From Begonia masoniana (taxonomy: Eukaryota; Streptophyta; Magnoliopsida; Cucurbitales; Begoniaceae): 64,000 bases of DNA. Position numbers and translations under genes: made by a program. This document shows, piece after piece, positions 1-64,000 of this stretch; position 1 is the first letter of the stretch, and every line of letters begins with the position of its first letter. Below the pieces are notes generated by a model. The model saw only the letters and a list, made by a program, of their open reading frames with translations, was not told the origin of the DNA and made no database searches. Location of the stretch: contig CM039508.1 in assembly GCA_022432975.1 (NCBI GenBank), forward strand, positions 28,523,008 to 28,587,007. Reading direction: 5' to 3'.

Positions 1-1
1 A

Positions 2-2098
2 CTTACAGTTACATATGAGAAGGACCATAAAACTCGCAAGCCAAAGGGAAAAGGGAAAATACCGGCAACTGGAGGGATTAAGAAAGACCCGAAGGAAATA
101 AGGTGCTTCTTTTGTAACAAGAAGGGGCACATTAAGAAAGATTGCTCGAAGTTTCCAATATGGCTTGAGAAGAAAGGTAACTTGATCTCTTTTGTCTGTT
201 ATGAATCTAATATGGTTGATATTAATTATAACACATGGTGGATTGATTCTGGTTCTACAATCCATGTTTCTAATACCTTACAGGGTATGCAAAACCTAAG
301 GAAGCCAACTCCAAATGAAGAAGGCATCTATACCGGAAATGGGATGCAATCACGTGTGGAGGCAATTGGGACATGTTATTTAGTTTTAAGCAGTGGTTTT
401 AATTTGTATTTGGAAAAGACTTTTTATGTTCCTAACTTTTCTAGGAATTTAATTTCTGTTTCAAAACTTGTACCTTTGGGATACTCTTTTAACTTTTATG
501 GAACATCATTTGATTTGTTTTATAAATCTAGTAATGTTGGGAGTGGTACATTGTTGAATGGTCTTTTCTCTGTTAATTTACAAAATGACACTGCTTATAA
601 TGTTGTACATGTTCAATCTGGCATAAAACGTTGTGTTATAAATGAGGATTCTTCTACTTTGTGGCACCGAAGATTGGGACATATCTCTATTGAAAGGATT
701 AAGAGATTGGTAAAAGATGGAGTACTTAGTACTTTACATTTTACTGATTTCAATACTTGTGTGGAATGCATTAAGGGAAAGAAGACCAATAAATCCAAGA
801 AAGGTGCTACGAGAAGTACAACCATTTTAGAAATCATCCATTCAGATATGTGTTGTCCTGATATGGATATGCATGGTCCGAAATACTTCATCTCTTTCAT
901 TGATGATTACTCACGATATATGTACATCTACTTTCTTCATTCTAAAGATGAAGCTTTAGACGCCTTTAAGATTTTCAAGGCGGAAGTAGAGAAACAGTGC
1001 GGTAAGCAAATTAAGATCGTGAGAACAGATAGAGGTGGAGAATATTATGGTAGATACACCGAGAAGGGACAATCGACTGGTCCATTTGCAAAGTTTCTTC
1101 AAGAGCATGGGATTGTGCCCCAATACACTATGCCTGGTTCTCCGGACCAGAATGGTGTTGCAAAAAGAAAAAACCGAACATTGATGGACATGGTGCGGAG
1201 TATGCAGAGTAACTCCAACCTTCCAAAGTCATTATGGATTGATACTCTTAAGACGGCTGTGTATATATTAAACCGAGTTTCAACCAAGGCTGTCCCAAAG
1301 ATGCTATTTGAATTATGGAAATGTTGGAAACCGAGTTTGCGACATATACGCGTTTGGGGATGTCCGTGTGAAGTAAGAGTCTATAATCCACAAGAAAAGA
1401 AACTGGACCCAAGGACTATTAGTGGGTATTTCATTGGATATGCCGATAGATCTAAGGGGTACAAATTCTATTGTCCTTCTCATAGCACTAGAATTGTAGA
1501 ATCAAGAAATGCAAAATTTCTTGAGAATGACTTGATCAGTGGGAGCGATCGATCCTGGAACACTGTTCCAGATAAAGATCATTTAGAAGCACAACCATCA
1601 TGCTCAAGTAATAGATTGATTGTTATTCACAACAACCCTCGAGACCAATAGGCTGTTGTGAGAACAATTGCTGAAATTCCACAAGTTGTTGATAATGAGC
1701 TAGTAGATCAGATTGCTTAAGAGTTACCTGAAATAGTTGTGCAACCGGTTGATCAACAAATTCTACAAGATGATGTTGATCCAACATTAAGGAGATCTAC
1801 TAGAGTAAAGAAGTCAACGATTTCTAGTGATTATGTTGTGTATTTGCAAGAATCAGATTTTAATGTCGGAGCCGAAAATGATCCTGTAACGTTTTCGCAA
1901 GCCATAAGTTGTGCAGAGTCAAGATTCTGGCATGACGCCATGAAGGATGAAATGGATTTTATGACTGTTAATGAAGTCTGGGATCTTGTCACGTTGCTTG
2001 ATGGTGTAAAAAACATAGGATGCAAATGGGTCTTTAAGACAAAGAAAGACTCAATGGGCAACATTGAAAGATATAAAGCTAGATTCGTTGCTAAATGA
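2..2098 (+). pseudogene. Copia-1 gag C-terminus, protease, integrase and start of RT
   Basis: One frame runs from base 2, broken by TAG at 1649-1651, TAA at 1718-1720 and TGA at 2096-2098. It opens with a CCHC zinc knuckle at 104-145 (C-X2-C-X4-H-X4-C). The aspartic protease motif DSGST starts at 245. A GAG-pre-integrase block ([10 protein letters not shown]) follows near 660. The integrase core has HSDMCCP and [10 protein letters not shown], but the third catalytic residue is changed: [11 protein letters not shown] has Lys where the family has Glu (codon 1163-1165). RT starts at WDLVTLLDGVKNIGCKWVFK. The first two stops fit CAG>TAG and CAA>TAA. The polyprotein normally makes the capsid and copies and inserts the element; this copy cannot integrate by itself. 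Confidence 0.9.
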
Positions 2099-2159
2099 TT
2101 CACTCAGAGGGAAGGAATCGACTACAAGGAGACATTTTCTTTTGTATCTAAGAAAGATT

Positions 2160-2901
2160 CTCTTCGCATAATCATGGCAGATATTTTGATTTAGAGTTGC
2201 AACAAATGGATGTAAAAACGGCATTTCTCAATGGAGAATTGGAGGAAGAGGTATACATGCAACAACCTGAAGGATTTTCCTCTAGTAGTGGTGAGCATTT
2301 GATGTGCAAGCTTAAGAAATCTATATATGGATTGGACCATTGGAAGGCTGCAAAGAAAGTGATGAGATACCTTCAAGGAACGAAGGATTACATGCTTATG
2401 TTCAAACGGGCTGATACTCTAGAGGTGGTGGGCTACTCCGATGCAGACTTTGCCAGATGTGTTAATTCACGTAAATCGACATCTAGTTATGTTTTCATGC
2501 TCGCTGATGGAGCTATATCGTGGAGGAGTGTGAAGCGGACATTGACTGCTACTTCCACCATGGAGGCCGAGTTTGTATCATGTTTTGAGGCTACTTCGCA
2601 TGGTGTATGGATGAAGAGTTTCATTGCTGGGTTTAGAATTGTAGATTCCATCTCTAGGACATTGAAGTTGTTTTGTGACAACTCAGCTGCGATCTTTATG
2701 GCTAAGAATAATAAGAGCGATAGTCGAAGTAAACACATCTACATTGAATACTTAGCCATTAGAGAACGTGTTAAGGAAAAGAAAATGGTCATTGAGCACA
2801 TTAGCATTGAGTTGATGATTGCAGATCCTTTGACTAAAGACATGCCACCAAAGAAATTCAAGGATCATGTAGAACAAATGGGACTTGGTTCCGTTTTGTG
2901 A
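2160..2901 (+). pseudogene. Copia-1 RT remnant joined to RNase H
   Basis: After a frameshift near 2170 the RT resumes with LQQMDVKTAFLNGELEEEVY and KKSIYGLD. It then jumps directly to HWKAAKKVMRYLQGTKDY, the connection just before RNase H. Roughly 150-170 residues, including the YVDD active site, are missing. RNase H follows with SDADFARCVNSRKSTSSY, TMEAEFVSC, DNSAAIFMAKN and the C-terminal IADPLTKDMPPKKF. The frame ends at 2899-2901. The deletion joins two in-frame points, so the remainder stays open. Confidence 0.9.
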
Positions 2902-3180
2902 TTTAATTTCGTTGTAAGAACGAATGATTTTGTGAAACTCTATTTGTGATGATTTCTCATATTTGAATTTCTTATTATGCGCATATTGATTATTTGAGAA
3001 ATATCATTAAAGTTTGGACCTAGAATAAACATAGGTTTATTCATTAAGTTTTATGGGTTATTGTTGAGAAATATGATACATTGTGATACATGGAAGATAA
3101 TACTCATTTTATTAGAGGACTTATCGCTATGATTCATGTGTCATATTTTTCATTGTGGTACATGTTTGGATTTATTAACC

Positions 3181-3191
3181 AAGTGGGAGAA
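3181..3191 (+). other. Copia-1 polypurine tract
   Basis: AAGTGGGAGAA lies directly before TGTTGGAATA, the LTR start. This is the usual copia arrangement for plus-strand priming. Confidence 0.75.
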
Positions 3192-3654
3192 TGTTGGAAT
3201 AAATTATCTCTTTTAAGTGGTTTAATAAATATAGAAAGTGACGTGTATAACTACCCACTTTTCACGTTCTTTTCTCTTTGATGGTTAGAGAAAATAAAGG
3301 GAATTGTTATACAGTTTTGGGTCCCTAAGCCACTCTCTTGATCCATTTTGAAAATCACCATCGACAGAGAGAGAGAAGTTGGTTTAGAAGAACCAAATCA
3401 AAAGCATCAGAAGAAATGGCTGGAGGTACGCTTGATCGTTAATTCTGCATTAGTTCTAATCATTCGAGTTTAACATGATTAGATAGTTTACATCGTGATC
3501 TCTTTTGGAATGCTGCAAGTTTGGGGGAGATACAAATGTGGGCTCTCTCTCACTGAAAGTTTGGTTTGGATTCATTTATAGACATTTGGGGTTAAGGTAT
3601 AAAGATTGAAAATAAGAAAAATAAAAAAATTAATAAGTGTTGTCATGTTTTTTT
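3192..3654 (+). repeat. Copia-1 3' LTR (right end not resolved)
   Basis: It starts with TGTTGG immediately after the polypurine tract. The 5' LTR is not in the window, so the end cannot be fixed by comparison. The host sequence continues to 3654, where Copia-2 begins, and may resume at 7434. Nothing else is recognisable here. Confidence 0.5.
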
Positions 3655-3731
3655 CGTTTGGTTTCTGTAAAGTAGAGAAAAGGAAGGAGATGAAGAATAG
3701 AGATAGGAGAGAGTCGAAATGATAGATTGTA
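3655..3731 (-). repeat. Copia-2 3' LTR, truncated to about 77 bp
   Basis: This stretch matches 7245-7325 with few differences (ggtttctgtaaagtagag shared). The match stops after gatagattgta. From there the sequence goes straight into RNase H coding sequence, so the 5' part of this LTR and the polypurine tract were deleted. Confidence 0.8.
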
Positions 3732-3737
3732 TTGACT

Positions 3738-4958
3738 TTAACGAGCAATTGTTGCTTTTGGATTGTCTCGAATAAAATGAAAATCGATCTCTAAATGTTT
3801 AGAATTTGAGTGCAGTACGAGATTTGATGCAAGATAAGTGGCACTCAAATTATCACAAAATATAGTAGGTATGTCGGTGGAGAACGTACCAAGTTCTTGT
3901 AGGAGAGATAGTAACCAGATAATTTCGGACGCGCCATTCGCTATGCTTCTGTATTCGGACTCAGTGCTAGAGTGGGAGACAGATTTTTGTTTCACTGAGG
4001 ACCATGAAATAGGATTGGATCCCAAAAAGATGCAGTAGCCACTAGTACTTTTATGGTCATCGGGGCAGGAGGCTCAATCAGTATCAGTATAGCATGTTAA
4101 GTTGAAAGATGGAGACCGGGAGAAGGAAATACCGCGAAATAATGTCCTGTGAAGATAGCGTAAAATCCGTTTGATAGATTGCCAATGAACATCAGTGGGA
4201 GAATGCATAAATTGACTAACCTTATTCACTGCAAATGCTATATCTGGTTTGGTAAGGCAACAGTATTGGAGGCCACTGACTATGCTGCGATAGAGATAAC
4301 CATCAGGTAAGGGCGTACCTGAATTAATAGACAGTACTGGACCAGATACTATTGGTGTAGGAACAGGTTTGCAGGAAGCAATATTTGCTCTGTGAAGTAG
4401 TTTAGTTATGTATCTGGATTGGGAAAAATGCATACCAGAAGAATCACAGGTAACAGAAATAATGAAAAAATATGAGAGTGGACCAAGATCACGAACCACA
4501 AACTGTTGATGCAAGAAACGGAGAAACTGATCCATTAAGAGACTAGAATCATCTATGAGAATGAGATCATCCACAGAGACCAACATAAGTAATGTAGAGG
4601 AGTTCTTTCGGCAAAGAAATAATGAGGCATCAGATTTTGATGCTAAGAAGCCCCAGGCAAGAAGAGCAGCATATAATTTGTTGTACCATGCTCTAGGAGA
4701 CTGTTTGAGCCCATACAAGACTTTCTGTAATAAACAAACAGCAGAAGAATGAGAGGCATCGATGAAGCCCGGAGGTTGTTGCATAAAGACAGTGTTAGAT
4801 AAGTCACCATGTAGAAAGGCATTGCTTATGTCCAGTTGTCTGATATCCCAACCAAGCGAAAAAGCAATAGATAAAATGGTACGAATAGTAGGTTTGACCA
4901 CAGGACTAAAAGTTTCATCATAGTCCACTCCTTCAGTCTGATCATATCCCTTGGCCAC
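3738..4958 (-). pseudogene. Copia-2 reverse transcriptase and RNase H
   Basis: RT reads (minus strand, from 4958) [51 protein letters not shown] and then [12 protein letters not shown]. The YVDD box has become SVDD, which replaces the conserved Tyr next to the catalytic Asp pair. RT ends with [13 protein letters not shown] frameshift at about 4030-4074 separates it from RNase H (4025-3738: ISWSSVKQKSVSHSSTESEY, SKHLEIDFHFIRD). RNase H breaks off after FIRD at the deletion junction with the 3' LTR. Confidence 0.9.
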
Positions 4959-4995
4959 TAGTCTGGCCTTGTAACGACTGATAGAGCCATCAGGG

Positions 4996-5451
4996 TTAAC
5001 TTTGATTTAAACACTCACTTGCACCCAATAAGTTTGGCACCAGGTGGTAGGGAAACCAGTGTCCAAGTCTTATTTTTGTGGAAAGCCAAAATTTCATCTT
5101 GCATAGTAGATGTCCAATGTGAATTTTTGGAGGCCTGTTGAAAAGTTTTTGGTTCCAAGGGAATATTTGTCTGTATAGATAGACAGTTTCAACATCATGG
5201 CGATTTTTGCGTTCAACACGACCATTTTGATTTGGCGTGTATGAACAAGAGATGCGATGATGAATTCCAAGAGATTTGAAAACGGGAACTAAGGATTGGA
5301 ATTCACCACCCCAATCGGATTGAACAATTTGAATAGAGACACCAAATTGAGTTTGAATGAATTTATGAAAATGCAAAAACGACTGATGAACATCACTTTT
5401 TAATTTTAAACAAATGAGCCAAGTAAAGCGAGAATAATAATCGACGCACAA
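4996..5451 (-). pseudogene. Copia-2 integrase fragment
   Basis: The minus strand reads DYYSRFTWLICLKLKSDVHQ, then IVQSDWGGEFQSL with the second catalytic Asp, then YTPNQNGRVERKNRH with the Glu. The frame then changes and the rest of the core is scrambled. The segment between protease and integrase (GAG-pre-integrase, zinc-binding HHCC) at 5452-5648 has no open frame. Confidence 0.85.
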
Positions 5452-5648
5452 CAGAAAATAACGATCACCCGTAATGGAAGTAACAGGGGAAGAACCCTAA
5501 ACATCCATATGTACAAGTGCAAAAGGGGATAAAGCACGAGAATCAGACAATGAAAATGGCAACCGATGATTTTTACTCATTTGACACGTCGTAAAAAATT
5601 TGAAATGACTAGACTTAATAACAGGAACATTACAACAATAAAAGAACA

Positions 5649-6400
5649 TTACAGCAATGTAAAACTGAATTTAAAACTGCAAAAATTCTGGCTATTTAGG
5701 GACGGAGTTGGAACAGGAGAATTTGCTGTCAATGACAAAGCATGGGAAGCCAGAGGAGTTCTATACAACCCATTACTGAGGGAACCCCGAAGGATTGTCT
5801 GGCAGGAACTTTGATCCTTAATCAGAAAATAATCAGAGTGAAATTCGACGAAAACTGGATTATCACGACATAGTTGATGAATGCTAAGGAGATTACGAGA
5901 TAACAATGGGGTATGAAAAACATTCGGTAACAGCAAAGGACGAGAACTAGAAACAATTTCAGCAGAACCAATATGAATTATAGACAGGGGCTTACCGTTG
6001 GCCGTCAAAACTTGAGTCGATCCACTGTAGGGTGTTGGGTTTTGCAACACGGAAGGAGTTTGGCATGAAGTGGTGCGTTGCGCCGGAGTCCAGCATCCAC
6101 TGATCCGCCGGCGAAGAGGAAGGCGAAACTTGGAGAGGTAACAAACCAGCCAAGTTCACCTGCAGAGGTGATGTGTAAGGGTCGGGTAAGTGGGTTGTGA
6201 AGGAGGGAAGGGCTGGGTAGGTGGGTGTGGATAAGAATGGGTCGGGTAAGAGATGTTGGTGGGGTTCGAGTAGTGGGCTGAACGCTGGGTGGGCCTGTAT
6301 GACCCGTTAAGTCGGTGGAAACAAACTACTACTGAGTGGCCCACCTTAAAACAGATCTAGAATTTAGGCTTGTGTGAGCCAGGTTGGGGCGAGCGCCAAC
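5649..6400 (-). pseudogene. Copia-2 zinc knuckle and protease region
   Basis: Minus strand near 6360-6320 reads ICFKVGHSVVVCFHR, a CCHC knuckle whose first Cys is lost beside a stop codon. Near 6095 it reads WMLDSGATHHFMPNSFRVAK, the protease active site DSGAT. A one-base frameshift at about 6050 moves the rest (NPTPYSGSTQVLTANGKPLS, FHTPLLSRNLLSIHQLC) into another frame, open to 5649. This module cuts the polyprotein in the virus-like particle. Confidence 0.85.
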
Positions 6401-6542
6401 CATTCTGGTTAAATGATCCAGAACCGTAATTCTGCCCTATCTGATTGTGCGAAACCGTCAGCCAAAAAGTAGGTCGAACAGAGGGAATCTGGTTAAACGA
6501 AGGCCTAGAACGGAACGGTGGACGTTGGACGGCAACATTGGC

Positions 6543-7231
6543 TTACAGGGAGCTCGGAGTCAGAAGTTGAGTTAAAACATTTTGCTTCTCCAGACGGAAA
6601 TCATGGCTCTGGAGGAGACTGTGAATCTCCTCAAGAGGCAGTTCGTCAGTGTGATTTGTGATAGAGGTGACGAACGTATTGTATTCACTATCCAGGCCGT
6701 CGAGGAAATAGATCAAACGGTCACGGTAAAACACTGGTTCACCGATTGCTACTAAGGTATTACAGATTGATGTGATTCTCTGTATGTAAGTTGTGGCTGA
6801 AGGCCATCTTTTGATAAACTATGAAGTTGGCTGCGAAGATCGATTATTCTAGCTAAGGATGCAGATGAGAACATTCTGCCGAGGACTAACCATATCTCTT
6901 TGGCAGTGTTGAGGCTAACAATTTGAGGAAGAATATCGTCCGACAGAGATGAAAAAATCCAGCTCATGATGAGCAGATTGTATCTTTGCCAAACTGTGAA
7001 GTCTGGATTCACCTGAGAAGAAGTAGAATCAATAAATTGTGGAGGTGAAGGAAGAGAGCCATTTAGAATGCTGTCAATTCCATTTGCAATCACAACATTT
7101 ATGATTTGTGCTTTCCAAACAAGGTAGTTTGTAGAATCCAATTTTATTGTTAACGTTTGGTTCATTGAAGGGAAATGAGGAAGAGAAGCAGCGAGAGGGG
7201 AATTTGGGACGGTGGAGCTTGAAGAGGCCAT
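6543..7231 (-). pseudogene. Copia-2 gag (capsid)
   Basis: Gag starts at ATG 7231-7229 (MASSSSTVPNSPLAASLPHF), directly after the primer-binding site. LDSTNYLVWKAQIINVVIAN and the IWLVLGRMFSSASLARIIDL helix region are typical of the UBN2/copia gag family. A frameshift near 6750 moves the continuation (YRDRLIYFLDGLDSEYNTFV, LPLEEIHSLLQSHDFRLEKQ) into a second frame down to 6543. Confidence 0.9.
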
Positions 7232-7244
7232 GGCTCTGATACCA
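7232..7244 (-). other. Copia-2 primer-binding site
   Basis: Minus strand reads TGGTATCAGAGCC, complementary to the 3' end of initiator tRNA-Met. It abuts the LTR end at 7245. Confidence 0.9.
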
Positions 7245-7433
7245 CGTTAGGTTTCTGTAAAGTAGAGAAAAGGAAGGAGACGAAGAACAGAGATAGGAGA
7301 GAGCTGAAAGGATAGATTGTACTGTTTGTATTTCTTCACTTAGTAATTACAATGTACATTGAGTTTTTATATAAAACACTAACAAAGGGTAAATGAGTAA
7401 AAACAATAAATGATAATGTGGTATATGCTAACA
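7245..7433 (-). repeat. Copia-2 5' LTR, 189 bp
   Basis: Minus strand starts TGTTAGCATA at 7433 and ends CCTAACG at 7245, a near-perfect short inverted repeat. Its 3' part is repeated at 3655-3731. Confidence 0.85.
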
Positions 7434-9762
7434 TTTTTTACATCGAACCATTTTTTGTTGACATGGTATAAAATGTATCAAGTGGAAATCTTAATCTCTC
7501 CTATTTCTGTGAGGTTCCTTAACGAAGATTTGCATGGCAGTTTCTAGTGCTGTAGTTGTTTAATACAACTTGATCTCGCAGAGGACAATACTATTTCTTC
7601 ACTGGCTTTTATGCTTTTGTTATTAAGGTCCCTTATAGAGGTCATAATTATGCTAATTATATTTTTTGTGAGCTTATTTTTTATGTTTTTCTGCTTGTTT
7701 TCAGACCTTAATCTCCTCTTCCTTTGGAATTTAGAGAACAGGCTTCTTGAGAAACTCCAACGTTGTTTGATATGTGATAAAATTTGTCTGACTTTGGTTT
7801 TGACTTCATTGAAAAAGGATTTTCATGGCTTGGATCTTCTGATCTTCTCATATGAATGATAGAAACAACATGGTCGAACTATGAGATTCATTTATTGTTC
7901 ATTTGGGGTGAACTTTAAAGCCCAATTTCACTAGACGTTTGTATAACTCTATTTTTATGGTAATAATCTCTCTATGAATTATTCAAATTTACAAAAAAAA
8001 AAGAAAAAAAAAAAATTCTAATTCCTATTTAGTCTTCTAATTTTTCAAAAAGATATTCATCAAGATAGGTGTTATAGAATATTATGGATGAAGAATATAT
8101 TGCTGGCTGAGTGTGACACTGGCCATTACATGAGATATGCACCTTCATCGATTTTTCATATTTTTCAGTACACATACATTTGTTAGCATATTACTTGAAT
8201 ATCTTTTAGAAGCATATCTACAAATTAGGAAAGTTTGCAAGTAAGCATTGGTCTTCCCTTGTCTCAGTTGTACAAAAAATGAGATGACTCGGAAAGATGA
8301 CTTGGAGGAGTTGAGTTGTAATCCAGATAACTCGAAAAGTCATACAACAATTTTCTTAAATGTACAATTAAAAGAAATATTTAATGGAATAACATCATCT
8401 ATATTTTTTATTTGAAAGAGCCGAAAAAATGTAGAGAGACTTCATTTATTTTCAAAATCACACAACTTAGTAGCCGAAGAAATTGCAATTAGTCAAGTAC
8501 AAATAAAAGTACGTGGTAAATGTGATTTTAGCAATAAAGCAAACATTACACAAAAGGGATGGGAAAACTTGGCCTTGGTAGTGTTTTTCTAGAGTTCTTT
8601 AGGCTGATATAATGTTCTAATGTATAAGTTTTTTCTCATAAAACCTGCGTTGGTGTTTGAAAAAACATGCTTGGTAGCTTATCTAAATGTTGCAATAAAT
8701 TGTCTTTGAAGATGCCTCAAGAAAGCTCCAATATCTTGTGGTGTACAAATATTTGGTTAAGGGGCAATTTTTTCTGTACAAATCATCTTGTAGCTCAACT
8801 GAATAAATTTCGCTTTCTTGAACTTCAGTTACTGTGCATATTTCATACTAATGATTGATGATAATGTCAAATATTGCTTGCTAAACTATAGTTTCGTGAC
8901 ATTAGACTTCTCCAGCAAGTACATTCTTTGGTATGGTCCATTGGTATTTTTCTTGGATTTTTTCTTTCTTGTTCTTCATGTTTCCTCTGGCTTGCCTTTT
9001 TAGCTAAATTTGGTGCGCATGATTTGTCCTTCATAGAGGCTATCCATGAATGCACTGTATTTGCATTATCAAGTTTTGTCGCTCTTGTAGTTTTCTCGTT
9101 GGGTGTTTTCTTTGTTTTTATGTTTTTCTTGATTTGTCTGATTTGAAAATTAGTTGATTGGATTTCTTGTTTGTATAATGCTCGCGTTCCTTATTGTGTT
9201 ATTTTCTGCCGCTGAAGTTTTTTTTTTTTTCCTTCTGTTTGTCTTCAATTCCATTTGTCAATCTACAAAATTTGACAATCACTTCCTAATTATTATTGTT
9301 TGTTTAGATTTCAACTACATGAGGATTGTGTGAAATGCATTGCTGCTGCAGATTGTGCCAAAGAACAATTTTTCTTGTGAGTTTGTTTGCCCTACTAACG
9401 AGGAATAAGGCTGTTCTTAATGTTTGGGTCAGTTAATGAGAGAATTTATTAAACGTCTACCACTGTTTGTGTATGGGACTTTACTTATTTGAGCAACCAC
9501 ATAACTTTCAAAATAAATTTTAAAAATCCTTGTCACGGTTGTGTATAGTAGGGGTCAAGCCCTTTTATGAATTGGTTCGTCAAAAAACCGATTGTGATTG
9601 AAGTGTTTGTGCCCTTAATGTATAAATTTAATATGTGAGAGTTGGTCTTTGGCGAACAATGTAAAGTTTAAGACTGTTTTCTCCTATTCCATTTTTTATT
9701 TTTGGGTTAATATCAAACATCTGCAAGATTCTTATTTGTTTGTGTTTGACATTAAATAGTTG
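7434..9762. other. AT-rich stretch without recognisable gene
   Basis: Both strands hold only short frames with no familiar motif. Poly(A) and poly(T) runs occur at about 7990-8015 and 9215-9230. It lies just upstream of the RSH pseudogene and may contain decayed introns of it, but I found no earlier RSH exon. Confidence 0.5.
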
Positions 9763-10618
9763 GCATCGAAGCTATATCATCTTAGTAAGCTTTCAAGGGA
9801 CAACAATATAGCTCATAGAATTGCTGAAACATATGGGCTACACACAATGTTTCTTGGGATGACAGGCGGTACAGAGATCCTTGTTATGCTTGCTGATCGA
9901 TTGCACAATCTGATGACCTTGGATTGCACAATCTGATGTCCTTGGATGCACCATATGAAGGGGAAACATTGGATGCACTATATGAAGGGAAAACAGTATG
10001 CTCTCTCTCTCTCTCCTCTTTAATTTTGTACAAAGGTTTCCTTAAAACTCACCGGTTTCTGAAAAGTATATTTTCTTCTCTGTGCCTGATGGAATTTTTT
10101 TTTATTGGAATATCCATGTGAAAGCTTGATTTTTGTGTAGTTGAATTTAACTATCTCAAAAGAAGTTTTACGTTGAAATTATGCTACTACTCTGAACATG
10201 TTTTTATCTTGGTTGTAATACTTGTATTTAATAATAATAATGTCTAGGAAGAGGCTAACAATGAATCAGATCCACCATATTCATTGACTGCAGATGATTG
10301 TGGAAAAGGAGGAAGATTGCTACAAAACTTTGAGAGTTGTTTATCAATCATGGTCTAGAGTTCTCGAAAAGCTAAAGATGAACATTTCTCATCCCAATTC
10401 TAATGAGTATCATGCAAATCATTGCTTACTGCTTGTAAAACAACATTTTCCTCCTTTTGATTTATTTTTTTAATAATATCCAGCTATCATTCGATACACA
10501 TTGTTGTGACAGGTGAAAGGAAGAATTCATCTCATAGTTCAACTTCGAACGAAAATATGCGCTTCCAAGCAAATTTTGGATTTGCGTTGAAGTGAACATA
10601 CAATGAGGGTGATTGTAG
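9763..10618 (+). pseudogene. RSH (RelA/SpoT homologue, RSH2/RSH3-like) gene fragment
   Basis: Plant RSH proteins make or break (p)ppGpp in plastids. Three exon-like blocks match the family. Block 1 (9763-9921): LSKLSRDNNIAHRIAET, then LHTMFLGM and LADRLHNLMTLD, the end of the HD hydrolase domain. Block 2 (about 10287-10383): MIVEKEEDCYKTLRVVYQSW, from the synthetase domain. Block 3 (10484-10618): YHSIHIVVTGE, VQLRTK, then in another frame FQANFGFA and NEGDCR, matching the GYQSLHTVV ... QAEFGFAAHW region. AG precedes blocks 2 and 3, and GT follows block 3, so this is an intron-bearing DNA-level copy. About 90 residues between blocks 1 and 2 are missing. Frameshifts, a stop and two short tandem duplications (9899-9945, 9946-9999) show it is dead. 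The Copia-3 insertion at 10717 lies just downstream. Confidence 0.85.
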
Positions 10619-10716
10619 GTACTCTTTGTTTCCCTTTCATATAGTTGAGTGACCCTCTTTGTTACCAAGATGGGCTTCTATTTGTTGGCATAATTGATAA
10701 TTTCAAGGCTTGTAAT

Positions 10717-10869
10717 TGTTGGGTAGCACAGGATGTATTTAAGAGAAAAATCTAATTCAATTTCCAAATGAACAAAAAAAAACTCTCAAACCTCTCTCTT
10801 TCTCTACTCTTCCTCTACTTGGGAATTTGAGTTTTGGAGGATGATTGAAACCGTATGCTGAAGTTTCTA
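10717..10869 (-). repeat. Copia-3 3' LTR, outer part
   Basis: It begins tgttgggtagcacaggatgt and matches 37642 onward with few differences. It is cut at 10869, where Gypsy-A was inserted; the rest resumes at 20300. TTCTA (10865-10869) and CTCTA (20295-20299) are the Gypsy-A target duplication with one difference. Confidence 0.9.
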
Positions 10870-11806
10870 TGTAATACCCGATTGTACGGAATATAAATAT
10901 TTTAATATAAATGACATTTTTGTAAATATGTCAAATCAAGCCCGTTTTACGAAAAGAAAGCGCTATATGAATCCTAATAATTAATATGGATTTTAAGAAA
11001 ATTTTGGGAATTTCAGGAGTTTAACGCTAATTTTACGAGAATTACATTTATCGTAATATAAAGGATACTTTGGTAAAAATAGTAAACGAGATCTGAATTA
11101 CAAACGGACAGTTTTAAAAGGACCCTAATAATAAGTTGGAGTTATTGTTGAAATAAGGAAATTTGAAGAAGCCAAATCGCTAGACAATTAATGAAACAAG
11201 CGATGAAACAAATAGAAAATCAAAGAAAAGACGAAACGGTAATTTACAAAGTCAAAACTTTAATTAAAAACAAATTCTTTCTTCTCCTCCTTCATTTCTT
11301 CTCTGCCTCGCGAACCAGAAGCCCCCCTGCGATTTCCTTTCTCCCTCAACGACGTTCTCCCCCTGCGATTCGCCCTCCGATCGTCTCGTTTTCTTCGTGT
11401 TTCCTCCTCCTCTCGCAACCCTAGGTATGACTCTATGGTTTTAAAGCGTTATATTTCAGTTTTCACGAAGTTTAATGGTTAGGGTTCCATTTAGGTTTTC
11501 GTTAAAAACGTGAATTAGGGTTTGAAATCGATAGGTTTGTCGTAGTTGTGAATATGATGAACGTATTGAGCGTTATTGGACGAAGTTAATCGATTTAGGA
11601 CGAATATTAGAGATTGACGAATTTTTGAGTTTTTGGGGAAAAACTCGTTAATGGCGGTTCGAGGTATCGAGCGTTATTTGTTTGTTAAAAATGTCTCGAT
11701 TAGTTAAGTTAGAAATTTAGGAAAATTTCCTTAGTTAAGGTTTCGTTAAATTTGGACGTTTAACGGTTTAATCTCGTTTTAATGACAACTGTTGTGTTTG
11801 CCTCAG

Positions 11807-12401
11807 ACGAACGACACTCGTGGACGGAGCTCGAAGTCCAGCGCGCACAATGTAAGTTCTCGTGACTTGCTCTGGCCGATTGGCCTACACCGTATGTCGA
11901 TGTCGCGTCGAAGAGTTTTAGTGAATTGTTTGTTTAATTTGCTTTGGTTGGATAGTTAGGCTAGTTGTTGTATAGGTTATGTTTTTATCGTCTTGATGGT
12001 ACGTATATTGGTTGTTTACTTTATGCATCTAACTGTTCATGCATCACGTCTTTTAAAATAGCATGAAAACGAACTTCTGCACATGTTTAAGAAAATGAAA
12101 TGAATGAACGAAATGAATCTACGTAATCTGTATCTGGTTACGCGAGGTGGGGCTCAGGCACGGCTATTTACGGATGTAAGCGTGTACCCCCCCTGCGTTA
12201 GGTGAAGACGGCAGTCCGACCGCGGGATGTGCTCTCCCCATCTAATAGGCTGAGACCTCGGTGACAATCTGTCTGCGACGTAATGAAAAGAAAATGTTGC
12301 ATGATTTCTTAAACTCATACGCATAACATGCATTGCATTTACGAAACTTGCTGAGTCTTTAGCTCATAGTTGTCTGTATGGTGTAGGTGATATCGAAACA
12401 G
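11807..12401 (+). promoter_or_regulatory. Putative spliced-leader segment of the Gypsy-A LTR
   Basis: Block 1 (11807-11851, 45 nt) follows TTTGCCTCAG and is followed by GTAAGT. CCTACACC lies at 11884-11891, just after GGCCGATTGG. Its complement GGTGTAGG is at 12380-12387 and contains the AG that precedes block 2 (12387-12401, 15 nt, ending ACAG), which is followed by GTGAGG. The same arrangement is seen in the other gypsy LTRs of this window. Splicing is inferred from the signals only. Confidence 0.5.
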
Positions 12402-12874
12402 GTGAGGATGACATTCCTCCACCCGATGTACAGGATGGTTGAAGAAGAACGGCTGCGGTGGTGTGCATGGGCAATCGACGCGTATTTTGACCCGTGGGGG
12501 TAACGGTTAGGTATTTTGAGGGTTTTTAGGCGAATTGGGTCGATTGTAGATTATTGTATAGTTAGAAACATTTTAGGATGTTTGGTTCTGGATAGTCGAT
12601 AGGTTTATGTTTTGAGTTTTTAAACGTTTTGGAAATGTATTTTGTAACTGCTTGGTAACCTATGTTATAGGGATATGTTCGTTTTTTTAAACACATCCAT
12701 GCAGTTCGTTGTCGTGAAAATATATTTCGTGTTAAATGCGTCTCGAGTTTGTTTTGAATGAGGTTATGGAGGAGGTACGAGTATCGAAGATGTTTGTGTG
12801 TTTAGTGATAATTGGGGGGAGGTAGAAGTGTGAAGGATAGTGATTTTGCTTGGAAAGAAGAAGGAAAGAAAGAA

Positions 12875-13145
12875 GAGGCAAGTCCTTGGAATTCGGATTC
12901 CAGAGGACTTGGCGATCGATTGCCCCTCTTGGTCACGCTCTGGAAGAAATTCCAGGGCGTGTGCCGAGTGATCGCCAGGTGAAGGCGATCGCTTGGCAAA
13001 TTGTGATCGCCGAAGGGCGATCGCTCGCCTGGAGAGGGGCGATCGATCGCCCCTCGTGTTTGGGCGATCGCCTGTTGAGGCGATCGCTGGCGAATCAGGC
13101 GATCGATCGCCTGTTTTGGGCGATCGATCGCCCCTTCATTTTAGG
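12875..13145 (+). repeat. GCGATCG-rich palindrome and hairpin module
   Basis: This stretch is dense in nested palindromes such as AGGGGCGATCGATCGCCCCT and CAGGCGATCGATCGCCTG, in an otherwise AT-rich LTR. It also holds a hairpin with arms CACGCTCTGGAA and TTCCAGGGCGTG around a GAAA loop (about 12940-12967). The module recurs at 19735-20045 and, shortened, at 53225-53390. Confidence 0.8.
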
Positions 13146-13411
13146 GGGCTATTGCCCCTTCTGCCCCTGTTTTTGTCGGTTTCCACTGCTTCAATTGGTT
13201 ATACGTTTTTTTTATTGTTTATTAATTGGTTTTAAGGTTTGTTTAAACGGTTTTCTAAACGACTATAACGATTTCGATTTCAATTCCGATTTTTAAAGTT
13301 TTATTTCCGCTCGAACGTTAGGTTTAAAGTTTAAGTATAAAAGGAAAAAGAAAAAAAATAAAAAAAAATAATATGGAAAAATTAGGATACGGGTAAGGGT
13401 CGCTACAGTTA

Positions 13412-13424
13412 TGGTATCAGAGCC
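13412..13424 (+). other. Gypsy-A primer-binding site
   Basis: TGGTATCAGAGCC, complementary to initiator tRNA-Met, lies four bases after the 5' LTR. Confidence 0.92.
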
Positions 13425-13572
13425 CCCAGGTTTTAAAAACGGTTCTGTAGACTGCTCGACTGCGCATGCCACTACGCGAACGTCCTTCTTCAACTGTAAG
13501 TATGTTTACTGCTTGGTTGATTTCGATTTCTTAGGATTATTTGTTTTGATTTTTTTTAGGAATTATATAAAA

Positions 13573-14330
13573 ATGGTTCGAGGAAAGGACCCTAGAGATG
13601 ACGCACTAGATCGACTTACGGAAATTCTGGACTGTCAGTCTCAGCACATGGACCGGCAGACACAACAAATTGAGAGCTTAGTGAACCGAGAGAACTAGAG
13701 GGCCCAAGAATTCGTGGTTCCTAATAATCAGGGCATGCAGAAATTCCAAAGTCTCCGACCTCCAGTATTTGACGGCTGATCATCGGATCCAACGGTTGCT
13801 GACGAATGGATCAGGGTGATGGAGGATATGCAGAGGTAGGGAACGGGAGCAAGGTGGCCTACGTCACCTTCCATTTGGCATTAGATGCTCGTTTCTGGTG
13901 GGATTCGATCAAGTCAACAACAGATGTATCAGTTATGACTTGGGAACGGTTCAAGATCGTATTCTTCGACAAGTATTTCAGCCGTACTGTGAGAGTGGCA
14001 AAGAGGAACGAGTTTACGCAGCTGAAGCAGATAGGTTTAGTTGCGGATTATATACGGAAGTTCGAGGTTTTATCTCGTTTTGCACCGCGTCTTGTCAGCG
14101 ATAATGAAGACAAAGTGCACCAATTTATGGAGGGGCTAAATCCGGATATCCGGATGAACATGGTTGTGTCAGGAATCATAGATGTGCCCTATTCAGACAT
14201 CGCAGCTAGAGCTCTGGACTTCGAAGCTGCCAGGGCAACTTGTGTTAGATCGAGGGAGCCAGCTAAGGGCTTCTTCCATGAGATCCGTTCTCAGTCACAG
14301 AACCGAGGTTGGCAGCCTAGAGCGCCATAG
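13573..14330 (+). pseudogene. Gypsy-A gag (capsid)
   Basis: The ATG at 13573 starts MVRGKDPRDDALDRLTEIL, stopped by TAG at 13696. The start is the same as in Gypsy-B (MVRG). Gag continues with FQSLRPPVFDG, a TGA, and a frameshift near 13830. It then runs open as the retrotrans-gag domain: FWWDSIKSTTDVSVMTWERF, FFDKYFSRTVRVAKRNEF, DYIRKFEVLSRFAP. It ends at 14328-14330, where CAG-like codons have become TAG twice in a Gln-rich run. Gag forms the particle shell. Confidence 0.9.
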
Positions 14331-15310
14331 CCCTAGCAGCAGCAAAGGGGTGTAAAAAGGCCTTTAGAGGGAGGCAATGATCGAGGCAAGGGCAAACAAG
14401 TACAAGGGACTCCACAGATACCTTGGTGTCCCATATGTCATTGAGAGCACAGTGGAGTGTGCCGAGTTGGCACTAACAAATGTTACAGATGTGGTGAAGT
14501 CGGCCATTTTGTCAGAGATTGCCCAAAGCCGGGCCGAGATCAGTTGGGCAGAGACCAAAGGAGGGTTATGCCCAGGATCTTTGCATTTATCGAGCCTGGC
14601 GATATCGATGATGAGGCTCAACCTTCCGTGATAGCTGGTACCATTCTGATTATGGGCGTAGCAGTATTTTCTTTAATAGACACGGGGGCTACGCACTCTT
14701 TTATTTCCACTGCTTGCGTGTCTAGACTGAAGTTTGTGCCTGAGTTAGCAGAATGCGAATACAGTGTGATGCTACCTTCAGGAGAGCGTATGCAGTCAGG
14801 TCGTGTTGTCCAGGGCAATATTGTCTCGGTCGGGAACAGTACTCTCTATGCTCGCCTGATTGTTATGGGCATAGAGATCTACGATCTTATCTTAGGGATG
14901 GACTGCCTGTCACAGCACTTCACCACCATCGATTGTCGATCCGGGATTGTGACCTTTCGACCCCCGGGTAAAGCAGAGTTTTCTTATCAAGCGATGAACC
15001 GATTGAGTGGGTCGCCTATTTCTTATTCCATGAAGGTCAACGAGCAGTTTAAAGGTGAGTGCTCTGTTTATTTGGCCACTGTATTTGATACTCAGTTACT
15101 CAGTGAAGTAAAGCCGAGTGACATTCCTATAGTCAGAGAATTCTCTGAGATATTCCTTGATGATCTTCTTGGATTACCGCCGGACAGGGAGATCGAGTTT
15201 GTGATTGACGTATACTAGAGCTCCGCGCCAATATCTAAGAATCCATACAGATTGGCGCCTGCTGAGTTGAGAGAGTTGAAAACTCAGCTTGAGGAGTTAC
15301 TTGATAAGGG
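14331..15310 (+). pseudogene. Gypsy-A zinc knuckle and protease
   Basis: NKCYRCGEVGHFVRDCPKPG is a complete CCHC knuckle (about 14477-14530). The protease active site is VFSLIDTGATHSFIS (DTG near 14678), followed by LILGMDCLSQHFTTIDC, the hydrophobic-Gly flap motif. The frame is open from 14457 to TAG at 15216-15218. The linker to RT (PIVREFSEIFLDDLLGLPPD) precedes a frameshift near 15310. Confidence 0.9.
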
Positions 15311-15313
15311 CTT

Positions 15314-16449
15314 ATCCGACCCAATTTTTCACCCTGGGGTGCGCCCGTTCTATTCGTCAAGAACAAAGACGGGACCCTCAAAATGTGCGTGGATTATAGG
15401 GAGCTGAATAAGCTCACAGTGAAGAATAAGTATCCACTGCCTCGGATAGATGATTTGTTTGATCAGCTGCAAGGTGCTCGAGTGTTCTCCAGGATCGACC
15501 TACGCTCGGGTTACTATCAGTTGAAGGTACAGAAGGAAGACATTCAGAAGACGGCGTTCCAAACGATGTATGGGCATTATGAATTCCTCATTATGTCATT
15601 TGGACTTACTAATGCCCCTGCAGCGTTTATAGATTTGATGAACCAAGTCTTCAAGGAGTACCTGAACAAATTTGTTGTTGTTTTCATCAACGATATTCTG
15701 ATTTATTCTAAGACGAAGGAAGAACATGAAGAGCAACTACGGATTGTTCTGGGGATTTTGCAACGACACCAGTTATATCCAAAGTTCTTCAAATGCGAGT
15801 TTTGGTTGGACAGGGTCAGTTTTCTTGGCCACATTATATCACAAGAAGGAGTTTTTGTGGATCCGAGTAAAATCCAAGTTGTTCGAGACTGGCCGCAGCA
15901 TAAGAACGTACGTGAAGTACGTGGATTTCTCGGATTGGCTGGCTACTATCGGAAGTTCATAGAGGGATTTTCGAAAATTGTAGTTCCTCTTTCACGCTTG
16001 ACTCAGAAGAACGAGAAGTTTATATGGTCGGCAGCTTGTGACCACAGTTTTATGGAGTTGAAGCAGAAGTTGACCATAGCTCCAGTACTGACATTACCTG
16101 TTGAAGGTGACAAATTTAGTATTTATTGCGATGCATCTGGAGTTGGACTCGGTTGTGTATTGATGCAGGAAGGAAAGGTTATTGCGTATGCTTCTCGACA
16201 GTTGAAGCCGTACGAGTAGAACTATCCTACGCATGATCTTGAATTAGCGGCAGTGGTCTTTGCACTGAAGATTTGGAGACATTATTTATATGGGCAGCAG
16301 TGCGAGATATTTTCTGACCACAAAAGCTTAAAATATTTGTTTACGCAAAAGGAGCTGAACATGAGGCAGCGAAGATGGTTGGAATTTGTTAAAGACTATA
16401 GTTTGAAATCAAGTACCATCCAGGAAAGGCGAATAAAGTTGCAGACGCT
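15314..16449 (+). pseudogene. Gypsy-A reverse transcriptase and RNase H
   Basis: The frame resumes at about 15314 with [22 protein letters not shown] motifs follow: [49 protein letters not shown]. The active site reads [10 protein letters not shown], where the family has F-x-D-D, so the first catalytic Asp is Asn (GAC>AAC in a CG context). TAG at 16217-16219 replaces a Gln codon (YEQNYP in Gypsy-B). RNase H continues ([40 protein letters not shown]) to a frameshift at about 16400. Confidence 0.93.
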
Positions 16450-17979
16450 TTGAGCCGAATGCCTACTGCGAGTCAGCCTTCACTTGCAGCGATGTCAGTT
16501 ACATTGCGGTCTGAGATTGAGAGGTCCGATGTGGAGATAGTGGCAGAGTTGTCCAGTATGCTCACCAACATTTCTCTCAGGCCGACTATTCTGGATAAGA
16601 TACGTGAAGCTCAGCAGAAAGATATGGAGTGTGAGGAGCTTTGATTGAGCATGACCTCCGGAGACGTGTCTGAATTTAATTTGTCAGACAATGGTATTCT
16701 AAATTTCAGACATAGGTGGTACGTGCCTAACAATGAGGAGCTGAAGAAAGAGATTTTGGCCGAAGCACATTCTTCAGCTTATTCTGTGCACCCGGGAAGT
16801 ACCAAGATGTACCGAGATTTAAAACAACATTTTTGGTGGCCGAACATGAAGAGGGAAGTTGCGAAATATGTTAAAACCTGTTTAGTTTGTCAGCAGGTTA
16901 AGGCGGAACACCAGAGGCCGGCCGGAACACTACAGCCACTGCCGATTCCGGAGTGGAAATGGGAGCAGATCTCCATGGATTTTATTGTGGGGCTCCCGAG
17001 GATGACGAAAGGGCATGACGGCATCTGGGTGATTGTGGACCGATTGACAAAGTCGGCTCACTTTTTATTTGTGAAGATGACGTTTTTTATGGATCATCTC
17101 GCCGAGCTTTATGTACAGGAGGTTGTGAGACTGCATGGAGTGCCAGTTTCTATTGTCTCAGATCGAGATCCGAGATTTACATCGAAGTTCTGGAAGAGTC
17201 TGCACAAAGCTATGGGGACTCAACTGAATTTCAGCACGACATTTCATCCTCAGACTGATGGTCAGACAGAGAGGACGAATCAGATTCTGGAGGATATGCT
17301 CAGAGTTTGTGTGTTGGAATTTCAGGGATCGTGGAGGAAGTATTTGCCACTGATCGAGTTCTCTTACAACAACAACTTCTAGGCTACCATTGGTATGGCT
17401 CCGTATGAAGCTTTGTATGGGCGAAAGTGTAGATCTCCACTATATTGGGATGAGGTTTGTGAAGCCAGTATTGTTGGTCCTGAGATTCTACAGCAAACGG
17501 CAGAGAAGATTGCCGTTATCAGACAGCATATTGAGATAGCTCAGAGTCGACAGAAGAGCTATGCTGACACGAGACGGAGAGATCTGGACTTTGAAGAAGG
17601 TGACGAGGTTTATCTGAAGGTCTCTCCGTTTAAAGGTGTTATGAGATTCGGAAGGAAGGGCAAGTTAAACCCTCGTTATGTGGGGCCATTTCCGATTTTG
17701 AAGAAGATCGAGAAGATGGCGTATCAACTACAGCTTCCAGCTTCAATGGAAGGTATCCATAACGTATTTCACATCTCTATGCTTCGGAAGTGTTTGCGCG
17801 ATCCATCACATGTTGTGGAGGCAGGAGAGATCGAGGTACAGCCTACCTTGACATATGTAGAGAAGCCGGTACGTATTTTGGAGTCGTCCATCAAAGTATT
17901 GCGTAACAAAGAGATTCCGCTAGTTAAAGTCCTATGGTGGAACCATGAGGTTGAAGAAGCGACTTGGGAGCGACAGTAA
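16450..17979 (+). pseudogene. Gypsy-A integrase with chromodomain-like C-terminus
   Basis: After TGA at 16642 (probably CGA>TGA) the integrase is open. The zinc-binding region has [18 protein letters not shown] and [17 protein letters not shown]. The catalytic core has [27 protein letters not shown] and [20 protein letters not shown], so D, D and E are all present. TAG at 17380-17382 replaces Gln in NNNFQATIGM. The tail GRKGKLNPRYVGPFPILKKI ... [18 protein letters not shown] is the chromodomain-like module that directs chromoviruses to heterochromatin. The frame ends with TAA at 17977-17979, the same place as the Gypsy-B stop. Confidence 0.93.
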
Positions 17980-18041
17980 GATATGATGGCTAAGTATCCC
18001 GAGTCGTTTGTGTAATCAAATTTTGAGAACAAAATTTAAAT

Positions 18042-18053
18042 AAGGTGGATGGA
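18042..18053 (+). other. Gypsy-A polypurine tract
   Basis: AAGGTGGATGGA lies directly before the 3' LTR start (18055, TATAATACCC; the canonical TG has become TA). Confidence 0.8.
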
Positions 18054-18054
18054 T

Positions 18055-20294
18055 TATAATACCCGGCTGTACGGAATATAAATATTTTAATATAAATGAC
18101 ATTTTTGTAAATATGTCAAATCAAGCCCGTTTTACGAAAAGAAAGCGCTAATTACAGTTTTACGTTCATCATATTAACGGTTAGGGTTCCGTTTAGGTTT
18201 TCGTTAAAAACGTGAATTATGGTTTGAAATCGATAGGTTTGTCGTAGTTGTGAATATGATGAACGTAAAACGGTTTTTAACGCTCTAAAACTGTTTTATG
18301 TTCATCATATTAACGGTTAGGGTTCCGTTTAAGTTTTCGTTAAAAACGTGAATTATGGTTTGAAATCGATAGGTTTGTCGTAGTTGTGAATATGATGAAC
18401 ATATTGAGCGTTATTGGACGAAGTTAATCGATTTAGGACGAATATTAGAGATTGACGAATTTTCGAGTTTTTGGGGAAAAACTCGTTAATGGCGGTTGGA
18501 GGTATCGGGCGTTATTTGTTCGTTAAAAATACCTCGATTAGTTAAGTTAGAAATTTAGAAAAATTTCCTTAGTTAAGGTTTCGTTAAATTTGGACGTTTA
18601 ACGGTTTAATCTCGTTTTAACGACAATTGTTGTGTTTGCCTCAGACGAATGACACTCATGGATGGAGCTCGAAGTCTAGCGCGCACAAGGTAAGTTCTCG
18701 TGACTTGCTCTGGCCGATTGGCCTACACCGTATGTCGATGTCGCGTCGAGGAGTTTTAGTTAATTGTTTGTTTAATTTGCTTTGGTTGGGTAGTTAGGCT
18801 AGTTGTTGTATAGGTTATGTTTTTATCATCTTGATGGTACGTATATTGTTTGTTTACTTTATGTATGTAACTGTTCATGCATCACGTCTTTTAAAATAGC
18901 AAGAAAACGAATTTCTGCACGTGTTTAAGAAAATGAAATAAATGAACGAAATGAATCTACGTAATCTGTATCTGGTGACGCGAGGTGGGGCTCAGGCACG
19001 GCTATTTACGGATGTAAGCGTGTACCCCCCCTGCGTTAGGTGAAGAGGGCAGTCCGACCGCGGGATGTGTCCTCCCCATCTAATAGGCTGAGACCTCGGT
19101 GACAATCTATCCGCGACGTAATGAAAAGAAAATGTTGCATGATTTCTTAAACTCATACGCATAGCATGCATTGCATTTACGAAACTTGTTGAGCCTTTAG
19201 CTCATAGTTGTCTGTATGGTGTAGGTGATATCGAAGCAAGTGAGGACGACGTTCCTCCACCCGATGTACAGGATGGTTGAAGAAGAACGGCTGCGGTGGT
19301 GTGCATGGGCAGTCGACGCGTATTTTGACCCGTGGGAGTAACGGTTAGGTATTTTGAGGGTTTTTGGGCGAATTGGGTCGATTGTAGATTATTGTATAGT
19401 TAGAAACATTTTAGGATGTTTGGTTCTGGATAGTGGATAGGTTTATGTTTTGAGTTTTTAAACGTTTTGGAAATGTATTTTGTAACTGCTTGATAACCTA
19501 TTTTATAGGGATATGTTCGTTTTTTTAAACACATCCATGCAGTTCGTTTTCGTGAAAATGTATTTCGTGTTAAATGCGTCTCGAGTTGGTTTTGAATGAG
19601 GTTATGGAGGAGGTACGAGTATCGAGTGGTTTTGTGTCAAATTGTATGGTGAAGATGTTTGTGTGTTTAGTGATAATTGGGGGGAGGTAGAAGTGTGAAG
19701 GATAGTGATTTTGCTTGGAAAGAAGAAGGAAAGAAAGAGGAGGCAAGTCCTCTGGAATTCGAATTCCAGAGGACTTGGCGATCGATTGCCAGGGAGGGCA
19801 ATCGATTGCCCCTCTTGGTCACGCCCTGGAAGAAATTCCAGGGCGTGTGCCGAGCGATCGCCAGGTGAAGGCGATCGCTTAGCAAATTGTGATTGTCGAA
19901 GGGCGATCGCTCTCCTGGAGAGGGGCGATTGATTGCCCCTCGTGTTTGGGCGATCGCCTATTAAGGCGATCGCTGGCGAATCAGGCGATCGATCGCCTGT
20001 TTTGGGGGATCGATTGCCCCTTCATATTAAAGGGTGATTGCCCCTTCTGCCCCTGTTTTTGTCGGTTTCCACTGCTTCAATTGGTTATATGTTTTTTTTA
20101 TTGTTTATTAATTGGTTTTAAGGTTTGTTTAAATGGTTTTCTAAACGACTATAACGATTTTGATTTCAATTCCGATTTTTAAAGTTTTATTTCCGCTCGA
20201 ACGTTAGATTTAAAGTTTAAGTATAAAAGGAAAAAGAAAAAAAAAATAAAAAAAATAATACGAATAAATTGGGATACGGGTAAAGGTCGCTACA
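18055..20294 (+). repeat. Gypsy-A 3' LTR, 2240 bp, rearranged
   Basis: It matches the 5' LTR except for a deletion of about 300 bp after 18150 and a local duplication at 18154-18410. The leader signals are present: CCTACACC at 18722-18729 and GGTGTAGG at 19218-19225. The micro-exon donor has changed to CAAGTGAGG. It contains a perfect 34-bp palindrome at 19744-19777 and a 12-bp-arm hairpin at 19820-19847. Confidence 0.92.
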
Positions 20295-20299
20295 CTCTA

Positions 20300-20453
20300 T
20301 TTATAGAGAGGCTTCAGTACACATTTCTTGAAAAAATAAGAAAAGAAAGACACATTGAACTTTGTCGCAGCATGCTACCACCAACCGTTGAAGTTCTAGA
20401 TGGAGGCTGTGGCTGAAAAAAATCAAATTGAGTTCTGCAATTCTCCCCCTCTA
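20300..20453 (-). repeat. Copia-3 3' LTR, inner part, and polypurine tract
   Basis: This continues the LTR cut at 10869 (ctatttatagagaggcttca). It ends TGCA at 20439, read on the minus strand as the LTR start TGCAGAACT. AGAGGGGGAGAA (minus strand, 20452-20441) next to it is the polypurine tract. Confidence 0.85.
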
Positions 20454-20749
20454 GCCATATCTGAAACAAGCATTCCAGCTATGTTTCTGCATAGCTCCAA
20501 CTTCTTTCGAGTTTGTAACGACCCCAGAGGGATCTTCACATAATCCGTATCTTTCTTAATCATTTAATTCTTATTACTCACACTCTATTCATTTTTGGTA
20601 ATATATATTTTTGAAACATAACTTAGCTCAAGATGTCATGCGCGATTCACTAGGCATCGCTCAGCAAAGAAATACATTACACATCTGCCGGCGGGCAGTG
20701 CAATGTGTATCAGCTGATGAAGAGAAACTTAAACCCTTAGACTGCATCT

Positions 20750-21370
20750 ACCGATAGAAGAATAAACCACATCTACCGGTCACTAGACGACAAAACAATG
20801 TTTATATCATCCGGTAACTTAAATGCACTTCATCTGCCGATCGCTAGACGACAAAACTGTACTTACATCTTCCGATAGCTTAAACACTCTACATCTACCG
20901 GTCGCTAGACGACAAATCTATACTTACATGTTCCGATAGCTTAAACACTCTACATCTATCGGTCACTGGACAATGAAATATCGCTTACATCATTTGGTAA
21001 CTTAAACACTCTACATCTACCAGTCACTGGGCGATGAAATAACACTTACATCATCCGGTAACTTAAATACACTTCATCTGCCGATCACTAGACGACAAAA
21101 TTAAACATACATCTTCCGATGACTTAAACACTCTACATCTACCGGTCGCTAGACGACAAAACTATACTTACATCTTCCGATAGCTTAAACACTCTACATC
21201 TACCGGTCGCTAGACGACAAAACTATACTTACATCTTCCGATGTAAACACTCTACATCTACTGGTCACTGGACAATGAAATATCGCTTACATCATTTGGT
21301 AACTTAAATACACTTCATCTGCCGATCACTAGATGACAAAATAGCACTCTCATCATCCGATAGCTTAACC
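20750..21370 (-). repeat. Diverged 122-bp-type minisatellite in the solo LTR
   Basis: Variants of catctaccggtcactagacgac and ttacatcttccgatagctt alternate. They are related to the homogeneous 122-bp array at 26291-26849 but are more diverged and irregular. Confidence 0.8.
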
Positions 21371-22185
21371 TTCACTGATTTCAAACTTCAATGGTGTAAC
21401 ATTCATACTAATGAAAATCAGTAACTCATCCAGAATTCATATAGCGGAAGACTTAAGCAAACAGACCATCCAACTATCCTTAAAATTATTTCTAGATTCA
21501 GTGGTCAACAGACAACTTCAAAAGAGGACTCAATGTTAGAAAGAAATAAACTTGTCCTACTTAATCTATTATATTCATTATCATAACTAAAACCATAAAA
21601 AACATTAACCAGGGGTCTCATTTGCCATCCAGCCACAGAAATTGCACCCTGATCACCTTCCAGCAACCAAGCTCAGACATCATCATAAACTTTGGGATCC
21701 TCACCTGAAATCTCGTCACCTACATCATAAGGTTTAAACTATAAGCCTAATGCTTAGTAAGGAATGCAATACTAACAAGTATGCATGAATGCTCATTTGA
21801 GAAACAAATGCTCATGAATCTTTTCTTATTCGTAATTATACACAAAATCTCCATTCTTATTCATCATTCATATTCATCATTCATATTCATCATTCGTATT
21901 CCTCAATCATATTCCTCGTTCATGTTGTGTGAATTAAGAGAGGATTTGTGCCGGTAAAGGGGGTTGACAGTGAGAGTGTACATAATCCCTTGCGAGTCGT
22001 AATCATGGTCCTTTCTTTTGGACAGTGACATACGTCAAACCGCTCCCAACCCTCACTTAATTCACGTTGCATAAGATTTACTTCATTATCTTACTTTATT
22101 CATGAGGAAACCATGCTCTTAAAACATTTTCATATGCATAAAATAGTCATGATGCATGTACATGGGAATTCTTAAATCATCAAGC

Positions 22186-22691
22186 TACAATTCATCATTC
22201 ATATTCATCATTCATATTCATCATTCATATTCATCATTCATATTCATCATTCATATTCATCATTCATATTCATCATTCATATTCATCATTCATATTCATC
22301 ATTCATATTCATCATTCATATTCATCATTCATATTCATCATTCATATTCATCATTCATATTCATCATTCATATTCATCATTCATATTCATCATTCATATT
22401 CATCATTCATATTCATCATTCATATTCATCATTCATATTCATCATTCATATTCATCATTCATATTCATCATTCATATTCATCATTCATATTCATCATTCA
22501 TATTCATCATTCATATTCATCATTCATATTCATCATTCATATTCATCATTCATATTCATCATTCATATTCATCATTCATATTCATCATTCATATTCATCA
22601 TTCATATTCATCATTCATATTCATCATTCATATTCATCATTCATATTCATCATTCATATTCATCATTCATATTCATCATTCATATTCATCT
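22186..22691. repeat. 13-bp tandem array, about 39 copies
   Basis: The unit is attcatattcatc, almost without variation over about 500 bp. Because 13 is not a multiple of 3 and the unit lacks stops, it creates a false 205-codon frame. The Gypsy-B LTRs carry only a few diverged copies (27285-27380, 34345-34455). Confidence 0.98.
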
Positions 22692-23866
22692 CATTCCATT
22701 ATTCATCATTCGTATTCCTCAATCATATTCCTCGTTCATGTTGTGTGAATTAAGAGAGGATTTGTGCCGGTAAAGGGGGTTGACAGTGAGAGTGTACATA
22801 ATCCCTTGCGAGTCGTAATCATGGTCCTTTCTTTTGGACAGTGACATACGTCAAACCGCTCCCAACCCTCACTTAATTCACGTTGCATAAGATTTACTTC
22901 ATTATCTTACTTTATTCATGAGGAAACCATGCTCTTAAAACATTTTCATATGCATAAAATAGTCATGATGCATGTACATGGGAATTCTTAAATCATCAAG
23001 CTACAAAACAGAGCACTATCCAACATGGAACCTTACCATTGAACTAATCATCAACATAAATGCTAGTCAGTAACATAAGGAACTACTAATCATCGTATGA
23101 GTTTCTACCTAGCATCCTTTGATGTAGGGTCCTAAAGACCGAGAAACCTATACTTTCACTTACCTGGTCTCCTTAGCAATTTGAGCTACTTTCTCTTCAA
23201 ACTTCTTCACCTAAAACATTTACATTGCAGTAGTTAAAACAAAATCCTATTAGTTCTAATCACAAGTCATCCTAGGATCTAATAGCTATAGTCACTCCCG
23301 AATCCTTAGTATAGTTCTCTGTGCAGTTTGAAATCCAAAATCCAAAACAGACAGATTCGATTAGCGATAACTCAGGGTTGGTTGCTTAATGTCCAAAATC
23401 GATTCGGAATGACATTACCACTTTCAGATTTTAAAATACCCTTACTAATACTCGGCCATCGAAGAATCCAGAACTTCAACACATAGCTAAAAACAGAGCT
23501 TAACGACTAAAAGATAGCTACATTGCCAAACTCGTACCTCGAGCACAAAGTAGCCGAGAAGCAGCAAGGAAACCAATCGTCGAAGGAGGGATTTCCAGCT
23601 GACAGAGAGCGAGAGCTCGGGAGGGGAAATCTCCGAGAGTAAGAGATGACGGCTACAGTGGTTTAAATGAGGTTTGAATCCTTTCCTTTTTCTTTAAATA
23701 CTGGTCTCAATCCTCCATTATTACAACTTTGCCACTCAACCTAGTTTAAATCCACATGTAATTAATTAAGCTTGGCACAAAACTCTAAACCGTGAAGATT
23801 GAATATTCATGACCGTTAATACATTTAGGAAGTCACCTGGTTGAAGTTGTCGGGTGTTACAGAGTT

Positions 23867-25505
23867 ACCATCTTTGTCAACATATCTGCTGGATTCTCCT
23901 TCGTATGAATCTTAACTAGTCTCAACAATTGTCGATCCATAACTTCGCGTATCCAATGATATCGAATATCAATATGCTTCGTACTAGAATGGTACATGGA
24001 GTTCTTGCTCAAATCGAGAGCACTTTGACAGTCACAATGTACCTTGTAGTCTTTCTGCTTGATTCCAAGTTCTTGGAGATATCGCTTTAGCCACAACATT
24101 TCTTTCCCAGCTTCAGCGGCAGCAATATATTCTGCTTCTGTTGTGGATAAAGCAAAGCTCTTCTGCAGTCTTGACTGCCATGAGACAGCTCCCCCTGTGA
24201 AAGTATAGATAAATCCTGAAGTAGATTTTCTACTATCAATATCTCCGGCCATATCTGCATCTGTATAGCCCTCCAAGATTGAATCAGCTCCCCCGTAACA
24301 GAGACATATTTTAGTAGTACCCTTTAGGTACCTGAGAATCCACTTTATTGCTTCCCAATACTCCTTCCCAGGGTTAGAGAGAAAACGACTTACCATTCCT
24401 ACTGCATGAGCAATATCTGGTCTTGTACACACCATTGCATACATCAGACTTCCAACTACTGAAGAATACGGTACTGATGATATTTTCCCAATCTCTTCCT
24501 TGGATGAAGGGCATGCACTCTTGCTCAACTTGAAATGATTGGCAAGTGGAATGCTGACTGGTTTGACGTTGTTCATGTTGAACCTCTCGAGCACTCGTTC
24601 AATGTACTACTCCTGAGATAACCATAACCGTCGTTTGTTTTTGTCTCGAACAATCTGCATTCCCAAAATCTGTTGAGCTGGTCCCAAGTCCTTCATTTCA
24701 AAAGACTTTGAGAGTTCATTCTTCAGTTGACTAATCTTCGTTGCATCTTTTCCTACGATCATAATATCGTCTACAGAAAGTAGAAGTGCAACGAAACTCT
24801 CGTCTGAAAATCTCTAAATGTAAACACACTCATCTACAACAGTTTTCTTGTAGCCTTGACTCACCATGCACGAGTCAAATTTTTTGTACCACTGTCTTGG
24901 TGCCTGCTTCAAACCGTACAAGCTTTTCTTAAGCTTGCAAACGAGGTTATCACCTGAAACCTCAAAACCTTCTGGCTGCTCCATATAGATTTCTTCTTTT
25001 AGATCTCCGTGAAGAAAATCTGTCTTCACGTCCATCTGTTCAAGCTCCAAGTTCATACTTGCTACCAAGCCAAGTATAACTCGAATTGACGTCATCTTGA
25101 CTACTGGTGAAAAAATCTCATCAAAGTCAATTCCCTTCTTCTGTTGGAATCCTTTGATTACCAATCGTGCTTTGTATTTCACCACTTTTCTGCAACCATC
25201 TTTCTACAGCTTGAACACCCATTTGTTTCTAAGTGTCTTCTTCCCTTTTGGAAGTTATACGATTTCATAAGTATGATTCTTTTGCAGAGATTCCATTTCA
25301 TCATTCATTGCTAACAGCCATTTTTCTTTATTCTTATGAGATACTGCTTCTTGAAAACTCTCCGGTTCTCCATCTTCAGTAAGCAAAAGGTACTTGGATT
25401 CTGTATATCTTCTAAATGGAATCTGTCCTCGTTCCGACCTACGAACTTCTGGAATAGTCTGAGGAGATTCACCATCATCTGGGTCTTGTGATGGTTATGG
25501 GACAT
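23867..25505 (-). pseudogene. Copia-3 reverse transcriptase and RNase H
   Basis: Minus strand from 25185 reads YKARLVIKGFQQKKGIDFDE, MDVKTDFLHGDLKEEIYMEQ, YGLKQAPRQWYKKF. TAG lies at about 24811-24813. The active site is LLLSVDDIMIVG (SVDD instead of YVDD). A second TAG in SQE*YIERV, near 24607, fits CAG>TAG. RNase H follows with GYTDADMAGDIDSRKSTSGF, STTEAEYIAAAEAGKEM, CDCQSALDLSKN, HWIREVMDRQLL and ENPADMLTKMVTL. It is cut at 23862 by the solo LTR; a few residues continue at 20508-20470. A short frame at 25311-25505 holds the integrase-RT linker. Confidence 0.9.
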
Positions 25506-26290
25506 CTAGCAGAACGGGTTTGTGGCTCCCTCTGCTCAACAACCCCTTCTTCCTCATCTTCTGCTTCTTGCATATCTTCTGGCACTATGTCAGCGTCTCT
25601 CTCGAACGGTTTTAGTGCAGCATCTGAGTTTTGACCATCAACATTTGACTTCTGAGACATTGTAGGCTTTTCAATGTCTTCTATTGTCTGGCTTTCATGG
25701 AACACAACGTCCCTACTTTTGATCACCTTTTTCTCCTTTGGATCCCCTAATCTATATCCAAATTCTTCATCTCCATAGCCAATGAAAATGCATGGAGTGG
25801 TCCTTGCATCGAGCTTCTGTCTGAGCTCTTTGGATACATGTGCGTATGTTAAACATCCAAATACTCTTAAGTGAGAGTATGATGGATTCTTTCCAGACCA
25901 CAGTTTCTCCGAAACTTCAAAATTCAATGGTACTGATGGTGATCTGTTGATTAGGTAACAAGCGGCTCTGACTGTGTATCCCCAAAATGGCTTAGGCAGC
26001 TTAGCCATACTGAGCATACTCCGAACACGTTCCATGATTGTTTGGTTCATTCTTTCAGCTACACCATTGTGTTGAGGGGTGCGAGGGACCGTCTTCTCAT
26101 ACCGTATGCCGTATGTTTTGCAATACGCATCGAACACCTTGGAAGTGCATTCGCCTCCATTATTTGACTGGACACACTTCAACTTCTTCCCAGTTTCACG
26201 TTCTACTGTGACATGAAACATTTTGAAGTATTCAAACACCTGGTCCTTCGTCTTCAGAAAATAAACCCACACCCTTCGAGAAGCATCATC
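25475..26290 (-). pseudogene. Copia-3 integrase core
   Basis: Minus strand from 26290 reads FIDDASRRVWVYFLKTKDQV, then KCVQSNNGGECTSKVFDAYC. The second catalytic Asp is Asn (canonical SDNGGE has become SNNGGE, G>A). The Glu is intact in QHNGVAERMNQTIMERVRSM. FGCLTYAHVSKELRQKLDAR and IFIGYGDEEFGYRLGDPKEK are the usual copia C-terminal block. The N-terminal part of the integrase was lost with the Gypsy-B junction at 26291. Confidence 0.9.
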
Positions 26291-26849
26291 AATGAAATAA
26301 CACTTACATCATCTGGTAACTTAAATACACCTCATCTGCCGATCACTAGACGATAAAATTAAACTTACATCTTCCGATGGCTTAAACACTCTACATCTAC
26401 CGGTCACTGGGCGATGAAATAACACTTACATCATCCGGTAACTTAAATACACCTCATCTGCCGATCACTAGACGACAAAATTAAACTTACATCTTCCGAT
26501 GACTTAAACACTCTACATCTACCGATCACTGGATGATGAAATAATACTTACATCATCCGGTAACTTAAATACACCTCATCTGCCGATCACTAGACGACAA
26601 AATTAAACTTACATCTTCCGATGGCTTAAACACTCTACATCTACCGGTCACTGGGCGATGAAATAACACTTACATCATCCGGTAACTTAAATACACCTCA
26701 TCTGCCGATCACTAGACGACAAAATTAAACTTACATCTTCCGATGGCTTAAACACTCTACATCTACCGGTCACTGGGCGATGAAATAACACTTACATCAT
26801 CCGGTAACTTAAATACACCTCATCTGCCGATCACTAGACGACAAAATTA
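26291..26849. repeat. 122-bp minisatellite, about 4.6 copies
   Basis: acgacaaaattaaacttaca recurs at exact 122-bp steps (about 26355, 26477, 26599, 26721, 26843). The unit pairs two half-similar segments (tctaccggtcactgggcgat and tctgccgatcactagacgac). Confidence 0.95.
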
Positions 26850-28510
26850 AACTTCTTCACCTAAAACATTTACATTGCAGTAGTTAAAATAAAATTCTAT
26901 TAGCGAGCCTTAAAATTAATTTTTTCAGATTCAGGTCAACAGACAACTTCAAAAAGAGGGACTAATGTTAGAAAGAAATAGGCTTGTCCTACTTAATCTA
27001 TGATATTCATTATCGTAACTAAAACCATAAAAACATTAACCAGGGGTCTCATTTGCCATCCAGCCACAGAAATTGCACCCTGATCACCTTCCAGCAACCA
27101 AGCTCAGACATCATCATAGACTTTGGGATCCTCACCAGAAATCTCGTCACCTACATCATAAAGTTTAAACTATAAGCCTAATGCTTAGTAGATGCAATAC
27201 TAACAAGTATGCATGGAATGCTCATTTGAGAAACAAATGCTCATGATCTTTCTTATTTGTATTATACACAAAATCTCCATTCTTATTCATCATTCATATG
27301 CGAACAATCAATATTGCATCCGTATTCGTCATTCATATTCATCATTCGTATTCATCATTCGTATTCGTCAATCATATTCCTTATTCATGTTGTGTGAATT
27401 AAGAGAGGATTTGTGCCGGTAAAGGGGGTTGACAGTAAGAGTGTACATAATCCCTTGCGGGTCGTAATCATGGTCCTTCCTTTTGGACAGTGACATATGT
27501 CAAACCGCCCCCAACCCTCACTTAATTCACGTTGCATAAGATTTACTTCGTTATCTTACTTTATTCATGAGAAAATCCTGCTCTTAAAATATTTTCATAT
27601 GCATAAAATAGTCATGATGCATGTACATGGAAATTCTTAAATCATCAAGTTACAGAACAGAGCACTATCCAACATGGAACCTTACCATTGAACTAATCAT
27701 CAACATAAATGCTAGTCAGTAACATAAGGAACTACTAATCATCGTATGAGTTTCTACCTAGCGTCCTTTGATGTAGGGTCCTAATAACCGAGAAACCTAT
27801 ACATTCACTTACCCGGTCTCCTTAGCAATTTGAGCTCCTTTCCCTTCAAACTTCTTCACCTAAAACATTTACATTGCAGTAGTTAAAATAAAATTCTATT
27901 AGTTCTAATCACAAGTCATCCTAGGATCTAATAGCTATAGTCACTCCCGAATCCTTAGTATAGTTCTCTGTGCAGTTTGAAATCCAAAACCCAAAACAGA
28001 CAGATTCAATTAGCGATAACTCATGGTTGGTTGTTTAATGTCCAAAATCGATTCGGAATGACATTACCACTTTCAGATTTTAAAATACCCTTACTAATAC
28101 TCGGCCATTGAAGAATCCAGAACTTCAACACATAGCTGAAAACAGAGCTTAACGACTAAAAGATAGCTACATTGCCAAACTCGTACCTCGAGCACAAAGT
28201 AGCCGAGAAACAGAAAGGAAACCGATCGTCGAAGGAGGGATTTCCAGCTGACAGAGAGCGAGAGCTCGAGAGGGGAAATCGCTGAGAGTAAGAGATGACG
28301 GCTACAGTGGTTTAAATGAGGTTTGAATCCTTTCCTTTTTCTTTAAATACTGGTCTCAATCCTCCATTATTACAACTTTGCCACTCAACCTAATTTAAAT
28401 CCACATGTAATTAATTAAGCTTGGCACAAAACTCTAAACCGTGAAGATTGAATATTCATGACCGTTAATACAGTTAGGAAGTCACCTGGTTGAAGTTGTC
28501 GGGTGTTACA
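26291..28510 (-). repeat. Gypsy-B 3' LTR, truncated at its outer end
   Basis: It matches 33137-35579 but starts inside the 122-bp minisatellite, so the terminal ~400 bp with the CA end are gone. Leader signals on the minus strand: 47-nt exon-like block 27859-27813, then CCTACATC (27777-27770) and its complement at 27157-27150, then a 15-nt block 27150-27136. The TATA-like box is CAGTATTTAAAG near 28360-28340. Confidence 0.9.
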
Positions 28511-28523
28511 TCCACCCCTCCTT
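28511..28523 (-). other. Gypsy-B polypurine tract
   Basis: Minus strand AAGGAGGGGTGGA lies directly before the 3' LTR start TGTAACACCC. Confidence 0.9.
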
Positions 28524-28587
28524 AAACAAAATTTTCGTCCCCGAAAATTGATCAATTGAAGAGTTCTGGATATTTGTCCATCATGTC

Positions 28588-31500
28588 CTACTGTCTTTCC
28601 CATGTGGCTTCCTCGATACCATGATTCATCCATAAAACTTTCACCAGTGGAATCTCTTTATTCCTCAGAGTCTTAACTGCAGAATCCAATATCTGCACCG
28701 GCTTTTCTTCATACACCAGTGTCGGTTCTAACTCAATATCTGTTGGCTGAATAACTTGCGTCGGATCTCGTATGCATTTCCTTAACATTGACACGTGAAA
28801 GACATTGTGAACCCTTTCCAATGATGGAGGCAATTGCAACCTATAAGCTATACATCCAACCCTTTCTAAGATAGGGAATGGTCCAATAAATCGTGGGCTT
28901 AGCTTTCCTTTCTTACCAAATCTTAAGACTCCTTTAAATGGTGAAATCTTCAGAAAAACTTCATCATCAATAGAAAACTCAAGGTCTCTTCTTCTTTGGT
29001 CTGCATAACTCTTTTGTCGGCTCTGTGCTGTTATCATTCTTTTCCTAATAGTGGCAATTTTGTCTGACATCTGTTGCAAGATCTCGGGATCTAGAAGTTT
29101 TGCTTCACTGACCTCATCCCAGTACAAAGGTGACCTGCACTTTCTGCCATAAAGTGCTTCATAAGGTGCCATACCTATGGTAGACTGGTAACTATTGTTG
29201 TAAGAGAATTCAACCAAGGGCAGGTATCGACTCCACGATGTCTGGAACTCTAGCACACATGCCCTCAACATATCCTCAAGTATTTGAATTGTCCGTTCAG
29301 ATTGTCCATCGGTTTGTGGGTGGAAGGCAGTGCTGAAAGATAACTTTGACCCTAATGTGCCTTGCAAACTTTGCCAAAATCTTGAGGTGAACCTAGGATC
29401 ACGATCGGATACAATAGATAAAGGAATTCCATGCAATCTGATGATTTCTTGGACATACAGATCAGCAAGCTGGTCTATTGTGAAAGTCATTCTTACAGGT
29501 ATAAAGTGTGCCGATTTTGTCATTATATCAACCACGACCCAAATACTATCATGTCCTTTAGTTGTCTTTGGCAAACCTACAACAAAATCCATGGCAATGT
29601 TTTCCCACTTCCATTCAGGGATTGGTAGGGGTTGAAGAGTACCTCCTGGGCGTTGGTGTTCTGCTTTAACCTGTTGGCATACCAAACATGACTCCACATA
29701 CATAGCAACATCCCTCTTCATATTTGGCCACCAATAATGTAACCTTAAATCCCGATACATCTTGGTGCTACCAGGATGCACAGAAAAGGAAGAAGAATGA
29801 CCTTCAGCCAAGATCAACTCACGCAACTCCTTATCATTCGGAATGTACCATCGGTTCTTAAATTTCAAAATACCATCATTAGAGAGACTGAACTCCGAGG
29901 AGGCGTCCTTTAACTTACTCGTCATGCCACTATTCTCCTTTGAATCCTTTTGCTGTGCCTCTTTGATCCTGTCCAAAATAGTTGGTCGGATAAATAAATC
30001 AGCCAGTAAAGCTGACAGCTCGGGAACTATTTCCAATTCGAACTTTTGAACTTCCTTCCTCAAAGGTATAGACATGGTTGATATCGCGGGTTGAATTGTC
30101 GTTGAAATTCTACTTAAAGCATCGGCTACAGCATTAGCCTTGCCTGGATGATACTTAATTTCGAAGTCATAATCTTTAACAAATTCTAACCAACATCTAT
30201 GTCTCATGTTTGATTCCTTTTGAGTAAAGAGGTACTTCAAGCTTTTATGGTCAGAGAATACTTCACACTGTTGTCTATATAGATAATGTGTCCAAATCTT
30301 TAATGCAAAAACAACTGCGGCTAATTCCAAATCGTGAGTGGGGTAGTTCTGTTCATAATTCTTTAACTGCCTGGAAGCATAAGCCACGACCTTGCCGTCC
30401 TGCATCAAGACACACCCCAATCCAACTTTGGATGCATCACAATAAACACTAAACTTTTCTCCTTCAGTTGGGAGAGTCAAAAGTGGGGCTGTCGTTAACT
30501 TCAGCTTAAGTGTCTGGAAGCCATCTTCACAAGCTTCGGTCCAAGAGTACTTGGTGTCCTTCTTTGTCAAACTAGTTAAAGGCTTAGCTATCATAGAAAA
30601 TCCTTTAATAAACTTCCTATAATAGCCTGCCAAACCAAGAAAACTACGGACTTCACTGACATTCCTCGGCTGTGGCCAGTCCTTAACAGCCTGAATCTTG
30701 GTTGGATCTACTGATATACCCTCAGCAGAAATGACATGGCCTAAAAAGTTAACCTTATCCAACCAAAATTCACACTTGGACAACTTGGTATAAAGTTGTT
30801 GCTGTTTCAGGGTTGTCAAAACCATTCTTAGGTGTTCTTCGTGGTCAGTTTCAGTCTGTGAGTATATGAGAATATCATCTATGAATACAATCACAAACTT
30901 GTCCAAGTAATCACGAAACACTCGATTCATCAAATCCATAAAAGCTGCAGGTGCATTGGTTAACCCAAACGACATGACAAGGAATTCATAATGTCCATAA
31001 CGGGTCCTAAAAGCTGTCTTAGGTACATCTTCCTTCTTAACCTTCAGTTGGTAGTACCCCAAACGCAAGTCAATCATTGAAAACACCTTTGCTCCTTGCA
31101 ATTGATCAAACAAGTCGTCAATTCGGGGCAAGGGGTATTTATTCTTAATTGTCAACTTGTTCAGTTCTCGGTAATCTATGCACATCCTTAGGGAACCATC
31201 TTTCTTCTTAACGAATAACACAGGTGCACCCTAGGGAGAACTACTAGAGCGTATGAATCCCTTGTCTACTAATTCCTGTAGTTGGACTTTTAACTCCTTT
31301 AGTTCAACAGGTGCCATGCGATAAGGATTCTTAGATACGGGTAATGCCTCGGGATATGTATCAATTACAAACTCTATTTCTCTATCAGGTGGTAATCCTG
31401 GTAAGTCATCCAAAAATGCTTCAGGGAAATCTCGGACTATAGGAATATCTTGTAACTCTATCTTATTCCTCACCCGAGTATCCATTATACTAGCTAGGTA

Positions 31501-31671
31501 ACTATCACAGCCATCATTCAATATCCGTTGAGTCTCTAGCGAGGAGATAATCGGTATCTTACTTATTTTTGGTATAGCTTGGAAGGTATACCGATCTTCA
31601 TTAGGGGGTCGAAACTCGACTAACCCAGACCTACAACTTATCGTGGCATAATGCCTGGATAACCAATCCAT
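28588..31671 (-). pseudogene. Gypsy-B RT, RNase H, integrase and chromodomain-like tail
   Basis: The frame is open for 877 codons (31221-28588), preceded in the same frame by a protease-RT linker after one TAG at 31231-31233 (TGG>TAG in [11 protein letters not shown]). RT has [20 protein letters not shown] and an intact [10 protein letters not shown]. RNase H has [35 protein letters not shown] sequence and [15 protein letters not shown]. Integrase has the HHCC region ([34 protein letters not shown]) and D, D, E in [23 protein letters not shown] and [19 protein letters not shown]. The end [19 protein letters not shown] is the Tekay tail. The whole RT-to-tail part looks catalytically competent, but no initiation codon context supports separate expression. 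Confidence 0.93.
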
Positions 31672-32973
31672 TCATAATATAACTTCATATCCCTTCATGT
31701 CAACTACAATCAGTTCTACATATAACTTCTTATCTCCTAAGGACACAATATCGCCTTTCAATATCTGCTCAGAATACAAGGATCTTCCTGATGGTAACAT
31801 CACACTATATGGCCTATCAGCTGGTAAGTATTCTAACTTATGCTTACACGCAAATAAGGTTGCAATAAATGAGTGTGTGGCTCCCGTGTCTATAAGTGTA
31901 TAAGCAGAAATTCCACAGATCATAATTGTACCTGTTATGACCGTATGCTGCATGGTATCTTCATCTTCCATCATAGCAAAAACTCGGGGCATTACTCTTG
32001 CTCGGTTTGGGTCAAGTGGCATGGGACAGTCTCTGACTATGTGTCCAACTTTATCACACCTGTAGCATCGGCCAGAATGCAACTTGCATTTGCCATGGTG
32101 GTTCTTCTAGCAGTTGGAGCATAGAGGGGCCAATGGTCGTTTTCCCTTCCCTTGGTCTTCATTTGGATTGAAGGGTCTCTTTATACCTTGCTGTTGTTGT
32201 TGTGGCCCCCTATTCTGTTGCGGCTGCCATCCTTTGTTCTGACGTGGTGGCGGCTGATTTTCCTTCGTGAATTTCCTTGGCTGCTCACGCTGCGCATATG
32301 CTGTCATTTCAGCCTCTTCCAGCTCCAAGGCCTTAGCCGTCACTTCACCATAAGGTACATTGTGTATTCCAGCAGCCTTTACCTTCATGTACAAACTTGG
32401 CTTCAGTCCTTGAACAAATTGGTAAATCCTGTCCTCATCATCCTCAACCAATCAGGGAGCAAACCGTGATAAAGCATCAAATTTGCATATATAATCCGTC
32501 ACAGAGCCAGTTTGTCGCAGATTCATGAACTCCTTCTTCTTGTTGGCCCGAACAGTCCTATTGAAGTACTTGTCAAAGAAGGCAGTCTTAAACATTTCCC
32601 AGGTCATAGCTCCTGCATTAGCGGCGTTCTGGATTGAATCCCACCAATGCCTTGCACTCAATTCCAGATGAAAGACAGCATATGTGACCTTATCTTCTTC
32701 ATCAACCTTTGCATACTTAAACATGTCCTCCATCTTTCGAACCCATTCCTCAGCATAAATAGGATCTGAAACATGTCCATTGAATACCGGGGGTCGAAGC
32801 CGGTGGAAACGCTCACCCCCATGATCATGAGTTGCATTAGTACTGGAGTTGCCTTGTTCCTCTCTGACAGTCATCAGCTGTTCGATCTTGCGGGATTGGC
32901 GCATGACCAACTCTGTCAACTGAGCATTGGCATTGCTATCCTCATTGGTCTCTCTCTGCTAACCTCTAACCAT
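31672..32973 (-). pseudogene. Gypsy-B gag, zinc knuckle and protease
   Basis: ATG at 32973-32971 starts MVRG, followed at once by TAG (32961-32959). Other in-frame stops are TGA 32454-32452 (RFAP*LVEDD, likely CGA>TGA), TAG 32109-32107 and TGA 31674-31672 (VIL*MDWLSRH; family GMDWL). No frameshift occurs. Motifs: RHWWDSIQNAANAGAMTWEM, FFDKYFNRTVRANKKKEF, a Gln/Pro-rich linker, the knuckle CYRCDKVGHIVRDC and the protease YTLIDTGATHSFIA. All pieces lie in the frame of the downstream pol, so the original product was one polyprotein of about 1460 residues. Confidence 0.92.
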
Positions 32974-33120
32974 TTTGGGATTCCTAGACAAATAGTTATA
33001 GATACATCTTAACTTAATGACATTTACTGAAATCATAAATACTTACAGTTGCTGGAGTGTACTCAGATGACAATCTGTGCTGGGAGGCAGTCTGCAGAAT
33101 CGATTTTAGAACCCGGTTTC

Positions 33121-33132
33121 GCTTTGATATCA
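33121..33132 (-). other. Gypsy-B primer-binding site, decayed
   Basis: Minus strand TGATATCAAAGC differs from TGGTATCAGAGC by two G>A changes and lies four bases after the 5' LTR. Confidence 0.8.
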
Positions 33133-33136
33133 TAAT

Positions 33137-35579
33137 TGTAACGACCCCAGAGGGATCGTCACATAATCCGTATCTTTCTTAATCATTTAATTCTTATTAC
33201 TCACACTCTATTCATTTTTGGTAATATATATATATATATATTTTGAAACATAACTTAGCTCAAGATGTCATGCACGATTCACTAGGCATCGCTCAGCAAA
33301 GGAATATATTACGCATCTGCCGGCAGGCAGTGCAACGCGTATCGGCTGATGAAGAGAAACTTAAACCCTTAGACTGCATATACCGATAGAGAAATAAACC
33401 ACATCTACCGGTCACTAAACCGGGTTTATATCATCCGATGAACATGTGCTTCTCACGTGAATAATTAAAACATGACCCGGTCACTAAACGACAAGATAAC
33501 CCTCACATCATCCGGTAACTAGACGACAAAATTAAACTTACATCTTCCGATGGCTTAAACACTCTACATCTACCGGTCACTGGGCGATGAAATAACACTT
33601 ACATCATCTGGTAACTTAAATACACCTCATCTGCCGATCACTAGACGACAAAATTAAACTTACATCTTCTGATGGCTTAAACACTCTACATCTACCGGTC
33701 ACTGGGCGATGAAATAACACTTACATCATCTGGTAACTTAAATACACCTCATCTGCCGATCACTAGACGACAAAATTAAACTTACATCTTCCGATGATTT
33801 AAACACTCTACATCTACCGATCACTGGACGATGAAATAACACTTACATCATCGGGTAACTTAACCTTCACTGATTTCAAACTTCAATGGTATAACATTCA
33901 TACTAATGAAAATCAGTAACTCATCCAGAATTCATATAGCGGAAGACTTAAGCAAACATACCATCCAACTATCCTTAAAATTATTTCTAGATTCAGTGGT
34001 CAACAGACAACTTCAAAAGAGGACTCAATGTTAGAAAGAAATAGACTTGTCCTACTTAATCTATTATATTCATTATCATAACTAAAACCATAAAAACATT
34101 AACCAGGGGTCTCATTTGCCATCCAGCCACAGAAATTGCACCCTGATTAACTTCCAGCAACCAAGCTCAGACATCATCATAGACTTTGGGATCCTCACCT
34201 GAAATCTCGTCATCTACATCATAAGGTTTAAACTATAAGCGTAATACTTAGTAAGGAATGCAATACTAACAAGTATGCATGAATGCTCATTTGAAAAACA
34301 AATGCTCATGAATCTTTTCTTATTTGTAATTATACACAAAATCTCCATTCTTATTCATCATTCATATTCAACAATCATATTCATCATTCGTATTCATCAT
34401 TCATATTCATTATTCGTATTCATCATTCGTATTCGTCAATCATATTCCTCATTCATGTTGTGTGAATTAAGAGAGGATTTGTGCCGGTAAAGGGGGTTGA
34501 CAGTGAGAGTGTACATAATCCCTTGCGGGTCGTAATCATGGTCCTTCCTTTTGGACAGTGACATACGTCAAACCGCCCCCAACCCTTACTTAATTCACGT
34601 TGCATAAGATTTACTTCGTTATCTTACTTTATTCAAGAGAAAACCCTGCTCTTAAAATATTTTCATATGCATAAAATAGTCATGATGCATGTACATGGGA
34701 ATTCTTAAATCATCAAGCTACAGAACAGAGCACTATCCAATATGGAACCTTACCATTGAACTAGTCATCAACATAAATGCTAGTCAGTAACATAAGGAAC
34801 TACTAATCATCGTATGAGTTTCTACCTAGCGTCCTTTGATGTAGGGTCCTAATGACCGAGAAACCTATACATTCACTTACCTGGTCTCCTTAGCAATTTG
34901 AGCTCCTTTCCCTTCAAACTTCTTCACCTAAAACATTTACATTGCAGTAGTTAAAACAAAATCCTATTAGTTCTAATCACAAGTCATCCTAGGATCTAAT
35001 AGCTATAGTCACTCCCGAATCCTTAGTATAGTTCTCTGTGCAGTTTGAAATCCAAAACCCAAAACAGACAGATTCGATTAGCGATAACTCAGGGTTGGTT
35101 GTTTAATGTCCAAAATCGATTCGGAATGACATTACCACTTTCAGATTTTAAAATACCCTTACTAATAATCGGTCATTGAAGAATCCAGAACTTCAACACA
35201 TAGCTGAAAACAGAGCTTAACGACTAAAAGATAGCTACATTCCCAAACTCGTACCTCGAGCAAAAAGTAACCAAGAAGCAGTAAGGAAACTGATCGTCGA
35301 AGGAGGGATTTCCAGCTGACAGAGAGCGAGAGCTCGAGAGGGGAAATCGCCGAGAGTAAGAGATGACGGCTACAGTGGTTTAAATGAGGTTTGAATCCTT
35401 TCCTTTTTCTTTAAATACTAGGTCTCAATCCTCCATTATTACAACTTTGCCACTCAACCTAGTTTAAATCCACATGTAATTAATTAAGCTTGGCACAAAA
35501 CTCTAAACTGTGAAGATTGAATATTCATGACCGTTAATACAGTTAGGAAGTCACCTGGTTGAAGTTGTCGGGTGTTACA
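33137..35579 (-). repeat. Gypsy-B 5' LTR, 2443 bp
   Basis: Plus strand runs from TGTAACGACC to GGTGTTACA. It contains a short (TA)n run at 33224-33240, the 122-bp-type repeats (33520-33860), a few attcat repeats (34345-34455) and the leader signals. The downstream stem arm is GATGTAGG (plus, 34838-34845). The other arm has decayed to TCTACATC near 34213. Confidence 0.93.
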
Positions 35580-35583
35580 ATGA

Positions 35584-36987
35584 TTGCAAGGATCTAGCGC
35601 AGCATCTTTTTCAACATTGATAAGCTCCTTCTTTATTAGGGTAGACAACCCTTTCTCACTCATGTGGCTGAGTCTCTAGTGCCACAAATTTTTGAGAACC
35701 TTCCTTCTCTGCTACGTTGAGGCTGTCTGTACATATCTTCACATGAGTCTTGTACAGCGTGCCACAAATATGTCCTCGAGCAACTATCAGAGCGCCTTTG
35801 ACATCTTCTATATGCCGTTGCTGAAATGATTATTATAGCCCTGTTTGTCAAGGGCTATTCTAGAAAGAAAATTGAGTCGAAGATCTGGCACATGTTGGAC
35901 ATCCTTCAAAGTGATTGTACTCCCAACACTTGTCTTAACCTGGATATCACCAATTCCTAGAATCCCAGAGGAATTGGAGTTTCCCGTCTTCACTGTTCCA
36001 AAATTACTGGTTTTATATGTTGTGAAGTAGTCCTTGTGCGGAGTCACGTGGTAGGATGCTGCAGTATCTACCACCCATTCTGTGTCTTCTCTTGAGACGT
36101 GAAGGCATGTCTCATTATAGGTTGAACAGAATGCTACATCTTCAGGAATAATGACTAGCATTTCTCCACCCTTGTTCTTTGACTGGGAACTGCTCTGGCC
36201 TTGCTCCTTTAGCCATTTGTAGCAATTCTTTTTCATATGACCCTCTATTCCGTAGTGATGACATTTATATAAAGGTTTTCTGCCATCGGTGGATCTGTCC
36301 TTGCTTTTGCTTCTACCTCTCCATTTTTCTCTACTACTCCTTTGTTGTTTTCCGTGTTGTCTTCCTCGGTGCTCTGAGACAAGGGCATGGGTTTGGTCTG
36401 TGTCCATGTCCTTTCTTCTGGCTTCCTCGTTGAACAGGGCATCCTTAACCATGGACATGGTAAGTTTGCCATCTGGAGCTGAGTTGCTGAGAGAAACTAC
36501 AAGTTTTTCCCAACTATCAGGAAGTGTTGAGAAGTAGGAGTGCATGTATCTCGTCTCCAAGCGGCATCTCTACAGACAATAACTAGTTTACCAGACTCTG
36601 GTACTCACTGGTATGCTCGGCAACAGAAGTTCCACTTTTGAACTTCATATTGACTAATCGCCTCATCAACAGGGCTTTATTCCTAGCAGTCTTGGCCTGG
36701 TACATGTCCTCTAGCTTCTTCCAGAGAGCATATGCGTCTATTTCCTATGCAACATGGTGGAAGACACTATGATCAATCCATTGCTGGATTTGACCAATAG
36801 ATTTTCGGTTTTATTTCTTCCATTCTGATACTTTGGTTGGATTATGTATTTCACCCTTCAATTCTACGGGATCAAACAAATCTTTATAGCTAAGGAGATC
36901 TTCCATCTGAGGTTTCCACAGCGTGTAGTTGGTGGCAGTGAGCATAATCATAGCTCCGGAAGATGATGTTGACTCTTCTGTGGTCAT
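35584..36987 (-). pseudogene. Copia-3 gag, zinc knuckle, protease and start of pre-integrase
   Basis: ATG at 36987 opens MTTEESTSSSGAMIMLTATN, a RIRE1/Tork-type gag. Stop codons and small shifts interrupt 36560-36900. From 36560 it is open: HSYFSTLPDSWEKLVVSLSN, then the knuckle CHHYGIEGHMKKNC, where the second Cys is Tyr. The protease site is VVDTAASYHV, where the family has DTGAS or DSGAS. Both changes should disable their domains. The GAG-pre-integrase (HMSEKGLSTLIKKELI-like, near 35640) stops at the Gypsy-B LTR, so the zinc-binding part of the integrase is missing. Confidence 0.9.
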
Positions 36988-37104
36988 TTTTAACCTTACA
37001 AAAATTTATTTATAGAAACAGGAGCTGAATCTCGCAAAATAGAGTCCACCGTTGCGTTCGAAATGGCAAAAAAATTGGTTGAATAGACACTTACACAAAT
37101 TCAA

Positions 37105-37355
37105 TTTCTGAAAATTTATGGGGTCAAACTAAAAATTTCTAAAAAGTTCAGTGGCCAATCTGTACCTTTTAAAAACAATAGGGACCTGTTTGAAAATTTC
37201 AGACAGTGTAGGGACCAAAATGAAATTTGCAGAAAGTTTAGGGACCAAAAAATGCAATTTTTGGAAAGTGTAGAGACCAAAATGAAATTTACAGAAAGTT
37301 TAGGGACCAAAATGCAATTTGCATAAAGTGTAGGGACCAAAACGCAATTTTCAAA
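37105..37355 (-). repeat. Minisatellite in the Copia-3 leader
   Basis: About six imperfect copies of a unit near 33-36 bp built on agtttagggaccaaaatg. It lies in the untranslated leader between the primer site and gag. Confidence 0.85.
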
Positions 37356-37626
37356 AAATTACAGCTGACTTGGCAACACGTGGCACTAACTGGGCACTGA
37401 GGTGGCGATGACGTGGCTGATGACTGTACTTCGTCGTCTTCAACTAGCTTTTTTGAAAAATCTTATAGAGCTCGTTTGATGTCCATTTTTCGATCCGAAA
37501 AAACGTACTGACTCGTGGGAACGAGAGCTATCTCTTGGTATAATCAGAAAAATATTTCAGAAAGTTTCAAGAAAAACTCAATTTTTCCGACCGAGCTCGT
37601 ACAATGGCCAATACCTCAACAACCAA

Positions 37627-37639
37627 GGCACTGATACCA
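37627..37639 (-). other. Copia-3 primer-binding site
   Basis: Minus strand TGGTATCAGTGCC begins two bases after the LTR end (CCCAACA). It is a tRNA-Met type site with one change. Confidence 0.85.
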
Positions 37640-37641
37640 CT

Positions 37642-37936
37642 TGTTGGGTATCACAGGATGTATTTGAGAGAAAAATCTAATTCAATTTTCAAATGAACAA
37701 AAAAAAACTCTCAAACCTCTCTCTCTCTCTCTACTCTTCCTCTACTTGGGAATTTGAGTTTTGGAGGATGATTCAAACAATATGCTGAAGCCGCTATTTA
37801 TAGAAAGGCTTCAGCACACCTTTCTTGAAAAAATAAGAAAAGAAAGACAAATTGAACTTTGCCGCAGCATGCTGCAACCAACCGTTGACCTTCTAGATGG
37901 AGGCTGTGGCTGGAAAAAATCAAATTTAGCTCTTTA
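37642..37936 (-). repeat. Copia-3 5' LTR, about 295 bp
   Basis: Matches 10717-10869 plus 20300-20439. The minus strand ends CCCAACA. CTATTTATAG (about 37792-37801) is a TATA-like box. The 5' end is set by alignment with TGCAGAACT at 20439; here it reads TAAAGAGCT. Confidence 0.85.
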
Positions 37937-37941
37937 GTTAT

Positions 37942-39098
37942 GATATAAAAAGTATATCGCTATTTTTCAATCATTCCAATACTTTTAGCATGTTTTTATT
38001 AACCAGATGAACTATCAAAGAATGTCCTTAAAAAGTTTTCTGCCATTAAATTTTTTTAATTTGAAGCATTCACATTATTTTTTCCTTATTAGTGGATGAA
38101 AATTTCATATTTCATTGTGTTTTATCTTTTTCCATTTCCAAAACTATTGGTAGATTTTTTCTCATGGAGACTGAAATTTGCTCAATAAAAATTTGCTCTA
38201 TTTGTCACAGTAAGCATAAGTTCTTTTTGGATTCATTAGATTTATTCGAAATAAGAGTATATACTATAATGCTATCTTCAAGTGTCCTATGTTTTCACTT
38301 CTAACTTCCAAGCATATGTTTACACAAGACATTTTGTTAGTGCTTGGCTGCTTGCATTCAAATTCTTCAACCGGAACAAACACTTAATGGATTAGAAAAT
38401 CGAAGAAACCTGGCTCGTGTTGCCTTGGAAAGTTACCCTTTTTACTGCAATTTTTTCATTTCTTTTACATAGCAGATTAGTATTTTTTTTTCTCTCTATG
38501 CCAAATTTGAATAATTAGAAAGTATTTGATTCACCGGTCATTCGTCTTTAAAAACCAAAATCCTAGACACGTATTTGTCTTGCACGTACTGAAAACTAGT
38601 AATAAATAAAAAAAAAAAAAAAAAAGAAAAGATAAGTGTAAAATAAAATAAATTATAGAAAAATATTAAAAAATAAGAAGATGAAGAGACTGCAAATGCA
38701 ACGGACCAACGAGTCAAACGAAAAAAAAAGAGACAAAGAAAGAGCGGACGAATGAGTCAAATGAAAAAGAAAGAGACAGTAAATAAAATTCTCTCATAGT
38801 AGAAAAAAATAGCTTAAATGAAAATAAAAATTATAGGGGACAAATTTGAACCGTCAACTATATTGTATTGAACAGCTATAAAAATTTAGTTTAAATTCAT
38901 TATTAACCACGCTTAGTCGCTTAGGCTAACATGACATATTGCGAAGAGAGAGAGAGGACTAAGTAGTGATGTTTAGGTGAGATAAATATATTACTTGGCT
39001 TGTCTATTGAATTTATTTATTATTTGTTTTTTTTTTGTTTATTGCAAGTGGTAAATATTTATATTTAAAAAATACATTAAAATAAAAAAAAAAAATGG
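37942..39098. other. AT-rich unannotated stretch
   Basis: This is the continuation of the locus interrupted by Copia-3. It has long A runs (38610-38628, 39081-39095) and a GAGAGA run (38946-38955). I could not identify a further RSH exon. Confidence 0.5.
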
Positions 39099-39283
39099 GA
39101 AAAGTTCAATTCAGATCCTATCATATTTGGTCATTTGTCATTTGATCTCTAATATTTTTTTTTGTCCAATCAAACCCTATCGTATATGTCATTTGTAATT
39201 TAACCCTTCTGTTCAATTTTTCGTTAAACTTCGCACGCGTCATAGCACGTGGTCTTCTAAATACCATTATACCGCTTCTTTCC
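39099..39283 (+). repeat. Left terminal inverted repeat
   Basis: Reads gaaaagttcaattcagatcc, tcatttgtcatttgatctct and on to ataccattatacc. The reverse complement of 57351-57533 reads nearly the same with scattered substitutions and small indels. Confidence 0.85.
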
Positions 39284-39519
39284 CATCAATGTTTCTGTCA
39301 TCGAAGTCGTCTCCCTTGCCCAATTTCCTCTTCCTATCGCTCAGTTCAACCAATTTTTTGATCTCGTCGTTATCGTCCTCGAATAGGTCGAACTGAGCTA
39401 TCTTTCATGAAATCTCCGCCTTCTAGAAGTCTTGCAAGACTCGTTTATACGCGTACAGTCAGTTGGAGGCCGCCATTAAAGGAGGCGGAGATAATAAAAA
39501 ACTCGAAGAGAGAAGAAAT
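39284..39519 (+). other. Captured or 5' flanking sequence inside the TIR element
   Basis: No certain match. Between the left TIR and Copia-4 there is short coding-like sequence (a frame with SCKTRLYAYSQLEAAIKGGG near 39430-39500) whose origin I do not recognise. It may be upstream sequence of the kinase gene or a second captured fragment. Confidence 0.35.
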
Positions 39520-39916
39520 TGTTGGGAAAAAATAATAAAGAATCCGTCGGGAACACCACTTAAATAAGCGGTACGAGAAACGATAGCAGATGCGATCCGA
39601 AATATACCAGAAATATTTTTCCACTACCGTAAAATTATAACGGCCAAAAAGTAAGAGAAATAATAGTCAAAATGAACACAAAAAATTTTACGTGAAAACC
39701 CAAATTGGGAAAAAACCACAGGGACCGAGTCCAGAAAGATCTCACTATGAAAAATAGGATTTACAATATTTTTCTAGATATCGAATATCCTAGAAAATAT
39801 TCACTAAGAGAAATCACCACTCTTAGAATTCTCACTGTGCACAAATGCACCGCACCTATTTTTCTCTCACACCTTTCTTTTCTCTCCCTCCAAAAATCCT
39901 CACTCTTTTCTCCCTC
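39520..39916 (-). repeat. Copia-4 3' LTR, outer part
   Basis: Starts tgttgggaaaaaataataaa and matches 51037-51336 and 53630-53730. The remaining part of the LTR is at 44161-44354. CCCTC at 39912-39916 is the duplicated target of the inserted solo LTR. Confidence 0.88.
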
Positions 39917-40647
39917 TATAACGCCCCCGAACCCGCCCCGGCTCGGTGCGCTATTTTGCTAACCTATCCCGCGTTTAAAACGCAATTAAAAATAAGTTTC
40001 GTAAATTTTTCCCGAGCCAAACACCTCCAAAAATCATGAAATTTTAACCACACATTCCCGACACCCAAATCTTCAAGTCCCGTAAAAATTTTAGTAAACC
40101 GACTTAAAACGGCTGAAGACAAAAATAGAGAACGTAACCCGACGTTAATTATTTTAAAACCAAAAATCGACAATATAACGGCTAAATTTTCTACAACCGA
40201 AAACCTAAAAAAAAACCAACATTTACACCAGTATAAATTCACAAGTATTTACACTAAACAACTCTCCCAAAATCAGCCATAAAATCTCAAAATCTCAACT
40301 ACAAACCACAACCCGAAATCTAACTAAACTTAAGCAAATACAAATCCCACATACATCTCGAAGACCATGGTCAAGACACCCCGACAACTGCCCCCACCGG
40401 CACGCCCCGTGCATCTCTTACTGCTCCCAAGTCCTGGCTCACTCACTTATCTCACCTGTAACCGCGTCGCTACCTACACCACAGAACACGCACACACACG
40501 TAAGCTTACGCTTAGCAAGTAGAGGACAACAAGTACAAACATACATTATGCACACACAACTCTCACACAATCCTAACACATGCCGTTCCACCCCAAATAT
40601 CTTTTGTAGCAAATCCACTCACAACATCTTACATATACTCAGTCAGG

Positions 40648-42740
40648 TGCCTCTTGCAGAACCTCCCGAAGTTTGCCATATTTCAGACATTACTTCGCGA
40701 CGAGGAACCACTGCATATCTTTTGTGGAAACCTCCCGAAGCTTGCCATATTTCAGACATTACTTCGCGACGAGGAACCACTGCATATCTTTTGTGGAAAC
40801 CTCCCGAATCTTGCCATATTTCAGACACTACTTCGAGACGAGGAACCACTGCATATCTTTTGTAGAAACCTTCCGAAGCTTGCCATATTTCAGACACTAC
40901 TTCGCGACGAGGAACCACTGCATATCTTTTGTGGAACCTCCCGAAGCTTGCCATATTTCAGACACTACTTCGCGACGAGGACCACTGCATATCTTTTGTG
41001 GAAACCTCCCGAAGCTTGCCATATTTCAGACACTACTTCGCGACGAGGAACCACTGCATATCTTTTGTGGAAACCTCCCGAAGCTTGCCATATTTCAGAT
41101 ACTACTTCGCGACGAGGAACCACTGCATATCTTTTGTGGAAACCTCCCGAAGCTTGCCATATTTCAGACACTACTTCGCGACGAGGAACCACTGCATATC
41201 TTTTATGGAAACCTCCCGAAGCTTGCCATATTTCAGACACTACTTCGCGACGAGGAACCACTGCATATCTTTTGTGGAAACCTCCCGAAGTTTGCCATAT
41301 TTCAGACATTACTTCGCGACGAGGAACCACTGCATATCTTTTGTGGAAACCTCCCGAAGCTTGCCATATTTCAGACATTACTTCGCGACGAGGAACCACT
41401 GCATATCTTTTGTAGAAACCTTCCGAAGCTTGCCATATTTCAGACACTACTTCGCGACGAGGACCACTGCATATCTTTTGTAGAAACCTTCCGAAGCTTG
41501 CCATATTTCAGACACTACTTCGCGACGAGGAACCACTGCATATCTTTTGTGGAAACCTCCCGAAGCTTGCCATATTTCAGACACTACTTCGCGACGAGGA
41601 ACCACTGCATATCTTTTGTGGAAACCTCCCGAAGCTTGCCATATTTCAGACACTACTTCGCGACGAGGAACCACTGCATATCTTTTGTGGAAACCTCCCG
41701 AAGCTTGCCATATTTCAGACACTACTTCGCGACGAGGAACCACTGCATATCTTTTGTGGAAACCTCCCGAAGCTTGCCATATTTCAGACACTACTTCGCG
41801 ACGAGGAACCACTGCATATCTTTTGTAGAAACCTTCCGAAGCTTGCCATATTTCAGACATTACTTCGCGACGAGGACCACTGCATATCTTTTGTGGAAAC
41901 CTCCCGAAGCTTGCCATATTTCAGACATTACTTCGCGACGAGGAACCACTGCATATCTTTTGTGGAAATCTCTCGAAGTTTGCCATATTTCAGACATTAC
42001 TTCGCGACGAGGAACCACTGCATATCTTTTGTGGAAACCTCCCGAAGCTTGCCATATTTCAGACACTACTTCGCGACGAGGAACCACTGCATATCTTTTG
42101 TGGAAACCTCCCGAAGCTTGCCATATTTCAGACATTACTTCGCGACGAGGAACCACTGCATATCTTTTGTGGAAACCTCCCGAAGCTTGCCATATTTCAG
42201 ACACTACTTCGCGACGAGGAACCGCTCCATATCTTTTGTGGAAACCTCCCGAATCTTGCCATATTTCAGACACTACTTCGCGACGAGGAACCACTGCATA
42301 TCTTTTGTGGAAACCTCCCGAAGCTTGCCATATTTCAGACATTACTTCGCGACGAGGACCACTGCATATCTTTTGTGGAAACCTCCCGAAGCTTGCCATA
42401 TTTCAGACATTACTTCGCGACGAGGAACCACTGCATATCTTTTGTGGAAACCTCCCGAAGCTTGCCATATTTCAGACACTACTTCGCGACGAGGACCACT
42501 GCATATCTTTTGTGGAAACCTCCCGAAGCTTGCCATATTTCAGACACTACTTCGCGACGAGGAACCACTGCATATCTTTTGTGGAAACCTCCCGAATCTT
42601 GCCATATTTCAGACACTACTTCGCGACGAGGAACCACTGCATATCTTTTGTGGAAACCTCCCGAAGCTTGCCATATTTCAGACATTACTTCGCGACGAGG
42701 AACCACTGCATATCTTTTGTGGAAACCTCCCGAAGCTTGC
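40648..42740. repeat. 69-bp satellite, about 30 copies
   Basis: Each unit contains cgaagcttgccatatttcag and cacttcgcgacgaggaacca or close variants. Since 69 is 23 codons and the unit lacks stops in several frames, long false frames appear on both strands (up to 709 codons). Copies with a one-base deletion (cgaggaccac) occur at about 40979, 41462, 41875, 42356 and 42494. The first four are spaced near six or seven units, suggesting higher-order duplication. Confidence 0.98.
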
Positions 42741-43710
42741 CAAAACCATGCTTAACCACAACCAAACATTTAAAACCATGCTTAACCAAACAAAACATTT
42801 AAAACCATACTTAACCAAACATTCAAGCAACCAAATCAGAACAAAGCAACCAAACAAGCAAACAATCTCAAACACTAACAATAACAACCCAGCAATTCAT
42901 CAAACAATACTCAAACACTAACAATACACTATCAAACAATAAATCCTACCGTTCTGTGGTGTAGGCCCAAAGGCAACAAACACATGTCTACTACTTACCT
43001 GAACTCCCGCACGTATTGGCTCACTCCGAGTATACAATTCACTCGCTCGTTAACCTAGCACATTAATGGAAAAATCACTTAAAATCACCAAAACATAAAC
43101 TAAAAGATATTTACTAAATTTATCACACAACCAAAATAACTTTTCAAAATAAAAACCCCAACACCTGATTTTTAGACAATTTTGACCGTCCAACTTCAAA
43201 CGGTCATAACTTTCTCGTTTTTCAACGGATTTTGACGTGCCACCCCAATTCGGAAACCTCTACATGTCTACTATCCATTTAAATACTCAAATCAACCAAA
43301 CAAACACCTTGACCAACCCGAAAATACCAAAGACAGATTCGGCTATTGAGTGTTCACAACCGGTTTTTGTGTAACACTTCTCCAATCTTCATTTTAACTC
43401 CATAACCACCTAACCCAATTCATCCAACAACTAAACTATCAGATTTGGAAAGAAAACAAGAATCTAAACTCAATTTTCGGACTTCACTATTTAGGGTTTT
43501 CAAACCCTACACAATCTTCACCAAAACTATCCTAAAACCTCTAAAAACAACCCCTTAAGGTATAAAACTAAAAACCCCACTAATTTACTTCAAAATACCT
43601 TGAAAACTCTTGATGAGATGAAGCTTTGGAGGGGCTTCAATGGCAGAAAGAAATTCGTGAATGGCAAGAGGAAGAAGAGAGTGTTTTTGATATTTTATCC
43701 TTCACTTTCT

Positions 43711-43724
43711 TTTATTTATAAAAC
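43711..43724 (-). promoter_or_regulatory. TATA-like box of the 39917-44160 solo LTR
   Basis: Minus strand TTTTATAAATAAA lies about 435 bp after the LTR start and upstream of the leader signals, as expected for the LTR promoter. It is not experimentally supported. Confidence 0.5.
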
Positions 43725-44165
43725 AATTTCTTTTACTTTTACTTTTCCACCACACATTTGTTTAAAATTTGAATTTAACCCTCCCTTAAACTCCATTGAT
43801 TTCCAACGTGATTGGCTACTCCTTTCACTCATTTTCTTCCAATTTTTTATTTCATTAAATGATAAGTTTCTATTGGTTAAATTAATTTGACTTTTCAAAG
43901 TGTTTTGGTTTGAATTGTCAAACCATTTCTCTTCTACTTTCCAACGTGATCTAACTCTCCCACTCACCACCTTTTGACTTTATAATTGTCTCTTATTGGT
44001 TCATGCATGTTTTGACTTTTCAAACCATGAAATTTGCAATTCTCTTCCTTTGTTCTTTTGACTTGTCAAACCACTTATTCACTTTGCATGTTTCTAAACC
44101 TTAAGTCACATACTTAGCATACCCTAAGTTACGCACGTTAGGAAAATTCCGGGTGTTACACCCTC

Positions 44166-44354
44166 CCTCTTCACTGAAGCTTGCTTTTCTTCTTGCTTCG
44201 GATGCTGAAGATGAAAGAAAACTTCCCTATTTATAGGGAAAGTTTGTCATAAGATGACAAACCATTAAGTCAAACATATCAGGTGCCTAATTCAATTGGT
44301 ATGTGCCGAAATTCATTTTTCAACATCTCATTAAATGAGATATTTTTGTAGGCA
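44166..44354 (-). repeat. Copia-4 3' LTR, inner part
   Basis: Matches 53735-53921 (ttcttgcttcggatgctgaa, tgagatatttttgtaggc). It joins RNase H coding sequence directly at 44354. The RNase H tail and polypurine tract are therefore deleted. Confidence 0.85.
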
Positions 44355-45233
44355 CCAAAATTTCGTCAGAAATTTTTGCATCCACAAAATTTCTTTACAG
44401 GCTTCTGTAGCCGCCATAAACTCAGCTTCTGTCGTAGACAATGCCACTGATTTTTGTCGCTTAGATTGCCATGACACAGCTCCCCCTCCAAATGTAACCA
44501 AATACCCTGTTGTTGATCTTCTAGAGTCCAGATCTCCAGCCATGAATGCATCAGTATAGCCTACCAGTGAAGGCTTCTTACTTCCAAAACACAAACTGAA
44601 TTCAGAAGTACCTTTAAGATATCTAAGAATCCACTTCACTGCATTCCAATGCTCTCTGCCCAGATTTGTTAAAAATTGGTTAACTTCTCCAACAGAATGT
44701 GAAATATCAGGTCTCGTACAAACCATGGCATACATCAAGCTGCCAACTGCTGAAGCATATGGAATTCTCTGCATTTCTGCTTTTCGTTCTTCAGTGGAAG
44801 GACTTTGTTTGGATGTAAGCTTGAAATGTTTAGCAAGTGGAGTACTGACCGGTTTTGCCATATCCATATTGAATCGGCTGAGAACTATTTGGATATATTG
44901 CTCCTGTGATAGCCATAATTTTTTGTTCTTCCTATCACGAGTGATTCTCATCCCAAGCATCTATTTCGCCGGTCCTAAGTCTTTCATGGCAAAAGACTTG
45001 TTAAGTTCATTTTTTAACTTAACAATCTTTTCTCTGTCTGGGCCCACAATTAGCATGTCGTCGACATAAAGTAGAAGAATTATAAATGTACCATCCGTGA
45101 ACTTTTTCACGAACACACAATGGTTTGAGGAAGTTTTCTTATACCCTTGATTTCCCATAAAGAAATCGAACTTCTTGTACCATTGTCTTGGGGCTTGCTT
45201 TAATCCATACAGACTCTTCTTCAATTTACACAT
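44355..45233 (-). pseudogene. Copia-4 RT C-terminal half and RNase H
   Basis: Minus strand from 45233 reads MCKLKKSLYGLKQAPRQWYK, then FIILLLYVDDMLIVG with an intact YVDD. One TAG at 44961-44963 (GPAK*MLGM) separates the rest. The connection and RNase H follow: NMDMAKPVSTPLAKHFKL, CTRPDISHSVGEVNQFL, GYTDAFMAGDLDSRRSTTGY, STTEAEFMAATEACKEILWM. The domain is cut at KFW where the 3' LTR begins. Confidence 0.9.
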
Positions 45234-46570
45234 CAGATGTTCCTTTCCCTTGACAATGAACCTTTATGGCTGTTCCATGCAAGAAGGCAGTCTTCACATC
45301 GAGTTGCTCGATCTCCAAATCAAGACTTGAGCCTAATCCAAGTACCACTCGAATAGATGACATTTTCACAACAGGTGAAAAAATTTCCTCAAAGTCAACC
45401 CCCTTCTTCTGACCAAAGCCTTTTACGACCAGTCGTGCCTTATACTTTGGTTGTGAATTTTCGTCTTTGAGTCTGTATACCCATTTGTTCTTGAGTGTCT
45501 TTCTCCCCTTTGGAAGTTGAACCAACTCATAAGTATGGTTCTCATGCAATGATCTCATCTCATCTTGCATCACATCTAACCAATTCTTCTTTTGTTGATG
45601 CTCTATAGATTTCTTATAGCACTCAGGTTCATCGCCATTAGTGATCATCACATACTCGTTCACAGAGTATTTTCTATATGGTCGACGATCTCTCGTTGAC
45701 CTCTTTAACTCTGGTTCTGCAACTGATTCAGGAGAAGTATCTGTTTCTCCATGGTCAACATCAACAGTTGCTTGAACACTAGATTCTCCAGCATCTCGCC
45801 CGTCAAAAGTTGATTTCTCCAGACCAACTCTTACTGGATGCTCTTCAGTTATCTCCAAATATTTCTTCTTGTCTTCAATGGTCTGATCTTCAAAGAAGAC
45901 AACATCTCGACTTTTGACAATCTTTTTGTCGACCGGATCCCAAAGCCTGTATCTGAATGCATCACTTTCGTATCCGAGGAATATGCATTCCTTAGCTTTG
46001 CTGTCTAGCTTGGACCTCTCATCTTTAGGAATATGGACAAATGCTCTGCATCCAAACACCTTTAGATGTTTATAAGAGACGTCTTTTCTTGTCCATAGTC
46101 TGTTTGGCACTTCTTCACTCAGAGGTGTTGATGGAGACAAGTTGATGATATTTACTGCGGTATTCATTGCTTCTCCCCAGAATGTTTTGGGAAGCTTTGA
46201 ATGTGACATCATGCACCTTATCTTCTCCACGATAGTTCGGTTCATTCTTTCAGCAACGCCATTTTGTTGAGGAGTTTTTGGAACAGATCTTTCGTGTCTG
46301 ATCCCGTGCAATTTGCAGTATTCGTCGAATGATCCCATATATTCACCACCATTGTCAGTGTGAATGCATTTTAACTTCTTTCCAGTTTCTCGCTCTGTGG
46401 AAGCATGAAACTGTTTGAAAACGTTAAACACCTCATCTTTGGTCTTGAGTACATAAATCCAAACTTTCCTTGAGTGATCATCAATAAATGTGACCATGTA
46501 TTGGGCACCTCCTAACGTTTTCGTTGACATGGGACCACAGACATTTGAGTAAACAACTTGTAGTACTTCT
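45226..46570 (-). pseudogene. Copia-4 integrase and RT N-terminal half
   Basis: Open from the last 741-bp module into VVYSNVCGPMSTKTLGGA. The first catalytic Asp of the integrase is Asn (SDVCGP has become SNVCGP). HTDNGGEYMGSF and QQNGVAERMNRTIVEKIRCM keep D and E. The C-terminal block (FGCRAFVHIPKDERSKL, IFLGYESDAFRYRLWDPVDK) and RT start (NKWVYRLKDENSQPKYKARL, EQLDVKTAFLHG) follow. About 27 bp are missing at FLHG between two CATGGA copies, which shifts the frame near 45270. Confidence 0.92.
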
Positions 46571-49500
46571 GGTTTCCTTGATGCAAAATTCTTCTGTAAG
46601 GAAACTTTGTGTTGTTTTCCTGCGAAACAATGAACACAACTTGACAGAGGTTCATTTCTGAGATGTGAAAAACAACCTCTTTTGTTAAGCAATTGAAGTT
46701 CCTTTTCGCTCATGTGACCAAGCCGTTTGTGCCATAACTCAATGGATGAGTCATTTTGTGCAGCATTTACTGATGCTTCCTTCACAGTCACTTGCGTCAC
46801 ATACAAGCTAGACTCTTTGATCCCTTTCGCTATGATTAGCGAACATTTGTTGAGCTCCCATTTACCGCCAGCAAATTTGCTCTTGTAGCCAGCTTCATCA
46901 AGAGCACCAATTGATATTAGATTTAGTCTAATAACCGGAACATGTCTAACATCTTTAAGCACCAACTTACATCCTGTGTTAGTCTGGATACAGATGTCTC
47001 ATTTTCTAATTATTTTGGAAACGTGACTGTTCTCCATTTTCACAATGCCAAAATCACCATCGGTGTAAGATGAAAAATACTCCATTTTTGAAGTAACATG
47101 GTAAGATGCTCCAGAGTCACACACCCAACATGATTCATTCATCGGAAGGTTGACAACATCTTCGCATACAATCATATCTTCACCCTCAGAGACAGCTCCA
47201 GTCGCATTCTTCATTTCTTCTTTAGCACCTCCTGTGCCTTGTTCTTTCTTCAGTTTCCAGCAATCCTTTTTCATGTGGGCCGTCTTGCCACAATGATAGC
47301 ACTTGACGCCCAGTTTCCTTGATGCAAAATTCTTCTGTAAGGAAACTTTGTGTTGTTTTCCTGCGAAACAATGAACACAACTTGACAGAGGTTCATTTCT
47401 GAGATGTGAAAAACAACCTCTTTTGTTAAGCAATTGAAGTTCCTTTTCGCTCATGTGACCAAGCCGTTTGTGCCATAACTCAATGGATGAGTCATTTTGT
47501 GCAGCATTTACTGATGCTTCCTTCACAGTCACTTGCGTCACATACAAGCTAGACTCTTTGATCCCTTTCGCTATAATTAGCGAACCTTTGCTGAGCTCCC
47601 ATTTACCGCCAGCAAATTTGCTCTTGTAGCCAGCTTCATCAAGAGCACCAATTGATATTAGATTTAGTCTAATATCCGGAACATGTCTAACATCTTTAAG
47701 CACCAACTTACATCCTGTGTTAGTCTGGATACAGATGTCTCATTTTCCAATTATTTTGGAAACGTGACTGTTCTCCATTTTCACAATGCCAAAATCACCA
47801 TCGGTGTAAGATGAAAAATACTCCATTTTTTAAGTAACATGGTAAGATGCTCCAGAGTCACACACCCAACATGATTCATTCATCGTAAGGTTGACAACAT
47901 CTTCGCATACAATCATATCTTCACCCTCAGAGACAGCTCCAGTCGCATTCTTCATTTCTTCTTTAGCACCTTCTGTGCCTTGTTCTTTCTTCAGTTTCCA
48001 GCAATCCTTTTTCATGTGGGCCGTCTTGCCACAATGATAGCACTTGACGCCCAGTTTCCTTGATGCAAAATTCTTCTGTAAGGAAACTTTGTGTTGTTTT
48101 CCTGCGAAACAATGAACACAACTTGACAGAGGTTCATTTCTGAGATGTGAAAAACAACCTCTTTTGTTAAGCAATTGAAGTTCCTTTTCGCTCATGTGAC
48201 CAAGCCGTTTGTGCCATAACTCAATGGATGAGTCATTTTGTGCAGCATTTACTGATGCTTCCTTCACAGTCACTTGCGTCACATACAAGCTAGACTCTTT
48301 GATCCCTTTCGCTATAATTAGCGAACCTTTGCTGAGCTCCCATTTACCGCCAGCAAATTTGCTCTTGTAGCCAGCTTCATCAAGAGCACCAATTGATATT
48401 AGATTTAGTCTAATATCCGGAACATGTCTAACATCTTTAAGCACCAACTTACATCCTGTGTTAGTCTGGATACAGATGTCTCATTTTCCAATTATTTTGG
48501 AAACGTGACTGTTCTCCATTTTCACAATGCCAAAATCACCATCGGTGTAAGATGAAAAATACTCCATTTTTTAAGTAACATGGTAAGATGCTCCAGAGTC
48601 ACACACCCAACATGATTCATTCATCGTAAGGTTGACAACATCTTCGCATACAATCATATCTTCACCCTCAGAGACAGCTCCAGTCGCATTCTTCATTTCT
48701 TCTTTAGCACCTTCTGTGCCTTGTTCTTTCTTCAGTTTCCAGCAATCCTTTTTCATGTGGGCCGTCTTGCCACAATGATAGCACTTGACGCCCAGTTTCC
48801 TTGATGCAGAATTCTTCTGAAAGGAAACTCTGTGTTGTTTTCCTGCGAAACAATGAACACAACTTGACAGAGGTTCATTTCTGAGATGTGAAAAACAACC
48901 TCTTTTGTTAAGCAATTGAAGTTCCTTTTCGCTCATGTGACCAAGCCGTTTGTGCCATAACTCAATGGATGAGTCATTTTGTGCAGCATTTACTGATGCT
49001 TCCTTCACAGTCACTTGCGTCACATACAAGCTAGACTCTTTGATCCCTTTCGCTATAATTAGCGAACCTTTGCTGAGCTCCCATTTACCGCCAGCAAATT
49101 TGCTCTTGTAGCCAGCTTCATCAAGAGCACCAATTGATATTAGATTTAGTCTAATAACCGGAACATGTCTAACATCTTTAAGCACCAACTTACATCCTGT
49201 GTTAGTCTGGATACAGATGTCTCATTTTCTAATTATTTTGGAAACGTGACTGTTCTCCATTTTCACAATGCCAAAATCACCATCGGTGTAAGATGAAAAA
49301 TACTCCATTTTTGAAGTAACATGGTAAGATGCTCCAGAGTCACACACCCAACATGATTCATTCATCGGAAGGTTGACAACATCTTCGCATACAATCATAT
49401 CTTCACCCTCAGAGACAGCTCCAGTCGCATTCTTCATTTCTTCTTTAGCACCACCTGTGCCTTGTTCTTTCTTCAGTTTCCAGCAATCCTTTTTCATGTG

Positions 49501-50275
49501 GGCCGTCTTGCCACAATGATAGCACTTGACGCCCAGTTTCCTTGATGCAGAATTCTTCTGAAAGGAAACTCTGTGTTGTTTTCCTGTCAAACAATGAACA
49601 CAACTTGACAGAGGTTCATTTCTGAGATGTGAAAAACAACCTCTTTTGTTAAGCAATTGAAGTTCCTTTTCGCTCATGTGACCAAGCCGTTTGTGCCATA
49701 ACTCAATGGATGAGTCATTTTGTGCAGCATTTACTGATGCTTCCTTCACAGTCACTTGCGTCACATACAAGTTAGACTCTTTGATCCCTTTCGCTATAAT
49801 TAGCGAACCTTTGCTGAGCTCCCATTTACTGCCAGCAAATTTGCTCTTGTAGCCAGCTTCATCAAGAGCACCAATTGATATTAGATTTAGTCTAATATCC
49901 GGAACATGTCTAACATCTTTAAGCACCAACTCACGTCCTGTGTTGGTCTGGATACAGATGTCTCATTTTCCAATTATTTTGGAAACGTGACTGTTCCCCA
50001 TTTTCACAATGCCAAAATCACCACCGGTGTAAGATGAAAAATACTCCATTTTTTAAGTAACATGGTAAGATGCTCCAGAGTCACACACCCAACATGATTC
50101 ATTCATCGTAAGGTTGACAACATCTTCGCATACAATCACATCTTCACCTTCAGAGACAGCTCCAGTCGCATTCTTCATTTCTTCTTTAGCACCTTCTGTG
50201 CCTTGTTCTTTCTTCAGTTTTCAGCAATCCTTTTTCATGTGGCCCGTCTTGCCACAATGATAGCACTTGACGCCC
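46571..50275 (-). repeat. Five exact 741-bp tandem copies of a zinc-knuckle, protease, pre-integrase module
   Basis: The span is 3705 bp, exactly 5 x 741. Boundaries are 50275-49535, 49534-48794, 48793-48053, 48052-47312 and 47311-46571. Each unit, 247 codons, encodes GVKCYHCGKT.HMKKDC, then SCWVCDSGASYHVT, then LVLKDVRHVP, LWHKRLGHMSEKELQLLNKR and SCVHC..GKQH. Each joins the next in frame (ASRK-LGVKCYHC). Every unit carries a TGA after HVSKII.K, and three (the first, third and fourth) carry a second stop, VT*KMEY. Units come in two main haplotypes. Confidence 0.95.
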
Positions 50276-50936
50276 GTTTTACTTCTCGATTTAGATCTTC
50301 CTGATGTACTGGCTCTAGTGGCCCCACGTTCCATTGATCTCCCTCTTGTTACTTATAAAGCATCCATAGAGGATTGCTCCTGGTTTTTCCGCCTACTTTC
50401 TTCGTCAAGAACGGCGGCTGCAATATCATTGAACATCAATGTAGTTTTTGTACTACCATTGAGTAGATTTATGATGAGGTGATCGTATGAATTTGGCAAA
50501 CTTTGAAGTAAAAGTTCAGCTCTTTCATTTTCGTCGATTTTGTGCTCCATTGCTGTAAGTTGAGAAAATAATGTATTTAGAGTATTGACGTGGTCTTCAC
50601 TGTTGTAGATTCTGACATCCAAAGGGTATATAATTTCCTTTTCAAGAAAATTTTATTATACCACGACTTCTTTTCGTACAATTTTATCAGCGTATCCCAG
50701 ATCTGTTTTGCCGTTACCATTTCTGAGATACTTGACAAAATTCCATCTGCTAAAATGAGATGCAAAATGGTCATTGCATCCTCATCAGCTTTATTCCATT
50801 TCTCATCTTCAACGTTCATAGGTCTGTCGCCGATGGCCATAGTACAACCATCTCTCCGCAATAGCGCCTTCATTTTTAATTTCCACAGAGAGAAATTATT
50901 GTCGTTAAATTTTTCAATTTCAATCTTTCCTGCCAT
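50276..50936 (-). pseudogene. Copia-4 gag N-terminal region
   Basis: ATG at 50936 starts MAGKIEIEKFNDNNFSLWKL, a Tork/Tnt1-type gag (KMKALLRRDGCTMAI, ADEDAMTILHLILADGILSS). A frameshift near 50610-50640 moves the continuation (NTLFSQLTAMEHKIDENERA, LLLQSLPNSYDHLIINL) to another frame ending at 50353. A basic Ser/Arg linker then leads into the first zinc knuckle of the array. Confidence 0.9.
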
Positions 50937-51021
50937 AATAACTTCTAAAAATTTTTATGATGTGGAAGATCAGTTTAAAAACTGCAACCACAGAGCATAC
51001 TACATTTAAAGAAATTACTCA

Positions 51022-51034
51022 GGATCTGATACCA
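51022..51034 (-). other. Copia-4 primer-binding site
   Basis: Minus strand TGGTATCAGATCC lies two bases after the LTR end CTCGACA. Confidence 0.88.
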
Positions 51035-51036
51035 CT

Positions 51037-51336
51037 TGTCGAGAAAAAATAATAAAGAATCCGTCGGGAACTCCACTTAAATAAGCGGTACGAGAAATGA
51101 TAGCAGATGCGATCTGAAATATACCAGGAATATTTTTCCACTACCGTAAAATTATAATAGCCAAGAAGTAAGAGAAATAATAGTCAAAATGAACACCGAG
51201 AATTTTACGTGGAAACCCAAATCAGGAAAAAAATCACGGGGACCGAGTCAAGAAAGATCTCACTATGAAAAATAGGATTTACAATATTTTTCTAGATATC
51301 GAATATCCTAGAAAATATTCATTAAAAGAAATCACC
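51037..51336 (-). repeat. Copia-4 5' LTR, inner part
   Basis: Starts tgtcgagaaaaaataataaa and matches 39520-39820 closely. It is interrupted after TCACC at 51332-51336; the rest is at 53635-53921. Confidence 0.9.
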
Positions 51337-53629
51337 TGTAACACCCGGCTTTACGGGATTTGAATTATTCCAATATAAATGGTATTTTTGTAAATACGTC
51401 AAATTAAATCCGTTTTGCGAACGAAAATTTTTAATGAAGCCATAATAATAAGTTAGAATTTTGGGAGAAATATGAAAATTTGGAGAAAACGAATCATTGG
51501 ATAAATAACGAAATTGGTGGAGAAACAAATAGAGAGTTAATGGAGGGGCAAATTGGTAATTGCACAAAAAATTTTTAATTAAAATTAACAAATCCCTCAT
51601 TTCTTTCCCCCTCACTCACGCAATTCCCATTTTCCCTCTCCCTCAAGACGATTTTCTTCCCTCCCCTCGCGCGTTTCTTCTCCGATGACTGAAGCATCCT
51701 CCGATCGACTTCGGTTCCTCGCGATTTCTTCTCCAAACGTTACTCTAGGTATGAATCTATGGTTTTGGTACGTTAGATTTCAATTTTTAGGGTTTAAAAC
51801 GATTAGGGTTTGTTAGGGTTTTTGTTAAAAACGTGGATTGATGTTTAAAATTGATAGATTTAGCGTAGTTATGCCTTTAATCGACGTATTGATGTTTATT
51901 GAGCGTAGATAATCGATTTATCGATTAATATTGGAGTTGCGTTTGGTTTGGAGCATGAAAAAAACTCCATTGAAGGAAATTTCTAAGTGTTGAGTACAAA
52001 TTGCTCGATAAAATGCCGTAATGAGCTAGAATAGAGTTTTAAGAAAGTTCCTTTAGCTCGGAGTTAGTAGTTTTCGAGATGTAAGGTTTAGACTCGATTT
52101 AATCGCGATTTGTTGTGAATTGCTTTAGGTGAACAGTGTTCGTGGACGGAGCGTGAATTTCGATGAACGCGAGGTAAGTCTCTGTGATTTGTTTGGCCGA
52201 TTGGCCTACACCATAAGACTATGTCGATCGAGGAATTGGAGATGTTTGTTGTGCTGGGTAATTAGAACGGGTAGTTAGTTAGTTTGGTTTGGTTAGGTTG
52301 TTAATTGTTAAATTTTTTGTTGTGTGTTTCTATTTGTTTCTATTTCGTTCACGACATAATATTTGTTCACGCATCATCGTTTTCAAAAAGGCACGAAAAA
52401 GAATTTCGATGCATGTTTTACAAAACGAAAAGGTAAACGAATGTAATGATGGTCACGTCGGTGGCGGTGGTTCAGACATGGCTGTCAGGTGAAGCATGTC
52501 TTCCCCCCGGTTAGATACGAGGGGCTATCCAATCGCCGGATGTTCCGCTCCTATCTAGCGAGAGAGAAGCCCCGGCGACGTAAGTGAAATGATTAGCGAA
52601 AAGGTAGGACGCATGATTTATGAACTGTACATGCATAGCATTGGCATTCACGTGCATTCACTTAGATTTACTGAGCCTCTAGCTCACATGTTTAATTCTA
52701 TGGTGTAGGTGATTTTGAGACAGGTAAGGAAGACGTCCCTCTGCCTGAAGTATGAGCACGTTGAAGAAGGATGGCCCGTGGGAGTGCGCTGGCAGTTGGT
52801 GCGTAATTTTGACCCATGGGGACGTAGGTAAACGTTTTGGGAATTGATAGATAGAATATAGGAAATTGTATAGTTAAACATTTTAGGATGTTTGGATCTG
52901 GATAGATAATATATAGTGTTTTTGGAAAATTGAAAGTATTTTGTAATGTTTTGATATTTTCAAACATGAGGAAATGTTAAACTTTTAAACGGAACCACGC
53001 GGTTCATTTTTATGAAATTTGGTTATATTTTAAATGAGTTTTGAGTCGGTGAACGGGTGATAGGTAGCGAGTGAAATGTATGTGGGTGGTAGTGTTATTG
53101 TGTAGAAGTTTTTATGAAATGTTAGTGGTGATTTGATGAGGAAAAAGGGTGAAGTTTATGTGAGTTGTGTGTAGGGTAACGATGAAAAGGGTGAAGGAAG
53201 AAAAAGAAAAAGGAAGGGGATGAAAGTTCTCTGGAATTTCATATTCTAGAGGACTTGGCGATCGATCGCCAGGGAGAACGATCGATCGCCCCTCTTGGTC
53301 ACGCTCTGGAAGAAATTCCAGAGCGTGTGTCGAGTGATCGCCTGGAGAAGCGATCGCTGGGCAAAAAATTGGCGATCGTCCCCTTACATTTCGGGACAAT
53401 GTCCCTTTTTGCCCTCCGCTTTAATTTTAATTGTTTAAAATGATTTTAATAGTTATATTTCAATTGTTTAGTATTTGTTTTAAGTATTGTTTAAATAGTT
53501 TAACAACTTAGATTTAATTGATTTTTCAAACAATGTTAACTATTTTTATTTTAGTTAAGTTCCGCTTAAACTGTAATTAAAATAAAAAATTTATACGATA
53601 AAATTAGGATACGGGTAAGGGTCGTTACA
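51337..53629 (+). mobile_element. Solo LTR of the Gypsy-A type, 2293 bp
   Basis: TGTAACACCCGG to GGGTCGTTACA with a perfect TCACC duplication (51332-51336, 53630-53634). Its structure parallels the Gypsy-A LTR: leader-like pyrimidine block (51600-51750), exon-like blocks 52129-52173 (45 nt) and 52709-52723 (15 nt). Stem arms are CCTACACCATA (52205-52215) and TATGGTGTAGG (52699-52709). The GCGATCG module (53225-53390) holds a perfect hairpin, arms CACGCTCTGGAA and TTCCAGAGCGTG. Confidence 0.92.
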
Positions 53630-53634
53630 TCACC

Positions 53635-53921
53635 ATTCTTAGAATTCTCACTGTGCACAAAAGCACCACACCTATTTTTTTCTCACACCTTTCTTTTCTC
53701 TCCCTCCAAAAATCCTCACTCTTTTCTCCCTCCCTCTTCACTGAAGCTTGTTTTTCTTCTTGCTTCAGATGCTAGATATGAAAGAAAACTTCCCTATTTA
53801 TAGGAAAAGTTGGTCATAAGATGACAAACCCTTAAATCAAACATATCAGGCGCCGAATTCAATTGGTAGGTGCCGAAATTCATTTTTCAACATCTCATTT
53901 AATGAGATGTTTTTGTAGGCA
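53635..53921 (-). repeat. Copia-4 5' LTR, outer part
   Basis: Continues the LTR cut at 51336 (attcttagaattctcactgt) and ends in tttttgtaggca. The minus strand start reads TGCCTACAAAAA. CTATTTATAG at about 53791-53800 is TATA-like. Confidence 0.85.
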
Positions 53922-53959
53922 CCGAAAGAGCCTCTTTTTTTTCTTCTCTCCATTTAATT

Positions 53960-54436
53960 TCATTGAAATGAAGTGGTCCCTCATCATAAAGAGGGACCTT
54001 ATAGAAATGGGTTGATCTACAATGGAGTATTCGAGAATGGTTCATATATAGCTGTTTAGAAAGAACTATTCGAGAAGGACGAAGATCTGATAACCTCCTT
54101 GTCTCAGATTGAGGTTCTGTCTGAAATTCGACACAGAAACATGGCAACCCTCCTCGGCTGCTGCGTAATTTTGTGCTACTCCGTCCTCGTCGTCTACGAA
54201 AATCCCAGAAACGGAACTCTCTAGGAAAATCTGCAATGGAAGAAAGGGAAAAAACCAGCTCTTGATTGGTGCAGAAGAATAAAAATTGCTTTTGATATTT
54301 GCTTGTGTTCTAACATTTTTGCAAAACGAGCTTTCTCCTTCAGATTTCAACCGCAAATTCAAATACATTCACGTCTTTCCAGACTCCGATTTTTCTGCAA
54401 AAATCTTCGAATTCGGGCTTATTGACTCGGTCTCTG
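53960..54436 (+). pseudogene. Receptor-like protein kinase fragment, N-lobe to DFG region
   Basis: The translation resembles plant receptor-like or WAK/ZRK-type kinases. Near 53989 EGPYRNGLIYNGVFENGSYI is a degraded Gly-rich loop, followed by AV and a stop at the catalytic Lys region. LSQIEVLSEIRHRNMATLLG leads to GCCV, LVVYENPRNGTL, another stop and ALDWCRRIKIAFDIC. Near 54400 the text reads FSAKIFEFGLIDSVS; DFG has become EFG. Frameshifts occur near 54310. It is broken at 54436 by a solo LTR and resumes at 57104. Confidence 0.8.
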
Positions 54437-54596
54437 TGTAACACCCGAGATACGACTAGGTAATTTTCCTAACTATATTAACGGTCATGAATATTTAATC
54501 TTCGCGGTTTAGAATTTTATGACAAGTTTAATTATTTACATGTGAGTTTTAAACTAGGTTGAGTGGCAATATTGTAATATTGGAAGTTGAGATCAG

Positions 54597-54604
54597 TATA
54601 TAAA
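54597..54604 (+). promoter_or_regulatory. TATA box of the 54437-57103 LTR
   Basis: TATATAAA lies 160 bp into the LTR, upstream of a CT-rich leader and the exon-like blocks. The aligned position in Gypsy-B LTRs is TATTTAAA. Confidence 0.6.
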
Positions 54605-55452
54605 GAAGAAGGAAAAGTTTTAAATTCCACTCAAGCCACTGTAGCCGACACACTTCCTTCCACGATTTCTTCACTCTCCAGAGCTCTCTCTCAGCCGGCG
54701 ACTTCTTCACCAACGAACGATTTCTCCAGTATTCACTCCGAAAACCCACGTTCGAGGTAAGGTTCAGACAATGTAGTTGTTGAGTAGTTATTTAGAGTCA
54801 TGTTTTCAGCTAGAAACCCGAAGTCCCGATTCTGTATTGACAGAGTAATAATAGGAACATTGTTAACCTTAATTTGATAATAGTATTACCGATTCGAATC
54901 TGAACTTTGACAACCGACTGTAAGTAGCTGCTAGGTTGAATCTGAATGTCCGAAGTTTCGGAGCTTAAACCGCGCACACAAGGTGCTTGGCGGAAAGGAC
55001 TAAGAAATACAGATTTTAGGATGACATTTAGTTAGGACCTTACTAGTTTTCAGTTTTAAGTTATTTAGGATTTTATTCTAACTACGAATATGAAATGTCA
55101 TAGGCGAGGAAAGCTTAAGTGAAGGTGCTGCTCAGCTAAGGAATCCAGGTAAGTGGATGTATTAAGATTTCCGGCCATTAGGGCCCTACACCGCAAGGAT
55201 ACTAGGAAAATTTGTTGAAATGTTTGTCTGATGATTTTGACTAGTAGTTTGCTATGATAAGAAGTATTTGAGCAGGAAAAATGTTAAGTTACATGATGTT
55301 TTTACTTGTTTAAACAGTATGACATTCCTCTGTGAAATTCGCGTCCATGCGCTATGAGCTTGTTCATGATTGAGTTAAGAACATGAAGAACCAATGTAAG
55401 CATGATTAAGTGCAGAACGGGGGAAATGGCTATGATATGTTCACAAGGCTCA

Positions 55453-55735
55453 TGAATGGCTCGCGAATTCTCCCACTGGTGGAGGCCGAGTTGATGATAT
55501 GTATGGCTCGCGAATTCTCCCACTGGTGGAGGCCGAGTTGAAGATTAGTATGGCTCGCGAATTCTCCCACTGGAGGAAGCCGAGTTGATGTTAAGTACGG
55601 TTCGCGAATTCTTCCGCTGGTGGAGACCGGATTGGCAGGAAAACTCGCGAATCCTCACCCTGGTGGAGGCCGAGCTAATACTGTACGATCGTTCGCGAAT
55701 TCTCCCACTGGAGGAGGCCGAGCTAGTCGTTACTA
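55453..55735 (+). repeat. 47-bp minisatellite, six copies
   Basis: Units share cgcgaattctcccactgg and tggaggccgag with drift in the spacer. It lies between the two stem arms of this LTR. Confidence 0.93.
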
Positions 55736-57108
55736 TGATTGCCCGATTGGCAATTGATTATGTACCCCTGTCTTTCTCCCTCGTTTCCTGCCTTAATACA
55801 TGCTATGTAAATGATGAAAATGTGTATGAATGAAGAAAGATTTACGAACTTATGTTTCTTTAATTTGTACACTCATGTATGTTTGTCAGTATGCATTCAT
55901 TACTAAGCATTAGGCTTATAGTTAAATCTTATGGTGTAGGTGAAGAATTTACAGGTGAGGATACCAAGTTTCATGAAGAAGTTTAAGATCGGTAGCTGGA
56001 GGTTGCTCAGTGTGACAGTCAAGGCTGGATAGGCGACTAAACTCCCTGGTTATGCTCATAGTAAGTTAGAAAAGTTTACCACGAACAGATGATTAAATAG
56101 AACAGAATTTCTTATAACAATGAGGTATAGATTTGAAGAGTTTGTCTTTAGAGTCTGAATACGATTTTAAGGATTTATGGATGATTTGCTTCGTTTGAGT
56201 CTTCCGCTATGCGTATTTTAGATGAGTTTATGATTTCTACTCTTTGGTGAGTTGTGATATGTTCTATCGAATGAAGATATTTAATGGCTATAGTGTTTTA
56301 CTGCCATATGATAGAAGCTGGATGAGATAACTATCCGGCTGACGTCATCGGCGGGTATCAATAGAAGAGAGTTAAGAGATTGAGTCTTCCGGATGACGTC
56401 ACCGTAAGATGTAGTATATTTCCTTCACCGGATGATGTACGTACTATCTTGTCGTTTAGCGATCGGCAGATGTAGCGTGATATAGTCACCGGATGATCTG
56501 AGGAGTCTTTTACCGGATGATATAAACATGGTTTTGTCGTCTAGTGACCGGAGGATGTAGAGTATTTTCCTCGGATGATGAAAAATGTTATTTTGGCATC
56601 TAGTGACCGGTGGAGAAAGTGTTGTTATTCACCGGATGATGTAGACGATGTTTGTCGTTTAGTGACCGGGTGAGATTTTAAAGAGTCACGTGTTTGTCTC
56701 GTGTCCACCGGTGGATGCCCCCTACTGGGCAATGTTTTAATTGAGCATGTGAAACCCACGTGCCCACCGGAAGATGTCTTCTATTAGGCTATGATAAGTG
56801 AGTCACGCGGAGTACATGTGACAAATCGGATGGGCACACCCTGCCAGCCGATGCATGCAAATCCATGCAAACCCGAGTAGAATCACGTCAAATGATTTGA
56901 GGACATTTCTCCCTATCCGATTATGTTTTGGAGCTGACAATTGAACTTAATCGACTGACTTTGTCGATGAGTGAATTTTAGAAATATGAAGGAGTCAAGT
57001 TTAAGTTTTAAAAAAAAGTACCAATAATGAATAGGGTGTGGAAATTAAGAAGTAAATGATTATGAATGTCATGTTATGTGGTGATCCCATCGGGGTCGTT
57101 ACACTCTG

Positions 57109-57310
57109 AATTTGGGTCTCCATTGGGTACCAATTCTGACGATCCAAGATGCCATAGAAGTGATGTTCATGATTTTGGGATGCTACTTGTTGAACTCATT
57201 GCAAGCTCAGATTACTCAGACCCTCCAATGGAAGTCTTGCAGAAGATTAAAAATGGAAAGATTGAAGAGATAGCTAACCCAAACCTTAACTTCACTCTGT
57301 GGGAGAGAGA
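57109..57310 (+). pseudogene. Receptor-like protein kinase fragment, C-lobe
   Basis: Reads SEFGSPLGTNSDDPRCHRSD, then VHDFGMLLVELIASSDYSDP and VLQKIKNGKIEEIANPNLNF. SDVHDFGMLLVELI corresponds to the SDVYSFGVVLLELI motif of plant receptor kinases. It continues the fragment interrupted at 54436 and stops at the right TIR. Confidence 0.85.
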
Positions 57311-57350
57311 GCGAACTGCGAGAGAGAGACCTGGGAAGAGGGAAGAGGCA

Positions 57351-57533
57351 AAGAAGGGGTATAATGGTATTTTAGAAGATCACGTGTTCTGCACGCGCGA
57401 AGTTTAATGGAAAATTGAACGAAAATGGTTGAATTGCAAACAGCGTATACGATAGGATCTGATTGGAAAAAAAAAAATGTTAGAGACCAAATGACAAATG
57501 ATCCCATACGATAGGGTCTGAATTGAACTTTTC
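57351..57533 (-). repeat. Right terminal inverted repeat
   Basis: Reverse complement matches 39099-39283 (see that entry). Outer tip is gaattgaactttt c, followed by an A-rich flank. Confidence 0.85.
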
Positions 57534-57812
57534 TAAAAAAAATATTCATACTTTTAGTATGTACTAGGGTTAGGTATGCGCAATGCACGTACTCATAAAA
57601 AAATTACAGTTTTTTTTAGGATAATTCATAATTCTAAACTTTTGATAATTCAAATAACAACTAATTAAAAGGATATAAATTATATAACTAAACAAAAAAT
57701 ATTATGTTATTTGAGTTTTGAAAAAAAGAAAGATATATAGAATAAAATACATTTTCAATGTATTCACTATATGTGTGTACTGTCGAATGGAGAGAAGTGT
57801 TGCAATGAGAGT
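57534..57812. other. AT-rich spacer
   Basis: No gene or repeat recognised between the TIR element and the truncated end of Copia-5. Confidence 0.5.
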
Positions 57813-58430
57813 CTAAGAACATGACTTCTTCTTAGTCTTTTCAACATTTCTCTTAGAAGGTGAATTCACAAACTTTGCAGCCTTATTACCCACCACATTG
57901 ACTGTGGAATCCGCGATCTTCGCGTACATCACATATAATGAGGAGCATTTTTCTCCTTTCGCCACGATCAATGAACCTCTGGTAAGCTTCCATTTTCCAT
58001 CATGAAAGGTGTTGCCAAATCCTTCATCGTCGAGCTTGCCAGTCGAGACCAAATTATTGCGGATGTCAGGGATGTGCTTCACACCTCTCAAAACCAAGGT
58101 GTTGCCGATGTTGGTCTCCAAACGCACATCTCTCATACCAATGGCTTTTGCAACGCCACCATTTTCCATCTTCACACTTCCAAAGTCACCTGAAGTGTAG
58201 GACGTAAAGAAATTCTTCCGCGAAGTGGCATGTATTGAAGCGCCAATATCGATTACCCAACTCGTATCTTGGCAAGCAAAATTTACGACATCCTCGTCGT
58301 ATACACTAAAGAACTTCTCGGTGACTGTGGCTACCTCTTTGCCTGTGTCATTACCGTTCTTCTTTGGTGCTCTGCAATCCTTCTTCATGTGACCCTGCTT
58401 GCCACAATTCCAACACTCAAATGTTCGTCG
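57813..58430 (-). pseudogene. Copia-5 zinc knuckle, protease and pre-integrase start
   Basis: CWNCGKQGHMKKDC (58415-58374) is a complete knuckle. The protease site reads DTSWVIDIGASIHATSRKNF, with Ile where the family has Ser (DSGAS). LVLRGVKHIPDIRNNLVSTG and SLYVMYAKIADSTVNVVG are the usual following block. The sequence leaves the family after GNKAAKFV and ends in a Lys-rich tail, marking the truncation. Confidence 0.88.
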
Positions 58431-58439
58431 GGGCTTGAA

Positions 58440-59095
58440 CTAACTTCGATTTCTATTGCCCGGACCTTTACTTTGACTCATGCTCCTATTTTCAACATTC
58501 AAAGCTGAGCCTGTCGATGTTTCACCAGAATCGATCTTATGAACCTCCTCGGTAAGAATACGATCCCTCACATCGGTGAATACCAATTTAGCACTTCCAA
58601 TTGAGTTACTAACTATTTCCCTCATAGGCTCCCAGCTATTTGGTAGAGACGCCAACAAAATTAGGGCACAAACGTCATCCCCAAAATCAATTTCCATAGA
58701 TAACAATTGATTTATAATAGTATTGAATTCATTTAGATGTGCTGCGACAGAAGTACCATCAATCATCTTCAGATTAAAAAACTTTTTCATAAGAAATACC
58801 TTATTGTTCGCAGAGGGTTTCTCGTACATATCAGATAAAGCCTTCATTAGACTTGCGGTGGTCTTCTCCTTTGCCACGTTGTGAGCAACGCTTTTGGCTA
58901 GGGTCAATCGGACGACTCCCAAAACCTGTCTGTCAAGGAGATTCCATTCAGCGTCTTCCATCTTCTCTGGTTTCGCACTCAAAGGAAGATGAAGTTTCTT
59001 CTGTAAAAGTAATCTTCAATTTGCATTCTCCAGAACGCAAAATCTGTCCCATCAAATTTTTCAATACCATGTCTTGTGCTATCATCGCCTGCCAT
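58440..59095 (-). pseudogene. Copia-5 gag
   Basis: ATG at 59095 starts MAGDDSTRHGIEKFDGTDFA, FWRMQIEDYFY, then a frameshift near 59003. It continues LQKKLHLPLSAKPEKMEDAE, WNLLDRQVLGVVRLTLAKSV, MIDGTSVAAHLNEFNTIINQ and LILLASLPNSWEPMREIVSN, the Tork/Tnt1-type gag domain. It is open in this frame to TAG at 58440-58442. Confidence 0.9.
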
Positions 59096-60051
59096 TGTTA
59101 TCAATAATCAATGCCCAAAACAGATATTTCCAGATTAATTATTCAGCCCCAATAATCAATCCAAGTCCGCCCAAATTGATTTTATAATTTCACTCCAAAG
59201 GTATTCTGAATAAATTCACCGAATAAATTATCCGAGCCCAAATATATCTGAATCAATAACCTTGTTCAAATATTTCTCCCAAAAATATTCAACAAAACTT
59301 TTAACTTTTCACCCAATATCATATCTTGCAAACAGAATTCCACAAAAACAGAAATTCCAAATAAATTCTGAAATCCATCAACTTTAATCACCAAAATTTA
59401 ACAAATATTCTGAAGCACAAATTTGCTCCACAAAATAGAACAAAATTCCAAACTTGAATGCTTGAATTTTTTCACTGGTCAGACGCCGGAGAACTTGAGA
59501 TCAGAGCTTGACTGGCGGTGGAGAAATAGAACAAAACAGAAGTATATGATAGGACTACTGGGCGATTTCCTGCTTGTGTGAAACCAACAGATCGCGGCGG
59601 CAACGTTCTCTGTTCGATGACGATCGACGGCTTCCTTTCACGATCGACGGCGGCGGCTTCTCCTCTTTTTCGCTGCGGTGACGACACGGCAGAAGGGTTT
59701 CTCCCAGGCGCGTGGCAATTTCTGTGGCATCGGTGGTCGGCGATCTCATTTTCTCGTCAGACGGTGCAGTAGCTTTCCTCTCCGCGCGGCGATGGCAGAG
59801 GCAGTGAGGCACGCGTCTTCTTTTCTGTTGAAGAAGACAACAATAGTGGGTTTCCTTCACTATTCTCTTTCAACGTCGAAGAAGACAAACCAGAACGAAA
59901 AGAAAAACTTTTCTTTTCCTTTTTTTTTTAATTTCCTTAATTTCCTTTTTCTAACAAAAACTGCAAATTTCCACTGAAATTGCAAATCTGAAAATTCGTT
60001 CGATATCTTCGAAAAAATCCAAACCTGATTTTTTGAAACCTTCAACATGAA

Positions 60052-60063
60052 GCTCTGATACCA
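60052..60063 (-). other. Copia-5 primer-binding site
   Basis: Minus strand TGGTATCAGAGC lies two bases from the LTR end (CCTAACA). Confidence 0.92.
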
Positions 60064-60065
60064 GT

Positions 60066-60330
60066 TGTTAGGATTAGACGCCCTAATCCACCTGTAACGA
60101 ATGATCGAGAAAACCGAAAAAGAAAAACAAGAAAATAATGGACACTAAATTTTATGTGGAAACCCTAAAAGGGAAAAAACCACGGGTAGAGCAGAGAATC
60201 ACTAATATCAAATTCGGTACAATGAGTTTTGCGACTCAAGCATCAATATATAGAAAAATGTAAAATCCTAATATTGATATATGGGCCCGATTCGGTCCTA
60301 CTAGAATTCGGATCACACAAAATTCTAACA
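60066..60330 (-). repeat. Copia-5 5' LTR, 265 bp
   Basis: Minus strand starts TGTTAGAATTTTG and ends CTAATCCTAACA, a clear terminal inverted repeat. TCTATATATTG (about 60254-60244) is TATA-like. Confidence 0.88.
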
Positions 60331-60335
60331 TAGAG

Positions 60336-61449
60336 TCTATCTCTTTTACTTCTATTAAAATTCGTTGTTGAATGCTGAGAAGTTGAGGAAAGCAAAAACC
60401 ATTTTCTCATTCACATCATTCTAAATTGAACAAATCATTATGTTGTCGCATATCGACAGAACCAAAACAAACGGTTCTGTATAAATATGAGAGGGATTCC
60501 ATCACTCCTTGATCTAACTTTTAAAGTGAGTTCTACCCTCTCACTTTCTATTATGGTATCAAAACTAAATCTACGATGTGAGTATCGATTGAACACGATA
60601 GATGTAAAGAAAAGAAAAACTTATCACGTTAGACATGTGGGTGGGTATTGTCCCACATCGATAGAACCAAAACAAACGGTCCTGTATAAATATGAGGGTG
60701 ATTATCTCACTTCTTGAGCTAGCTTTTAGAGTGAGTTCTATCCTCTCACTATCCTCTCACTTTCTATCACATTCTTTTTCTTACTTCTTAAATTATTAAA
60801 GAAAATACTTTGCTTATTGAAGGTAAATGATCCATCGTTAACACTTGACTTCTGATTTGAGCAAAAGACTCATTCAAACCCATAAGAAACTGTGTAACAA
60901 ATTCTTGCTATAAATGTTCTATCATTAACCATGCTTCGGTGAATGTACAGTTTGGTATAGGTCTAAAATCTTGTAACTCATCTCATAACGTTATTAACAT
61001 CCATTGATCTTTGTGACATAGACAAAATATAATTTCAAATTTGATAAATCCTCGGTGCACTTCCTTGATTGAATCTATCATGTAAATCTTTCCACACAGC
61101 CATAGTAGAATTCAAATATTATAAACTTCTTTACTTACAGAATTCCATATCCAAGACATAACCATACTATTGCATTTATGCCAACTATTGAAACAATTGT
61201 TAGAAGGAGATGGACGCTTAATTGTTCCTTAAAAAAACTACATTTGGTTCTTGGCATTTAAGCCATTATCATAGCTCACTTCCATGTATGAAAATTACAT
61301 TTGTTCATTGGATGAGAAACTAAAATAAGACTTTGATGGTCACCAATATGCAAGAAGTATGGATTATTTGAATCTTCAATCATAAAAGTAGAGCTAGAAA
61401 ATGAACTTATATTCATCATTTCTGTAGCAGCAGACTTTCCTTTACTCAT
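60336..61449 (-). pseudogene. Copia-6 gag (RE1-type), interrupted
   Basis: ATG at 61449 starts MSKGKSAATEMMN, then NPYFLHIGDHQSLILVSHPM and CNFHTWK*AMIMA. Further on: NNCFNSWHKCNSMVMSWIWN, RPIPNCTFTEAWLMIEHL, EFVTQFLMGLNESFAQIRSQ and LPSISKVFSLII. These are the diagnostic gag blocks of the copia RE1-like group. After the TRIM (60441-60769) it resumes as FASSTSQHSTTNFNRSKRDR and is cut at 60335 by Copia-5. Many stops and shifts indicate an old copy. Confidence 0.85.
60441..60769 (-). mobile_element. TRIM (terminal-repeat retrotransposon in miniature), 329 bp
   Basis: Two direct repeats (60441-60553 and 60646-60769) begin TGTTGTCGCATATCG and TATTGTCCCACATCG. A PBS-like TGGTATCAAAAC (60554-60565) follows the first and a purine tract TGTGGGTGGG (60636-60645) precedes the second. 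It has no coding capacity. Flanks CATTA (60436-60440) and CATTC (60770-60774) fit a 5-bp duplication with one change. By LTR and PBS order it reads on the plus strand, although listed with its minus-strand host gag. Confidence 0.85.
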
Positions 61450-61476
61450 CTTTGCGCAAAAAATGGAGCTATTTAA

Positions 61477-61760
61477 GCTCTGATACCATAATACAAAAAA
61501 TAAATGCAGAAGACGAGATAAAACTTTCTTTATTCTTGAACTTCTGTGTGTAATACAAACGAATGAAGTTCTTATTTATAGAATTTAAAAACAGCAAATA
61601 ACAACCAAAAATGTTTGTTTCAGTAACAACTGCAGTTCCACCTCAATATCACATTTCCAGCTTAGAGCTTTCATCTTACAGTGATCTTCTAACTTTAATA
61701 AGACATTTTCTTTCTCTTTCTTATATTGTACTTGATAGTGGTAACCAAGAAGGTCGAACA
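61477..61760 (-). repeat. Copia-6 primer-binding site and 5' LTR
   Basis: Minus strand TGGTATCAGAGC (61488-61477) is the primer site. The LTR extends rightwards from 61489 and has a TATA-like TATAAATAAG near 61576-61567. The outer LTR end is not determinable because the second LTR is missing; 61760 is approximate. Confidence 0.6.
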
Positions 61761-62482
61761 ACCATTTTAATTCATTGGGGTTGTCACCTTTTATTTTAAA
61801 AGGTACTTAAAGGATTGATAGTTGGTGCAAATCATAAATGAGTTTCCTTCCCAATAGTGATGCCATTCGATTATAACTCTAATCAATGCCAACAACTCTC
61901 TTTCGTATAAAGGGGGGAGAAAATAAATTATCTATATGCACGAACTAAGAGAGAGCATAATAACTTATTTTTATATGCACATTCTAAAGGAGAACATATG
62001 TGTCTTGCAATGAGCTTTTTAAGAGGAACACAAGGCATAACATAGACTAAATTTTGTCATCATAAAAAAATAGGAATTCAACTTAATTAATTTAATCATG
62101 AATATTATTTATTATAAGTTTATATGTAGATATATATCTTTCTCATAAAAAATACCATTTGAAATAAGTATTTGGACATAGTAAAATGTTTTGATGTGAA
62201 CCAAAGTACCACCAAACTCAAACTCAAACTCAAACTCAATAACTACAACTCATTACAAAATAGAGGAGGCCCAACGACAAGCTTGAGGAGCAAGGACAAA
62301 CCCAAAAAGAAGCATAAAATCCTCCCAATTTTGCTTATGGAGATTCAAGAGAAAGAACCGTCAAAACATGAGCAAATACTAATAAGTTGCGTGAAGATGT
62401 ATGGAGATACATGAATATGCATGTAGATGCATGCAGATGCAAAAATGTCAACGTTGGCATGCCCACCAGCAAGGTAGTGCGT
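61761..62482. other. AT-rich spacer with short simple repeats
   Basis: It contains a run of actcaaactcaaactcaa near 62216-62238 and repeated atgcatg motifs near 62410-62440. No gene recognised. Confidence 0.5.
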
Positions 62483-64000
62483 TGTAAGGCCCCGAGTTTT
62501 ATGAACCCGGTTTGTTACACCTGAACCCGGGTATTACTAAGAAACCTTGGACCGAATTTAAAACTTTCTACGGAATTCAAATTTTTAACGTTTGATAAAA
62601 CATGAAGACTTGCAGCGGAAAAATTCTTCGAGCAAAATAGAATTGAGCAAAACTATGCAACAGTGTTTGAATGATTGATTAAAATATTAAGAAAATAATT
62701 CATCCGGAAGGGATAAAGGTTTAAGCGTAAATTACTTAAAATTTAAGAAAGTCAAACACATCATCCGGAGAACGAAGTCAACCGGAAGGAACTGGCTTAG
62801 CAAATAGAAGGCTTTTCCTAATAACAAAACGACAAAGTTTTGGCTACATCATCCGGTCACAAAACGACAAAGTACATCCTTTATCTACCGGTGACGTCAG
62901 CCGGATGATTTCTTCATCCGATCGACTTTACCCTACATCCACCGGTGACGTCAGCCGGATGATTTCCTCATCCGATCGACTTTACTCTACATCCACCGGT
63001 GACGTCAGCCGGATGATTTCCTCATCCGATCGACTTTACTCTACATCCACCGGTGACGTCAGCCGGATGATTTCCTCATCCGATCGACTTTACTCTACAT
63101 CCACCGGTGACGTCAGCCGGATGATTTCCTCATCCGATCGACTTTACTCTACATCCACCGGTGACGTCAGCCGGATGATTTCCTCATCCGATCGACTTTA
63201 CTCTACATCCACCGGTGACGTCAGCCGGATGATTTCCTCATCCGATCGACTTTACTCTACATCCACCGGTGACGTCAGCCGGATGATTTCCTCATCCGAT
63301 CGACTTTACTCTACATCCACCGGTGACGTCAGCCGGATGATTTCCTCATCCGATCGACTTTACTCTACATCCACCGGTGACGTCAGCCGGATGATTTCCT
63401 CATCCGATCGACTTTACTCTACATCCACCGGTGACGTCAGCCGGATGATTTCCTCATCCGATCGACTTTACTCTACATCCACCGGTGACGTCAGCCGGAT
63501 GATTTCCTCATCCGATCGACTTTACTCTACATCCACCGGTGACGTCAGCCGGATGATTTCCTCATCCGATCGACTTTACTCTACATCCACCGGTGACGTC
63601 AGCCGGATGATTTCCTCATCCGATCGACTTTACTCTACATCCACCGGTGACGTCAGCCGGATGATTTCCTCATCCGATCGACTTTACTCTACATCCACCG
63701 GTGACGTCAGCCGGATGATTTCCTCATCCGATCGACTTTACTCTACATCCACCGGTGACGTCAGCCGGATGATTTCCTCATCCGATCGACTTTACTCTAC
63801 ATCCACCGGTGACGTCAGCCGGATGATTTCCTCATCCGATCGACTTTACTCTACATCCACCGGTGACGTCAGCCGGATGATTTCCTCATCCGATCGACTT
63901 TACTCTACATCCACCGGTGACGTCAGCCGGATGATTTCCTCATCCGATCGACTTTACTCTACATCCACCGGTGACGTCAGCCGGATGATTTCCTCATCCG
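62483..64000 (-). mobile_element. Edge of a gypsy-type LTR, continuing beyond the window
   Basis: Starts TGTAAGGCCCCGAG, similar to the TGTAACGACCCC plus-strand start of minus-oriented Gypsy-B LTRs. It then carries the same kind of text (acatcatccggtcacaaaac). The orientation is inferred from that similarity. The rest is satellite. Confidence 0.6.
62883..64000. repeat. 54-bp satellite, at least 20.7 copies, running off the window
   Basis: Each unit holds ccaccggtgacgtcagccgg, then atgatttcctcatccgatcg, then actttactctacat. From the second unit on the copies look identical. TGACGTCA occurs 21 times at exact 54-bp steps (62892 to 63972). Confidence 0.98.

What the first reader, a model, noticed from the sequence alone, without database searches (positions are those of the whole stretch)
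40456..43054. A co-varying long-range stem brackets the tandem array in gypsy LTRs of five lineages
In the 39917-44160 LTR, CCTACACCACAGAAC follows a donor-like GTAAGT. Its perfect 15-nt complement (40473-40487 with 42951-42965) lies 2.5 kb away across the satellite. The homologous arms elsewhere are different sequences that still pair. 51337 LTR: CCTACACCATA with TATGGTGTAGG (52205-52215, 52699-52709). Gypsy-A: CCTACACC with GGTGTAGG (11884, 12380). 54437 LTR: 55185 with 55933. Gypsy-B family: CCTACATC with GATGTAGG (27150 with 27770; 21719 with 23121). Changes in one arm are matched by changes in the other, which argues for a base-paired RNA in the LTR leader. I know of no described equivalent.
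Basis: partly seen in the sequence, partly recalled or inferred. Interest (0 to 1): 0.88.

Follow-up and report, generated by a model that had tools for sequence, protein, structure and literature searches.

The report
Base-paired clamp around retrotransposon leader intron
In 70 of 72 retrotransposon copies compared from one plant genome, two short sequence arms 0.3 to 2.5 kb apart can pair in at least 7 of 8 core positions, and several changes in one arm are matched in the other, so the RNA would likely fold to bring together the predicted splice sites on either side of a stretch where tandem repeats can grow.

Summary
In element orientation (the 39917-44160 and Gypsy-B LTRs are on the minus strand), the arms of all 8 window LTRs sit inside an intron-like segment. 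A GTAAGT donor lies 31-36 nt upstream of CCTACAYC; the 3' arm lies 14 nt (17 in one) before an acceptor position that reads CAG in 6 of 8; 488-2477 nt lie between. Tandem arrays lie in that loop in 3 of 5 lineages. In the host genome (795 Mb) a pattern that omits the 3' arm has 12,013 hits (control 0). Of 72 copies located by independent 5' and 3' models, 58 keep all 8 core pairs. Own-partner pairing beats 20,000 of 20,000 swaps, and five pair-keeping double changes map to single tree branches (random pairing mean 0.87). Two local hairpins flank the stem, also with matched changes. Best reading: a spliceosomal leader intron clamped by a long-range stem, so its ends likely stay close whatever the array length. 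Splicing itself is not shown: no RNA data, and the genome-wide search for spliced copies did not complete. Closest known: yeast zipper stems and human PCCRs; the position between branch point and acceptor differs.

The parts
39917..44160 (-). solo LTR of the 39917 lineage (TSD CCCTC; + strand starts TATAAC where TGTAAC is expected)
43046..43598 (-). predicted leader intron 1 (donor AAG|GTATTT, weak acceptor ACGAG, both chosen by eye on the alignment); no conserved stem
42999..43045 (-). predicted exon 2, 47 nt
42993..42998 (-). donor 2 GTAAGT, start of predicted intron 2 (42998 down to 40456)
42965..42974 (-). hairpin H1 GCC-TTTG-GGC, sharing one base with the 5' arm
42951..42965 (-). 5' arm CCTACACCACAGAAC (core 42958-42965)
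40660..42742 (-). 69-bp tandem array, about 30 copies, inside the loop of the stem
40501..40514 (-). hairpin H2 TAAGC-GTAA-GCTTA, branch-point-like
40473..40487 (-). 3' arm GTTCTGTGGTGTAGG (core 40473-40480)
40456..40458 (-). predicted acceptor CAG| of intron 2, 17 nt after the 3' arm
11852..12401 (+). predicted intron 2, Gypsy-A 5' LTR; arms 11884-11891 and 12380-12387; no array in the loop
18690..19239 (+). predicted intron 2, Gypsy-A 3' LTR; arms 18722-18729 and 19218-19225; acceptor reads CAA; no array
52174..52723 (+). predicted intron 2, LTR 51337-53629 (TSD TCACC); arms 52205-52215 and 52699-52709; no array
55149..55954 (+). predicted intron 2, LTR 54437; arms 55185-55192 and 55933-55940; 47-bp array 55452-55722 in the loop
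21705..23163 (-). predicted intron 2, Gypsy-B solo LTR 20514-23861 (TSD GAGTT); arms 23121-23128 and 21719-21726; 13-bp array 22190-22739 in the loop
27136..27812 (-). predicted intron 2, Gypsy-B; arms 27770-27777 and 27150-27157; acceptor reads CTG; 13-bp array 27278-27388
34199..34880 (-). predicted intron 2, Gypsy-B; arms 34838-34845 and 34213-34220 (GATGTAGA, one pair broken); 13-bp array 34346-34456

Best explanation
The arms are complementary sequences with matched changes, predicted to form a long-range RNA stem that likely clamps together the ends of a predicted spliceosomal intron in the LTR leader and loops out whatever lies between, tandem arrays included. Order along the element: TATA-like box, exon 1, intron 1, exon 2 of 45-47 nt, donor GTAAGT, hairpin H1, 5' arm, variable loop with or without an array, branch-point-like hairpin H2, 3' arm, acceptor AG, exon 3. 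Shown by sequence: the complementarity, its matched changes, the near-fixed distances at both ends and the variable middle. Inferred: that the segment is transcribed and spliced, that the stem shortens the effective distance between donor and acceptor, that it hides the AG inside the 3' arm (TGTAG) so that the next AG is used, and that this is why arrays can expand there without harm to the element.
For: Donor-to-5'-arm 31-36 nt and 3'-arm-to-acceptor position 14 nt (17 in one) in 8 of 8 window copies, with 488-2477 nt between. Exon 2 is 45-47 nt in the five lineages examined, and each exon piece has less T than the intron beside it in 5 of 5 (exon 2 11-23%, intron 1 33-39%, intron 2 29-33%). 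In 72 copies AGGTAAGT averages 98.6% identity and the 5' arm 93.4%, against 62-68% for exon 2 and the intron around them; GT in 72 of 72 (the donor was not in the search pattern, but a 5' profile match was required). Core pairs (G-U counted): 8 of 8 in 58, 7 in 12, 6 in 2 of 72; pair 7 is C-G in 47, U-A in 23, U.G in 1, C.A in 1. Native duplex energy -19.74 against -16.24 swapped, 0 of 20,000. Five canonical double changes at true partners, random pairing mean 0.87, 215 of 200,000. Summed mutual information exceeds 400 of 400 tree simulations. L205/L206 pair with other letters: CCTACAATACGGAG with CTCCCTGTTGTAGG, 13 of 14; L194 pairs 15 of 15, differing from the 39917 arm by two double changes. 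H2 reads TAAGC/GCTTA in 34, TGAGC/GCTCA in 33 and TTAGC/GCTAA in L194. Intron 1 has no conserved stem (best offset 30 of 40), a negative control. Distant plant-type contigs L123/L124 keep ACTGAGC..GCTCAC followed by a pyrimidine-rich tract and CAG|G.
Against: No RNA evidence. The genome-wide search for spliced copies did not complete; a shorter junction pattern is absent from the 244 loci in hand, but these were mostly chosen for other features. Six of 8 window copies are not significant alone. Five-lineage swap rank only 7 of 120. RNAalifold on the window arms counts only 2 pairs with both sides changed (one search counts 4 of 13, reached by 38 of 500 shuffles). The summed canonical fraction is only mildly above the tree null (12.72 against 12.05, sd 0.27; largest null 12.86), and pair 15 has high mutual information without pairing, so that null is somewhat lenient. 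On the tree H2's variation is mainly one deep split plus L194. Acceptor and H2 conservation in the genome copies is partly built in by the pattern, and the stretch upstream of H2 is also well conserved (81%). The acceptor reads CAA or CTG in 2 of 8 window copies. L123/L124 show no 3' arm, so the clamp is not general. No branch point was tested.
Confidence: 0.6

Rival explanations
1. The stem is a brake. The 3' arm contains the first well-spaced AG (TGTAG) after the branch-point-like hairpin; pairing would bury it, so splicing is likely slow and enough unspliced genomic RNA remains for reverse transcription, which needs the intron to rebuild the LTR.
For: The AG inside the arm is kept in 69 of 72 copies; in the 20514 LTR it is 22 nt from the branch-point-like A of GCTTA and the CAG 37 nt (counted on the sequence). 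An intron inside an LTR persists only if unspliced RNA is copied (established knowledge of LTR replication).
Against: The arm's AG would be conserved by pairing anyway. A further AG at the acceptor position is present in 70 of 72, but most of these copies were found with a pattern that required it.
Confidence: 0.25
2. The three helices are a packaging or dimerisation signal of the unspliced RNA that happens to lie in the intron.
For: Three compact helices in the leader upstream of the PBS; retroviral signals of this kind lie downstream of the major donor (recalled).
Against: Near-fixed spacing to donor and acceptor at both ends is not needed for packaging.
Confidence: 0.08
3. The arms are inverted binding sites for a DNA-binding protein in the LTR, conserved as DNA.
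For: The 8-nt core is nearly constant and short.
Against: Matched changes outside the core, including largely different extensions in L205/L206 and L194, and G.U states in L196 and L212, point to RNA pairing.
Confidence: 0.04
4. Chance complementarity preserved by common descent.
For: In the window alone most copies are not significant singly and the five-lineage swap is weak.
Against: Offset, swap and tree controls.
Confidence: 0.03

Closest known systems
Yeast intron 'zipper stems' (RPS17B and others; PMC12350175, passages read)
   Same: Stem inside a spliceosomal intron that would bring splice signals together; starts at least 10 nt from the donor (31-36 here).
   Different: A zipper stem joins donor to branch point and ends at least 20 nt from it. 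Here the 3' arm lies after the branch-point-like hairpin, before the AG. Zipper stem regions are only 20-30% conserved between Saccharomyces species; this core is kept in 70 of 72 copies at 7 or more of 8 pairs.
[quoted passage not shown]
   Same: The 3' arm occupies the interval between branch-point-like site and acceptor and covers a nearer AG.
   Different: The partner is not local but 0.3-2.5 kb upstream, beside the donor.
Human pairs of conserved complementary regions, PCCRs (PMC8052449, passages read)
   Same: Long-range complementary intron segments, enriched near splice sites and over cryptic sites.
   Different: Found in human protein-coding genes; the passages I saw report no tie to a mobile element or to tandem arrays.
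Spliced RNAs of plant LTR retrotransposons: Ogre, EVADE, sunflower Tyran and Varan (PMC12786077, PMC6317226, PMC7730604; passages read)
   Same: Plant LTR elements with spliced and unspliced RNAs.
   Different: [quoted passage not shown] the review says plant LTR elements generally lack introns. Here predicted introns lie inside the LTR leader.
Sirevirus LTR motifs (PMC2829016, passages read)
   Same: Conserved inverted motifs in non-coding parts of plant LTR elements.
   Different: Local palindromes upstream of the TATA box and an inverted repeat at the PPT, not a long-range pair.

Membership tests
Spliceosomal (U2-type) intron | GT donor with extended consensus | tested here: met
   GTAAGT in 8 of 8 window copies; GT in 72 of 72
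Spliceosomal (U2-type) intron | AG acceptor preceded by a branch point | tested here: inconclusive
   CAG in 6 of 8 window copies; AG 70 of 72 but mostly ascertained; branch point by resemblance only, consensus recalled
Spliceosomal (U2-type) intron | intron richer in T than adjoining exons | tested here: met
   5 of 5 lineages at each of the four exon-intron contacts, by small margins at exon 1
Spliceosomal (U2-type) intron | removed from RNA | not testable with these tools
   no RNA data; spliced-copy genome search unanswered (and repeats to 129)
Yeast zipper stem | stem starts at least 10 nt after the donor | tested here: met
   31-36 nt; definition
[quoted passage not shown]
   the 3' arm lies downstream of the best branch-point candidates and 14-17 nt before the acceptor; rests on where the branch point is
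Conserved structured RNA | compensatory changes beyond relatedness | tested here: met
   (with the leniency noted there); R-scape itself not available
Recursive-splicing ratchet point (YAG|GTRAG, recalled) | GTRAG directly after the acceptor is conserved | tested here: not met
   L163 (ATAG|ATGAG) and L167-L169 (ACAG|GTTAG) lack it; the pattern required it, so its frequency is unknown
Tekay/Del chromovirus | Ty3/gypsy RT, RNase H, integrase and PBS TGGTATCAGAGC | tested here: met
   Pfam RVT_1, RNase H, Integrase_H2C2 and SH3_Tf2-1 above cut-off, rve below its cut-off; PBS after the 5' LTR; that this PBS is initiator-Met is recalled
Tekay/Del chromovirus | C-terminal chromodomain | tested here: inconclusive
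   no PF00385 hit in the window ORFs; a 71%-identical relative, P0004, has it

The most novel reading that the evidence does not exclude
A plant retrotransposon superfamily carries, in thousands of LTRs, a conserved three-helix intron clamp that ties donor to acceptor regardless of what lies between. This frees the looped-out segment from length selection, making it a cradle in which different satellite arrays are born and amplified, and spreads them with each transposition.
Probability: 0.4. Interest if true: 0.86.

Novelty: new variant of a known kind. Interest (0 to 1): 0.72.

Why it matters
It would be a long-range intron structure backed by many natural variants, in a plant, in a place (the LTR) for which my searches found no reported intron. 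It gives a testable reason why tandem arrays accumulate at one spot of an LTR, and a system to measure how an intron stem affects splicing, because lineages supply natural compensatory mutants.

Tried and rejected
Reverse-transcriptase scans of viral contigs found no relatives. The first scan of genome contigs found none; the second found 41 loci, a few of them plant-type contigs in bacterial assemblies, of which L121, L123 and L124 were informative for the LTR. L152 was read too and showed no clear H2 or arms. Rfam: no match in the window at gathering scores. A microexon between TATAG and the acceptor, or a ratchet site at the acceptor, was considered: dropped because that TATAG is missing in two lineages and GTRAG is missing in some copies. 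A stem in intron 1: none. A stem in L123/L124: the longest match is 9 nt, at the donor itself, not the clamp. Paper searches: (introns in LTRs) gave one lentiviral-vector paper; none; in the listings I saw nothing on introns or long-range stems in LTR leaders. Directed search for copies with other letters at pair 7: not completed.

Rows dropped: of 94 3'-site and 85 5'-site hits, 81 pairs were formed, 72 after merging identical arms. 3' sites for which no 5' site was found include L188, L203, L209, the minus sites of L194 and L215, and L219; L211 was cut short by my own fetch and fetched again as L226. L205/L206 were missed by the models and added by hand, as one row, to only.
Full report
What was checked. 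Every arm listed in the finding is in the window at the stated place. Target-site duplications define three solo LTRs: CCCTC for 39917-44160, TCACC for 51337-53629, GAGTT for 20514-23861. Gypsy-A has two LTRs (5' LTR to 13407, followed by TGGTATCAGAGC, a typical PBS by recall); Gypsy-B runs on the minus strand with RT, RNase H and integrase domains. The 39917 LTR is also on the minus strand. In element orientation all eight copies show the same order (the third Gypsy-B copy's 3' arm, one pair broken, was found).

Anatomy. Aligned LTRs read like a multi-exon leader: a TATA-like box, an exon-like stretch, a donor AG|GTA, a segment of 327-553 nt, an acceptor, a 45-47 nt exon-like piece, then GTAAGT (splice sites of intron 1 were chosen by eye). 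The 5' arm begins 31-36 nt after this second donor in all eight copies, and the 3' arm ends 14 nt (17 in the 39917 LTR) before the acceptor position, which reads CAG in six, CAA and CTG in one each; between the arms lie 488-2477 nt. The arrays inside differ in unit: 69 bp in 39917, 13 bp in Gypsy-B, 47 bp in 54437; Gypsy-A and 51337 have none there.

Pairing in the window. The core is 8 bp, extended to 11 in 51337 and 15 in 39917. Over 21,300 relative offsets the arm register and its one-base shift reach 40 of 40 canonical pairs; the best unrelated offset reaches 29. In seven distinct rows 93.4% of cells over 13 pairs are canonical, against 34-51% when slid by 1-3 columns; four pairs have a change on both sides (38 of 500 shuffles reach that) and the covariation score is reached by 4 of 500; RNAalifold counts two such pairs. 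Against this, single copies are mostly not significant and a five-lineage swap test ranks the native set 7th of 120. The window alone was suggestive, not decisive.

The host genome. The genome search answered 2 of 46 requests. The 39917 arm 15-mer occurs 2850 + 2752 times (control 1 and 0). A pattern for H2 and acceptor that leaves the 3' arm free occurs 12,013 times (control 0); reading the roughly 100 places listed by eye, all but about 14 hold GRTGTAGG exactly. I located 5' and 3' sites with two independent profiles and obtained 72 distinct pairs (8 window, 64 genome). The eight core pairs are all canonical in 58, seven in 12, six in 2. Pair 7 is C-G in 47, U-A in 23, with one U.G and one C.A. 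Some lineages pair with other letters: L205/L206 CCTACAATACGGAG with CTCCCTGTTGTAGG, 13 of 14; L194 CCTACATCACAAAAC with GTTTTGTGATGTAGG, 15 of 15; L189 extension ACAAAA with TTTTGT, though one of its core pairs is broken.

Tests. Duplex energy averages -19.74 for 66 native combinations (65 from the 72 plus L205) and -16.24 when partners are swapped; 0 of 20,000 shuffles reach the native value. Taking one per arm cluster (7 clusters, four of them single) native is better in 5000 of 5000 draws. On a tree from flanking columns, five branches carry double changes that keep the pair at true partners; random column pairing gives 0.87 on average and reaches five in 215 of 200,000. Against columns simulated on the tree, summed mutual information is 1.67 against 0.64 (sd 0.20; 0 of 400). 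The summed canonical fraction is less striking (12.72 against 12.05, sd 0.27, largest null 12.86), and pair 15 shows mutual information without pairing, so this null is a little lenient. Near-identical neighbouring copies that look young (L179/L180, 11 mismatches in 2805 aligned positions, plus 32 gap positions) keep the stem (L179; L180 shows the same arms).

Conservation. Over the 72 copies the donor AGGTAAGT averages 98.6% and the 5' arm 93.4%, the 3' arm 94.1%, H2 83%, the stretch upstream of H2 81%, against 68% in exon 2, 62% in the intron beside the 5' arm, 62% in exon 3, and 46% between the 3' arm and the acceptor. Donor and 5' arm were not in the pattern; H2 and acceptor were.

Two more helices. 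Just upstream of the 3' arm, H2 pairs as TAAGC/GCTTA in 34 and TGAGC/GCTCA in 33 copies, with four other matches, one of them unpaired, and TTAGC/GCTAA in L194; on the tree this is mainly one deep split plus L194. It contains branch-point-like sequence (ACTRAG and GCTYAY; the consensus is recalled). Just before the 5' arm, H1 pairs as GGCC/GGCC, GGTC/GACC, GGCT/AGCC or GCC-TTCG-GGC; 4 of 72 copies have none by my rule, and 4% of scores from shuffled flanks reach the observed mean score. Plant-type contigs L123 and L124 keep H2 and an acceptor with a pyrimidine-rich tract but no 3' arm. So the acceptor may be older than the clamp.

How it most likely works. The conserved signals at near-fixed distance from the arms and the variable middle fit an intron whose ends are held together by the stem. 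Complementarity and coevolution are shown; transcription, splicing, the branch point and the effect of the stem are inferred. In this position the stem would shorten the donor-acceptor path and cover the AG in TGTAG, so the following AG is likely used. The main rival is that the same pairing slows splicing so that genomic RNA keeps the intron.

Known relatives. [quoted passage not shown] here the 3' arm lies after the branch-point-like hairpin, so membership fails on that feature although the working principle may be alike. Human PCCRs are long-range intron pairs near splice sites (passages). A 2025 review states that plant LTR elements generally lack introns, naming Ogre and EVADE as exceptions (passages); a 2019 survey mentions only the Ogre intron in the passages found; sunflower elements Tyran and Varan also have spliced isoforms, while Tekay elements were absent from that expressed set (passages). 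I found no report of introns or long-range stems inside LTR leaders with the searches, which cover open-access papers only.

Noticed in passing
46572-50284: A 741-bp unit of copia gag-pol coding sequence is repeated about five times head to tail at 96-99% identity.
   Followed up: no
62844-64000: A 54-bp array with about 63% similarity to the 56320-56560 part of the 54437 LTR; perhaps another LTR of that lineage on the minus strand, cut by the window end.
   Followed up: no
20769-21368, 26292-26854, 33518-33863, 56398-56669: A second, 61-bp type of array lies downstream of predicted exon 3 in Gypsy-B and, as a similar stretch, in the 54437 lineage, outside the clamp loop.
   Followed up: partly
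L123:6224-6243: In a distant relative the first leader donor itself can form a perfect 6-bp hairpin (GTAAGG-loop-CCTTAC).
   Followed up: no
L121, L122, L123, L124: Plant-type Ty3/gypsy elements sit as contigs in assemblies labelled Mycobacterium, Streptomyces, Geminicoccus and Solirubrobacter, probably contamination.
   Followed up: partly
L163, L167, L168, L169: In relatives of the 39917 LTR the stretch just before the 3' arm is a TG repeat.
   Followed up: no
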